Source of the DNA: Strigamia acuminata
Taxonomy: Eukaryota; Arthropoda; Chilopoda; Geophilomorpha; Linotaeniidae
Assembly (NCBI GenBank): GCA_949358305.1
Contig: OX442314.1
Location: forward strand, 5,335,087-5,399,086
Length of the DNA stretch: 64,000 nt
Direction: 5' to 3'
Part shown: in pieces, positions 1-64,000 of the stretch
Numbering within the stretch: position 1 is the stretch's first letter
Layout: every line of letters starts with the position of its first letter
Position numbers and translations under genes: made by a program
Notes under the pieces: generated by a model
The model's input: only the letters and a program-made list of their open reading frames with translations
What the model was told of the DNA's origin: nothing
The model's database searches: none

Positions 1-409
1 CAGTGTTTCATTTCTCTCTTTTATAAAATGATTTTCTACTTGCACACTTTTAAGTTGACTTCTCAAAACTTCACACTTCTTTTCAAAATTTGTTACATTT
101 GCATTTGATGGCAAGTCTTCAAATGATTCTGTCAAAACTTCTGATAAAATGATCGAGTTTTGGTCAATATCCATTTCCTACAAACAAGAAATTGTTAATA
201 ATGTCAATTTTATAGAAAGAAACACGATTTGATTTTGTTTACCTTTTGTGTATTTGCACCAACTAGTTTGTTTTTATCCCGAGCAGCCAACCGTTTCAAT
301 CTTTTAACACAACTCTCATGCTACAACACATGTTAAAATTTTAGTTGCATGTGCTTTTAAATAATGTATCATTCTTACTTTAGATGTATCACTCCAATTG
401 AATACTGAA

Positions 410-1026
410 TGTGAAAACTGGCGTTTTACTCCAGGTTCACATTCCCTTTAATGTGTTGATTTTATTTAATATTTGTGTATTTTATTTCCTTTGATTCTAC
501 ATTTAACATTTGTGTATTTTTATTTGTTTTGATGTAATATTCAGTGTCATTTGCTCATTTATATTTCATTTATATTTGCTGACCTTGCATTTAGTGTTGT
601 ATGGTTTATCCAATTATTCTAGTGTTTTAATGTCGTTTATTTGATTTTATATACTCCTTTTAATGTTCCATTGTTTTATTATTCTGTAAAACTCAATTTA
701 ATATTTTGTATTCAATTTTAACATGTTTATCTTTCACATTTAGTGTCATTAACCTTTTATTTAAAGAGGGTTAGATTATTGTCACATGACCTGGCTTCAG
801 CTCTCCTTCTAGGAATGCAGCTGAAGCCAATTATCGGATTAGTGGTGCTCCAATAGGAGCGGTTTTGTATATATCTTTTTGAAGACAATAAAGTTTAACC
901 CCAGTGAGTGTACAAAATTCATATTGGCAACACGTCTCTTTATTTCAACTTGCAACATATTTTCAAACACATTACAAAGAAGCCAGAGACTTTAAGAAGA
1001 CCAACTAAAAGCGATTGGAATCTACA
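410..1026 (+). repeat. BEL-1 5' LTR
   Basis: 617 bp, TG...CA ends. It contains a TATA-like stretch near 868-874 and an AATAAA polyadenylation signal at 887-892. These are the expected U3/R promoter and terminator elements. Confidence 0.95.
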
Positions 1027-1029
1027 TTT

Positions 1030-1047
1030 TGGTGCCGAAACCCGGGA
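1030..1047 (+). promoter_or_regulatory. BEL-1 primer binding site (tRNA-Phe)
   Basis: TGGTGCCGAAACCCGGGA lies 3 nt after the 5' LTR. It is complementary to the 3' end of metazoan tRNA-Phe (acceptor stem GCCGAAA plus CCA). BEL-2 uses the same site. Confidence 0.85.
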
Positions 1048-1071
1048 GTACCCCAAACTGCAAGTAAAAAA

Positions 1072-4000
1072 ATGCCTCCGAAATTTGAATTGAAAAGAAG
1101 GGCCTTGACCACAGCCATCCAGGCTGCAGAGACATTAATGGCCGCCATTACAACTGCCTTTGCTGGCGTGCCGGTGGTGACCAAAGACGTGCTCAGCATC
1201 TGGACAGATCAACTGGCGGGCAAAATGCTCCGCGTTACAAAAGCCAGTGATTTGGCCATGGACTTGGCAAAAAGTGACCTTGAGGTGGACGAGGTGAGCA
1301 ACGCGATCGACGCCATAGAGGACCGCGCTGCATCAACTAGAGCCGCCATTATGACGTACACTGCTCGGAATTATCCAGTTCAGCCCGCTGTGCCTCAAAA
1401 TTTACCGCTACCATTGAATCCAACAATTAACAATTTTATAAAACGAAAACCGTTGGAAGTGCCAAAATTTGACGGTAGGCGGCCAGAGGATTGGAGTGGG
1501 TTCTGGAGAACATTTGCTTCACCTGCGCACGTATCTGCACGGGGACGCTTTGAATGACATCAAAGCGTTAGAAATAACAATACCAAATTACCTGGTCGCA
1601 ATTGATCGCTTAAAAAGAAAATACGGCGATAAAATTTTGTTGGAAAACCGATTCATAAATAATTTGTCTGTTTTACCTGCAGTGAAGGACGAGAAAGATC
1701 AAGCTGGGCTGCAGCGTTTGCATCGCCACGTCGAAATAAACATTGAAAATTTAAGCAATATCGACGTGAACCTCGAGGAGTACCAAAGAACACTGTTTCC
1801 CACGCTGGCCACGGCAATCCCACGAGCACTGATGCGTGAGTACGATCGAGAGAACGCTGCAGAACGATCGGTTCCCCGCCTCATGAAGTGGCTGCACGAT
1901 TTCGTGACGAAAGAAGCGCAATACGAAATGATGGCGAGACAATCAAAACAGACTGCATCACATCAAAAATCGAATGCGACTCCCGACGCCCCGAGCTTCA
2001 AGAAGGAGAAGAAACGATTCGACAAGAGAGACAAAAGAGTCCAAGAAAGCTCCGCGTCAATGATGTCGATTGCAGTCAAGACCTGCCAATTTTGCGAATC
2101 GAAGAGCCATGATCGAAAAGTCTGCCCACTCAACGCCGAGGAACGAATGGCGAAATTAAAAGCAAAAAACGTTTGTTTTCGGTGTCTCGGACGAACACCG
2201 CACCCGACCAAAGAATGCCGCACATCAATGAAGTGCTTTCGATGCGAGGGACAGCACCACACATATTTGTGCACCAAGCCAAAATCGACGGCGACCAACG
2301 ATTCGAATTCCGGCAGACAGATTGAAGTGACTGAAATCAAACAAAATGCAGTTGTCAGCGTAAATCGACCAGCTGTTGAATTTTTGATGATCCAGATGGC
2401 ACAATTGAGCGGAGAGAAGCTGCAAACCAAGGGCGTCTGCTACATCGATGGCGGAGCACAGCGCACATTTATCCGCGCTGACGTGGCTCAAAAACTGAGA
2501 TTGAAAAAATTGGGCACGGAGAAAATAAACCTCGCCACTTTTGGTCAGCATCCCAAGATGGAAGTGAGAAACCGAGTCCAAGTGAAGATACAACCGATCA
2601 ATGGAACATCTCCAGCCATATTAATCGACGCAATTGAAACGCCACGATGCACGACCACTCCAACTGAAATTCCGACCACCTTGCTAAGCAACAAATTGAG
2701 AGACTTGGGAATCCAAGTGAACTGCAAACAGGCCGCCTTACATTCGAGCGAAGTGGACATTTTTCTTGGCGTAGACCACTACAATAAAATTACCACGGGT
2801 CAATCCAAATTTATCGAGGAAAATTTGGCTGCTGTAAACACAATTTTGGGATGGACGTTGCACGGACAAACGACGCAGGGGACACAGCTCATCGCGTCGC
2901 CGACACAAGCCAACAAAATAACCATTGTCCCTTCCACAGATGACCTGTTACGAAATTTTTGGGAGCTTGAATCGATTGGGGTGCAGCATGAATCCATGAT
3001 CGCCACAGGAGATGAGGAAATAGTCAAAAAATTTAACCAAACCATCAACTGGACAGGGAGCCATTATTCCGTCCAGCTGCCGTGGACCGTGAATCCGGAG
3101 GAGCTTGCTGACAATTATCAAATCGCCGAGCAGAGATTTCTCAACCTGGTGCGACGTTTCCGTAAGCAGCCCAATTTATATCTCGAATATAAAAAAGTCA
3201 TTGATGAGCAGATCGAGCAAAACATTGTTGAAGAGGTGCCAAAGGGCGAAGCTCCTGGTCCAGTCTACTACATGCCACATAGGCCTGTGGTCAAGGAAGA
3301 GCGAGTGACGACCAAATTGCGAATAGTATTCGACGCTTCTTCACATAAAAAGGGCCAATTGTCTCTAAATGACTGTTTATCAAAGGGAGCCAATTTACTC
3401 CCATCTTTGATTTTTATTTTGCTGAAGTTTCGAACTCATGAGTTTGCATTAATAGCCGATATCAAGAAAGCATTTCATCAAATAGAGATTGCCATGAGGG
3501 ATCGCGATGCAACTCGTTTTTTTTGGATCGATGAGATGTGGGACGGAATTGGACGAGCAATAATCAAGATTTTGAGACAAACTCGAGTGCTGTTTGGCGC
3601 TGCCCCCAGCCCATTCCTGCTGAGTGCGACCATAAAGCACCACCTGGAGAAGTTTAAGGACGAATTTCCACAAGCTGTCGAATTTATACATCAGTTTCTC
3701 TATATGGACGATTTGATTTCCTCACTGGACAATGAGGAAAAGGCGGAAGAAATTTTTCGACAAGCGCGCATCATCATGGCCGCAGCGGGAATGGAGTTTG
3801 TGAAATGGCAGACAAATTCGACCAAATTGCGAGCAATAATGCGACAAGAAGTCCCATCCGACTGCGATCTGATGAACGATGACGAAACCAAAGTTTTGGG
3901 ATTACGATGGAGTCCAAACACAGACCAAATAAGCCTTGCTGTGGAAATTACAGACGACGTCAAAACCAACCAAATCACTAAACGAGAAGTCATCCGCATG

Positions 4001-6213
4001 ACTGCACAAATTTTCGATCCATTGGGATTCGCAAGTCCATTTACCATTACGGCAAAGATTTTTTTCCAAACCTTGTGGCTAAGAAACCTGAAGTGGGACG
4101 AGAAATTAAATGAAGAAATGCAAGAAACTTGGAAAAAATGGGCGAATCAAGTCCCCAAATTGAGAGAAGTCCAACTGCCAAGATGGATTGGATTTAAACC
4201 ACATCAAGAAAACGAAATTCACATATTCTGCGACGCCAGCCCGAGAGCTTATGGCGCTGTGGCTTATATGCGCAGAAAGGAAGAAAATTTAATAATAATA
4301 AGTTTTTTATTTTCTAAATCTAGAGTGGCTCCAGTAAAACCATTGACGCTGCCCAAGCTAGAACTAATGGGCGCCCTTCTTGCAGTACGCCTCAGAGACC
4401 AATTAATAGAGGTGATGGACTGCAACCGATACCATTACTGGACCGACAGTCAGATCTGCGTGCATTGGATAACAAACACATCCATGCGACCACCAACGTT
4501 TATAAACAACCGGGCGATCGAAATCAGAGAAAAATCACATGTAAAGGCATGGAAACACGTCGCGGGCCCGGAAAATCCAGCCGATCGACTGACAAGAGGC
4601 ATTGATGCAGCGGAGCTGACAAATGACGAACTGTGGTGGAAAGGGCCAAAATGGCTAAGTGAAGAACAAGAGAACTGGCCAAATAATAAGATGGAATTAA
4701 CCATAGACCCAGACGAATTGGACAGCGAGGCTGACGAACACGAGGAGCCAAGCGGAGAAACCCACGCGAATGCAGTTCAACAAAAAAATAATCAAAATTT
4801 TGCATTTCCAATTTCCAGGTCATATTTACGCACATGTCGAGTGTGGGCCTGGTGCTATCGTTTTGCACACAACTCAAAACAAAAAGCAGACAGCGGACAT
4901 CGTCAACAAGGGGTTTTGAATGCAGAGGAACTCGTGACGGCAAAGCAAAAATTGATCATCGCTTCACAACGGCAACACTACGCCGCAGAAATGAAGCAAC
5001 TGACCGAGGGAAAACCATTGATGGCAGCATCCAAATTAAAGCTGCTCAACCCGTTCATCGATGCAAATGGAGTAATGAGACTGAGGACCAGACTACAAAC
5101 CTCCAAAGATGAACAAACAGCAACACAACCTATCGTGTTACCACAAAAATGCGAATTGACCAAACTAATATTTTCGCATTCTCATTCCCAGGTTCTCCAC
5201 TGCGGCTTGACAGCAACGCTCGCCCAATTTAGAGAGTCATACTGGACACCGGCCGCAAGGAGAACCTTAAAGTCAACGTTAAGTCGATGTGTCACGTGCA
5301 AGAAGGTGCAGGGAAAATTGATGCAAGAATCACCCGGACTGCTGCCATTTGACAGAATCACCCGTTGCGAGCCATTTGCGGTCACAGGAGTCGACTTCGC
5401 GGGACCCCTGTACATAAGAGGACGCAAAACAAAGGCATACATCGCACTGTTTACTTGTGCTAACATCCGAGCGGTGCATCTCGAATTGGTGCCCTCACTC
5501 AACACGCCTGATTTTGTCGACGCGTTCGAACGATTTGTGAGTCGCCGTGGACTACCAAAGACATTATATAGCGACAACGGGACAACTTTTCGCCGTACCA
5601 ACAAGGAATTGGCTGCATTATTGAACAATACCAAGGATGAGTCGTTCAAGAATTATCTATGCAACAAGGGGATCAATTGGAAGTTTATAGTTGAACATAG
5701 CCCGTGGTGGGGGGGATTTTGGGAAAGGATGGTGAAGACAGTCAAATCCTGCTTGAAGAAAAATATTGGGACTGCATCATTAAACTTTTTTCAATTGAAC
5801 ACTCTCCTCACCCAAGTGGAAGCTGTGTTGAATCATCGTCCGCTAACCTACGTTTATGAGAAGCCCGATGAACCTGAGAGCTTAACTCCTGCCCATTTCT
5901 TGACGGGAGAAAGAGTTACATTCTTGCCGGACCCTAGTTACATCAACCAAAAGAATACCTAACAGATTTGAAGACACAGTCTGGAAAGTCGGGACTCCTC
6001 GAATTAAAAGCAGGCGACGTCGTGTTGGTTGAAGAACAAGGCCGACCCCGGCTCCAGTGGAAGATGGGCCGTATCACTGAAGTGCGCGTTGGAAGAGATG
6101 GCAAAGTCCGATCATGTGAGCTTGTCACTTCGGGTGGGGCTAAGTTGAGGCGTCCGATTCAGCGTTTGGTCCATTTGGAGGTTCAAAGTGAGATCGGCGC
6201 GGGGGGAGTGTGA
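1072..6213 (+). pseudogene. BEL-1 gag-pol (BEL/Pao polyprotein), two frame breaks
   Basis: Starts at ATG 1072 (MPPKFELKRR). In order: a gag region with three CCHC-like knuckles (CQFCESKSHDRKVC first, near 2085-2130), a Pao-type aspartic protease ([10 protein letters not shown]), reverse transcriptase with YMDD (about 3703-3714), RNase H (IFCDASPRAYG), an integrase zinc finger (H..H, CVTCKK) and a DDE core (VDFAGP, YSDNGTTF, GFWERM). The gag frame stops at 1557. The homologous sequence resumes in another frame from about 1515, where BEL-2 has roughly 15 more codons. A second shift near 5951 removes about 25 codons before the C-terminal region (5968-6213), which is basic and ends at the LTR. 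Both breaks look like small deletions, not programmed frameshifts, because residues present in BEL-2 are missing. Confidence 0.9.
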
Positions 6214-6825
6214 AAACTGGCGTTTTACTCCAGGTTCACATTCCCTTTAATGTGTTGATTTTATTTAATATTTGTGTATTTTATTTCCTTTGATTCTACA
6301 TTTAACATTTGTGTATTTTTATTTGTTTTGATGTAATATTCAGTGTCATTTGCTCATTTATATTTCATTTATATTTGCTGACCTTGCATTTAGTGTTGTA
6401 TGGTTTATCCAATTATTCTAGTGTTTTAATGTCGTTTATTTGATTTTATATACTCCTTTTAATGTTCCATTGTTTTATTATTCTGTAAAACTCAATTTAA
6501 TATTTTGTATTCAATTTTAACATGTTTATCTTTCACATTTAGTGTCATTAACCTTTTATTTAAAGAGGGTTAGATTATTGTCACATGACCTGGCTTCAGC
6601 TCTCCTTCTAGGAATGCAGCTGAAGCCAATTATCGGATTAGTGGTGCTCCAATAGGAGCGGTTTTGTATATATCTTTTTGAAGACAATAAAGTTTAACCC
6701 CAGTGAGTGTACAAAATTCATATTGGCAACACGTCTCTTTATTTCAACTTGCAACATATTTTCAAACACATTACAAAGAAGCCAGAGACTTTAAGAAGAC
6801 CAACTAAAAGCGATTGGAATCTACA
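6209..6825 (+). repeat. BEL-1 3' LTR
   Basis: Direct copy of 410-1026 at a fixed offset of 5799 bp and the same 617-bp length. It abuts the TSD CTGAA that belongs to THAP exon 1. Confidence 0.95.
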
Positions 6826-7081
6826 CTGAAGGCACAACATTTTTTTTTAAGAGTCTTAGTTTACCATGCAAGCGAATATTAAAATCGCTAGCAAGAAAAT
6901 GCTTTGAACAGACTCGGGTGCTTTCATTTATGACGAATTTTTTCCCCAAATCTCTTCTTATTTTAACTAACCACTCTTTCCTGATCTGCTTAGACTTTGG
7001 AAATGCATGCCAAGACAAGGAATTATCACCTTTTCTTTTAAAATTCATACAAACTGGCACGGCACAACTCCAACGAGCCAT

Positions 7082-8044
7082 TTTGACTTAACCAGAAGAC
7101 TTCAATTCCGACATTTTTAAGTGTCATTTTCGGACTCGGGGGGGGGGGGGTTGTTTAGTATGTAACCAAATTTTGGACCCACTCTTTAGCGGGCCATATT
7201 CTAAAGTAAGCCCAAATAAGGCGTTTTTAGTTTTTTATTAATGATAAAGAACGGATGTTGACACCACAATGAAACAACACAAAAACGAAACTGATTTATT
7301 AATGCTTAAACTTACAATTACATCTTACAATGAAATACTTAACATACGGAACTATAAATGATACATGAATTTCTACTTTTACAATCATTTGTGCCTTTGC
7401 TGTAGAGTTTAGATTGTGAGACGTGCTGGAGGTTCAAAGGCATTTGACTCATCAACAACACAAATCGAAATATAATGGCAACTGGAAAAATTTGAAAAAA
7501 TTGTCTGAAATTGTGTAATTGTGAAATTGTGATTTTAAAATTGTAAACAATGCCACAATTTAACGACGATTTACCAAACAGACTCTGAACCAATTAAAAG
7601 GGTTTAGAATGCAAATGTAGAACGATAATAATGGCATTCACAACGTTAATCCTAGAATGCTGCCGATATCGCTTAACAATTGAGATATTGAATATTTTTC
7701 ATTCTTTTCGATAGCCTCAGCGAAACTATCAGCTAATCGAAAGTTCATAAATGTGATTAAGTCAACTGCAAGCCATAAACAATTTCACTAGGTGCTGATC
7801 TACGTAGTATATCTACTCTGTATATGACATATGTAGAAATACCAGACTGGTTAAGGTTTTATGCACTAATTCCTACTTCTACTCTAATTGTGGCCCCTGC
7901 TGGAGATGCCATCAGATGTGCTGTGGTTATAAAAGGCGTTTGACTTATCACAAAAGATTTTTTGTGATGATTTGCAAATTCGATTATTGACAGCAGGATG
8001 AATGAAGAAAAGGAGTTGTGCGGTGTTTTAAACAATCCCACAAA
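7082..8044. other. THAP upstream region, then vestigial channel exon and gene A 3' flank
   Basis: 7082-7215 is the short region upstream of the THAP start, with a G-run at 7138-7150. 7215-8044 follows the 3' end of channel gene A. About 7560-7800 is a degenerate second copy of gene A's last exon (see its own entry). No other coding sequence was recognised. Confidence 0.6.
7570..7800 (-). pseudogene. Vestigial duplicate of the DEG/ENaC terminal exon (A side)
   Basis: On the minus strand this is clearly alignable to gene A exon 10 (8045-8423). It shares the segment around the pore helix (sense bases such as CTAGAATGCTGCCGATATCG) and the following TM2-coding part. Stops interrupt the reading frame upstream of it. 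A related relic sits at the same relative place below gene B (about 49990-50235), so the duplication of the terminal exon preceded the A/B duplication. Confidence 0.7.
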
Positions 8045-11000
8045 TTACACACGATTACGCAAGCAGGCTCTGAACCAATTAAAAGTGTTTAGAATGCAAA
8101 TGAAGAAAGATAGTATTGACATTCCCAAACCTAGACCTAGAATGCTGCCGATGTCGCTTAAGAATTGAGACATTGGATATTTCTGTTTCTCCTCTATGGT
8201 CTCGGTGAAACTATCAGCTAATTGAAAGATCACAAGCGTGAAAATATTGACTGGCATATTATTCCCACGCGAAATAGTTTGGTAAAACTTATTTTTGCAA
8301 GGTCTTTTACATTTGCACTGTTTTTGATTCGAGGCATAGTTATTGAAGTACATTAGATGAGTGGTAGTAACATCTTTTGTGGTGTTGCAATCTGGTAAAT
8401 TTGATGCTGTCATATAAGGTAATCTGAAAATCGTTATGACAAGTAATTAAGAAATAGATGACAATAAAATGTGGCAATAAATAAAAATAAATGTGAAACA
8501 AGCAAACATATCTCAAAACCACCATAACGTTGACCTATTTCACTGGTGTAGTGGCACATTCATATATTCATACCAATTCACTAAATCAACACAAAGATGT
8601 GAATAAAATAAAATGTGTCAATTGCCTAGTATACCTGCAGATAATGCTTCTATATAAATTGTTTTGTACACAAGCATTTTTACACATCAAATATGTAGTT
8701 TTGTTGTCTTCACATGGATTGCGCTTTGTATTTCTTTGTATAGTCTGTTTTATAAAATCAAGTTCAGTATAAACATGATGTATTTTTTGTATACAGTAAA
8801 TTGTTTAATTTGTTACCATTAATTCTCGAAGTATAACATCATTTATCCACCCATAGCTTAACGCCAATGGTTCCAGGATGTTAACTTCTTCAGCTAGATT
8901 ATTTATGAATAACTGAATAATATAAGATAATTAAAAATTATGTGGATGCATATTGGATCACTTCCTGTAACTGACAAGTAATTTCAGGCAAATCAGTCAC
9001 AATTCATTTGAGTACACCTATTGTACCGATTGCAGGTGGCCCAAATAGAACGGGTCCCATTTATTGGTCCACTAAATGTCCTGTGATTTCCACTTTAAAA
9101 AAACTAACTCGCCCACTTACTGAATTTTCCACTAACGCTCCTTTTTTGTTCCACTAATTTTAGCCACCAAAAAAAAACTAAATGTTCCACTAAAATCAAA
9201 TTCGGAAAGAAAAAACTAATATTACCACTACTACTTCTATTTTTTTTTTTTTTTTTTTTGTGTTGCAGCTGTGCGAACGTTTTGCACACATTAGCATAAC
9301 GTTTGGCGTACGTTCCGTATGTTCCGTAAGCCTCTGTGAACAGTGGCGGATCTAGCACCCGGCTATTGGGGCTTGAGCCCCGGGCCCCCAAATTCTAGGG
9401 GCCCCCGAGACTCTGGGCCATGTACTAAAAAAAAAAAGGTCGCTAAAAAAAGAAAAAAGAAGAAAGGTTGCTATTAAAAATTTTGAGAAAGGGGCTCCGA
9501 AAAAACCTCAAGCCCCGGGCCCCCGAAAAGTTAGATCCGTCCCTGTCTGTGAAGCATGAAAGTGCTTGGAACATGCAACATAAATACACCACTTCGAGCG
9601 GGACGAAAAGAACCGGCCCGACAATAGTAACTCTTCTCGTACTGTCTGGCTGGATGATTTTATATGGGCCACCCGGTATTTGGTCTGCAATTCTATGTGC
9701 GAAATTAAAATTTAATAAGATTGCTTCTGGGCTGAATAAATGGGACAAGCTATTCTGGCACCCTACTTATACTTGTACAGTTTTCCAGTTACAAATTATT
9801 TCAAATGCCATATGGAAAAATGCACAAGAAGCTGGTTTACAGAAATTGTGCTAATCCCATTATTGATCAGTTTAAATCATGATTTACAGGAATCCAGTCG
9901 TTTCGATTCTAGTCTGTTGAGGGTAAGGTATTTATCTGTCTAATGATGATTTTAGATTACCTTCATATCATTTGAGCATACTGCTGAAGGTAGTAGGAAT
10001 TCAAATGTAAATCCAAGGCGAACTATTAGGTTGTGTGTTTTATCTGGAAAACATTGGAAAGATTAAAGTGAATTTTCAGAAGCTTCAGCTAGATCTAGAG
10101 TGCAATTTAAAATTATAGTCAAGTAACTGCTGTAGTTGTAAGAAAAGTTGAAGGCATAATACCAAAGAGATACGACACATACCGTACTGCCTTGAATAAA
10201 CGCCCAGGCGTTTATTTTTTTTTTGATTTGCCCGCCAGGCGCTTATTCACGGCCAGGCGATTATTCAAGCCAGGCGTCTATCCACAAAAAAAGTTAAAAA
10301 GTACAGAAATTATTAATACGAGTGTTTTCCAATTCAATCTTCACTGCATGCAACTTAAATTCGGTCACGGAATGCAGCAGTTTAGCCATGAAGGCGTGTT
10401 AAAAACTTCATTTGTACCGTACGTCACGTGTACGGTACAAATGAGGTAAAAAACGTTATTCGTACGTAATCAAATCCGGCGCTTAATCAAGAGCCGGCGC
10501 TTAATTACGCCCGGCCCTTATTCAAGGCAGTACGGTACCCTCCACCTTGTAGTATTGAAATCATTTAGTGTGAATGTGCTGTAACTACCGGGTGGCCCAC
10601 ATAAAACCGGCCCGACAATAAAAGGAGGGTCACTAAGGATGTCTCAAAAAAATTTAACATCCAATGTTCTATTAAATACTCTGTATGTATTAATTATTTT
10701 AGTTGTGGGCAGTGTTGTTTAATTAACGTTTCTGGTGCAGTTTCTTCCGCTCTTTCGTTTGGTATGTAGTTTTAGACAATCCGAGCTTTTGTTCTGAAGA
10801 TATTTGCGTTTTTAATCAATTTTTGTCCAAATTTACCAAGTTAGATTCCAGATTTTGTCGTATTTTTTTTGATTTTTTCAGCGCTACAGAAAAATCTCAA
10901 AAAAAAAAGCAAAATCTCACGAAATCTCGCAGATCTCGTATTGGTACATCCTAAAAAAATAAACAAAAGTACCACTGAAGAGATTCAAAAAGTACCACAA

Positions 11001-14000
11001 AATCTAAAATTCAGAAATGACCAGTGCAATCAAACTTGGTGAATTGGACGAGGATTGATTAAAATGTGATCGTTTGGCCACCCTAGTGGCCTACAAGCCG
11101 TCCCCCTCTTGGAGGAGTGGACCGGCCTAGCAGGGGAGGAGGGAGCCGAGTGGTGTGGTGAGAGAGAGACGTTGCTGAAGGAGCCGAGAATGAGGACGTG
11201 CCAAGGGAGGGCTGACACGGTCCGAGCGCCAGCAGAGACAACTGCTGACTCTGCTCCTCTCACCATTCACCACTGTGACGCTCAGTAGCAGGAAGATGTG
11301 CTTGCTGCAGCCTCCATGAGCGGCAGAATGTTCGTTTGACGCGACCGACACGTCATCCATGGGACTTAGGTTCTGTGTGTGACGGGTCGGACGCCAATGT
11401 AGCGTGCCGAACAGCTCAGCCACACAGTAAGATAGGTGGCCCAACCCCTAGACAACGATTAAAGACCAAAACCCAACAATCTGTCTTGTTATTTACGTGA
11501 TGTATGCGTCCTTCCCGTGTAGTAAACTGCACCGGTAAGACCATGCCCAGTCACAAAAATTGCAAATATCTCGAGAACAAAAGCTAGGATCGTCCAAAAC
11601 AAAACCTGAAACGAAAGAGCAGAAAAAAACTACACCAGAAACGTTAAATAAACAACACTGCCTACAACTAACATAATTAATACACATTTCATTGAACATT
11701 GCATGGTATAACACTTAACCGAAATGTCTCTATTTTGTTGACAGCAGAATTGCGCAGAAACGCCCCAAAAAACACTTGGATTACTCCTAAATAAATCTGA
11801 TTCGCCCACACTTTTTTACTTCCCCCCCCCAAAAAAAAATTATTTGCCCTCTGTTTTCTAGGAATCCCCCCAAATTTTTATTTCGCCAAATGGCGTATAA
11901 ACGTTGGATAAACGTTCATGCTTCTTGTGGTATATAAACCTGCATATTATTATTTTTTTGTATTCATGTTCAACAATGACACCGATGCACCCCGAAAGCG
12001 CAGAAAGTTGGGATTGAAATGGGCCAAAATAAAAATATTTGATAATCTCGATGAAGACACTAAACGTTACTTAGTGGTTCCTATTCTTAAAAAGACACTG
12101 CGCGAAAGTAACATCGACAAGTACATACGACAGGTTGACCTTAAAAACTGGCGCCACTTCGACACCTATATACAGTCGAAGAATAGATTATGGCTTGTGC
12201 CCATAGAAAATAGCAAATGGGACGAAGGGACTTGCACATGTCCCATTTTTTTAAAGACCTACATGTATAAACATAGCGATTGGTGAGTAGCTATACTCTG
12301 TTGCACTTGAGGCGAAAAATATCCCTCTAGGTCAGAAAAGGAAACGTGGCAGGTCGTCTAAAGCTAAAAAGGCACTGATGGCCCAATAATTTCTTCTTCT
12401 GAGGTTTGTTTTGGGGGTTAAATGAATTTTTTATGTTTTTTTTCGGGAGGGGGGGGGGGAAATCAGATTTTTCGGGGGGCAAAAGAAGTTTTTTTGGGGG
12501 GTGGAGCAGTATTTTCGGTTTAGTTTTATTTGGGGGGGGGGGGGGAATAGTTTTTTTTTGGGGGGGGGGGGGAAACGGATATTTCTCGGGGGCCATTAAA
12601 TCATATCAGTCTTTAAATCAAGTCGAGATCAGTTGAAATAATTACAGATGAACCTTTAATTCTCATTAGTCCTAAGTTTCCATATGTCAGGGCACTCAAA
12701 CACAGAAAAGGAACACACAAAAAGTAAGATTAAGGGCCAGTAGAAATAAGACTACGGCTCAGTAAAAGCTGTGAGACTAGAAGATCATATTAGCTAGTAG
12801 AACTAAGCTTGTAAAGAGATTGAATCCAAGTGTATATGTGTATTTACCCATGTATATGTTCGTATACCTGTATTGATTTGTGTACAATGTCCAAAAGGAA
12901 GGGGAATAAGGCTTTTTGATGCATTAAGCGCTGCTTTATATCCTTGAAAATACTATAAATATCAAATAATTTAATATAATATTTTACTCAAGGTTATATT
13001 TAGAAACATACCTTATAACCTAATTCATTATTAAGTGAGACTGTTTCGTGGACGTTGAGTTTTTCCCAGATTTCGTCCAATGATAAATTGTTGTCGAACA
13101 ATTGCCACGGTGATATGTTATTGCAGGTCTTGTTAGTTCGATTCATTAAGTTCATTCTGGCTTCATCAATATCATCATCTTGTGTTTCACCACAGACCGT
13201 GACAGACGGATATTGGGTAAAGCGTCGTGGAACTATGCTCACTGTTTTTGTTATCGGTTCTTCAATGTAGTAGGTCAATCGAATTTGCAAGCAATACAAA
13301 GTGAATCCCGAGCAAATTATAACCAGAATTGTCTTAAGTTTACGTGAAACTCCATTTCTTTTAATTGGCTCCTGACTCTGAGTTATGTTCTTTGAGCATT
13401 TGTCATAAACTCGGTGAATCTTATTAACCTGTTTATTTTTCCAAATCTTTGCTAGATACCAAGCGATTTCGGGCAATGAGGTTAAAGACAGACCGAGAAA
13501 TAAGCCCAGATTTCCTCCTAAATCTGATAGTAAAGCAATAACATCATACGTGTACCGTTCTTCATACACAGTGATTTTATCATTAGATAGTGCTAACGAT
13601 GCGGATATAGTGTTTTTATCATCTGCTATGCCGGCATCAGTGTGAATTATAAACATTAACTGTTCACATGGGCGTCGACAGAGACAATCACCAATTGGAT
13701 CAGTGGTTTCAATTAAACGGTTTGCAATACCGTACAGCTCATGGGTGGTATTCGAGCATTCGCAGAGTGGTAAATCTATCTTTGTAAAGGGTAATCTGGC
13801 AAAGAAGATGTTTCATCACTTTTATTTTAGTTGTATTTGTATATTATGCATCTTACCTGCAAAACACATATTTTTTTAATTTCTTAATTAAGCATGCACG
13901 ATAACATTCTTTGTATTCGTTTTCACTGGAGCATGAACTCATAGATGAATTGAGAAATATGAACTTAAATGCAATAAGTTATAAAATTATTAGTTGCTAA

Positions 14001-14983
14001 TTTTCATTTACAGTAAGATTTAAAATTTTACTTTGTCAAAACTCAAATTAATTCTTAATGCGTCACCAAGGTATTGTGATGTTACATGCTGATTTCTTCC
14101 GAATTCGTAGAGTGACATGTAAAACTATGTGGGTGAAAATAAAAATTCAGAAAAATTTCATTTTCTGATATATTGCAAATAATGTAGTACGATTACCAGG
14201 TAAGGAGATGTAGGACATACGTAGTCATAAGTTTTTTCAATAGTTGCTGTAAATAATTCTTGATGAAATGATTTACTATATGCTAAAGTTGTACCAATAA
14301 ATGATATTTGTATAATTAATGAGAGGAGTGTTTTTTGTTTATAGTTACAGAATTGAAATGTTGAGCAAATTCCATATGTGGTGTCAGTTTCCGTGAGAAC
14401 AAGTGTTTTGTTTGACAATCCCTGAACATGTTAAATTATGATTTCTTATTTAAAAAATAATTTCTACTACATTTACCTTCATTTTAATGCTGACTATCTC
14501 TTTGCTCAAATTGGTTGCTCTCCAAAGTTCATCCATATTGTAAGTTGGAATTGCCATCAGATTTTTGAACATGTTTATACATTCAGCTGGGACTGAACCG
14601 AAATTAATTGGTCCAGTAGTCTTGATGTTCTCAAAAGTTTTATTCCAAAGCGTGGCCATTTCTTTTGTGTTGCCACTGCAGATCATCAAATTTGGTAACT
14701 CAATATTTTCCGATTTGGTCGTCACGTCAACAGCCGTAGGATAACTTAAGTAATGCATTACTCTATCGTACGTCTGATAAGTGAGCATGCATGTGCAAAG
14801 TAGGAGCAAAATGAACCAAAGTGTATGACGTCTGCTCCAATGTTTTCTACTGTTTATGAAATCATCCAGACCAATTAAGCTGCAGTTTGGTTTGTTGGCG
14901 TCATCTTTTATCATGAGTTGAATTTCTGTACGTAGTTTTCTTAATCTTTGCATATTTCGTCCCATCAAGTAATTTTTCTGCAT
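8045..14983 (-). CDS. Gene A: tandem double DEG/ENaC ion channel, 10 exons, 822 aa
   Basis: Exons: 14477-14983, 14197-14421, 14032-14124, 13857-13963, 13012-13795, 12868-12952, 9961-10043, 8817-8912, 8635-8744, 8045-8423. The sum is 2469 nt, in frame throughout, with GT-AG junctions. Module 1: TM1 at about residues 54-71 (HTLWFILLLLCTCML), an extracellular part with paired cysteines, and TM2 at about 396-425 with the GLS form of the GxS selectivity filter (residues 412-414). A ~40-residue linker follows. Module 2: TM1 at about 466-484, then YPSVTVC as in other DEG/ENaC proteins, a second Cys-rich ectodomain (CKCKRPC), and TM2 with GMS (797-799). DEG/ENaC channels are sodium-selective or cation plasma-membrane channels made of three two-TM subunits. 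Here two subunits are fused. Ectodomains are shorter than usual. Introns 6 (2.8 kb) and 7 (1.0 kb) are swollen by inserted elements; the rest are short. Ligand or gating stimulus is unknown. Confidence 0.88.
9021..9859. mobile_element. Composite insertion in intron 7 of gene A
   Basis: Compared with gene B, whose intron runs directly from GAGTACACC to ATTACTGATC (51353-51370), gene A carries about 840 extra bases. The inserted piece has inverted ends of the type GGTGGCCCA-A/T-ATA (near 9034 and, reversed, near 9660). It contains a poly-T tract (9239-9259) and the hAT MITE listed separately. No protein was recognised. Confidence 0.6.
9341..9545. mobile_element. hAT-like MITE (205 bp)
   Basis: The ends are inverted: CAGTGGCGGATCTAG at the left and, on the other strand, CAGGGACGGATCTAA at the right. 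An 8-bp duplication TCTGTGAA lies at 9333-9340 and 9546-9553, as for hAT elements. The interior is rich in GGGCCC blocks and A-runs and does not code. Confidence 0.88.
10182..10535. mobile_element. TA-target MITE, CCGTACTGCC family (354 bp)
   Basis: Inverted ends CCGTACTGCCTTGAATAA are flanked by TA at 10180-10181 and 10536-10537. The interior has repeated CCAGGCG/GCCGGCG blocks. A shorter relative (48144-48312) sits in the Gypsy-2 LTR. The TA target suggests mobilisation by a Tc1/mariner-type transposase. Confidence 0.85.
10660..11715. repeat. Fold-back inverted repeat in intron 6 of gene A
   Basis: The arm at about 10680-10845 is inverted at about 11556-11712. Shared blocks include GCTCTTTCGTTT, CTTTTGTTCT and GGCAGTGTTGTTTA. 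The single arm is also present in gene B (about 52690-52880). A solo LTR (11065-11555) occupies part of the loop. Confidence 0.7.
11065..11555 (+). mobile_element. Solo LTR S1 (family TGTGAC...GTCACA)
   Basis: About 491 bp, starting TGTGATCG and ending CCCAGTCACA, with AAAA on both sides (11061-11064, 11556-11559). It is related over its length to S2 (40230-41332) and S3 (56405-56903). A shared CCCCTAGACAAC segment near the 3' third and GTTATTTACGTGA mark the family. No internal retrotransposon sequence is attached. Confidence 0.8.
11918..12286 (+). pseudogene. Transposase fragment with a decayed SWIM zinc finger
   Basis: An open stretch ends in GTCTCPIFLKTYMYKH, which resembles the SWIM finger (CxC...CxH) at the C-terminus of Mutator-like (MULE) and some other transposases. 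The third ligand is Tyr instead of Cys. Upstream residues are basic (RKRRKLGLKW) and charged. The frame closes right after the finger at a TGGTGAGT that could be a splice donor. It lies antisense inside intron 6 of gene A, so it is probably a relic. Confidence 0.55.
12440..12585. repeat. Poly-G / G-rich tract
   Basis: Runs of 8-12 G separated by short T/A stretches. It is low-complexity and could form G-quadruplexes on the plus strand. Long open frames across it are artefacts of the repeat. Confidence 0.8.
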
Positions 14984-15548
14984 TATACAGCTGTATTTTC
15001 TGTATTCTGGGCTAGACCACAGCTGAGTTCAGACTTGTCTCTTCAATTCTGTTTACTGTAATGTCTTTTGTTTACTATAACGTCTTCTTTTCCTTGGTAA
15101 CTTTTTCCATGACGATTATTGATTCAATTATTTTGTGCTAACGTGACCATATAATTTAGACGTTGGTCGATAAATGCATTTTTAATCGTGTTAAATTATA
15201 CAGTATACGGCGATGTTGTTCGCTTTACCGTTAATTTTGCTCAGAGAATGTATATCGGTCACGGTCCACACCCAATGACCTATAATGTAGAATCTCGTGT
15301 ACTTGGGCAAAGATGACGATCCCAGAAGTCACTTAACTTACAGGGAACAATTGAAATTGATTTTATTCTTGGAAGAAATTCTTCTTTTATCATTTTTGGT
15401 CGCATGACTGCACTGTTGCACACGCACACAAAACACTTTTATCCACCTGATTCAATAATTTTAAGTTTGCTTATGAGATGTAGTCAAGTCAACCAATAGA
15501 CATAATACAAATAAGAAATTTCTAGAAATGTAATCCTTAGTCACTTTA
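14984..15548. other. Upstream region of gene A
   Basis: AT-rich, non-coding, and likely to hold gene A's promoter; I see no decisive core element. Its distal end (CCTTAGTCACTTTA, about 15535-15548) is the target of BEL-2. It matches the sequence directly abutting exon 4 of gene B at 54936-54944, which shows how gene B lost its 5' end. Confidence 0.6.
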
Positions 15549-16047
15549 TGTTAAACTTGAAGTAAATAAAAAGATATTCAAAGTTTACCAATTAATTTCT
15601 AAAGTCCTTGACTACAAGTGGATGTAACAGTTGAAAATCGCGTTGAAGTCCAAGATGGCGTTGGAGTATAAAGAAGCACGACCACACAGTTTTAGTTGAA
15701 AAAGTACACTGAGTTTTTATTCTAATCTTAAAAGGAAAAGGAAATGCAAATGACACGGTTCGCAGAACCAATCACAAGCATCCGTGAGATAGGGGAATGA
15801 CGTGTTCAGGTAGAGGAATGCAAAACGGATTAAAGGGATTAACATGTCAAGATTCCAATAATAAAAAAACAGGTCAATACATATAAGTGGAAATAAAAAT
15901 ACATTATAACAAATTGGCAAAATCACAAATAAAATATCGAAATCTCGAATAAAAATGGAAATACAAAGAAACAATATAAATTCAACAATACAAATCAAAT
16001 AATGTAACTAAACAATAATTCACGCGTAAAATCATCCGATTTTCACA
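15549..16047 (-). repeat. BEL-2 3' LTR
   Basis: 499 bp; reads TGTGAAAATCGG... on the minus strand and ends ...AAGTTTAACA. One mismatch was seen against 39615-40113. Confidence 0.95.
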
Positions 16048-17123
16048 CTGCCGGGCGGGGGTCGTTTGACTCCACTTCCAAACGTACGAGACGTTGTATC
16101 GGTCGACGCAAATGTTCTCCACTGGCTAGCACCATTTCACACGATCTGATTTTATTATCTCGACCCTTTCTAACTTCGACCACTCTGCCCATCTTCCATT
16201 TTAGACGTGGCTTAAATGGTTCTTCAATGATAACGACGTCGTTTAACTGGAGTTCTCGCGCGCACGATTTGCCCGTTTGAATTTTTAGATCTGTTAAATA
16301 CTCCCGAGACCAACGATTCCAGAACGAGAGTAATACGCGTTGCTGGTAGCGCCATTGTCGAACAAACTCCTTCTGAGTCGGTTCGATGCTGTCTGTTGCT
16401 CCCGAGTCAGGTAGGTGAGTCAACATCACGCCGGTCAAAAAGTGCGCGGGCGTAAGTGGCTCAATTTCGTTTGGGTTGTCATACACGTAGGTGATCGGTC
16501 GGCGATTTATTACTGCTTCGGTTTGCACAAGAAAAGTTCCGAGCTGATAGAAGTTCAAGTGCGCCGAACCGATTGCCTTCCTCAAACACCTCTTGACCGT
16601 CTGCACCATCCTCTCCCAGAACCCGCCCCACCACGGTCCGTTTTCGACGATGAACTTCCAATCGATGCCCTTTTGGGCCAAGTAATTTCGAAACGTCTCG
16701 TCCTTCGTGTGGTTTAAGAGTGAGGCGAGCTCTTTGTGGGCGCGGTGGAATGTAGTTCCGTTGTCGCTGTACATCGTTTTCGGAAGCCCTCGGCGACCAA
16801 TAAAGCGCTCGAACGCCCCCAAAAAGTCTGTTGTTGCTAGCGAGGGCACCAATTCCAAATGGACGGCTCGAATTGTCGCACATGTAAATACAGCTACGTA
16901 CGCTTTAGTTTTCCGTCCCTTCACTATTATTGGTCCCGCGAAGTCGACTCCGGTGACTGCAAACGGTTGGGTTTTTGACGTCCTGTCGGCTGGAAGGGCG
17001 CCTGGCACTTCCCGCATCAATCGTCCGTTGATTTTTTTGCAGACGACGCAACGATCCAACATGGTCTTCAAGGTCCTCCTTGCGGATGGAGTCCAGTAGT
17101 TTTCCCGAAATTTGGATAGCGTG
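16043..17123 (-). pseudogene. BEL-2 integrase, C-terminal part
   Basis: Continuation of the same polyprotein after the insertion. It contains the CVVCKK half of the zinc finger, the DDE core (VDFAGP, YSDNGTTF, GFWERM) and the basic C-terminal domain ending in a stop inside the first bases of the LTR. It joins the N-terminal part in frame across the GATG target, so before the Gypsy-N insertion BEL-2 looked intact. Confidence 0.93.
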
Positions 17124-17127
17124 GATG

Positions 17128-18145
17128 TGTCGCGCTCAACTCTAACCGTCGCTAACTCGTGGGTTGATTACTTAATTCGACTAACTCACTACCGCTTTGC
17201 TCAAGCGGTTTACCCAAAGAAATGATTACACAGATATAAAAGGTAAAATATAATATAGATTTATTCTGCGGGGCAATGTACAGATATATCTTATATATAT
17301 ATATATAAAGGGTAAGTAAAAGGTAAATCGGAATGGGTGATGGGGAATGGAAAGGTAAAGGTAAGATGAAAGCTGGCTGGAATCGGCGAGGTCGTCTGTT
17401 GTCTCGTGCGTGTCCAAGATGGCGTCCTCGTTGTAGCAACGTGATGTCGTCTTGGGCCGGCGTGGCAATATGGCGTCCTCGGCTCGTCTCTGGCTGGTCC
17501 TTCGGGCTCACGCTGGTCGGGCGCGAGTGAATGCTTAGTTAAAAGGCTTACTTCGGTCTGTTGTCTAGGTTTTTGTGTGGTGTCCGGCGATCACACAGCG
17601 GCGGACTCTTCTGGCTCCCGGCGGTCACACAGCGGCGGGAACGCTCGTCGTGGTTTTACTGCAGTTTAGGCTTGTGCGACCGTTTGTCTGCACAACTCGC
17701 TAAACTGGAGTGGTTTTTACTATTTCTAGCTGGTGTGCTAAAATAGTGTGGTAATCTTATCTCGCAGGTTACTCTGCGGAGTTTGACACTGACCAAACGT
17801 ACTCACGGTAAATTGTCCTTTGTCCTTGGTCAATCCCAGTATATTTACTTGGGCCTGATCTTGTAGGACGACGGGTTTTACGTGTGTTTCTCGTTTGATG
17901 GTTGTGTTGGTTCTGCCCGCTCAGTGCAAGGCACATTCCTTTGCACAAAGCGGGGTTGACAGGTGACCAGAATCACCCAATGGTGGGGTGGACGAACCAT
18001 CCCCACTCCCTCAGGGCAGACGCCTGTCCATTGACTAGATGTCAATGCACTGAGGGAAGGGAGACGCGCTTGCGGCTCCCCTTACACCCGAAACGAGGTC
18101 ACGAGAGAAACTCTTCGTTGACCCCGGTCCAGTCGGGTCACAACA
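17128..18145 (-). repeat. Gypsy-N 3' LTR
   Basis: 1018 bp, TGTTGTGACC... to ...GCGCGACA on the minus strand. No difference from the other LTR was seen by eye. It contains a TATATATA stretch (about 17290-17307) and an AATAAA signal (minus strand, near 17265), as promoter and polyadenylation signals. Confidence 0.95.
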
Positions 18146-18157
18146 CTTCCCCCTCCG
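18146..18157 (-). promoter_or_regulatory. Gypsy-N polypurine tract
   Basis: The minus strand reads CGGAGGGGGAAG directly before the LTR start TGTTGTG. This is the expected plus-strand primer site and confirms orientation. Confidence 0.8.
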
Positions 18158-18181
18158 AGCTCAGACCGTGGGGCTGAGCGA

Positions 18182-19915
18182 TCACTTCTTTCCTGGGGGA
18201 CCCGACACTGAGTCCGTCACCTGGGCGTAACTCACTCCAGGGACAGGCGGTTGAGTGCCGGGTGGCGCGGGTAGATCGCCTACTAGCGCCGAGGACCGAT
18301 CACGGGGGTCCTCATGCTCCGTAATGAAACATAATGCATGGCCGTCAACTGGCTCATGCGGGGCACGCGTCCTCTCGTGTAACCAAACGCTCGGGATGTA
18401 GGCGGAGAAGCCGGTGTTCGTATGCCGGATGGCATTGGCTTCCGCTGGCGTCACTGGCGCACGGTGGGCTCTCAGCAACCTCTGGTGGAAGATGAGGTCT
18501 TTAGTCTTCCGGATCTGGTTGTGAAGCCAGATGAAGACCGATTTGCCTTTGTCCCGCTGCGCGAGGATAAACCTCCTGGTCGCCGTTGTCATCGAAAGAT
18601 GGGGAAACTCGTCGATGATTCGCCCATAATAGTCTGGTGGAGGCGGTGCCGGCTTCGGCTTCTGGGTGGCCGCGGGAATCACTGCTGGCGTCGATGTCGC
18701 CGCTCGGGCCGGTGAGGTCCCGGGCGGTGTCGGCTTCGTTTGCTCGACGGACCTGACGGGTGGCGTTCGGCACAGCAAGCGCTTTGGTTTACCCGCCACT
18801 TCGAACAGGGCGGGTCCTTGCGGGGATATCTCCGCAGGCATCGGTGGCGGAATCGGAACTCCGCTCGTCGGCGAGATCACCATGTCTACATCCTCTGCCG
18901 ATTCTTCCGTCTGGATGGTCAAGGCGCGCAGTTGTTGGGTAGGCGCCGCTGTCCAGGTGGCGGAGGTGTAACGAAACGCCGTGCTTCGCAACTTGTACCC
19001 CTCAAATTCGGGGTTTACCACATCCCTGGTTAGCTCGTACCGAGTCAACACAGGGTCGGGCAGAATGGAGCTCCACTCTGCGAGGAGTGCACGGGGAACC
19101 TGTACACCCTCTCTGTCCACGACAGACCATGCGGCCATCGCCTGACGCCCTTCTCCGAAGAGTGCTGGGGTTAGCAGCTGCATCATGACCTTGGTCAATG
19201 ATAGCTGTAGGCTGCGACGATTCACTGGATTCGATCGCTCTGAATCCGCAGTGAAGGCACGCGAGAGCTTACTCATCATCGCGATTGCCCATTCGATAAA
19301 ATATCGCTGTGTCTGATCCACACCTCGCAAGGCGGGCGCGGAGACTCTTGGGTCTTCCATCACGAAGCGAAACGCTGAGAGCTCGGAGATAGTCGGGTTG
19401 GCGGCTTCTCTCGCGAGTCGCGCTTCTTCGTCTCGCCTCTCGAAGAACAGGGCCGAGGAACCGGGTCGGGGTCGGCTCGGCCTGTAAATGTCGGTCAAAT
19501 TGGCTCGACATTCCTGCATAATGCTCTGTCCAACGGGGAGAGGGACTGAGCGGTCGGTGGGTAAATCCGGCGGATCGCTCGAATTCAACAACGACGGTGG
19601 CGGCAGGTCCGGAGGCGGCTGCGTCTTGGTCGGCAGCGTCGGCGTCGGCAGCGGTGGTGGCGGCTGCGTCGGTGGTGGTGGCGTCTCCGTCGTCTGCACC
19701 CCAGTCATTGCGACTTGGGGCGCCGGGAGATGTTGTTCGGAGCTCGAAGGCTGCACGATGGCGGTTGGCATGCCATCGGGTCGCGGTCGCGAATTTATGT
19801 AGTCTGCGAGCCACCTTGCCACCTCGTGTGGGGTCACCTTTCCGTCGGTGACAACACCCATCTTCCTGGCGTGTTTCATCGCGGGATCGAAACGTGTCAG
19901 TTTCGTCCGCTTCAT
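18182..19915 (-). CDS. Gypsy-N accessory protein 2, 577 aa, Pro-rich
   Basis: No family recognised. It starts at ATG 19915, directly preceded by a CAG that could be a splice acceptor. Residues 1-55 are basic. About 60-125 is a proline-rich low-complexity linker. About 140-330 looks globular (RFVMEDPRVSAPALRGVDQ...). A second Pro-rich stretch follows, then a conserved-looking C-terminal part (DEFPHLSMTTATRRFILAQR, SVWLHERTRAPHEP). No TM or zinc motif. It ends 36 bp before the LTR, with the polypurine tract between. High GC relative to the surrounding DNA, like accessory ORF 1. Confidence 0.65.
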   Translation of the reverse strand: MKRTKLTRFDPAMKHARKMGVVTDGKVTPHEVARWLADYINSRPRPDGMPTAIVQPSSSEQHLPAPQVAMTGVQTTETPPPPTQPPPPLPTPTLPTKTQPPPDLPPPSLLNSSDPPDLPTDRSVPLPVGQSIMQECRANLTDIYRPSRPRPGSSALFFERRDEEARLAREAANPTISELSAFRFVMEDPRVSAPALRGVDQTQRYFIEWAIAMMSKLSRAFTADSERSNPVNRRSLQLSLTKVMMQLLTPALFGEGRQAMAAWSVVDREGVQVPRALLAEWSSILPDPVLTRYELTRDVVNPEFEGYKLRSTAFRYTSATWTAAPTQQLRALTIQTEESAEDVDMVISPTSGVPIPPPMPAEISPQGPALFEVAGKPKRLLCRTPPVRSVEQTKPTPPGTSPARAATSTPAVIPAATQKPKPAPPPPDYYGRIIDEFPHLSMTTATRRFILAQRDKGKSVFIWLHNQIRKTKDLIFHQRLLRAHRAPVTPAEANAIRHTNTGFSAYIPSVWLHERTRAPHEPVDGHALCFITEHEDPRDRSSALVGDLPAPPGTQPPVPGVSYAQVTDSVSGPPGKK

Positions 19916-19979
19916 CTGAGTCAGAATCTCGCGAAGGTCCCGCGTATCTGCCGCTGGGACGTGTCGCTCACCTGACTGG

Positions 19980-21881
19980 CTACCACTTCGTCGACCCGCT
20001 CTCTTGGAGATGTAGGCGGGTTCGGGGATGGGACGGCCCCGAGCTTCGCACCTCGCGAAGTATCGCTCCTTGCGATCTTTTTTTCCGCTGCTCGCGATGA
20101 GTCAGCGGACGTCTAGAAGTGCTGGGACGAGAGACTCGCTCTTCATCACCAGACATCCAAACCTCCTTGCACTCCTTACCGTCTTTAATCTGACGGTTTA
20201 CGAAAATTCGCGGTCGGGAATACTGCGAAGGGTCACGCACCGTACTAGTGGATGGCCCAGCTTCGTTGCTTTCAGTCGTGTTTTGAGCGACACGCTGCTT
20301 CTTGGTTGTCACCGGGGAACGCGACTGGCTGTTCCCGGCGCCTTTGGAGCGCTTGCGCTTCCGCGGGTAGCTGCTTTCGGGCCCCAAAATCCCCAGGTGG
20401 TGGAGCTGCCACATCTCGGCTTGGGACGTTAAAATTCCCATCCGAGGTCTCCACTGGGGCGTACTCTCTCCCAATCGCAGCCTCTCAAACCACAGATGAA
20501 TATCATCCGCGGTCATCCCCTCGTTTTGGAGGATGCGCTCGGCCACTGCCGCAGCGGTATCCACCAGCTGTTGTCTATACTGCTGATAGATGGCCTCACG
20601 GGCCTCTTCTGTCTCGGCTGCTCGCCACGCATGCAGCACGTGTTCCTCCGCCGGAGTGCCAGTGTACTGACTTGACAATCCGGGGTGGAAAATTGGCGAT
20701 TTCGGGTCCTCGTCACGAGCTAACTCTGTGGCGATGCCTTCGCGCATCCCCTCCGGGAACGTGTCCAGGAGCGTACAGTCTCGTACCCAACGTCGGGCGA
20801 TGCATCGGGAATGTAGTATTCGCAGGCGCCAAGGGTCGGCGTCCTCGCCGAAACATCGTCGGTAAAATTCGGGCAGCGCGCCTCGAAATATCCCGCCACG
20901 AGCGATGCAAGCGGGGTCTAATGGTCCCCATGTTTTACGTAGTGCCATCTGGAAGGATGGAGAAATAAACAATTAATAAAAAGTTAATATTAAATACGTA
21001 GATAAATGGTTGGTTTCGAGGGACGTTGCCGATACGTGCAGCCGTCCGTCGAGACCGATTCCTGTCTATCGGTGCAAACGTAGGACGAATTGTCCCTCGT
21101 CGGATAGAAAAAGAGAAGTCATCACGTGAAAAATCTGTCTCATGTCCAAAACGCACAGCGAGACGGAATCGAGCCTTTAATCCGGATTTTTATCATCAGA
21201 TTTTACTTCAAATTAATTCTAACGTTAATTAGAACATTACTAATAATTAAATTAATAATTATCAGTCATTCGTAAAAAGAGTTCGTCGGGTGTGAATTAT
21301 TACTAAAATTGTACAATAAATGTACTTGTCGAAATTTTATTAAACAAATAAATCTAATAGAGAATTATTCCGAAGTCGGACTTTGTCTAATTTTAAAAAA
21401 AGTTAAAGTCAAATTAAATTTATCCAACACACCGAAAAATTCATCGTACGAATGTTAAGTTGCATCAATTCGATGCGTCAAATTACTTGTGGAGAAAAAT
21501 ATTCTTTTACAGAATATTCTCCCCTTGTCATAAAATTATTTATGGCTCGAGCCCATTGTCTCGCTCGTGACTCATGTCATGAGGAATTTTCGAGACGCGA
21601 GGCGACGTGAAGTCTACGATCGCATCCCGAAAACAAATTAACAAGAAAAAAATACGATCGTGTGAGCGATCGCGGTTAATAATTAATTATACGCTATTGT
21701 GAGTGCAAAGCACTCATGTCAGGTATTAGTCAACAAAATTTCTTCTTCAGCAGCATGGAAATAATTCTCATGTGCCGACGCCGACTTCTACCTGATCGGG
21801 TGGGACTTGGTTTACATCATGGTCCCAGTTTGCCTCGTCCTCGTGCTCGATGGCAAGCACGTCGTTCTCTTCCTCGTCCAT
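19980..21881 (-). CDS. Gypsy-N accessory protein 1, probably spliced (30 + 322 codons)
   Basis: I do not recognise the protein. Exon 21792-21881 opens with ATG (MDEEENDVLAIEHEDEANWD), is strongly acidic and ends at a CAG/GTAGAAG donor. A CCTTCCAG acceptor directly precedes ATG 20948 (MALRKTWGPLDP), and the frames join in phase 0. Without splicing, 19980-20972 alone gives 330 codons. The N-terminal half is folded-looking and Trp/Arg-rich. The C-terminal half is basic with a nuclear-signal-like YPRKRKRSKG and then disordered. No signal peptide or TM segment is visible, so it is not an obvious envelope protein. It occupies the place where env would be and may be translated from a spliced subgenomic RNA. 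Confidence 0.6.
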
Positions 21882-22359
21882 GGCGAGGAGCGCGCACAAA
21901 AAGCTCAATCACGATTGAAAAAAGGATGATAAAACTATCTCAAAAAAACTCGATAAAAACGTTAAAAACGAGGATCACGCACGAATGCAGCGATCAGCTG
22001 TGAAAAGCGGAAGTCCGTGTGAACACGAGGTAATCGCGATGGATTCTGGGTAATATACTCCAGAACCCGGGTGTTTGAGACTAGTGCGCACTTACCCGTG
22101 CGCATGTTACGCTACGGGTCTCCTTTGTTTTCACTCCCGTGCGCGATTGCTGCTACGGGGTCTTTTGCACGCGGTATCCGACCCGTGCCGATAATTTTGC
22201 TACGGGTCCCGCGCTTCCACGCCATCTTGTGACGTGAATTCGACCGATATCCGCTTTGTTGGACTTAGCGGAATTTTCTTCGAGTCTCGCAACGTGATGG
22301 CTTGCACTATCGGTCGATTAGAATTTATTTTTAGTGCCGCCATCGACTCGTAATTTATT
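20949..22359. other. Spacer between pol and accessory ORFs of Gypsy-N
   Basis: Apart from the small exon at 21792-21881 I see no protein signal. 20949-21791 (minus) behaves like an intron: GTAGAAG at its start, TTTCTCCATCCTTCCAG at its end. 22030-22260 has repeated CTACGGG/CCCGTGC blocks of unknown role. Confidence 0.55.
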
Positions 22360-25300
22360 TTACTTCTTTCCTACGACCTTTCCGCCTTTTATAAACGGAT
22401 TATCTCTTTTTGGTCGCAGGTTACGGATCGAGGCAGGTACGATATTTTTTGTTGTTTTTTGTGTCTGTACCTCCTCATTATTGTTTTCTTTTTTATCCGT
22501 GTTTTTTGTGTTTGTTTCAGGAGTTTCTCCTGTTTCCCCCCCGACCAAAATTGGATCCGGAACGGATTCAACGATCTCGTTGACCGGAGGTGAAGGGGCG
22601 TCGAAATACTCCTCGTTGTCACTTGGCGGTGCTTTTTCCGACTCGCCAGCGAACATATCGACGATTTGGCCGTCAGTTTTAGACTTGACTTGGCCCTTGG
22701 CCCACATTTCTTGCGGGAATTCCGGAATGTACGGAGTTAACTCTCGTACCTGGATCGATTTTTGCTCGGTGTTGTCCTCGAGCTTGCGTAATTTATACGC
22801 GTTACCGCCATGCTTGCCGATGATTACATACGGGCCATCTCTCTTGTCGGCCAAGCTGGCGGTGATTCCTCTCGCTGCATTTGAGAGGGTGTGTGCATCT
22901 TTCCACACCAAATCATTGATCTCGAAATTCACGAATTTTCCACCGCTTTTATCTTGTAAAATGCGGTCGCGCATGTTAAAAATGTGCGCCATCATATGCT
23001 TGTATGTGTTCGAAATTGTTTGCTCCAATTTATACACATACTCATGTGGTTTCTCTGGGTCCACCACATTTACCGACTCTGCCACTCGTGGGTCCCAAGG
23101 CACTCGTAGCTCTCGGGCGAAGTTGAGGTAGGCCGGAGAAAAATCTCTCGTCCTCGAGACTGTTGTTCGTATGCTGAACGCGATCTCCCTCAAGTATTCA
23201 TCCCACCTATTGTGGATTTCAGTGAATATGCTTAGTGCATATTTAATGTCCCTGTTGAGTCGCTCAACGGAATTTGTTCTAGGATTGTAGGTCGAAGTAT
23301 GTGACGCCACAATCCCGAATTTTTTACAAAACTTACCCCAAATTTTCGAGATAAATTGGGGTCCGTTATCGGATATTATTTTACGTGGAAATCCGTAACG
23401 TAACGCCACGTCGTAGATACATTCAACGATTTTCTCTGCTGAAGGTCTAGCGACGGCGTACAACTCGGGCCAACGAGTCGCCACGTCCATTATAACGATA
23501 ATGTACGCATTTTTATTTCCCGTAACGGGTTTTGGGCCCATCACATCGACACTTAAACAATCAAAAGGCGCGTAAGGCCCTAAGAAAATAGTTTCGAATG
23601 GTGATTTACTCCTCGGCTTGCACGCTTGACATCGCTGACATTGGTGGACAAAAAGAGCAATATCTTTTTTCATCCCTGTCCAGTGAAAAAGCTGTGTAGC
23701 ACGATAGAGTGTTCTGCTTACTCCCGCATGGCTCGCAAGCGGGTGCCCGTGTAACAACCACAGCACGCGACCGATTAAGGAAGCAGGTATTACTACCTTT
23801 ACTGCGGTGTCCGATTCACTCAAGTCATCTTGGTGATTTGGGTGATGTTTCACTAAAAGGCCGTCATCCAATAGGTAATCTATGGATTCGTGTGCATAAC
23901 GACGCTTCTGCCTTCTGGTTAAGTTGGGCGGATATTTTCCTGTCAGTACGAATCTAGCTCTGTCCTGACATTTTTTGTCTAATTTTTGCTGCACAATTAT
24001 TTCCTCCCTTGTTGGGGGATTGCTTTTCATTTGCTTGCTGACACGAGCGTGGAAGGCGCTTAGAAGCGGGTCATTTATTCTCCGCTCTAGCTTAAATTCC
24101 TTCTTTGCATTTGGGTAATTGTCAGCAGCTGGTTGGTATAACCGCGTCCAGAATCCACAGAATTTTACATCTGCCGGAGACGCGGTAGGAATTTCATTCA
24201 TCTTCCTTAAATCCCAACGGTGACAACTCGTAGGGCAATAAATGATGCGGGAGTCATCCTCGCCATCATCGTCAGCGTCGATTGGATCTGACACTGGTGC
24301 CCGTGACAGAGCGTCAGCCACGACGTTATATTTGCCGGGCTTGTATTGAATGGTCAAGTCGCATGCCATCAGTTCTAACTGCCATCTGGCTAGTCGACCG
24401 GCTGGCTCTTTTAATTTCATCAGCCATTGTAACGCTTGATGATCTGTGTGGACCACAAATTTGGTATATTCGAGATAATCTCTGAATTTCCTTATGGCCC
24501 ACACAACGGCCAAACACTCCAACTCGGTGGCATTGTAATTCTTTTCAGCGCCTTGGAGTTTGCGACTTATAAACATGCACGGCAGGTCTTGTTCGACTCC
24601 GTCGCGCACGTGTGTTTGGAGCAACGCCGCTCCTAACCCAACTCTGCTGGCGTCCGTATGTAATATGAACGGCCGGTTTAAGTCGGGTAGAGGCATTACG
24701 CCGACTTCCGTCAGCATCCTCTTTATCGCATTAAATGCGATGTTGCACTCATTTGACCATACAAATTCGTTTTCATTCTTCAGGAGGTCGGTAACTGGGG
24801 CTGCCACTTCAGCTAGACCCGGTAGCAACCTGCCGAAGAAGTTTATCATTCCCATAAACCGTTGGACACCTTTAACGTCCTCGGGTGGTGGGAAACGATT
24901 AATCGCATCGATTTTTTCGGGGCCAATAGTTAAACCATTGACTCCAATGCGATAACCCAGGAAGGCAAGCTCCTTTCGACAGAACTTGCTCTTACCCGGG
25001 TGCACGTGTAACCCAGCTTTTGCCAGCCGGGTGAGCACTTGGTCGATGTGCTCAATGTGTTCTTCGAATGTTTTGGAGGCAATAACTATGTCATCTAGGT
25101 ATGCCCACACAAACTGGTGCAATATATCGCCCAATACGCTCTCGATTAGTCTCTGAAAGGTACTGGGAGCATTCACTAAACCAAATGGCATGACGTTGAA
25201 CATCAACCGTCCAATTGGCGAGTAAAATGCTGTTTTTAGCTTATCCTCTGGCCTCATCTCAACCTGCCAGTATCCCTTCGACAGATCCATCGTCGTAACC

Positions 25301-26430
25301 CAAGAAAAGGGGCTGAGCTCTCTCAAAATGGATTCGATAGACGGCATCTGTATGGGATCTATCTCTGTCACCGCGTTTAATGGGCGGTAATCAATGCATA
25401 GGCGTGGGTCCGAGCCCGGGCGCATCACGAGCACAACTCGCGTCGCGTATTCTCCCTGGGCCTCGGAGACAATGCCACTGTCTAGCATTTCTTGGCACAT
25501 TTTTTGCACTATTTCACGTTTTTGCGGGTTCATTCCCTTATACGCAACTCGTATAGGTTTATTATCCGTCAATTTAATTCCGTGAATAGCCCTATTCGTT
25601 CGGCCCGGTTTTTTCGACAGGATCCCCTCATATTTAAGTAGGACCCTTCGTAGGGCTGCCGCTTCGTTTAATTCTAAAGCGGCGTCGGCGACAAGCGTTT
25701 CCACTACATTGTCCCGTTGCAATTCTGTTACGAATGCTTTAAAATCGTAGTCTTGAACGAATTTCTTTAGGCCTTTCTCCCACTGTGTCTTGTCGGCCGC
25801 TTCTTTTACAAGAGCTGGTGGCACGACAATTGCGGGTCTTTCCTTATCATTTCTGATATAATTCCAAGATTTCGTTATTGGATTTGGTTGTATTTCCATT
25901 GACGCCATGAGGTCTAAGCCCAACAGAAAAATTCTGTCGCATGTGGGCAGGACCAGGAAAGGGTGCTGTTCTACTCCTCCGAGCCACTCCATGGTCAATA
26001 ATATAACTCCTTTTGGACGCGCCATTCCGTTGGCGGTTTTTAGACGTATATTTTTATTAACGCCTTTTATCTTATCGGTGAGACCCAATGATGCTACTAT
26101 GTCTTCGGAAACGAACGAGCGATCTGCTCCCGAGTCTAGTAGTCCCATAATTTTTTCACGTTCTATTGTCATGGGCAACATACATAGGCGGTTGGTGTAT
26201 TCGACCGCCACGTTGCACATGAAAACACGAAATTCTTCTGTGTCTTCGACTACTTGAGGTAATTCTTCAAGCAGTAGGTTCGGTTCTTCCGCTTCAGCTT
26301 CAGCGTTTGCGGTAATTACCTGCAAACCGTTGTTGGCCCTGTCTTGAATTTGGGCGTTAGCTATGTCACTACCCATTTCTTTGACTGGTGGCGGCTTATC
26401 GAACCCTTTGTTAAACCCCTTTTTCTTCAT
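22360..26430 (-). CDS. Gypsy-N pol (protease, RT, RNase H, integrase), 1356 aa
   Basis: A full-length frame. Retropepsin DSGA is at about residues 99-102. Reverse transcriptase has YLDD at 444-447 and the usual VMPFGLVNAP upstream. RNase H starts near 590 (HTDASRVGLGAA). The integrase zinc finger is HAGVSR...CQRCQACK. The DDE core shows DVMGP, SDNGPQF and NSVERLNRD. The C-terminal tail is acidic then basic (LRPKRDNPFIKG). Typical for Ty3/Gypsy. No break was seen, so this pol may be functional. Confidence 0.93.
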   Translation of the reverse strand: MKKKGFNKGFDKPPPVKEMGSDIANAQIQDRANNGLQVITANAEAEAEEPNLLLEELPQVVEDTEEFRVFMCNVAVEYTNRLCMLPMTIEREKIMGLLDSGADRSFVSEDIVASLGLTDKIKGVNKNIRLKTANGMARPKGVILLTMEWLGGVEQHPFLVLPTCDRIFLLGLDLMASMEIQPNPITKSWNYIRNDKERPAIVVPPALVKEAADKTQWEKGLKKFVQDYDFKAFVTELQRDNVVETLVADAALELNEAAALRRVLLKYEGILSKKPGRTNRAIHGIKLTDNKPIRVAYKGMNPQKREIVQKMCQEMLDSGIVSEAQGEYATRVVLVMRPGSDPRLCIDYRPLNAVTEIDPIQMPSIESILRELSPFSWVTTMDLSKGYWQVEMRPEDKLKTAFYSPIGRLMFNVMPFGLVNAPSTFQRLIESVLGDILHQFVWAYLDDIVIASKTFEEHIEHIDQVLTRLAKAGLHVHPGKSKFCRKELAFLGYRIGVNGLTIGPEKIDAINRFPPPEDVKGVQRFMGMINFFGRLLPGLAEVAAPVTDLLKNENEFVWSNECNIAFNAIKRMLTEVGVMPLPDLNRPFILHTDASRVGLGAALLQTHVRDGVEQDLPCMFISRKLQGAEKNYNATELECLAVVWAIRKFRDYLEYTKFVVHTDHQALQWLMKLKEPAGRLARWQLELMACDLTIQYKPGKYNVVADALSRAPVSDPIDADDDGEDDSRIIYCPTSCHRWDLRKMNEIPTASPADVKFCGFWTRLYQPAADNYPNAKKEFKLERRINDPLLSAFHARVSKQMKSNPPTREEIIVQQKLDKKCQDRARFVLTGKYPPNLTRRQKRRYAHESIDYLLDDGLLVKHHPNHQDDLSESDTAVKVVIPASLIGRVLWLLHGHPLASHAGVSRTLYRATQLFHWTGMKKDIALFVHQCQRCQACKPRSKSPFETIFLGPYAPFDCLSVDVMGPKPVTGNKNAYIIVIMDVATRWPELYAVARPSAEKIVECIYDVALRYGFPRKIISDNGPQFISKIWGKFCKKFGIVASHTSTYNPRTNSVERLNRDIKYALSIFTEIHNRWDEYLREIAFSIRTTVSRTRDFSPAYLNFARELRVPWDPRVAESVNVVDPEKPHEYVYKLEQTISNTYKHMMAHIFNMRDRILQDKSGGKFVNFEINDLVWKDAHTLSNAARGITASLADKRDGPYVIIGKHGGNAYKLRKLEDNTEQKSIQVRELTPYIPEFPQEMWAKGQVKSKTDGQIVDMFAGESEKAPPSDNEEYFDAPSPPVNEIVESVPDPILVGGETGETPETNTKNTDKKENNNEEVQTQKTTKNIVPASIRNLRPKRDNPFIKGGKVVGKK

Positions 26431-26453
26431 GAATGGCGCAGACGGTCGAGAAG

Positions 26454-26782
26454 TTATTTCTTCGCCGCCTGCGCTGACTCGTTTTTTGACTCGTTTTTTG
26501 CCATGGCGAGTTTAATCTCTGCCATCTGCTTCATTATTGCGTCAAATTTAGCGTCTTCTTTCGCTGTTCTTGGGCACTCATTGGAATAGTGACCCGGTTG
26601 GTTACACTTGAAACAACGAATATTTGATTTGTCTCTTGGGGCTTCAGTCGATTTTTTCTTTTCAGGGTCTGCTTTCGACGGTGGCGTGTAATTTTTCCGA
26701 AAATACTTCGGAATTCGGCCGGCATTTGGTTTTAACCTGGCGCGAAATTCTTCTACCGCTCTATCTCGATGGATGAGATGTA
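26454..26782 (-). pseudogene. Gypsy-N gag, C-terminal part with CCHC knuckle
   Basis: Continuation of gag beyond the Tc1-type insertion. The frame is kept if the 4.7-kb element and one TA are removed. It has one CCHC knuckle (CFKCNQPGHYSNEC) and a Lys/Ala-rich tail. It stops at 26454, 23 nt before the first ATG of pol in a different frame, so pol may be made by reinitiation or frameshifting. Confidence 0.85.
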
Positions 26783-26855
26783 CACCCGTGGAAATAAAAA
26801 ACTTCCCTTGGTAACGGCACTTGTAAATTTTCCCACCAGAGGCATGAAAATTCAC

Positions 26856-28739
<1,884 letters not shown>

Positions 28740-31152
28740 TTAGTAGTGGATCCAATGTCCATTGTTGTTAACCACTTCCTGAACACGCCTTGGCATTGAT
28801 AATATCAAATTGGGCACGAGCTGTGCATCCAGGGCAAGCTGTTGCCATACCTCTTGGATTTGAACCCACAATTGGTCGGCATTTGTTGCCATTGGCTGAA
28901 ATAATTTAATGAATTAAAAAAATCAAGAATTTATTTATATTTGTAGCTAATTTACTTTCTTTTGCAGGTTGGACTTCAAAATTGCCCAGATGTTCTCAAT
29001 GGGGTTCAAATCCGCACCTCTCGCTGGCCACTCCAAAATTTCAATGTTTGGTCCCATGTGTTGGGCCATCCACTGTTGGGTGTTTCGGGCTGTGTGTGGC
29101 GGTGCGCGGTCGTGCTGAAAGACCCAAGGCTGGACACCAAATCTTCTTTCAGCACTGGGCAGTAAGTCCCGGCCAAGTGTATCAACATACATAACTGAAT
29201 TCAAAAATCCAGTTAGCCGGGAAATCTGCCCAAGTCCGCCTTGAGACAGCCAGGCCCACACATTTACCCCAAACCGACCACTGCTTTTCTGGAATTAAAT
29301 GTTAAGTAGATTTAAAATTAATGATTTATTCGAATATTTCATGATTTGAGAAAATTTCACCTTTGGCATGACGAAGGCTGGATCAAACCTATCGCCAGTT
29401 GGCCTGCGCACGTAGACTTGCCCACTTCCACCAACACTAACTCGGGACTCATCAGAAAAAACAACGTTGTTCCAATTTCGGAGCAGATTATGCTCCCAAA
29501 ATTGAACCCTCAGAGCCCGATGGTTAGCAGTGAGCAAATCTCTCTGCGCAGCAACTCGCCCATGCAAACCGTGCTCTCGCAGGCGGTTGCGGATGGTTCT
29601 TGAAGTCACAGCCAGCTGGAGGTGTGCCTTAATGGCCTGTGACCCATCAAATGGATTGGCCAGGGAGTGGGTGACTATGGCTTCATCCTGCTGCTCATCT
29701 GTTTTTCTTGGCCTCCCACTCCCAACTCGGCGATCCACATTGTGATCTTGTCGCCATTGTTGTGCCCACTTCCTCACGGTTTTATCACTGCATCCTAGCT
29801 GTTCAGCAATATCTGACACCGACATCTGTAAGAAAATGTTTTTATTGTTAAAGAAATTTCTTTTGTTTTTCATACATTTTTGATTGTTTCATGGTTGATT
29901 TGTCTTTTACCGTGTATATTTATTACAGTTTATTTGTCTTTTTATCAATTTTTTGTAGTTTATTTATCTTTTTATCAATTTTTTGTAGTTTATTTATCTT
30001 TTTATCAATTTTTTGTATTTTATCTTTTTATCAATTTTTTGTATTTTATCTTTTTACTATTTTTTTGTGTAATAATTTTTTGTATTTTATCTTTTTACTA
30101 ATTTTTTGTGTAATAATTTTTTGTATTTTATCTTTTTACAAATTTCTTGTATTTTATTGTTTTTATCAATTTTTTGTATTTTATCTTTTTACTAATTTTT
30201 TGTATTTTATTGTTTTTATCAATTTTTTGTATTTTATCTTTTTTAACAATTTTTTGTAGTTTATTTGTCTTTTAACCCTTCCAACCCGACAATATTTGTC
30301 TCTCCTCTCTCCCTAAGATGGGCATTATTTGACCCAGATTCTGCGCATGCGCAAAATCCGGGTTTTAGGGAATTCCGAACATCTAGCCAATGGGGTTAGA
30401 TTGACTCGTCATGTTGTGAACGCCATATGGACGTGGTGGACATGATTGACATTAGCGGAGCCTGCTGATGATCATGATTTATGTCCTTTAGACTCCTAAG
30501 ATGGGTCTTTTTTGACCCAGTTAATCTTTGGGTTAAAATTGCAGATAAAATTGAAAAATTAAAAAAATTTCAATTGTGTTATAGTGTCTACTGATGTTTC
30601 AAAGGAATAGTCAGCAAAAATCAGATAAAAAAAAAAATAATTTCACATAAAAATAATGATTTTTTTAAAATGGGGTTACAAAATGACCCATCTTAGGGTT
30701 GGAAGGGTTAAACATTTTCTTGATAATTTATATGTTGGGGTTTTTGAAATAGCAAATAAAATTAAAAATATTATAGAATTAAAAATATTATGAAATTAAA
30801 AATGCAATAAAATTATAAATTTCAAGACACTATAAATTTTAAAACACAATAATTTCAAAACACTACAAATATTAAAACACTATAAATTTTAAAATACTAC
30901 AAATTCCAAAATACTAAATTTAAAATACTATAAATTTAAAAAGATATTAATTTAGGATTCTTGTTTGTTTAAAAATGATTTTTTTCAATACTATATGAAT
31001 AGAATTTTTGAAATTTTTGTTTGTTGGTTTATATTTTTTTAATAATGATTTTTTAATAATAAATTAATAAGTTGGTTTGACAATTTAAACAATACCCCTG
31101 CATCATAAAGTCCAGTTAGCCTATCCTTTTGTTGTTTTGTAAGACGTGGCAT
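28740..31152 (-). CDS. Tc1/mariner transposase, four exons, 336 aa
   Basis: Exons 31096-31152, 29361-29825, 28956-29288 and 28740-28895 (1011 nt) are all phase 0 with GT-AG junctions. The N-terminus MPRLTKQQKDRLTGLYDAG joins MSVSDIAEQLGCSDKTVRKW, the paired helix-turn-helix DNA-binding region, with a GRPRK hook (GSGRPRKTDE). The catalytic triad is FSDES, VFQHDRAPPHTA and DLNPIENIW, with 37 residues between the second D and the E: DD37E spacing, not the DD34E of classical Tc1. The C-terminus ends SMPRRVQEVV...IHY. The usual length is about 340 aa, so this is complete and could be active. Introns are unusual but not unknown in the superfamily. Confidence 0.9.
29925..30265. repeat. AT-rich minisatellite in transposase intron 1
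   Basis: Tandem units of about 22-28 bp built on TTTTTTGTATTTTATCTTTT. Long open frames through it (Phe/Leu/Ile-rich) are repeat artefacts. Confidence 0.8.
30276..30707. mobile_element. piggyBac-like MITE (432 bp)
   Basis: Inverted ends CCCTTCCAACCC are flanked by TTAA at 30272-30275 and 30708-30711. Inside, CCTAAGATGGG recurs in inverted orientation near both ends. The TTAA target and CCC ends indicate piggyBac-type mobilisation. It is non-coding. Confidence 0.88.
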
Positions 31153-31514
31153 CTTGATTTCTAATATTTTGTATGTTTTTATTTTTTCTATTTATCTAAT
31201 TTGCATAAATTCTTCCAAAAAACAGATAAAATAATTATAATAAGAAAATGAAATCAAAGCAGTTATTGAAATATAAATTAATAGTTTTTATTAACAATAT
31301 TTTAAAATTACACAAATAATAATAATAACAAAAATTTCTACTTATTAATATTGTATTTGTATTGTTTGTAATCAATTAAGCCAATGGGAACAGCAGAATG
31401 AAAACAGATCCATGTGGGATCTGTGATGTCATCCAATCTCAACAGTTTTTCATGCCTCTGGTGGGCAAATGGAAAATCACGGTTACCAAGGGAAGTTTTT
31501 TATTTCCACGGGTG

Positions 31515-34298
31515 TACTAGCGGTCCTTCCTCATCGCAACCCGTTGATAAGGTATCGCGATAGCTTCGTATTTCTTCGTCCGTCGAATAATCGTCTTTTT
31601 CTTCTTTTTCGTCTGATTTTCCGGCATCTTGTCCGGCTTCCTCCCCCTCCTTGACCTCCTCCAGTGTCGCTTGCATGGCTGACGCTGTCGGTGCCTTTTT
31701 AGGGGCGGCCAAAGGGTTGGAAGGCAGCGTGGATGTCAGTTTATTTTTTATTTGTAAACCAACGCTAGCTTCTGCCAGCTCCATTATACCGCTAAGATAT
31801 TCAGTAGGGCGCATAATCTTATCTGTCGCCCCATATCTTTCCGCACTCAACTTGAGACGTTTTGCGGTCGCTGCTTTCTCCGCTTCTGGTAAAGCGGAAT
31901 AATATCTCTTCTCGATATCTATCGTGTTCTCGAACAGGAAGGCGCTCATTTCTTCGTAGCTGCCTCCTGTCGGTGCCCTTTCTTCAAGTAGCACCCGTTG
32001 CGAGTATTCTGACAAACCGCCGAGAAAGAAAAGGTTGAATCCCGTGGCATGAAATTCCATCGGGGCCTTTTCGAACAACAATCTGGCGCGAATGTCGTAA
32101 TCCATTATGGTTTCACCAGGCATCTGGCGAAGACCTCGCATCTTTCGGCTCACCTCTTCGGGTGTCTCGCCGTAGCGTAGGTCGAATCTCATTAAAAAGT
32201 CGTCCCAATTGACGCCTTTCAATCCTTGGTACCACTCACGTGCCGAGCCTGTCATTAGCTCGACAATACCGTGGGTGAGCATGTCTCCTACGGTGGCTTT
32301 AGTGGCAGTCTTAATTCGAATTACTTCGTCAAGGAAGCGATCTCCCGCTTTCCATGACCCGTCGAAACGGTTCTGAATATAAAATTGCCACCTAATATTC
32401 CCGGTAACACTCATGGTGTCACGTCGGGAGACAGCGTATTTTTTCTTTACGCGGTCGCCAGTGCTACGATTACGATCGTTTCGTTTGCTCAGATCGATTC
32501 CCTCGGCTTTTAACGAGCCGAGTAGGGCTCTTCCAAGCTCTCCCATCGTATACTGCCGACCCGTCGAATCGGTAAACGCGCTTTGTCGGGGAAGGTCCTG
32601 AAACTCCTCCCGTCGGTGGTCGCTATTTTCCGATCGACGTCGTTTCTCTCTATCGCGCGGAGAGTTGGATCTCTTCCGGCGATTACTTGATTTCTCCTTT
32701 CGTCTGTCGTCGTTGGATGAGGGGTCAGAGCTGGGGTCGGGAGACGGTGAGCGGCGTGGCGGGTTGCGCCGTGAAGAGTTTGACTCTTTCCGGCCCCTAC
32801 GACGGTCGTCACGTTCCCTTTCCCTGCGTTCATCGCGTTCTCTTTCCCTTCGTCTTTCTCCGGAACCTCTCTCCGAATCGTGATGACTGGGTGCATTTGA
32901 CTCCAGTCCATCTGACGACGAATCACTATTTCCGTAGCGATAATATTTCGGTCTTTCATCGCGTTTGCCTTCTTCTCGCGAAGAGGTGCGATCATGCGAT
33001 TGTCTCCTTGACGACTCGTCGTCTTTAAGGATGGGCACTGGTTGTTGCCACTCAGTCCCTTGCGGATTATCTTGCTGTTGGCTTGTGAGAGCTTGCTCTT
33101 CATTTTGCCTAGCATTATTAGCGTTGATTAACCGTGTTATCGCATTATTTGTGGCTGAATCGAGAGCTTGCATGCGGGGCCGAGTTTGTTGTTCTCTGGC
33201 CGACGCATCTCTCTTGCGCGGAGTAGCTGGTGTCGCCCTCTCCGGCTGGGGTTTGGGTTTGGCCTTCGGCGTGCGCTTTGGGTCTCCCTCTAGGCTCTCG
33301 TCGGACAGCTCGGATGAACTGATCTCTGGTTTGCGAACGGATTTTGGGTCATCTCGTCGCAATCTGGCCATAAATGCTCGCTCTGCTTCTTGTTGCGAGT
33401 GGAAAGCATATCGATGTGCTCTCAGGGCTCGGTCAACTATTTCTACCTCCTCGGGAGTAGTCGGATTGGGCTGGGTTCTGCCGTACTCGAGAGCTTGCGC
33501 TTCTCTTTCCGCCAGCTTCCTCCGTCTCTCGCGAATGGCTTGTCGAGCCTCGTTCTCTGCATCCGCTTCAAATTGAGCGGAATCAACCAATTGTTGAGCG
33601 TGTGCACCTTCAACAATGGTGATTTGTGGGGATACACTGTGCGCTTTTAAAGCTGCACGTACGATTTGTAACGTTTCGTACACTGTAATCTTCCCCGTCG
33701 GAAGGGTGTATCTCACTCCCTCCGCTTGTGCCAATTGCATCGCATCAATCAAGGTGCCCGAGACGCTGTAAGGCTGGCTCGAAACACGCTTGACAGAGGA
33801 CGAGTTGGACTTGTGCCCTTCAGACACTACCGAGGCTGGTCGACTGTGCGTAATTGGCGTGTTCAGCGCTGAATTCGCTGTCGTGTCGGACGCCGTCCTT
33901 TGTATCGAAGACGTCGCTCTCGGATCGCTCACCTCGGTATCGTGCGTTAGACGAGGCGATTGGTTACGGGATAAAACCTCGTTTCCGCTCGTCTCGCCGT
34001 CACGATGGAGACGCGGCGGTTTGGAGTGGGACGGATCCTCACTCCGCTCCGTCTCGTCTAATCGCTGCCTCGTCTCGGCGTGAGACGGGTGCGATGCCTC
34101 CGAAGCGCTTCGTCGGTCTGGCTTGGCCTTGCGGCGTTTTTGTCTAGACTCGTGCGCTGAGGCTTTGGGCAAAGGACCTCCCGACCTCAAATGATAGTCG
34201 GTTCCTTTGCGACTACCGGCTCGTTTGTTAACGTCTGAGTCGGAGTCTGTTACTCGAGTATTATCTGCCATTTCTTGCTTTGGGTATGGTGTAATCAC
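31515..34298 (-). pseudogene. Gypsy-N gag, N-terminal part, with long SR/RE-rich region
   Basis: Opens at ATG 34298 (MITPYPKQEM; a second ATG at 34271), only 45 nt from the LTR. The first ~600 residues are disordered and charged, with Arg-Ser and Arg-Glu runs (RERERDERRERERDDRRRGR). A capsid-like Retrotrans_gag domain follows (WQFYIQNRFDGSWKAGDRF ... WYQGLKGVNWDDF ... LRQMPGETIMDY). The frame is broken at the TA at 31515 by the Tc1-type element and continues at 26782. Confidence 0.85.
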
Positions 34299-34322
34299 AG
34301 GTTAGAATCAGTTATTCAACTT

Positions 34323-34341
34323 GATCCCGGACAGGCCCCCA
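34323..34341 (-). promoter_or_regulatory. Gypsy-N primer binding site (tRNA-Pro-like)
   Basis: The sense strand reads GATCCCGGACAGGCCCCCA, which resembles the 3' end of tRNA-Pro (TCCCGGAC..GCCC plus CCA). It sits 2 nt from the LTR. Confidence 0.65.
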
Positions 34342-34343
34342 CG

Positions 34344-35361
34344 TGTCGCGCTCAACTCTAACCGTCGCTAACTCGTGGGTTGATTACTTAATTCGACTAA
34401 CTCACTACCGCTTTGCTCAAGCGGTTTACCCAAAGAAATGATTACACAGATATAAAAGGTAAAATATAATATAGATTTATTCTGCGGGGCAATGTACAGA
34501 TATATCTTATATATATATATATAAAGGGTAAGTAAAAGGTAAATCGGAATGGGTGATGGGGAATGGAAAGGTAAAGGTAAGATGAAAGCTGGCTGGAATC
34601 GGCGAGGTCGTCTGTTGTCTCGTGCGTGTCCAAGATGGCGTCCTCGTTGTAGCAACGTGATGTCGTCTTGGGCCGGCGTGGCAATATGGCGTCCTCGGCT
34701 CGTCTCTGGCTGGTCCTTCGGGCTCACGCTGGTCGGGCGCGAGTGAATGCTTAGTTAAAAGGCTTACTTCGGTCTGTTGTCTAGGTTTTTGTGTGGTGTC
34801 CGGCGATCACACAGCGGCGGACTCTTCTGGCTCCCGGCGGTCACACAGCGGCGGGAACGCTCGTCGTGGTTTTACTGCAGTTTAGGCTTGTGCGACCGTT
34901 TGTCTGCACAACTCGCTAAACTGGAGTGGTTTTTACTATTTCTAGCTGGTGTGCTAAAATAGTGTGGTAATCTTATCTCGCAGGTTACTCTGCGGAGTTT
35001 GACACTGACCAAACGTACTCACGGTAAATTGTCCTTTGTCCTTGGTCAATCCCAGTATATTTACTTGGGCCTGATCTTGTAGGACGACGGGTTTTACGTG
35101 TGTTTCTCGTTTGATGGTTGTGTTGGTTCTGCCCGCTCAGTGCAAGGCACATTCCTTTGCACAAAGCGGGGTTGACAGGTGACCAGAATCACCCAATGGT
35201 GGGGTGGACGAACCATCCCCACTCCCTCAGGGCAGACGCCTGTCCATTGACTAGATGTCAATGCACTGAGGGAAGGGAGACGCGCTTGCGGCTCCCCTTA
35301 CACCCGAAACGAGGTCACGAGAGAAACTCTTCGTTGACCCCGGTCCAGTCGGGTCACAACA
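34344..35361 (-). repeat. Gypsy-N 5' LTR
   Basis: Same length and sequence as 17128-18145, and directly followed on the minus strand by the primer site. Confidence 0.95.
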
Positions 35362-35365
35362 GATG

Positions 35366-38300
35366 TCAGTCCGCAATGGAGGACCTGTAAATGTGAAAAT
35401 TGCAAAATTAGTGTAGTCAGTTTGTGTTTAGGGGGTAAAATTAAAGGTTGAGTGGCAGTAGGCAAATCTCGCGATTCATGCAGTCTGTTTCGCAGCTCGA
35501 TTAATCCCATTTCGTTTAGTCGTGGATTCAGGTCCCGTAGCTTTGATTCTCCATGAACTGGTCTGCCATTCCTCATTCTTCCGATTTCTCGGCCATAAAC
35601 CTCCGTTTGCGCAATTTTAATCAAACTGAATTTCGCGCGTGTCAGCTCGGCTGCTTTCAATGGGCCTCGATCTCGTCGACTGGCGTCTGTTTGTCGTTTC
35701 CCAGCGTTGTCTGCGAACCTGAAAACCCATGCCAGCGTTCGGATTGCCTTTGACAGCGATCCAAACCTGTCAAACGGAAAATTATTAGTTGTTGTTGTTT
35801 GTACCGCCTCGACGTGAATTTCTGCAGTTTCTTCATCGTCTTGCTCCTCGACTGTATTCGATGGCGCTTTTGGCCAGTTCTGGCAACTTCCGCGCAGCCA
35901 GTCCGGTCCCTGCCACCAAAGTCGGTCGGATATCATTGCTTCCGCGTCCATTCCCCTCGTCAGGCGGTCGGCTGGATTTTCAATTCCAGGCACGTGTTTC
36001 CATTCTTCAATTCTTGATTTTTCTCTTATCTCCAAGACTCGATTATGCACGAATGTTGGTGGTCGTTTGGACGTGTTTCCTATCCAGTGGAGGCATATCT
36101 GCGAATCTGTCCAAAAAAACATTTCACTTGGTGTCACCAACTCCTTAATTTGGTCGGAGAGGCGCACAGCAATCAATGCTCCCATGAGTTCAAGTTTTGG
36201 TAGAGTTAGTGGTTTGACAGGAGCTACACGACACTTTGAAATTATAAAATTTGTTTTGATCAAATCACCAGTACTGTTCTGTATATAGGCCACTGCCCCG
36301 TATGCCTTCGGACTCGCGTCGCAAAATATGTGCACTTCACACTGGTCGAACTCGTCCAATCCTAACCATCGTGGAATTTGAATGTATCTCAACGTGGGAA
36401 TTTGGTCGGTCCATTTTTTCCAGTCGGTGAGCAATTCGTTGCCCAATTCGTCGTCCCATGGCAGGTTCTTGAGCCACAGGGATTGGAAGAACATTCGTGC
36501 AGTCACCGTGAATGGCGTGGCAAATCCTAAAGGGTCGAATATTTGAGACGTTATTTTTATTACTTCTCTTTTTGTTGTTTTCTTGCAAGATGGGCAATTT
36601 TCTTCGACCGCCAGACTCAATTCGTCCGAGTTTGGGTTCCACTTGACTCCCAACACTTTGGTCTCTTCATCTGACATCAGCTGAGAGTCCGTGGGATTTT
36701 CCTCGCGAAATTTTGTTCTTAGTTCTGGCGAATTGGTCTGCCACTTGGCGAGTTCCATGCCGGCTGCTACAAAAATCAGATTAGCTTGTTGGAATGTTAC
36801 CAGCGCTTCAGCGTCGTTCTTGAGCGAAGAGATGAAGTCGTCCACGTACAGGCATCGCAATAGTAACTTCACAGTGTTGGGGTACTGTTTCTCGAATTTG
36901 CGCAGGTGGTGTCGGATGGTCGCGCTCAACAGAAATGGGCTCGGAGTAGCGCCAAATAATACTCGAGTTTGTCGTAGTATTTTCAGCAGTGCTTTTCCTA
37001 CGCCGTCCCAGTGTTCATCGATCCAGAAGAATCTCGTTGCGTCACGGTCCTTCAAGGCGATTTCAATCATGTGAAACGCCTTTTTGATGTCTCCCACGAT
37101 GGCCACTCTTCCGAGACGAAATCCCAACAGCACAAATATTAGTGACGGCAAAAAATTGATACCTTTCGACAAGCAGTCGTTCAAGGAGAGATGTCCCTTT
37201 CGATGTGAAGATGCATCAAATACCACTCTCAATTTCGTGGTTACGCGTTCTTCCTTGATGACTGGACTGTGTGGCATGTAGTAAATGGGTCCTGTTGCCG
37301 TTTGATTCGGAATTTCTTCGACAATGCCTGTTTTCAGTTGTTCGTCGATGACTTTCTTGTATTCCAAATACAGGTTGGGTTGTTTTCTGAAACGACGGAT
37401 TAGTGACATGATACGTTGCTCGGCGCCTCGATAGTTATCGTCCAGCTCGTTGCTATTCACAATCCACGGCAGTTCTACTGAATAGTTTGATCCTGTCCAC
37501 TTGATGGCCTTTTCGAATTTTTCCAACGTTTCAGTATCGTCGTTCGTTTCGACTGACTCGTGGCGGACTCCGATCGGTTCCAGTTCCCACATCCGGCGCA
37601 AAAGGTCATCTGTTGATGGGGCAAGCGTAATTTTATTAATTCTCACCGGTGCAGCAATGACTCTTGTTCCATTTGTGGTCTGTCCGTGCAGTGTCCAACC
37701 GAATTTCGTCTTCACGGCAATCAAATTCTCCTCCAAAAATTCCGTTTGTCCAGTCATCACTCGCCAGTAATGGTCCACTCCAATTAGCAGGTCCACTTCC
37801 TTCGAATGCAACGCAACTTGCTTGCAGGCCACTTCGATTTTTCTTCGTTGTAGTTCCGCTTTGAGTTGTTTGTTTGGTTGTTCTCCAGGAGTGGACGTGA
37901 CGTGGTCAGCTTCGATGGCTTCAATTGTGACTGCTGGCGACCTCGAGTTGGCGGGGCTGAGGACTAACTCGACTCTGTTGCGAACTTCTGATCTGGGCTC
38001 TTGCCCAAACACGGCCAAATTTATCGTTTCAGTGCCTAAAATTCTCAAATTCAGTTTTTTAGTCAACTCAGAGCGTATGAAGGTACGTTGGGCTCCCCCA
38101 TCGATATAGCACACTCCCAAAGCTGAGTGCGTTGGTCCGGCCATCTTCACCATCTGCACCATCAAAAATTCGGACTTGGGTGGACAGGTGGTAACGACTG
38201 CGTTGGTGTGGGTGATTCCCTCGCCGGCTTCTGTAGCTTTTGGTGTGTCGCACACGTGGGTGTGATGCGCTCCCTCGCAGCTGTAACATTTCATGCGAGT

Positions 38301-39557
38301 CCTACATTCTTCCGTCTTGTGGGGCACTTTCCCCAAGCACCTCATGCAAATCCCTTTTTTCTGCAGTCTTTTACGTCTCTCCTCCATCGTGAGCGGGCAT
38401 CTTTTCCGATTGTGTTCTGTGGAATCGCAAAATTGACATTTCATTATTAATACTGACAGTTGCGACGCCGATCCCGATCGAGGTTCCTTTTCTTTTCGAC
38501 TAAATCGTCCTTTGTTGGGGAGATTGTTGTCCGACGTTTTGTTGTGAGACGTTTCTGGCTTCGATTGGGTTTTTAGCATGTCGTACTTGGCGTGTTTAGC
38601 AATGTGATCACTCAACCAATCCATTAACTTCGTTATCGATCGCTCTCCATCGCAGTCTTTGTCATATTCCATGATGATACTACGTGGAACTGCAGACGAC
38701 AGCACGGGAAAAATGGTCCGCTGTATTTCCGCCAGTGGTACTTCGATGTTGGCCAGATTCTCTATGTTGACTTCCACGTGTCTGTGCAGCTTCTGTAAAC
38801 CCATTTGATCTCGCTCGCTGCTAACAGATGGCAAATTTATGAGGTTAGACAAGTATTTATTCTCGAGTACGATTTTGTCGCCGTATTTCTTCTGCAGACG
38901 TGCGATTGCGACGGTGTAATTTCCTGCGGTGATCTCGAGTGCTTTTATATCGTCGAGCGCCTCTCCAACCAGGTAATTTCTTAAATATAGAAGTTTATTT
39001 GTTCCGTCCAGTTGCTCGTCGTCACCGACTTGGATCGAAAACGTTTTCCAAAACCCTCCCCATTCTTCTGGCTTACGTCCGTCAAACTTGGGTATTTCAA
39101 GTGGCTTACGTTTGATGAATGGTTGACCGTTCGTCGGCGTTCCGCGTGGTGTTGCCGCCGTCACTGCTGCGGTAATGGCCGCCGCTAGCGCGTCGAAGTC
39201 CGCCGCCGGTTGTGCGTCCGCGTTCGGTCGTATGTTCTGGGGTAAATTAGGTGGGTAATTCATTTGAGTGTACCTGCTTAGATCGGCTCTTGATGCGGCC
39301 AAGCGGTCCTCCAATGCGTCGAGTGCTATTACGGTCTCGTCAATCTCCTGGTCGTTTTTTGCTTGATCCAGTGTGGCGTCGAACGTTTGTTGCACTCGCT
39401 TCTGTTTTTGTTCGAGCTGTTGCAGCCATAATTCGATTGTGGCTTGCGGAATTGCAGCTCGCCCATTCAGCGCAGTGGTTATCGTGGTCAGGAGTGTTTC
39501 CGTGACCATCATGGCCGCTCGGAATGCTTTGTTCTTTAACTCGAAATTTCTCACCAT
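35366..39557 (-). pseudogene. BEL-2 gag-pol, N-terminal part
   Basis: Starts at ATG 39557 ([10 protein letters not shown]) and stays open to the Gypsy-N insertion, about 1397 codons. Gag has an N-terminal helical region and knuckles [29 protein letters not shown] and [13 protein letters not shown]. Then come the Pao-type protease ([10 protein letters not shown]), reverse transcriptase with YVDD, RNase H ([11 protein letters not shown]) and the start of the integrase zinc finger ([11 protein letters not shown]), where it is cut. The sequence is related to BEL-1 throughout. Relative to it, BEL-2 keeps the gag segment that BEL-1 has lost. Confidence 0.93.
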
Positions 39558-39595
39558 TTTAGTAGATTTTTAGATGAATTCGGAATTTAAAATGT

Positions 39596-39613
39596 TCCCG
39601 GGTTTCGGCACCA
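39596..39613 (-). promoter_or_regulatory. BEL-2 primer binding site (tRNA-Phe)
   Basis: The minus strand reads TGGTGCCGAAACCCGGGA, identical to the BEL-1 site and complementary to the tRNA-Phe 3' end. Confidence 0.85.
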
Positions 39614-39614
39614 A

Positions 39615-40113
39615 TGTTAAACTTGAAGTAAATAAAAAGATATTCAAAGTTTACCAATTAATTTCTAAAGTCCTTGACTACAAGTGGATGTAACAGTTGA
39701 AAATCGCGTTGAAGTCCAAGATGGCGTTGGAGTATAAAGAAGCACGACCACACAGTTTTAGTTGAAAAAGTACACTGAGTTTTTATTCTAATCTTAAAAG
39801 GAAAAGGAAATGCAAATGACACGGTTCGCAGAACCAATCACAAGCATCCGTGAGATAGGGGAATGACGTGTTCAGGTAGAGGAATGCAAAACGGATTAAA
39901 GGGATTAACATGTCAAGATTCCAATAATAAAAGAACAGGTCAATACATATAAGTGGAAATAAAAATACATTATAACAAATTGGCAAAATCACAAATAAAA
40001 TATCGAAATCTCGAATAAAAATGGAAATACAAAGAAACAATATAAATTCAACAATACAAATCAAATAATGTAACTAAACAATAATTCACGCGTAAAATCA
40101 TCCGATTTTCACA
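39615..40113 (-). repeat. BEL-2 5' LTR
   Basis: Partner of 15549-16047. It is separated from the primer site (39596-39613) by a single base. Confidence 0.95.
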
Positions 40114-40229
40114 CTTTATTTGTTTTAATTAGTCGTCTTTATATTCATCATTTTGCTCTGTCTTTACACAGCAATAACTGCATCACTTTTGAATATTTGC
40201 CCAGTCTCGTTGAGTGGCTGATAGGAGGT

Positions 40230-41332
40230 TGTGACCGCTAGGCCACCCTGGTGACCTACGGCACTGCCACACACCGCCTACGGCCCCAAAGGTCAACCCC
40301 TCTGTGGGTGATTGACCTAGCCCGGGGAGGAGGGAGTGGAGTGGTGTGGTGAGTAGAGGAGAGAGAGAGAGTAGCACTGGACACGGACTGAGAAGGACGT
40401 GTCTGCAGTGGCTCCAGAGGAGAAGGCTTTCATCTTGGGAGGGACAAGAAGTGTCCCATGTTTGTAATTTTATGTTTGTTTTTAGAAAACTTTAATAAAT
40501 TAATTTTAATTTTTTAACAAACATAAAATTACAAACATTAAAATTACTGCTAAAAATAAATAAAAAAATAAGTAAAAATTTTCACAAACACAGCAGGATT
40601 TGAACCGGTGTGGAAGGATTCCTAGTCCATTTGCCTTAACCACTGGACCACCACTACAAACTATTGTTATCTTCATGAAGACAGTCATGTTGGTGAACAA
40701 AGTTCTGATGTCATGACATCATTGAATCTCAAATGATGAAATGACATCATTGAATGTCAAATGATAAAATTCAACCTGGATCTTGGAACTATTTTTTACC
40801 TAGCAACAGTTGTTTACAATATTCCTCCACAAGCCTAATTACTCCCAAAAGTGTACTGTCACTGTAGAAAGAGTCCAAATTTGATGTTTGATTTATTTCT
40901 TTTTGCCTGTTCATGGCATAAAAACATTTGGGCAGCTTATTTACCTGTTTGAGGTAAATAAATTCCTCAAAAATTTTGGACATGACCGAAGAGTCTTATT
41001 GGTGCACTCCCCTTGTCAGTACAGCGGCGTCAACCGTTGTGCAGCCTCCATGAGTGGACGCGTGGGTCGTAGGTAAGTACGACACGAACGTTTAGTCGAA
41101 CCGACCACGTCACCCATTGGGTTCCCACCCAGTGTGTGACGGGTCGGTTGCCGGTGCGGCGTGCCTTCGTGGCACCCCCGCAACGGGTAACGGGAATTCC
41201 CATACCCCTAGACAACAATAATAAAGGCCAACCAACCAATATTAGGGGATGTTTCGTTATTTACGTGAGTATGCGCCCCAAACCAGTGCTTTCAGTCCCC
41301 TGATTGCATTGGCGAAGGCCATACCAGTCACA
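40230..41332 (+). mobile_element. Solo LTR S2, interrupted by a SINE-containing insertion
   Basis: Starts TGTGACCGCTAGG and ends CCAGTCACA, with TSD AGGT at 40226-40229 and 41333-41336. It belongs to the S1/S3 family but carries about 600 extra bases (about 40430-41035) that include a tRNA-Ser-derived SINE. The uninterrupted host sequence is seen at 55040-55080 beside gene B. Confidence 0.85.
40445..40660 (-). mobile_element. tRNA-Ser-derived SINE
   Basis: The minus strand from 40657 reads GTAGTGGTGGTCCAGTGGTT and, further on, GGTTCAAATCC. These are pol III A-box (TGGTCCAGTGG) and B-box positions of a tRNA-Ser-like head, with anticodon-stem remnant GGACTAGGAATCC. The AT-rich body contains TTTTTAGCAGTAAT. 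It is not a functional tRNA: the acceptor stem is not maintained and the variable arm is missing. Confidence 0.75.
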
Positions 41333-41665
41333 AGGTTTCCGAGACCCTATGAGCTAATACTTACAAGGAGACCGCAGGAGTGTGTCCTTCACAATTGTTT
41401 AATTTATGGTATGTTAAAATAAAGTATTGTTTTTATCTAAACAGTCAATACTTTCTTTATTTAAATGCAACGCTCTTTCACATAGTTACAAAGGGGTGAC
41501 ACCTGTATAGGGATGACACTGAGCCGGAAAAAATATATGATATTTTTTTTTCATATAGGGGGTGACACCTGGCCGGGATTGAAAAAAATTTTGATTTTAA
41601 CTGTTTTCGAGGATGACACCAGCGATATCCGCCCCGGGTGTCACCCATGCTAGCTACACCACTGA

Positions 41666-41815
41666 CTAGGAATCTTTCCACACAGGTTCAAATCCTGTTG
41701 TCTGTGAAAATTTTTACTTTTATTTTTAGCAGTAATGTTGATGTTGATTATTTTATATTTGTTTTTAGAAAATTTTAATTTAATTAATTTTAATTTTTAG
41801 AAAGTTTTAGAAGTA
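41666..41815 (+). mobile_element. 5'-truncated copy of the tRNA-Ser SINE
   Basis: Begins within the anticodon stem (GACTAGGAATC), keeps the B-box (GGTTCAAATCC) and the same body (TGTGAAAATTTTTAC, TTTTTAGCAGTAAT). It is preceded by GGGTGTCACCC-type ends of another, unidentified repeat (41495-41660). Confidence 0.7.
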
Positions 41816-42090
41816 ATGAGGGTGGGCCAATGGGAGAAAGGCCACTCTTATGCTCTGTCAGAGTATACAGTAGTATTGATGCTAGCATCAAAGTGTGAGA
41901 TGTGGCCCATTCTTTCTCCAAAGAGACCCTGGACTGAGAATATCTCACGATTTCATCTGCAGATCTGCCCCTAAGTGAATTTGAGCAGTCAGTTTCCGGT
42001 GATGTAACCGATATATCATCGTCTCTGATAAACGTTTGTCTGAAAAGGACAGAATGTAATAAAGAGATCTCAGTTTTCAGCGCCCTTTCA
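41816..42090 (+). repeat. Dispersed repeat R, copy 1
   Basis: Starts near AAGTAATGAGGGTG and runs to an AATAAAGAGATC. It recurs at 55453-56330, where a hAT-like MITE splits it. LTR-like (poly-A signal near the 3' end), but no partner or TSD was identified. Confidence 0.6.
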
Positions 42091-42153
42091 ATTCATGTCA
42101 TGGAAGTTTCATTTGGGTCCTGTTCTTACTTGGGTTTCCACACACAAGACAAG

Positions 42154-42323
42154 TGTCGTATCCTTGGATCGCTGCATGAAATAAGGACACGGGTGTGTTG
42201 GGTGATGCATAAGTTACAAGTGCTTTATTCAACATCAAAACGGATACAGGTGAGCACCGGCGCCAGGTGTCACCGTACATATGCGCCATCTAGTGGCGGC
42301 TCTCAATATTACAGAATACCACA
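42154..42323 (-). repeat. Gypsy-2 3' LTR
   Basis: 170 bp, TGTGGTATTC... to ...GGATACGACA on the minus strand. It provides the empty site for the MITE in the other LTR (GATGCATAAGTT). Confidence 0.93.
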
Positions 42324-42369
42324 TCACTCTTTTTTTCAAATAATAACATGTAACAAGTATTTTTAAAAT

Positions 42370-43839
42370 GGCCGAGGCTATTTCCCCCAACGTTGGGGGA
42401 AATAATATGTACCTTATTTCCCCCAACGTTGGGGGAAATAGTCGGCCCTCACTGGCCAGACTATTTCCCCCAACAACTTTTTTTTGTACCGTAGGGGGAA
42501 ATAACATGTACCTTATTTTCCCCAACGTTGGGGGAAATAGTCGACCCTCACTGGCCAGACTATTTCCCCCAACAACTTTTTTTTGTACCGTAGGGGGAAA
42601 TAACATTTCCCTTATTTCCCCACACAGTATGATGACAATGTTTTGCCGAATATGCCGTATACCGAATATTCGGCCCATTACAACTGATTACATAATTTAT
42701 GTAGGAGATAAAAATATCAAATACCAAATTTATTACTAAAATTATTCAATATTTATTGGTATTGGATTACATGTGTAACAAGTAAAATCTTCTACACTGT
42801 TTAAATCGTTAAGAAAATTCACATCCTTGTAATCATACTCAAGTAAACAATCACGATGAAACCACTCACTGCACTTGTTGCATCTAATCATACCTCTCAC
42901 CTTCTTTGTTCTGCAGAAACAATAGACTCTATCATAACATTTTTTTTTCTTTGGTTTTAATCCGGAAATGTTATCGGATGGAAAACATTCAAACCGCGTA
43001 CTATGCTGCAAAAAAGACTTCACCAAATGTTTTCTTAGGGCAGGGTGACTAGGGCTGAAATTGCTGGGATTCTTATTAGCACAGAGAAACAAAGCATTTG
43101 CAATTGCAAATAACCCACAATCATGTGAATTTTTTTGCTTTGCACAACTTTGTACCTGTACATTCAATTTCAATGAGTCATTACATAACCGAACCAAACT
43201 ACTAACAACAGAAATGTTTTTATCATGTACATCACTCAGAAGTGAATCGTACACGTTTATAACGATAGCACTTTCCCCAATTTTGCCGGAAACAACATTC
43301 CAATGGTTATTATTCACGTGGCAAATCTGAACGAAATAATCTGAACACGGACTGAATGTTGGTAAACGGCTAGCACCAAAACTTACTGATTGTAGTCCTT
43401 CAACAGAAGGGTAATCTCTTTTCATCATACCCATAGCTGCATCAATAATACTACCGTCGAGAAAAGCAATGCCCCTTAAAATCAATAAATGCTTCATGTT
43501 TAGCGGAATCGAACATACTTCAACCCATTCTGTATTTTCTTCCGCACTGCAGACGTACGCCATACGTGACGGCTCACTCGACCAATCAATGTTGAGTGGA
43601 CACAACAGATTGTTGGGGGAAATAGTCTGGCCAGTGAGGGTCAACTATTTCCCCCAACGTTGGGGGGACTATTTCCCCCAACGTTGGGGGAAATAAGGGA
43701 AATGTTATTTCCCCCTACGGTACAAAAAAAAGTTGTTGGGGGAAATAGTCTGGCCAGTGAGGGTCGACTATTTCCCCCAACGTTGGGGGAAATAAGGTAC
43801 ATATTATTTCCCCCAACGTTGGGGGAAATAGACACCTCG
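42370..43839 (-). mobile_element. Ulp1-PHD element with palindrome-array inverted ends
   Basis: A 1.47-kb insertion in the 3' untranslated part of Gypsy-2, flanked by TTTTAAAAT (42361-42369 and 43840-43848), a 9-bp (or 8-bp) duplication. Both ends are long inverted repeats made of modules. The palindrome core CCCCCAACGTTGGGGG, within TATTTC...GAAATA, occurs at 42379-42404, 42415-42440, 42514-42539 (one variant), 43646-43668 (partial), 43670-43695, 43769-43794 and 43805-43830. These are separated by GGCCAGTGAGGGTC and ACAAAAAAAAGTTGTTGGGG spacers. It encodes a protease-PHD protein but no recognisable transposase. The TSD length fits Mutator-like or KDZ (Zisupton-type) elements. Confidence 0.8.
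42742..43563 (-). CDS. Ulp1-like (C48) cysteine protease with C-terminal PHD finger
   Basis: First ATG at 43563 (MAYVCSAEEN), 273 aa; the open frame extends upstream to the inverted repeat. The protease domain begins around LRGIAFLDGSIIDAAMGMM. The catalytic set is visible: His in NNNHWNVV, Asp in INVYDSLL, and Gln/Cys in QKNSHDCGLFAI. The Ulp1/SENP family cleaves SUMO or related ubiquitin-like modifiers. The C-terminal ~55 residues form a PHD finger (YCFCRTKKVRGMIRCNKCSE, WFHRDC, CYTC; C4HC3), which in other proteins reads histone tails. Ulp1 domains are frequent passengers in DNA transposons. I see no transposase nearby. The catalytic residues are intact, so it may be active. Confidence 0.85.
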   Translation of the reverse strand: MAYVCSAEENTEWVEVCSIPLNMKHLLILRGIAFLDGSIIDAAMGMMKRDYPSVEGLQSVSFGASRLPTFSPCSDYFVQICHVNNNHWNVVSGKIGESAIVINVYDSLLSDVHDKNISVVSSLVRLCNDSLKLNVQVQSCAKQKNSHDCGLFAIANALFLCANKNPSNFSPSHPALRKHLVKSFLQHSTRFECFPSDNISGLKPKKKKCYDRVYCFCRTKKVRGMIRCNKCSEWFHRDCLLEYDYKDVNFLNDLNSVEDFTCYTCNPIPINIE

Positions 43840-44005
43840 TTTTAAAATAAATAAGTTAAATAAAATCATTAACAATTTGATTCAATTATAATAACATTTT
43901 CTGTCCAGGCCTGAACTTATACTTCTAAACAATCAAAATATTTCTGTTAAATATTAGTACTCTTTTGAACAACATTACACAACTCTTCTACGACGTGTCG
44001 ACGTA

Positions 44006-47000
44006 TCAAAACCGCCCAAGTACTCTGGCGCCTTCCTTTTCCGTTCGGACCTCCTTGGCACAAAACCCGGTAATGCTGCTGGTCTCGCTCGTATAAAATA
44101 CGCCTCTTGGTGGTGGCCCAGGCTGCAAATGGGCATTCGGCCTCGGTTGCTCTGGTTCCGCCTCTGGAATGTTGTCCTCATCAAATGGGAAATATCGCCT
44201 GACTTTCGTCACGTTTCTCTTCACGATTCTGCCGTCATTTGATTTTAACAATAGACATTTCCCATTCTTTCGAAATACAGTCATCAAATCGTGTTCGTAC
44301 GCCAGATCGAGCTTGTGCGTTCTCGACTTCGCCCCTAAAACTCTATCGCCTTGTTGGATATCGCTTTCCTTGCTCCCACGACGCTGATCAGCGTACCGCT
44401 TCGATTTGTCCTTTTCTTCGGCATCTTTCTTTTTCACCATTCGATGTAATTTTCCCCTCTCTTCCGTCATAATCTGTGGCAATTTCGTCCTCATCTTTCT
44501 CTTCGTCATTAGTTCGAAAGGAGATACTCCCGTCGTCCGGTGTGGAGTGCTCCTGTATGACTGTAGAAACCTTCCGAGCGCTTTCTTCCAATCGCCGCCT
44601 TCAACTTTCGCCGATCGGAAAGCCTTCACGAAGCTCTTGTTTAAGCGTTCCACGGTTCCGTTAGCCTGGGGCCAGTATGGAGTGACCCTTCGATGGTAGA
44701 CACCGTGTTCGTCCAAAAAATCCTTAAAGTTCTGGGCCACGAACTGGGGACCATTGTCCGACGTCAGGGACTCCGGGATTCCCCACCGCTCGAACACGCG
44801 ACGTAACCAACGGGTTATTACCTCCGACGTTGTCGATTTTAAAATCCGCACTTCGGGCCAACGCGAATAATAATCGACGAGAACGACAATCGAAAGGCCG
44901 TCCCGAAACGGGCCACAAATATCGATTGCCAGCTCCACGCCGTGGTCTAAACCAGGCCACCAGACCTTTTCGCGTAGGCGTTGTTTAGTTCGAACGACGC
45001 CCTGGTGACCTTGGTGTCCCAATTCGATTACCCTGTTTCGTAGCGATTCCGGCATCACAATTCGTGCTCCACGAAGTAAAATTCCGTTTACCATCGCCAG
45101 TTCACTTCTAACAAGCTGGAACTTCTGTAAATCCTCTGCAAATCTGGTTCCGTCCTGCAAACAATTGTTAATTTTGCAAATTTCCTCGTCTGCTTTCGAC
45201 GCCAGTTCTACTTCATCTAAAGTCCTTGCCTTTGGTAGCGCGCTCTCGAGAATGAAACGCACGTGCCCCTCCGTTTGTCCAAAAACACTTTTTCCCTCTC
45301 CGACCGGCAGCAAACGAGAAAGCGCGTCCGCAATGTTCGCGCTGCCCGGCCGGTGACGAATCGTGAATTCGAAGGACTGCAGCCTCAGGACCCATCTTTC
45401 CATCCTGGCTGACGGCTTCGATCTGGTTCCATAAATCGTCTCGAGCGCATTGTGGTCCGTAATTAGGAGAAATGGCATCCCAATTAAATAAATACGGAAG
45501 CGCTCACAGCCCCAAACGACTGCGAGCCCCTCCTTCTCAGTCTGCGAGTAACGTCGCTCTACGTCGGACAAGGTGCGGCTGGCGAACGCAATCGGCTTCA
45601 TTTGTCCGTCAGTCTGACGTTGGGTCAGCACCGCTCCCAGCCCGACGGGCGACGCGTCGACAATCAGCTCAGTCTCGACGTTTTTCCGGAAGAACGCCAA
45701 CACGTCCGAGCTGCATAAAAGTTCCTTCAATCTCTCGAATGCATCGTTCTGGCGTTTTCCCCACTCGAATGTGATGTCCTTCCTAGCCATCAATCGAAGT
45801 GGCTCCGCCTCCGTCGCAAAATTAGGGATGTATCTGGCACAATAGTTGATTAGGCCTAAGAAACTCCGAATCTCGGTCTCGTTTTTCGGGGCGATGGCAT
45901 TTCGAACTGCCTCCACCTTCGAATCCGCAACTGAAATTCTACTTTTAGAAATTACATGTCCGAGAAAAGTCACCTTTGATACCTCAAAACAACACTTTTT
46001 AAGATTTAAAGTCAAACCATTTTGAGATAATGTCTCGAGAACTTTTTCCAAACGTTCATCGTGTTCCGCAGTTGTTCTTCCGTGTACGACAATGTCGTCG
46101 AGCGAATTCCTCGTGCCTTCGCAATCCGCCAAAATATTCTGCACGATGCGCTGGTATTCTTCCGGCGCGCTTGCAATTCCGAAGAAGAGTCTCTTGTAGC
46201 GGAACAGGCCACGGTGTGTCACAAACACGGTGTAACGTCTCGAATCTGGTTTAAGTGGAATCTGTAAATATCCTTGACGACAATCGAGCTTCGAAATCAG
46301 CTCCGCACCGTCGATTTCGTCCAGGACCTCCTCCATGGTGGGCAGCGGATGGCGATTCCTTTTGACGGCTTCGTTGACAGCACGCATATCGAGGCAAATG
46401 CGTATAGAACCATCGGGCCTTTTCACGGGCACGACGGGCGAAACCCACTCGGTTGCCCCCGTGACCGGCTCGATGATATCTTGCTGTAAAAGGTTGTCAA
46501 TTTCGATGTCAAGTTGTTTGCGAATATGGAATGGAATCCGCCGCACAGATTGTGCAACTGGTCGCACATCCGGATCCATGTAAAGTTCCAGTTCAAACTC
46601 TTTGAGTTTTCCAATTCCCTTAAAGACATCTCGGAATTTCGTAATTCGATTGGCCAAGTCCTTTCGTAATTTGCCTACAGACTCATCAAATAAAGAATCA
46701 TCATTATTAATTTCATTTACTGTCTCTTCATCGATTTTCAACAATCCCAGTTCTTTAGACGTTTTCCTGCTCAATAAAGGAAGCTTTCCTGTCGGCACAA
46801 CCAAAAATCTCGCATTTACCGATTTCCTTGCGGTTTGCACCTGTGCGTTGAATTCACCGCTAACTACTAGTGGTTCGTTCACTCCATACGCGAACAGTCT
46901 CGTCCTGGTTGGCGTCAGTTTGATTCCTTTCTTTTTCAATAATAACCAAGTCCTTTGATCAATTATATTCACTGAGGAACCTGAATCCAGCAAAACTTTC

Positions 47001-47953
47001 ACGTCCAAGTGTTCAATTTTCACTGACACGTCATCATTCGGTTTTTTAGACGAAATACAACACGAATACTCACTGTCGTAGTCGTATTCGTTGACACCGA
47101 CGTATTGGACACGATCCTTACCGCGTGCACGACCTCCGGCATTTTTCAACCTGCAAACTTTGGCAAAATGACCCAATTTGTGGCAAAACCCGCACTCTTT
47201 GTTTTTCGCCACCGTGCAATCGTTTGCTAGATGATCCTTATGACCGCAACGATAGCATTCCTTCGTTCCTTGCGAATTATCGTTACGTCGATCATCCGTA
47301 TTTTGCGGCTTTGCATTTGACTTCCGAAATGTGCCACGTCCCTTTCCTCGATTTTTGAAAAATGGTTTTTTCTCACCCAGCTGATTTACGAGGTTTTCCT
47401 TGGTATTTTCCGTCGTTGTGCGCTCCATCGCTGTTGCGTGTGGTTCACTTGCTTCCGACGAACGAGCCAACGTCAACAATGAACCTAAAGTTAAATCTGT
47501 TTCGCGCAACAAGCGCCGCTGCAAACCTTTATCGCAGCCTTTTTCCAGCACTTGGTCGACTATTAAATCTTTCTCCAAAACCCCGAATTCACAGCTTTTT
47601 ACCATTCTTTTCAGGCGTGTCACGTAAGCGTCCATTAATTCCGCAGGCTCCTGTGTTTGCTGTCGGAATGTGTGCCGTTCAAACCTCAAATTCTTCCGTG
47701 GGTTGAAATAAACAGCCAAAGCTGCTTCGGCCAAATCAAATGTCACTTTGTTCGCAGGCTCGAACGTATCGAAAATGTCCTGTACGGCGGTCCCGGCTAG
47801 GTGTAGCAACGTGGCCAACTTTTGCGCCTCGCCAACTCTTGCTGCTATTACATAGTAACCGAATGCTTGACTCCACTTCTTCCAGCGATAGTCAAGATTA
47901 CCTTCTGAAACGTCAAACGTCCCGACACTCGGCAAATTTAAGTTGGTGGCCAT
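44006..47953 (-). pseudogene. Gypsy-2 gag-pol, single frame, integrase finger truncated
   Basis: ATG 47953 (MATNLNLPSV). Gag runs to about residue 230, then two CCHC knuckles (CYRCGHKDHLANDC, CGFCHKLGHFAKVC), retropepsin DSGS (323-326), reverse transcriptase (first Asp in SKLDCRQGY, catalytic SLDD at 617-620), RNase H (VDASPVGLGAV) and integrase. The integrase goes straight from VWWPGLD to ELAIDICGP, so the Cys-Cys half of the zinc finger and its linker (roughly 40-60 residues) are missing without a frameshift. The DDE residues remain (IDICGP, SDNGPQF, GTVERLN). Near 44100 the usual basic C-terminus (RRSERKRKAPEYL) continues in a neighbouring frame to 43975, suggesting a 1-nt indel. Gag-pol in one frame is common in this group. 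Confidence 0.88.
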
Positions 47954-48085
47954 TTTCGTGAAAAATCAATGTAAACACGACCACGCCCACTTTGCAAAAA
48001 CACTCACACCACTCAAAGTAATGGATGACAAGTCCAGTTTTTTGATGCGAATGGATTCCTTGTTCGTTTTGATCCTCGTCGCCAA

Positions 48086-48426
48086 TGTCGTATCCTTGGA
48101 TCGCTGCATGAAATAAGGACACGGGTGTGTTGGGTGATGCATACCGTACTGCCTCATTTAAACGCCCGGGCGTTTAATTCTTTTTTTGGGCCGACCCCCT
48201 CCCGGTAAAGTCGGTTCGGGGCGGCGCGCGGTGCAATAAACGCCGCCGAGCCCCGGCGTTTATTCGAGCCCGGCGTTTAAATGAACCCGGGCGTTTAAAT
48301 GAGGCGGTACGGTAAGTTACAAGTGCTTTATTCAACATCAAAACGGATACAGGTGAGCACCAGCGCCAGGTGTCACCGTACATATGCGCCATCTAGTGGC
48401 GGCTCTCAATATTACAGAATACCACA
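48086..48426 (-). repeat. Gypsy-2 5' LTR with MITE insertion
   Basis: Matches 42154-42323 once 48144-48314 is removed. The adjacent minus-strand TTGGCGACGAGGATC (48071-48085) is the probable primer site. Confidence 0.92.
48144..48312. mobile_element. TA-target MITE, CCGTACTGCC family (169 bp)
   Basis: Ends CCGTACTGCCTCATTTAAAC and its inverse, with TA at 48142-48143 and 48313-48314. The interior is a GC-rich imperfect palindrome built from CGGGCGTTTAA and CCCGGCG blocks. It is related to 10182-10535. Confidence 0.87.
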
Positions 48427-49640
48427 ACAAGGGACATATAAGCTTTCAATCAGGTCAGATCCATCACTTATACCATGTTCACACCAACGGATCGAGTTTG
48501 GCTGGATCTGATCCGCCCAATCAGATCCAACTGAACAGACTTCCAATATTCACTTGGATGGAGTTGTGTTCACACCAAAATGTGATGTGCAACAATGGAA
48601 TGCTACAGACCGCTGACATTATTTAATGAATTCCAATCCGAATCCAATCGTCGAATTGAGTTGTGGGAACTAGATTGACGAACGGAGTTGTTGGGCACAC
48701 GGATCTAGATTCGTGAATGGAGTTCAGTGTTCACACCAATCTTGGATCTAGATCCACAGCTTCGTGAAAATATTCACATTAACTTACATAATCAGAAAAA
48801 GATAATTTAATTTCCAGAGCTTCCGTGGAAACACTTTGAAACTAACTAAATTAGCAATCAATCCTTTAATCACAGGAAAACGATCTGTCAGGTCGAAAAT
48901 AACAACTCGTAAAAAATTATTGGATACCTCAAAAACCCCTACAAACTCTGTAGACGGATTTCAACGAGATGTTCTTAACGAATAGGCGTAGAACAAGTTT
49001 TAACCAATCAGGCATCTCGGAAATCTCAAGCGTGGCATATTAATTCTAAATACATTCCAATCACATAACGTATTCATTATTTCAAAACATCAAATAATAC
49101 TATAATTAATGGGAACATTTAATCATTATCTTGCAGATCTTAAAATCACTTCAAAATTGAGTTAAACCCCAAATTCTGGTTATCTGACGTCATCAAAAGT
49201 GCGAGGTAGACGCTAATGGCCGAAAAATCTCACTCGAGATGTGGTCTGAGAAACCTTCAAGATCATTTAGGACCACCAAACCATCAATGGCAATCAATTC
49301 CTTGGTACAAAATACACCCAACAAGCAGGTTAGATAAATTCTACAACTCTTTAAATTATTTTTACAACCTTGGGCGATATAAAATTGACAACCGCGTGGC
49401 AGAAACGACTCGACAACCGCTTACCTGCGGTAACTGATTTAGATGTCCTGTCCTTCACAGAAAAATGTCATATATTGTTATGAAAGATGTCAGAGCAATG
49501 CGACCTCTGGCGAATGAAAATAACACATTATGTAATTTGGTGCGATAGCACTCACTTCGATTCACGTTTAACCTTCAGCCTAGCCAGGCGCAATAAAATG
49601 TAGGCCAAGTTGTACAACAATTAGTGCAGGTTTATTCGAT
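48427..49640. other. Repeat-rich spacer without recognised genes
   Basis: 48427-48780 contains degenerate repeats of the GGATCTGATCC/TTCACACCAA type. A stretch similar to 42100-42153 plus 48427-48470 recurs near 59240-59345. 48781-49640 is AT-rich with nothing I can identify. Confidence 0.5.
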
Positions 49641-50468
49641 ACGAATACAGTTCAAAAAATATGTTTTTAGTTTTTTATTAATGATAAAGAACGGATGCTG
49701 ACACCACAATGAAACAACACGAAAACGAAGCTGATTTATTAAATGCTTAAACTTACAATTACATCAACAAATGAAATAATGTACGGAAGTCTAAATGATA
49801 CATGAATTTCTACTTTTTCAATTATTTGCTGTAGAGTTTAGATTGTGAGACGTGTTGGAGGTTCAAAAGGCATTTGACTCGTCACTAAATAGTTTTTGCA
49901 ACAACACAAATCGAAATATAATGGCGACTGGAAAATTTTGGAAAAATTGTCTGAAATTGTGTAATTGTGAAATTGTGATTTGAAAATTGTAAACAATGCC
50001 ACAAATAAAGCAATTAAAAATGTTTAGAATGCAAATGTAGAAGGATAATAATGACATTCCCAAGGTTAATCCTAGAATGCTGCCGATATCGCTTACAATT
50101 GAGATATTGGATATTTCTCGTTCTCTTCGATAGTCTCGGTGAAACTATCAGCTAATTGAACGTTCATAAACGTATTGAAGTCAACTGCAAGCCATAAACA
50201 ATTTCACTATCTGCTGATCGACGTTGTGCCGGCTTTATATATGATATACGTAGAAATACCACACTGGTTAAGGTTCTACCCACTAATTCCTACTTCTAGT
50301 ATAATTGTGGCCCTTGCTGGAAATGCCATGAGAGTTGCTGTGGTTACAAAAGGCATTTGACTTATCACAAAAGATTTTTTTGTGATGATTTGCAATTGCA
50401 AATTCGATTATTGACAGCAGGATAAATGTTGAAAATGAGTAGTGTGGTGTTTTAAACAATCCCACAAA
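49641..50468. other. 3' flank of gene B with vestigial terminal exon
   Basis: Homologous to 7215-8044 below gene A. Contains the relic exon listed next. Confidence 0.6.
49990..50235 (-). pseudogene. Vestigial duplicate of the DEG/ENaC terminal exon (B side)
   Basis: The minus strand encodes a still recognisable pore and TM2 (GMSLLSFYICILNIFN). A 1-nt deletion relative to exon 10 (CGCTTACAATTG versus CGCTTAAGAATTG) shifts the frame upstream of it. Counterpart of 7570-7800. Confidence 0.7.
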
Positions 50469-51846
50469 TTACACACGATTACTCAAGCAGACTCTGAACC
50501 AATTAAAAGTGTTTAGAATGCAAATGTAGAAAGATAGTATTGACATTCCCAAACCTAATCCTAGAATGCTGCCGATATCGCTTAAGAATTGAGACATTGG
50601 ATATTTCTGTTTCTCTTCTATGGTCTCGGTCAAACTATCAACTAATTGAAAGGTCGCAAACGTGTAAAAATTGACTGGTAACTTACTCCCATGCACAATA
50701 GTTTGGTAAAACTTATTTACGCAAAGTTGTTTACATTTGCACTGTTTTTGATTCGAAGCGTAGTTATTGAAGTACATCAGATGAGCGGTAGTAACATCTT
50801 TTGTAGTGTTGCAATCTGGTAAGTTTGATGCTGTCATATAAGGTAATCTGAAAAGCCATTATAACAAGTAATTCAGAAATAGATGACAATAAAATGTGAC
50901 AATAAATAAAAATAAACGTGAAACAAGCACTGAGATGTGAATAAAATAAAATGTGTCAAGCAGTTATCATACCTGCAGTTGATGCTTCTAAATAAATTGT
51001 TTTGTATACAAGCATTTTTACACATCAAATATGTAGTTTTGTTATCTTCACATGGATTGCGCTTTGTATTTCTTTGTACAGTCTATTTTATAAAATCAAG
51101 TTCAGTATAAACAATTAAACATGATGTACCGTATTTTTTGTATATATTGTTCAATTTATTACCATAAATTCTCGAAGTATAATATTATTTGTCCATCCAT
51201 AGATTAACGCCAATGGTTCCAGGATGTTAACTTCCTCTGCTAGATTATTTAGGAATAACTGAATAATATAAAATAATTAAAAACTTTGTGGATGCATATT
51301 GGATCACTTCCTGTAACTAACAAGTAATTTCAGACAAATCAGTCACAATTCATTTGAGTACACCAATTACTGATCAATTTAAATCCTGATTTATAGGAAT
51401 CCAGTACTTTGGATTCTAGGCTGTTGAGGGTAAGGTATTTATCTGTCTAATGATTTTAGCTTACCTTCATATCGTGGCAGCATATGTCTGAAGGTTGTAG
51501 GAATTCAAACGCAAATGGAAAGTCAACTATTAGGTTGTGTGTTTTTTCTGGAAAACATTGGAAAGATCACAGTCAATTTTCAGAAACTTCAGCTAGATCT
51601 AGAGTGCAATTTTAATTATAGTCAAAAGTAACTGCTGTAGTTGTAAGAAAAGTTGAAGGTGTACTTGTACGATAGCATAAACCTGAAGGCATAATACCAA
51701 AGGGATACGACACATAGTTTACACCATGTATGGTATCATTAATTTGTGTGAAAGTGCTGTAATAACTACCGGATGGCCCACATAAAACCGGCCTGACAAT
51801 ACAAGGAGGGTCACTAAGGGCGTCTCAAAAAAATTTACCATACAAT

Positions 51847-52685
51847 AGGGGGTTTCATTAATTAAGCAATTTTGTAATTTTCCAACTTTAGCAATTTTGC
51901 ACTTTTGGATTTGTCACATGGTATCAGTTCCACCAATCATGTGCATAATGGCAAAAACACAAAACAGAAAAAATAAACAATCACAAAATCAAAGGTTGTT
52001 TTGCTATTTTGGCAAAATGACAGCAGCCAAGCTCAATCCAAGTGGCCATCACAAATTGTGATTAACAATTAGTTTCAAAAACAATCTCATGATTTTGCAA
52101 TTTTGCAATTATTTAAATAGTCACATGACTTCCTATCCACCATATTGGGTTTTAGTTATATCCAACCAATTTTAAAATGTGATGCAAAATAACTATAGTT
52201 CTATTTGTGTGATGGAACAAAATTTTTTTTTAATAAAGTGCACTTTAATAAATATAAGTTTCACAGATTGCACCAGAGCCATTAATTGAGTTTCCTAGCT
52301 GTTATACAGTCATGGGTGCATCAGCATATTGATGATATACAAGGATACAAGTTGGCCACTTAGATAGAGCTTGGATGCCTCCATTTTGTTTTGAGTTTCA
52401 CAAGTCTCAAAATCACTTCTTATTAAAATCACAAAAACTACCTTTTAGACGTTTTTGGGATTTTGTGTTTTCACTTTCTTGTACTTTAGTGAATGTGAAT
52501 GTGATTGGTAGAACAGACATCACATGGCAATACTCAAAAATCACAAAGTTGTCCAGATCACACAATTGCAAAATTGACTGGGTTAATTCAATGTAATCCC
52601 ATTTTTGGAGGCATCAAAAAATAATGATTTTGTGATTAATGCAAAATCACAAAATTGAAAAATCATTCATATAATGAAACCCCCT
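51847..52685. mobile_element. Inverted-repeat element M1 (839 bp)
   Basis: Ends AGGGGGTTTCATTA and its inverse, with AAT on both sides (51844-51846, 52686-52688). Gene A's matching intron lacks it (CCAATGTTC at 10663), which defines the empty site. The interior is AT-rich and non-coding, with many TGCAATTTTG motifs. A 3-bp duplication would fit Harbinger-like or other small-TSD families. Confidence 0.75.
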
Positions 52686-52999
52686 AATGTTCAATAAAAT
52701 ATGTATTAATTATTTTACTTGTGGGCAGTGTTGGGTTTAATTAAGGTTTCTGGTGCAGTTTTTTCTGCTCTTTCGTTTGGTGTTTTTGATGATCTGAGTT
52801 TTTGTTCATGAGATATTTGCGTTTTTAATCAATTTTTGTGCAAATTTACCAAGTTTGATTGCAATAGTCATTCCTGAATTTCAGATCCTCACACATTAGA
52901 ACACAGAAAAAGTAAGATTAAGGGCCAGCAGAAATAAGACTAAGGGTGAGTAAAAGCTGTGAGAGTAGAAGATTACATTGGCTATACGTATAGCCAGAG

Positions 53000-53763
53000 T
53001 ATACTCTGGCTTACTGTTAGAAGGTATCCAGTTCGTATTGGCCGAGCCATTTCACTTGTGTAGGGCTACATAAAAGTAGGCTAAAATACAAACGCTCGAG
53101 TTACAAGAAGCCATTTTGTGTCCAGACATAACAATCAATTATTAAAATTCAAAAATTGCTTATTTTCCAGACTAAGCAACCAATAAACTGAGCGAACTGA
53201 ACAAAGAGGTAATTTGATAAAATAGCATCATAAAACATTGCTTTATGGCTTTTTAAAACATTTTATTATTAAATAAAAGCTAATTAATGTCATTCAGACC
53301 ATTATGTGAGAATTGTATTTTGTCATTTTTATTTTATAAAGTTTTCTAATTGTTAGTAATAATACCTTAAGTGTTAAATTCCTTTTTTTTGTGTGTCATT
53401 TGAATATTGCTTAGTCATAGTGTAGTGTATCTTGTGTGTCATTTAAATTTAATATCATTTTACTTTCTCGATATTAGTTTTCCTGTTTGATTGAATTTAT
53501 ATTACTAGTTAGTTGCTGTTTGTGCTTTACAAAATAAACATCAAAAAACACAATTGTGCCCACGAGACTCTAAATTCATTTCTTCAACTTGGTTTTCATT
53601 AACCAAGACGGACCCACCGGAAGAGAAGACTGGAAACTTCACAATTACTATAATTTAAAACAAAAAAAATACATTTCCTGGTGGTGGTACACAGGCAACA
53701 GTTGGGAGTAAACAGGCTCGACCAATACGAACTGGGTACCGTCTAACAGTAAGCAAGAGTATA
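53000..53763. mobile_element. Inverted-repeat element with ~50-bp ends (764 bp)
   Basis: Left end TATACTCTGGCTTACTGTTA; the inverse (TATACTCTTGCTTACTGTTA) is at the right end, with similarity continuing ~50 bp. It is absent from gene A's corresponding place (TTAGCTAGTAGAAC, 12790-12803). A 20-bp palindrome AGCCAGAGTATACTCTGGCT spans its left border. Non-coding. Confidence 0.75.
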
Positions 53764-54930
53764 GTAGAACTAAGCTTGTAAGGAGATTGAATCCAAGTGT
53801 GTATGTGTATTTACTCGTGTTTACGTACGTATACCTGTACTGATTTGTGTACAATGTCCAAAAGGAAGGGGAATAAGGCTTTTTGATGCATTAACCATTG
53901 TTTTATATCCACGAAAATACTGTTAATATCAAATAATTTAATCTGATATTTCACCCATGGTTATATTTAGAAACATACCGTATCAGTTATTTCATTATTA
54001 AGATTGATTGTTTCGTGGACGTTGAGTGTGTTCCATATTTCTTGCAATGACAATTCGTTGTTGAACAATTGCCACGGTGATGTATTACTGCAGGTCTTGT
54101 TAGTTCGATTCATGAAGTTCAATCTGGCTTTATCAATTTCATCGTCTTGTGTTTCACCACAGACCGTGACAGACGGATATTGGGTAAAGCGTCGTGGAAC
54201 TATGCTCACCGTTTTTGTTATCGGTTCTTCAATGTAGTAGTTTAAACGAATTTGCAAACAATATAAAGTGAATCCCGAGGAAATTATAACCAGAATTGTC
54301 TTAAAATTAAGTGAAATTACATTTCTTTCAATTTGCATCTGACTCTGAGTTATTTTCTTTGTGCATTTGTCATAAACTTGGTGAATCTTATTAACTGATT
54401 TTTTTTTCCGAATGTTTGCTAGATACCAAGCGATTTCAGGCAACGAGGTTAAAGAGAGACCGAGAAATAGGCCCAGATTTTCTCCTAAATCTGATAGTAA
54501 AGCAATAACATCATATGTGTACCGTTCTTCATACACGTTGATTTTATCATTAGTTATCGCTAGTGACACAGATATAATGTTTTTATCATCTGCTATGCCC
54601 GCATCGGTGTATGTTATAAATATTAACTGTTCGCATGGACGTCGACATAGACAATCAGCAATTGGATCGGTGGTTTCAATTAAATGATTTGCAATACCAT
54701 ACAGCTCATGGGTGGTATTTGAACATTCGCAGAGTGGTAAATCTATCTTTGTAAAGGGTAATCTGGCAAAAAAGATGTTTCATCACTTTTATTTTAGTTG
54801 TATTTGTATATTATGCATCTTACCTGCAAAACACATATTTTTTTAATTTCTTAATTAAGCATCCACGATAACATTCTTTGTATTCGTTTTCACTGGAGCA
54901 TGAACTCATCGATGAATTGAGAAATATGAA

Positions 54931-55507
54931 CTTACAAGTTAGTCACTTAATATGTTTTAATTACGGTAGTCGTCTTCATATTTATCATTTTGCTTTGTGC
55001 TTACACAGCAATAACTGCATCATTTTTGAATATTCTCCCAGTCTCGTTGAGGGGCTGGTAGTGAATTTCCGAGACTCTATGAGCTAATACTTAGATAGTC
55101 TTTGTCTGCTAAACACGTGGCAATTTTCCAAACCTTCCAATTGCAGCCTAAAAATAAAAATGGCACCAGCACACCGCACCGATCCAAAAACTCTTCCTTA
55201 ACTTCCCTGCACGGCATTTGCTAAGTTTGCTTACCTGCATTATGCAATACAATATCTTGATATTTTATGATGCTGTATCATCAGCATCCTCTATGTTTTT
55301 TGCATGATAAATGACATTGTATGAATTACCTTATCAATGTCTGGACCTTCCATTATTGTCGTACACCTGAATTTAATACCTACTGTATACTCTAGCAGAC
55401 CAAAAAAAGCAAAGCTACTTTCCTGGTGGTATGACAACACAGTCTACAGTTAGAAGTAATGAGGGTGTGCCAATGGGAGAAAGGCTCTGCCAGAGTATAG
55501 TATGGAT
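54931..55507. other. Sequence upstream of gene B, past the deletion point
   Basis: 54936-55090 is homologous to sequence upstream of gene A (15535-15548 continued at 40119-40229 and 41333-41365), without the BEL-2 and S2 insertions, so it is the empty-site version. The remainder is AT-rich with no gene seen. Confidence 0.65.
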
Positions 55508-56128
55508 TAGGGATGAGAACGGGACCAATTTTGGGGTCCCGTCCCGTCCCGTGTCCCCAATGTCCAAATTTCTCCAGTCCCGTCCCGTCCCGTGTCCCGA
55601 ATGTCCAAATTTCTCCAGTCCCGTCCCGTCCCGTGACCCGAAATGTCCAAATTTTTTCCGTCCCGTCCCGTCCCGTCCCGTGTCCCAAAATATGCTAATT
55701 TTTCGAGTCCCGACCCGTCCCGTGTCCCGAAATTTGCCGATTTTTCGAATCACGAACGTAATATGCGCGTATAATGTTAACGTAATACGCGCGTATAACG
55801 TTAAAATATGATCAAATATGGATCATATATGATCAAATATGATAAAATATGATAAAATATGATCAAAAATGATCAAATGTGATAAATGTTATAAATAAAT
55901 ATGATAAAATAAAACTTCACCAAGTCCCGTCTCGTCCCGAATCCCGCATAAGGCAAAAATTATCAGTCCCGTCCCGTCCCGTGTCCCGAATGCTCAAATT
56001 TTTCCAGTCCCGTCCCGTCCCGTGTCCCGAATGTTCAAATTTTTCCAGTCCCGTCCCGTCCCGAATCCCGCTGCGGGACGGGACCGGGACCGGGACCGGG
56101 ACCAGTCCCGGTCCCGTTCTCATCCCTA
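55508..56128. mobile_element. hAT-like MITE with GTCCC minisatellite (621 bp)
   Basis: Inverted ends TAGGGATGAGAACGGGACC, 8-bp duplication GTATGGAT (55500-55507, 56129-56136). The body holds arrays of (GTCCC)n with GTGTCCCGAATGTCCAAATT spacers at both sides of an AT-rich GATCAAATATGATAAAAT core. It sits inside repeat R copy 2 (55453-56330). Open frames through the arrays are artefacts. Confidence 0.9.
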
Positions 56129-56404
56129 GTATGGATGCTAGCATCAAAGTGTGAGATGTGGCCCATTCTTTCTCCAAAGAGACCCTGGGCTGAGAATATC
56201 CCACGACCCCATCTGCAGATCTGCCCCTAAGTGAATTTGAGCAGTCAGTTTCCGGTGATGTAACATTTATATCATCGTCTTCGGAAAGCGTTTGTCTGAA
56301 AAGGACAGAATGTATTAAAGAGATCACGGTTGCTGCCATCCGGGTCTAATTAACAAATACACTAAAAGTTAATCTAATCACAGGGTAAATGCCGTTTAGG
56401 GACT

Positions 56405-56903
56405 TGTGACTGGGCTATAGTCTTACCCACGCAGTATGGGGAATTACTGAGCGGGAGGGATGCATACATCACGTAATAAACAAGAAAGGGACTCAGATCA
56501 GTTGTCTAGGGGTTGGGTCACCTATCTTACTGTGCGTTGGTGCCAGTAGGCACGCTACACCGGCGTCCAACCCGTCACACATGGGTGACGTGGTCGGTTG
56601 CATTGGACGCACATTCTGTCGTACTCACCTGTACGACCCATGTAGCAGTCATCCTGAACCTGCCACTAAAGAGTCACAGTGGTGAATGGTGAGAGCAGCA
56701 GAGTTGGCAGTTGTCTCTGCCATCGTTTGGATCGTGGCAGCTTGCACTAGACATGTCCTTACCTTCGGCTCTCTTAGCAGCGTCTCTCTCTCACCACACC
56801 ACTCCGCTCGTACCTCCCCTGCTATGCTGGTCCACTCCTCCGTAAGGGGGACGCCTTGGGGCCACCAGACAGTGTGTGGAGTGATGTAGGCCAAACGGTC
56901 ACA
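56405..56903 (-). mobile_element. Solo LTR S3 (family TGTGAC...GTCACA)
   Basis: 499 bp; the minus strand starts TGTGACCGTTTGGCC and ends CCCAGTCACA. TSD GACT at 56401-56404 and 56904-56907. Related to S1 and S2. Confidence 0.88.
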
Positions 56904-57330
56904 GACTTATATCTGGCCGGTAAAATGTCTAGGGGTTAAAATATTAAAAGAGTACAAGGTAAGTATTACAAAGAAACAATAATTTATTCAGTCTAATTTA
57001 CAAAGATAAATAAGGATTAAATAGATTGAACTAGGGATAATGAAATGAAATAAAATGAAATGAGACAAGTTGCGAAACAATAGCGGGCGCAGCAACGGCT
57101 TGTTGTGCGCACAAATGGCGTGAACGGAGTTCTCGTCGTTCGTCTTCTCCCTCGTTTTCTCATATACGACGGCGATGGCTGCAGACTCCGGAGCAACTCA
57201 CGGTGGTCTGCAGACGATGGCGGTGATTCACGTCAAGCAACGGTCCTCTCCTCGACACAGGACAATGAACGCGCATTCATTGACAGCGCGATATGAGTGC
57301 TGGCTTTGCAAATTTTGCAAAGCAAGCATT
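56904..57330. other. Unassigned spacer
   Basis: AT-rich at first, then a GC-richer stretch (57080-57290) without recognisable coding content. Bounded by S3 and M2. Confidence 0.5.
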
Positions 57331-58875
57331 AGGGGGTTTCATTAATTAAGCAATTTTGTAATTTTGCAACTTTAGCAATTTTGCACTTTTGGATTTGTCA
57401 CATGATATCAGTTCCACCAATCATGTGCATAATTGCAAAAACACAAAACAGAAAAAATACACAATCACAAAATCAAAGGTAGTTTTGCTATTTTGGCAAA
57501 AATGGCAGCAGCCAAACTCAATCCAAGTGGCCATCACAAATTGTGATTAATAATTAGTTTCAAAAACAATCTCATAATTTTGCAATTTTGCAATTATTTA
57601 AATAGTCACGTGACTTCCTATCCACCATATTAGGTTATAATTATATCCAACCAATTTTAAAATGTGATGCAAAAAAACTAGTTCTTATTTGTGTGATGGA
57701 ACAAAATATTTTTTAATAAGGTGCATTTTAATAAATACTAGCTGTTCACCCACAAAGCCAAAGTCATAGATCAGACAAATGTATACAACCAAAAATAAAA
57801 TAAATTTTTGCAAAACTAAACCAAACCCATAATAATGCAACCCAAACCCAAACCACACCAAACCAAAACCAATGCCAATCTGGCCAATACCCAAACACAA
57901 TCAAACCCAAAAGTTAACCTAAACCCAACGTTAATCCAGCCAATTCAATTTTGGCCCAAACCACTGCAACCTGCTATTTTGTCCTCCTTTATTATTCAAC
58001 CACTTTTTCCAACTTTTTCTTATAAATCAACCCAAAAAAGATCGTTTTTTCCAAAATTTAAAGTCAACGGTTAATCCGATCAAAAAGTTATCTGTACCAT
58101 CGTTTTCAGCGGGATTTTCTTCTCTGGAAACCTGTTTTAAACATTTCATTCGGTTAATTTTACGAATTTTTGGTTTTGTCATGGTCGAATCTCGAATCCA
58201 AATTCTGCACCAAATTTCCAAATTTTCCCATTCGGTCCCCCGCTAAGATGGCCCGAATCGGCACTTTTCCTCGCCCGAATCAAAAAATAAAAAATACAGG
58301 CTTGTGCAGAATTGTCTCCTCTTCAAAATGAGCTTGGTTCCATAATTTTCCGAGCTTATCTTGACATAGAAAACAATAAAAAACGATACGCGACGAACAT
58401 TTCCGCCTGAATTTCCATTCGGGCACCCGCTAAAATCGCCCTGAATCGGTACTTTTTTTTACCCGAATCGAAGTATTGAGTTTCCTAGCTGTTATACAGT
58501 CATGGATGCATCAGCATTTTGATGATATACAAGGATACAAGTTGGCCACTTAGATAGAGCTTGGATGCCTCCATTTTGTTTTGAGTTTCACAAGCCTCAA
58601 AATCACTTCTTATCAAAATCACAAAAACTACCTTTTAGATGTTTTTGGGATTTTGTGTTTTCACTCTTTTGTGCTTTAGTGAATGTGAATGTGATTGGTA
58701 GAACAGATATCACATGACAATACTCAAAAATCACAGAATTGTCCAGATCACACAATTGCAAAATTGACTGGGTTAATTCAATGTAAACTCATTTTTGGAG
58801 GCATCAAAAAATAATGATTTTGTGATTAATGCAAAATCACAAAATTGCAAAATCATTCATATAATGAAACCCCCT
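57331..58875. mobile_element. Inverted-repeat element M2 (1545 bp), relative of M1
   Basis: Same ends as M1 (AGGGGGTTTCATTA). It is nearly collinear with M1, except that about 57737-58477 is unrelated: it begins near CTAGCTGTTCACCCACAAAG, is rich in CAAACCCAAA and includes CCCGAATCG repeats. This may be a further insertion. Flanks are ATT and AAT, so the duplication is uncertain. Confidence 0.7.
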
Positions 58876-59644
58876 AATGTCTCGAATTGAATCAACTTAA
58901 CACAGTCAATACTCGGTTTTTCCAGAGCAGTGACAAGGTTTAGATATCAATTCAAGAGTGTGCTAATTTTGATAATTCCAGCTTGGCACACTTCGGGTCT
59001 GCGCAGCAGACCTGCGCAATTAGCTTAATAGTTGCACCAAAACGGTTAATTAGGGGCTCACCCCAGCCAATTTGGGGTGAGTTGTGCCTAGGGAGTTTGC
59101 ATTCCCTAGTCACATGACTTGGTGTGCCAAACCAAGTAAATTAAGAAATAATAAAAATAAAAATAATATTCTTAAGTGGTGAAACATTTATTTACATAAA
59201 TACATCAAGATCACCACACGGTTTCAGCGCCCATTCCTTCAATTCAAAACATGTCATGGTAGCTTCATTTGGGTCCTGTTCTTATAGTTGGGTTTCTATA
59301 CACTAGAGGAAGGACATATAAGCTTTTAATGAAGTTAGATCCAACACTTACTGTAAACTGCTACTTTCTAAATCGATGGAATGTTATATCAATATTCTTG
59401 CTGCTTGGATAATTTTATGAGTTTTACATGCGGTGTTACTAGGGAATAAAAACACGGATCAATTCTGTATTTAACGGTAAATAAAGAGCATAGTTGCCTT
59501 GTTTGCTTAAGGATACAACACCAAACAGGCAAGCTCTCACATAGTTTTGAAAAACAATTTGTCAAAGCATCAGATGACGATTGTTGATTGAAAGGCTTAA
59601 CTCAGCTCAGGTTTGGCCCCAAATACCGGAACTGCAGAAATATA
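58876..59644. other. Upstream region of gene C
   Basis: 58959-59218 begins TGTGCTAAT and ends ATCACCACA, which could be a small LTR, but no duplication supports it. 59232-59345 repeats sequence found at 42076-42153/48427-48470. No gene seen. The promoter of gene C would lie in 59350-59644. Confidence 0.45.
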
Positions 59645-60302
59645 ATGCAGGGAAATCACTTGTTGAGAAGAAATATGCTAAGATTAACCAAACTACGCTC
59701 TGCAATTCAACTTATGATGAAAGATGATGCCAATAAACCAAACTGCGGTTTAATAGGTCTGGAAGATTTCGTAAACAGTAGAAATCATTGGAGCAGGCGT
59801 CACACATCTTGGTTGTTTTTGCTTCTATTTTGTACATGCATGCTCACTTATCAGGCATACGATAGAGTAATGCATTACTTATGTTATCCTACGGCTGTTG
59901 ATGTGACGACCAAATCGGAAGAGTTTGTGCTACCAGATTTGATGATCTGCAGTGGCAACACAAAAGAATTGGCCAGGCTTTGGAATAAAACTTATGAGAA
60001 CATCAAGACTACTGGACCTATTGATTACGGTTCAGTCCCATATGAATGTACAAACATGGTCAAAAATCTGATGGTAAATTCAAATTATGATATGGATGAA
60101 CTTTGGAGAGCGACTAATTTGACCAAAGAGATAGTCGGCATTAAAATGAAGGTAGAAAAAATAAAAAATATTTTTATAAATAATTAGTCTTAATTTAATT
60201 CGTTTAGGGATTTACAAACAAAACAGCTGTTCTGACGGAAACTGACACTTCATATGGAATATGCTCAACATTTCAATTTTGTAACTATAAACAAAAAAAA
60301 AA

Positions 60303-60991
60303 GAATGTGTGCTTAAGACCACACGGTAGACGTTAAACTTCTTGACATGTAAATTGTAATTTTGTAATCTTAATTTGTAAATTTCAGTACTCTGAGACCA
60401 AAATAATTTTATTTTTGGGCCAAAATTATTGTTTTTTCCCAAAAATCATTTTGTTTTTTTCCAAAAATTATTTTGTTTTTTCCCAAAAATCATTTTGTTT
60501 TTTCCTAAAAATCATTTTGTTTTTTACCAAAAATCATTTTGTTTTTTATCAAAAATTATTTTGTTTTTTACCAAAAATTATTTTCTTTTTTACCAAAAAT
60601 CATTTTGTTTTTTACCAAAAATTATTTTGTTTTTTACCAAAAATCATTTTGTTTTTTACCAAAAATCATTTTGTTTTTTACCAAAAATCATTTTGTTTTT
60701 TACCAACACACAACAGCTAATTTTTGGTCCAAAAACTAACCACGTTATAGATCACGAGATATCAAACGAGATGTGTTACCAAAAACGCGATTATGCAGGC
60801 AAACAGTATGCATAATCGCGACGTCGTAGCTAAGAATATCGCGTGTATTATTGAGGCCCGACGTGATCATGTTTTATTCCAGTTTCCCCAGAGACAGCAG
60901 TGCTTTTCGTGACATCTCGTGATGTGACACGTCTCGTGTGATATCTCGTTTGGATTCACCTGTGCCAAAAGAAGTTTAACTTCAAAAACAT
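60303..60991. mobile_element. Insertion in exon 2 of gene C
   Basis: About 689 bp absent from gene A. GTTAAACTTCTT (60332-60343) is inverted at 60969-60980, which may mark the element ends. It contains a 22-bp minisatellite and, at 60785-60820, a hairpin CGCGATTATGC...GCATAATCGCG. No target duplication was identified and no protein seen. Confidence 0.65.
60421..60708. repeat. 22-bp minisatellite, about 13 copies
   Basis: Unit ACCAAAAATCATTTTGTTTTTT with small variants. Because 22 is not a multiple of 3, all frames stay open and read as Phe/Lys/Ile-rich peptides that are not real proteins. Confidence 0.9.
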
Positions 60992-63486
60992 AATCCACTT
61001 GATAACACAAATATCATTCATTGGTACAGCTCAAACTACTAGCAAATCATTTGTCCGGAAAGTATTGACAGCAAATATCGAAAAAACATATGATTACGTA
61101 TGCCCAATAGCTCCGTATCTAGTACGTAGTACAGTACCCAGTATAATGTATCAGAAAATACAGTTTTTGTTATTTTTTCTTTCTATTTTCGCTTAGGTAT
61201 ACATGTCGTTTTATGATTTTGGAAGAAACATTCATGTAGCAACACCAAACCTTGGGGCCACATTAAAAATAGATTTGAGTTTTAACAAAGTAAACTTTTA
61301 AATTGTCTGATAAAACTAGCAAGGAATATTTATATTAATTACTTATTAAATTATAGTTCATTTTTTTGAATTCATCTAAGAGTTCATGCTCCAGTGAAAA
61401 TGAATACAAAGAATGCTATCGTGGATGTTTGATGAAAAAATTTAAAGAACAATTGACGTGCAGGTGAGAATACGTGATTTATAGTAACAGCAATCAGAAA
61501 AATAAGAAAACATTTCCTTTGTAAGCTTTCCCTTTACAAAGACCGATTTACCACTTTGTAAATGTTCAGATAAGACACACGAGCTGTATGGTATTGCAAA
61601 TCGTTTAATTGATACAACAGATCCAATTACTGATTGTCTCTGTCGACGTCCATGCAAACATTTTATATTTATACCATACACTGATGCGGGCATAGCAGAT
61701 GATAAAAATATTATATCTGTGTCACTAGCGATAACTAATGATAAAATCAACGTGTATGAAGAACGGTTCACATACGATGTTATTGCTTTACTATCAGATT
61801 TAGGAGGAAATCTGGGCCTATTTCTCGGTCTATCGATAACCTCGTTGCTTGAAATCGCTTGGTATCTAGCAAACATTCGGAGAAAAAAACCGATTAATAA
61901 GATCCACCGTGTTTACGACAAATGCACAAAGAATATAATTGCGAGTCAAGAGCAAATTAAAAGAAATATAATTTCATTTGATTTTAAGAAAATACTGGTT
62001 ATAATTTGCTCGGGAATCACTTTGTATTGTTTGCAAATTCGTGTAAACTACTACATTGAAGAACCAGTAACAAAAATTGTGAGAATAGTTCCACGACGCT
62101 TTACCCAATATCCAACCGTCACAGTCTGTGGCGAAACACAAGATGATGATATTGATGAAGCCAGATTGAATTGGATGAAACAAACTAAGAAAACCTGCAA
62201 TAATGTATCACCGTGGCAATTGTTCAACGACAATTTATCATTGGATGATATCTGGGAAAAACTCAATGTCCACGACACAGTCTCCTTTAATAATGAAATA
62301 ACTAATACGGTATATTCCTAAATATAATCATGACATGAAAATTAGACTGAATTATTTGATATTTATAGTATTTTCTTGGATATAAAACAATACTTAACAC
62401 TTCAAAAATTCTCATTCCCCTTCCCTTTGGCCATTGTACACAAATAAATTCAGGTATGTACAGTATACGTAAAGCTGGTAATTTCATAAACACTCTTGGG
62501 ATTCAATCTCCTTTTCTTCTAGAAAAATCAACCAACTTAATGGTAGTCCTCCATGTTGCGTTTGAATTCTTAAATCCTCCTGAAGTATGTTGCCAGCATA
62601 TAAAGGTAAGCTAAAATCAATTGGATTTCTGTCGCAATGTTGCAATGTTGCACTGGGTGGAATGAAAAAATTTTATTTAACCTAAAATAAGGCTACATAT
62701 TTTTGAATTTATTTTATTGTTCAGTTATTTCTAAATAACCCAGAAGAGGAAGTTAACCAACTGGAACCGTTAAAATTAATGTATGGATGGTTGAATGAGG
62801 CAAAACTTCAAATATTTAAGGTAACAAAATAAACAATATTCTGTGTACGAATACGGTAAATCATGTTATGCTGACCTTGATTTTATCAAATAGACTGTAC
62901 GAAGAAATACGAAGCGCAATCCATGTGAAGAAGTCAAAACTGCTTATCTCAAGTGTAAAAATGCTTGCATGCAAACCAATTTATTTCAAAGTATTTACTG
63001 CAGGTACGGCAGATAGTTGACACATTTGCTGATTTCGCATACATTTAGATTTTCATATTTTGTTGTGATCTTTCCGTTAATGTTTTATTTTTTCTTTTCA
63101 GATTACCCTATATGTCAGCATCAAATTTGCCAAATTGCAACACTACAAGCGATGTTACTACTGCTCATCTAATGTACTTAAATAACTACGACTCTAATCA
63201 AAAACAGTGCAAATGTAAACAACCTTGTGAAAATTTTTTTTACAAAACTATTTTTCGTGGGAATAAGCTGCCAGTTAATTTCTACACATTTATTACCCTT
63301 CGATTAGTTGATAATTTCATCGAGACCATGGAAGAGCAGCAGAAATATCCAATGTCTCAATTGTTAAGCGATATTGGCAGCATTCTAGGATTAACTTTGG
63401 GAATGTCAATATTATCGTTCTACATTTGCATTTTAAACAGTTTTAATTGGTTCAGAGTCTGCTTGGGTAATCGATTTGAAAATTAA

Positions 63487-64000
63487 AAGCTCACATGAAA
63501 ATTTTTAACTTTCTCCAGCCTGGAACGGGTAGGGGAGCACAGGTGTTATGAAAACGATGTTTTGAAATTGAAACACTATTGCGCACTAATATTCACTATT
63601 AATTGATTATACGACATGTAATAGCAATTTTAAGTATTAATAAATTAGCTTCGTTTCCATGGTGTACTCGTTGGAATATTTGTGTGTCAAACAATGAGGT
63701 CGGTGCAAAGTAAACAAGTTTTAATTCAAATTCAATTTCGAGCTTAAGCCTTACTAAAGCAGGTGTAATTTTAGGCTTGCCAATTACAGAAATGTGACTT
63801 GAAATTTTTATTTTTGTTAATTTTGTCGTTATTTTGGTGTTTTTAGTAGTTTTATTGTTTTTAAGGATGTTTTATTAGTTAAATCTAACATCTTTAAAAT
63901 AGTAACTATAATCACAAATCATGCCTGAAACAATAAAACGACATAGAAATGAGAAAATAAACACATTACTTTATATAATCAGAAAAAGATAATTTAAAAC
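63487..64000. other. 3' flank of gene C
   Basis: AT-rich. Apart from AATAAA-like signals (63639, 63933, 63957), nothing is recognised. Confidence 0.5.

What the first reader, a model, noticed from the sequence alone, without database searches (positions are those of the whole stretch)
8045..14983. Single-chain double DEG/ENaC channel (4 TM, two complete pore modules)
Seen: ten in-frame exons give 822 aa with two successive TM1-ectodomain-TM2 units, each with its own GxS filter (GLS at 412-414, GMS at 797-799). Known: DEG/ENaC and ASIC channels are trimers of two-TM subunits. Inference: a covalent dimer cannot build a trimer from whole chains, so these proteins must leave a module out, pair with a single-module subunit, or adopt another stoichiometry. 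I know of no described family with this design.
Basis: partly seen in the sequence, partly recalled or inferred. Interest (0 to 1): 0.93.

Follow-up and report, generated by a model that had tools for sequence, protein, structure and literature searches.

The report
Centipede family of two-in-one sodium-channel subunits
In the genome of a blind soil centipede, hundreds of gene copies join two sodium-channel subunits in one reading frame, a design that does not fit the usual three-subunit channel and raises the question how such a chain builds a pore.

Summary
It is not a one-off. TM2 of module 1, a short linker and TM1 of module 2 lie in one open exon. The window holds two more copies. In the whole assembly, whose contig sizes match the centipede Strigamia acuminata, four capped searches gave 281 distinct loci with an exon spanning both modules, 231 without a stop in any matched row; identity to gene A falls to 26%. 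Modules 2 form one group (9 rows, 100/98) apart from modules 1 and ordinary subunits. The linker is 39 aa in 28 of 30 close paralogues though its sequence drifts (dN/dS 0.80; exon-5 parts of the modules 0.25 and 0.44). Module 1 keeps the acidic residue below the filter; module 2 has mostly lost it. So this is an old, much expanded family of double-module chains. My searches found no description of it. Transcripts, protein, assembly and function are untested.

The parts
14477..14983 (-). gene A exon 1: start Met, cytosolic N-terminus, TM1 of module 1, start of ectodomain
   Evidence: GT donor, phase 0; Pfam ASC; copy C has the same length
14197..14421 (-). gene A exon 2: module 1 ectodomain
   Evidence: GT-AG, phase 0
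14032..14124 (-). gene A exon 3: module 1 ectodomain
   Evidence: GT-AG; same length in copy C
13857..13963 (-). gene A exon 4: module 1 cysteine-rich ectodomain
   Evidence: GT-AG; 107 bases in A, B and C
13012..13795 (-). gene A exon 5, the fused exon: end of module 1 with TM2 and GLS filter, 39-aa linker, TM1 and start of module 2, one open frame
   Evidence: 784 bases in A, B and C; two ASC stretches in this one ORF; spanning matches at 281 loci
13333..13449 (-). 39-aa linker between TM2 of module 1 and TM1 of module 2 (inside exon 5; ends chosen by alignment)
12868..12952 (-). gene A exon 6: module 2 ectodomain
   Evidence: GT-AG, 85 bases in A, B and C
9961..10043 (-). gene A exon 7: module 2 ectodomain
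   Evidence: GT-AG, phase 1 start, 83 bases in A, B and C
8817..8912 (-). gene A exon 8: module 2 ectodomain
   Evidence: GT-AG, 96 bases in A, B and C
8635..8744 (-). gene A exon 9: module 2 cysteine-rich ectodomain
   Evidence: GT-AG, 110 bases in A, B and C
8045..8423 (-). gene A exon 10: end of module 2 with TM2, GMS filter and stop codon
   Evidence: AG acceptor, phase 2 as at exon 5
50469..54930 (-). paralogue B: exons 4-10 open, including the fused exon (54762-53979); exons 1-3 not found upstream
59645..63486 (+). paralogue C: all ten exons; exon 2 is interrupted by about 0.7 kb of short AT-rich repeats, which a spliced alignment can read as a GT-AG intron

Best explanation
Gene A encodes one 822-aa chain, four TM by homology, made of two DEG/ENaC modules joined in the cytosol by a 39-aa linker. 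It belongs to a family with at least 281 fused-exon loci in this centipede. The family probably goes back to one fusion of two neighbouring subunit genes (the terminal exon of one joined to the first exon of the next), followed by large tandem expansion. Most likely mode of action (inference): the linker seats modules 1 and 2 side by side in one trimeric pore, module 1 giving the usual acidic ring below the filter and module 2 being a changed pore partner. The third seat is filled by an ordinary single-module subunit, of which the genome also has several. The chains are most likely sensory receptor channels (inference).
For: Shown: 10-exon, 822-aa model; PF00858 twice over nearly the full profile; TM2(m1)-linker-TM1(m2) in one exon in A, B and C. 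281 loci with a spanning fused-exon match in four capped searches, 252 with a stop-free row, 231 with no stop in any row. 77 of 83 close fused exons are followed on the same strand by a module-2 terminal exon, median 2.7 kb. Four of six distant loci (30-33% identity to exon 5 of A) carry exon-1-like, fused and exon-10-like exons in order, with rough models of 777-805 aa that keep both filters. All 4 module-1 introns have a module-2 intron of the same phase within 0-3 columns. Modules 2 form one group, 100/98. Pooled over 10 chosen pairs, exon-5 parts: dN/dS 0.25 (m1, p 4e-30) and 0.44 (m2, p 3e-9). Linker length is 39 aa in 28 of 30 close loci. Acid at 18' in 36 of 39 modules 1, 8 of 8 single subunits, 1 of 9 readable modules 2. 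Ordinary subunits exist: in the 8 best PF00858 hits the frame stops soon after TM2.
Against: No transcript, protein or current was seen. The linker is not under detectable amino-acid constraint (pooled dN/dS 0.80, p 0.29; A-B 4.23 on one synonymous change), and its staying open in A, B and C is not unusual (0.23). Some module-2 stretches look relaxed: A-B dN/dS is 1.01 in the exon-5 ectodomain part and 0.66 over module 2 (p 0.056), and L015-L020 1.03. 14 of 36 linkers contain a Met. 29 of 281 loci were seen only with stops. 6 of 83 close fused exons had no terminal exon found; L039 and L041 lacked one or both outer exons. Two of four intron matches are off by 1 and 3 columns. The AlphaFold model of the fused exon is worthless (pLDDT 28.8). 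The 'one double plus one single' seating is inference only.
Confidence: 0.9

Rival explanations
1. Twin-pore channel: three chains form two complete trimers, one of modules 1 and one of modules 2, tied together by three linkers.
For: Commensurate with whole chains. Both modules keep GxS (38 of 39 modules 1; all 9 readable modules 2), nearly full-length Pfam matches and purifying selection in exon 5.
Against: Module 2 has lost the acidic 18' residue (1 of 9) and the GG before the filter, so a pure module-2 pore would lack the ring that sets Na+ selectivity in ASIC1a (PMC5449180, passages). The nearly fixed 39-aa linker suits a close neighbour better than a second trimer (inference).
Confidence: 0.22
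2. Two chains per channel with one module left out of the trimer, or used only for trafficking or ligand binding.
For: Needs no partner. The exon-5 part of module 2 evolves faster than that of module 1 (dN/dS 0.44 against 0.25).
Against: A spare module should lose its filter, but GxS is kept in all 9 readable modules 2 and substitution in the module-2 part of exon 5 is strongly non-neutral (p 3e-9).
Confidence: 0.2
3. Two ordinary subunits made from one locus by alternative promoters, splicing into the linker, or internal initiation and early polyadenylation.
For: No RNA evidence exists here. 14 of 36 linkers hold a Met. The Drosophila DEG/ENaC gene llz is co-transcribed in an operon-like way (PMC2827562, abstract in the listing).
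Against: Both modules share one exon in one frame. Neither A nor C has an in-frame ATG in the linker, and 22 of 36 linkers have none. In the single subunits L001-L008 the frame stops soon after TM2, while at 231 loci no stop was seen across the fused exon. Linker length is 39 in 28 of 30.
Confidence: 0.06
4. Gene-prediction or assembly artefact, or pseudogenes.
For: C carries an insertion in exon 2; B lacks exons 1-3; 29 of 281 loci were seen only with stops.
Against: The fused exon is one contiguous ORF, independent of gene prediction, found on ten contigs, under purifying selection. The S. acuminata assembly is HiFi with QV 59.6 (PMC10556566, passages).
Confidence: 0.02

Closest known systems
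Centipede DEG/ENaC channels BRTNaC1 (8YMR, 8YMX) and PDPNaC1 (9JF7)
   Same: Best-scoring solved relatives of module 1 (E 1e-20 and 5e-17); BRTNaC1 also of module 2 (1e-14). Similar compact size.
   Different: One module per chain (431 and 421 aa in the PDB copy); PDPNaC1 is a homotrimer (PMC12714832, abstract and passages).
ASIC/ENaC/degenerin/pickpocket subunits
   Same: PF00858 homology, Cys-rich ectodomain, GxS; E18' in module 1.
   Different: Two TM and one module per subunit, three subunits per channel (PMC10148893, PMC9822975, passages). Here two modules per chain.
Engineered ASIC1a concatemers
   Same: Whole subunits joined head to tail in one chain; used as defined trimers (PMC5449180, PMC8871370, passages).
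   Different: Man-made, three subunits of one kind; here natural, two unlike modules.
K2P and other tandem-repeat channels (recalled, from no call)
   Same: Ancestral one-module subunit doubled within one chain.
   Different: In K2P two chains of two give the needed four; two modules do not divide three.

Membership tests
DEG/ENaC superfamily (each module) | PF00858 homology over the module | tested here: met
   m1 4-453/455; m2 26-450/455, 67 bits against a cut-off of 23.6
DEG/ENaC superfamily (each module) | GxS motif in TM2 | tested here: met
   A: GLS and GMS; 38 of 39 modules 1, all 9 readable modules 2
DEG/ENaC superfamily (each module) | TM1 and TM2 hydrophobic helices around a Cys-rich ectodomain | tested here: inconclusive
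   Inferred from homology; the hydropathy scan passed its threshold for only two of the four segments. 17 Cys per module, not all of them in the ectodomain
canonical DEG/ENaC subunit (whole chain) | one module, two TM per chain | tested here: not met
   two modules in one frame; at DNA level only
canonical DEG/ENaC channel | trimer of subunits | not testable with these tools
   no assembly was modelled; AF2 of the fused exon had pLDDT 28.8
canonical DEG/ENaC channel | amiloride-sensitive Na+ current | not testable with these tools
   needs expression
chemoreceptor repertoire | large, tandemly arrayed, diverging gene family | tested here: met
   281 loci on ten contigs, 131 of them on C1 and 73 on C6
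chemoreceptor repertoire | expression in sensory neurons | not testable with these tools
   no expression data

The most novel reading that the evidence does not exclude
Geophilomorph centipedes have a previously undescribed repertoire of hundreds of four-TM receptor channels. Each variable double chain fixes two unlike subunits side by side, and a shared single-module subunit completes the trimer, much as a variable receptor pairs with a common co-receptor in insect smell.
Probability: 0.25. Interest if true: 0.95.

Novelty: new variant of a known kind. Interest (0 to 1): 0.87.

Why it matters
The DEG/ENaC channels described in the papers consulted here are trimers of two-TM subunits. A natural, conserved, much-expanded double chain makes the stoichiometry question testable in one expression experiment: built-in heterotrimer, twin pore or spare module. 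At 281 loci (copies with stops included) the repertoire dwarfs the 31 DEG/ENaC members of Drosophila (PMC12304301, abstract in the listing). It is a candidate sensory receptor family in animals outside the insects, where alone the odorant-receptor family is said to be expanded (PMC4244043, passage).

Tried and rejected
A scan of bacterial and archaeal contigs gave nothing, as expected for an animal gene. Structure: the single-sequence job failed (44); the 3-row job gave pLDDT 28.8 (98) and was not used for a fold search. My first models missed exons 3, 6 and 7; comparison with copy C recovered them. The hydropathy scan passed its threshold for only two of four TM segments, so the TM count rests on homology. 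That C is dead because of its exon-2 insertion is not settled: a GT-AG reading gives an open 829-aa model, but the aligner was free to find one. Constraint on the linker's amino acids was tested and not found. The ten pairs were chosen by eye as close relatives, not from a tree. In one search the printed '1 of 10' for module 2 contains one misread row (L017, cut by the end of the locus); L036 is cut too; I count 1 acid in 9 readable rows. L018 and L019 are identical copies on C32 and C1, so several counts hold one gene twice. One search used 83 close fused exons and 99 of the 150 exon-10 rows (distant and some partial rows dropped); 15 of 83 intervals also held an exon 10 on the opposite strand. 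The models for distant loci skip 53-113 query residues and contain doubtful small exons; the L039 model is not believable.
Full report
What is there. Gene A lies on the minus strand at 14983-8045. Pfam finds ASC (PF00858) in two stretches with 145 bits; module 1 covers profile 4-453 of 455 and module 2, given alone, 26-450. The point that matters is exon 5 (13795-13012): a single open exon carries the end of module 1 with TM2 and filter, a 39-aa linker (13449-13333), and TM1 with the start of module 2. No splicing decision is needed to join the modules there.

Two more copies in the window. tblastn found paralogues B (54930-50469, minus; exons 4-10; exons 1-3 not found) and C (59645-63486, plus; all exons, exon 2 interrupted by an insertion of short repeats). 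Exon lengths agree with A in all seven exons of B and in eight of ten of C. dN/dS is 0.13-0.32 for exons 4-5 of module 1 and 0.38-0.66 for module 2; the A-B value of module 2 is not significant (p 0.056), and its exon-5 ectodomain part is 1.01. In a simple neutral simulation exon 5 stays open in all three copies with frequency 0.0006, the linker alone with 0.23.

Which animal. G000 has 237,517,015 bases in 157 contigs and the window is C1:5335087-5399086. Contig lengths seen (C1 66.99, C3 37.79, C4 19.34, C5 16.99, C6 16.15, C8 14.71, C9 12.25, C11 9.84 Mb) match Table 2 of the Strigamia acuminata genome note (66.99, 37.79, 19.35, 16.99, 16.15, 14.72, 12.25, 9.84; 237.5 Mb in 158 scaffolds; PMC10556566, passages) to within 0.01 Mb. 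The identification is by size only. The best solved relatives are also centipede channels, BRTNaC1 and PDPNaC1 (their source in PMC12714832 and PMC12804983, passages).

A large old family. Searching the assembly with the fused exon of A, and then with fused exons of distant members (L040, L045, L047), gave 143, 134, 130 and 136 rows; each search scored only its best candidates (142 of 1675, 133 of 1649, 130 of 1623, 136 of 1490), so these are lower bounds. Of these 543 rows I took the 511 that span TM2 of module 1 and TM1 of module 2. Merged, they are 281 loci on ten contigs: 252 with at least one stop-free spanning row, 231 with no stop in any row, 29 only with stops. 146 of the 281 were found by one query only, so the family is not exhausted. 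Identity of spanning rows falls to 26% against A and 22% against L045. Of 83 close fused exons, 77 are followed on the same strand, before the next fused exon, by a module-2 terminal exon, median 2.7 kb away; an opposite-strand exon 10 lay in 15 of 83 such intervals. Of six distant loci fetched, four (L040, L042, L043, L044) have exon-1-like, fused and exon-10-like exons in order; L041 lacks a recognised exon 10 and L039 both outer exons. Spliced alignment gives rough double models of 777-805 aa with both filters for those four; the L039 model is not believable.

Origin. All four module-1 introns have a module-2 intron of the same phase, two at the same alignment column and two off by 1 and 3 columns; module 2 has one extra intron. 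Modules 1 and 2 of A are 25% identical (90 of 359). In a tree of 37 TM2 halves (121 columns) the nine modules 2 lie on one side of a branch with 100/98 support; modules 1 and the eight single subunits are not cleanly separated, several end branches are long, and the root is not known. This fits one old fusion of neighbouring genes, terminal exon to first exon, then expansion; the order of events is inference. The Strigamia maritima paper lists 'sodium transport' among functions enriched in lineage-specific duplicates (PMC4244043, passage), but ENaC, degenerin, pickpocket, amiloride and sodium channel do not occur as whole words in its main text. So the expansion may be shared by the genus; that is inference.

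One chain or two. For one chain: shared exon and frame; linker length 39 aa in 28 of 30 close loci (44 and 36 in the other two; 42-53 in six distant ones) while the linker's sequence is nearly free (dN/dS 0.80, p 0.29, ten pairs); no Met in 22 of 36 linkers. The ordinary subunits serve as a contrast: in L001-L008, the eight best PF00858 hits, the frame stops soon after TM2 in all eight, unless an intron lies before the stop, which I did not test. Against: no RNA, and 14 of 36 linkers do hold a Met.

How it may work. In ASIC1a, acidic residues at 18' and 21' below the GAS belt set Na+ selectivity (PMC5449180, passages). Counting GxS as 10'-12', position 18' is acidic in 36 of 39 modules 1 and in 8 of 8 single subunits, but in 1 of 9 readable modules 2, where it is I, H or R otherwise. 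The GG before the filter is kept in 36 of 39 modules 1 and 8 of 8 singles, and is GS or GN in all nine modules 2 (read by eye). GxS itself is kept in 38 of 39 modules 1 and in all nine modules 2; in three of the eight singles it is GxC. So module 2 looks like a changed pore partner, not a dead appendage and not an equal twin. My preferred reading is a built-in heteromer: modules 1 and 2 of one chain adjacent in one trimer, third seat taken by a single-module subunit. I give this seating about 0.45. Three chains making two trimers (0.22) and two chains with a spare module (0.2) remain open. That the chains are sensory receptors follows only from the size and tandem layout of the family and from known sensory roles of DEG/ENaC channels, including the two centipede ones. 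Confidence 0.9 in Best explanation refers to the double-chain family, not to the seating or the function.

Literature. Ten searches of the open PMC library were made. Those aimed at double-module or expanded DEG/ENaC chains listed no paper that describes them by title or abstract start; some returned no paper at all. Of the papers, I read the outline with abstract, section 13 and passages of PMC12714832; passages only of PMC8871370, PMC10556566, PMC4244043, PMC3583452, PMC10148893, PMC9822975, PMC9949801, PMC5449180 and PMC12804983; in PMC9151784 the terms had no hits. Subscription papers, supplements and protein databases were out of reach, so absence from print is not proven.

Noticed in passing
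window 7784-7563 (-) and 50203-50007 (-): Second, partial copies of the module-2 terminal exon lie just downstream of genes A and B. The A copy has a stop codon at the first filter residue, the B copy changes frame. Probably remnants of one more paralogue.
   Followed up: partly
window 60300-60980: About 0.7 kb with an AT-rich tandem repeat (unit about 22 bp, by eye) sits inside exon 2 of copy C and can be read as a GT-AG intron; possibly a young intron made from a satellite.
   Followed up: partly
G000 C4:7.358-7.377 and 7.89 Mb, C11:5.265-5.278 Mb, C3:13.19-13.24 Mb: Clusters of PF00858 hits outside the fused-exon list. The four examined from C4 (L002, L005, L007, L008) look like single-module subunits and could be partner subunits; the C11 and C3 ones were not examined.
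   Followed up: partly
G000 C6:1766217, 1784608, 1797870 and C4:3023069, 3036434, 3049783: Trios of fused exons with identical scores: very recent tandem copies, or assembly duplicates.
   Followed up: no
L018 (C32) and L019 (C1): The fused exon of copy C has an identical match on the small contig C32 (61.5 kb), probably an unplaced haplotype copy.
   Followed up: no
window 1442-5962 (+), 16046-17167 (-), 22363-26511 (-), 35301-39569 (-), 44009-47965 (-): Long ORFs that look by eye like retroelement polyproteins surround the channel genes; repeats shared with other parts of the window also lie in the large intron between exons 6 and 7 of gene A.
   Followed up: no
window 12445-12575: Several long runs of G in the large intron between exons 6 and 7 of gene A.
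   Followed up: no
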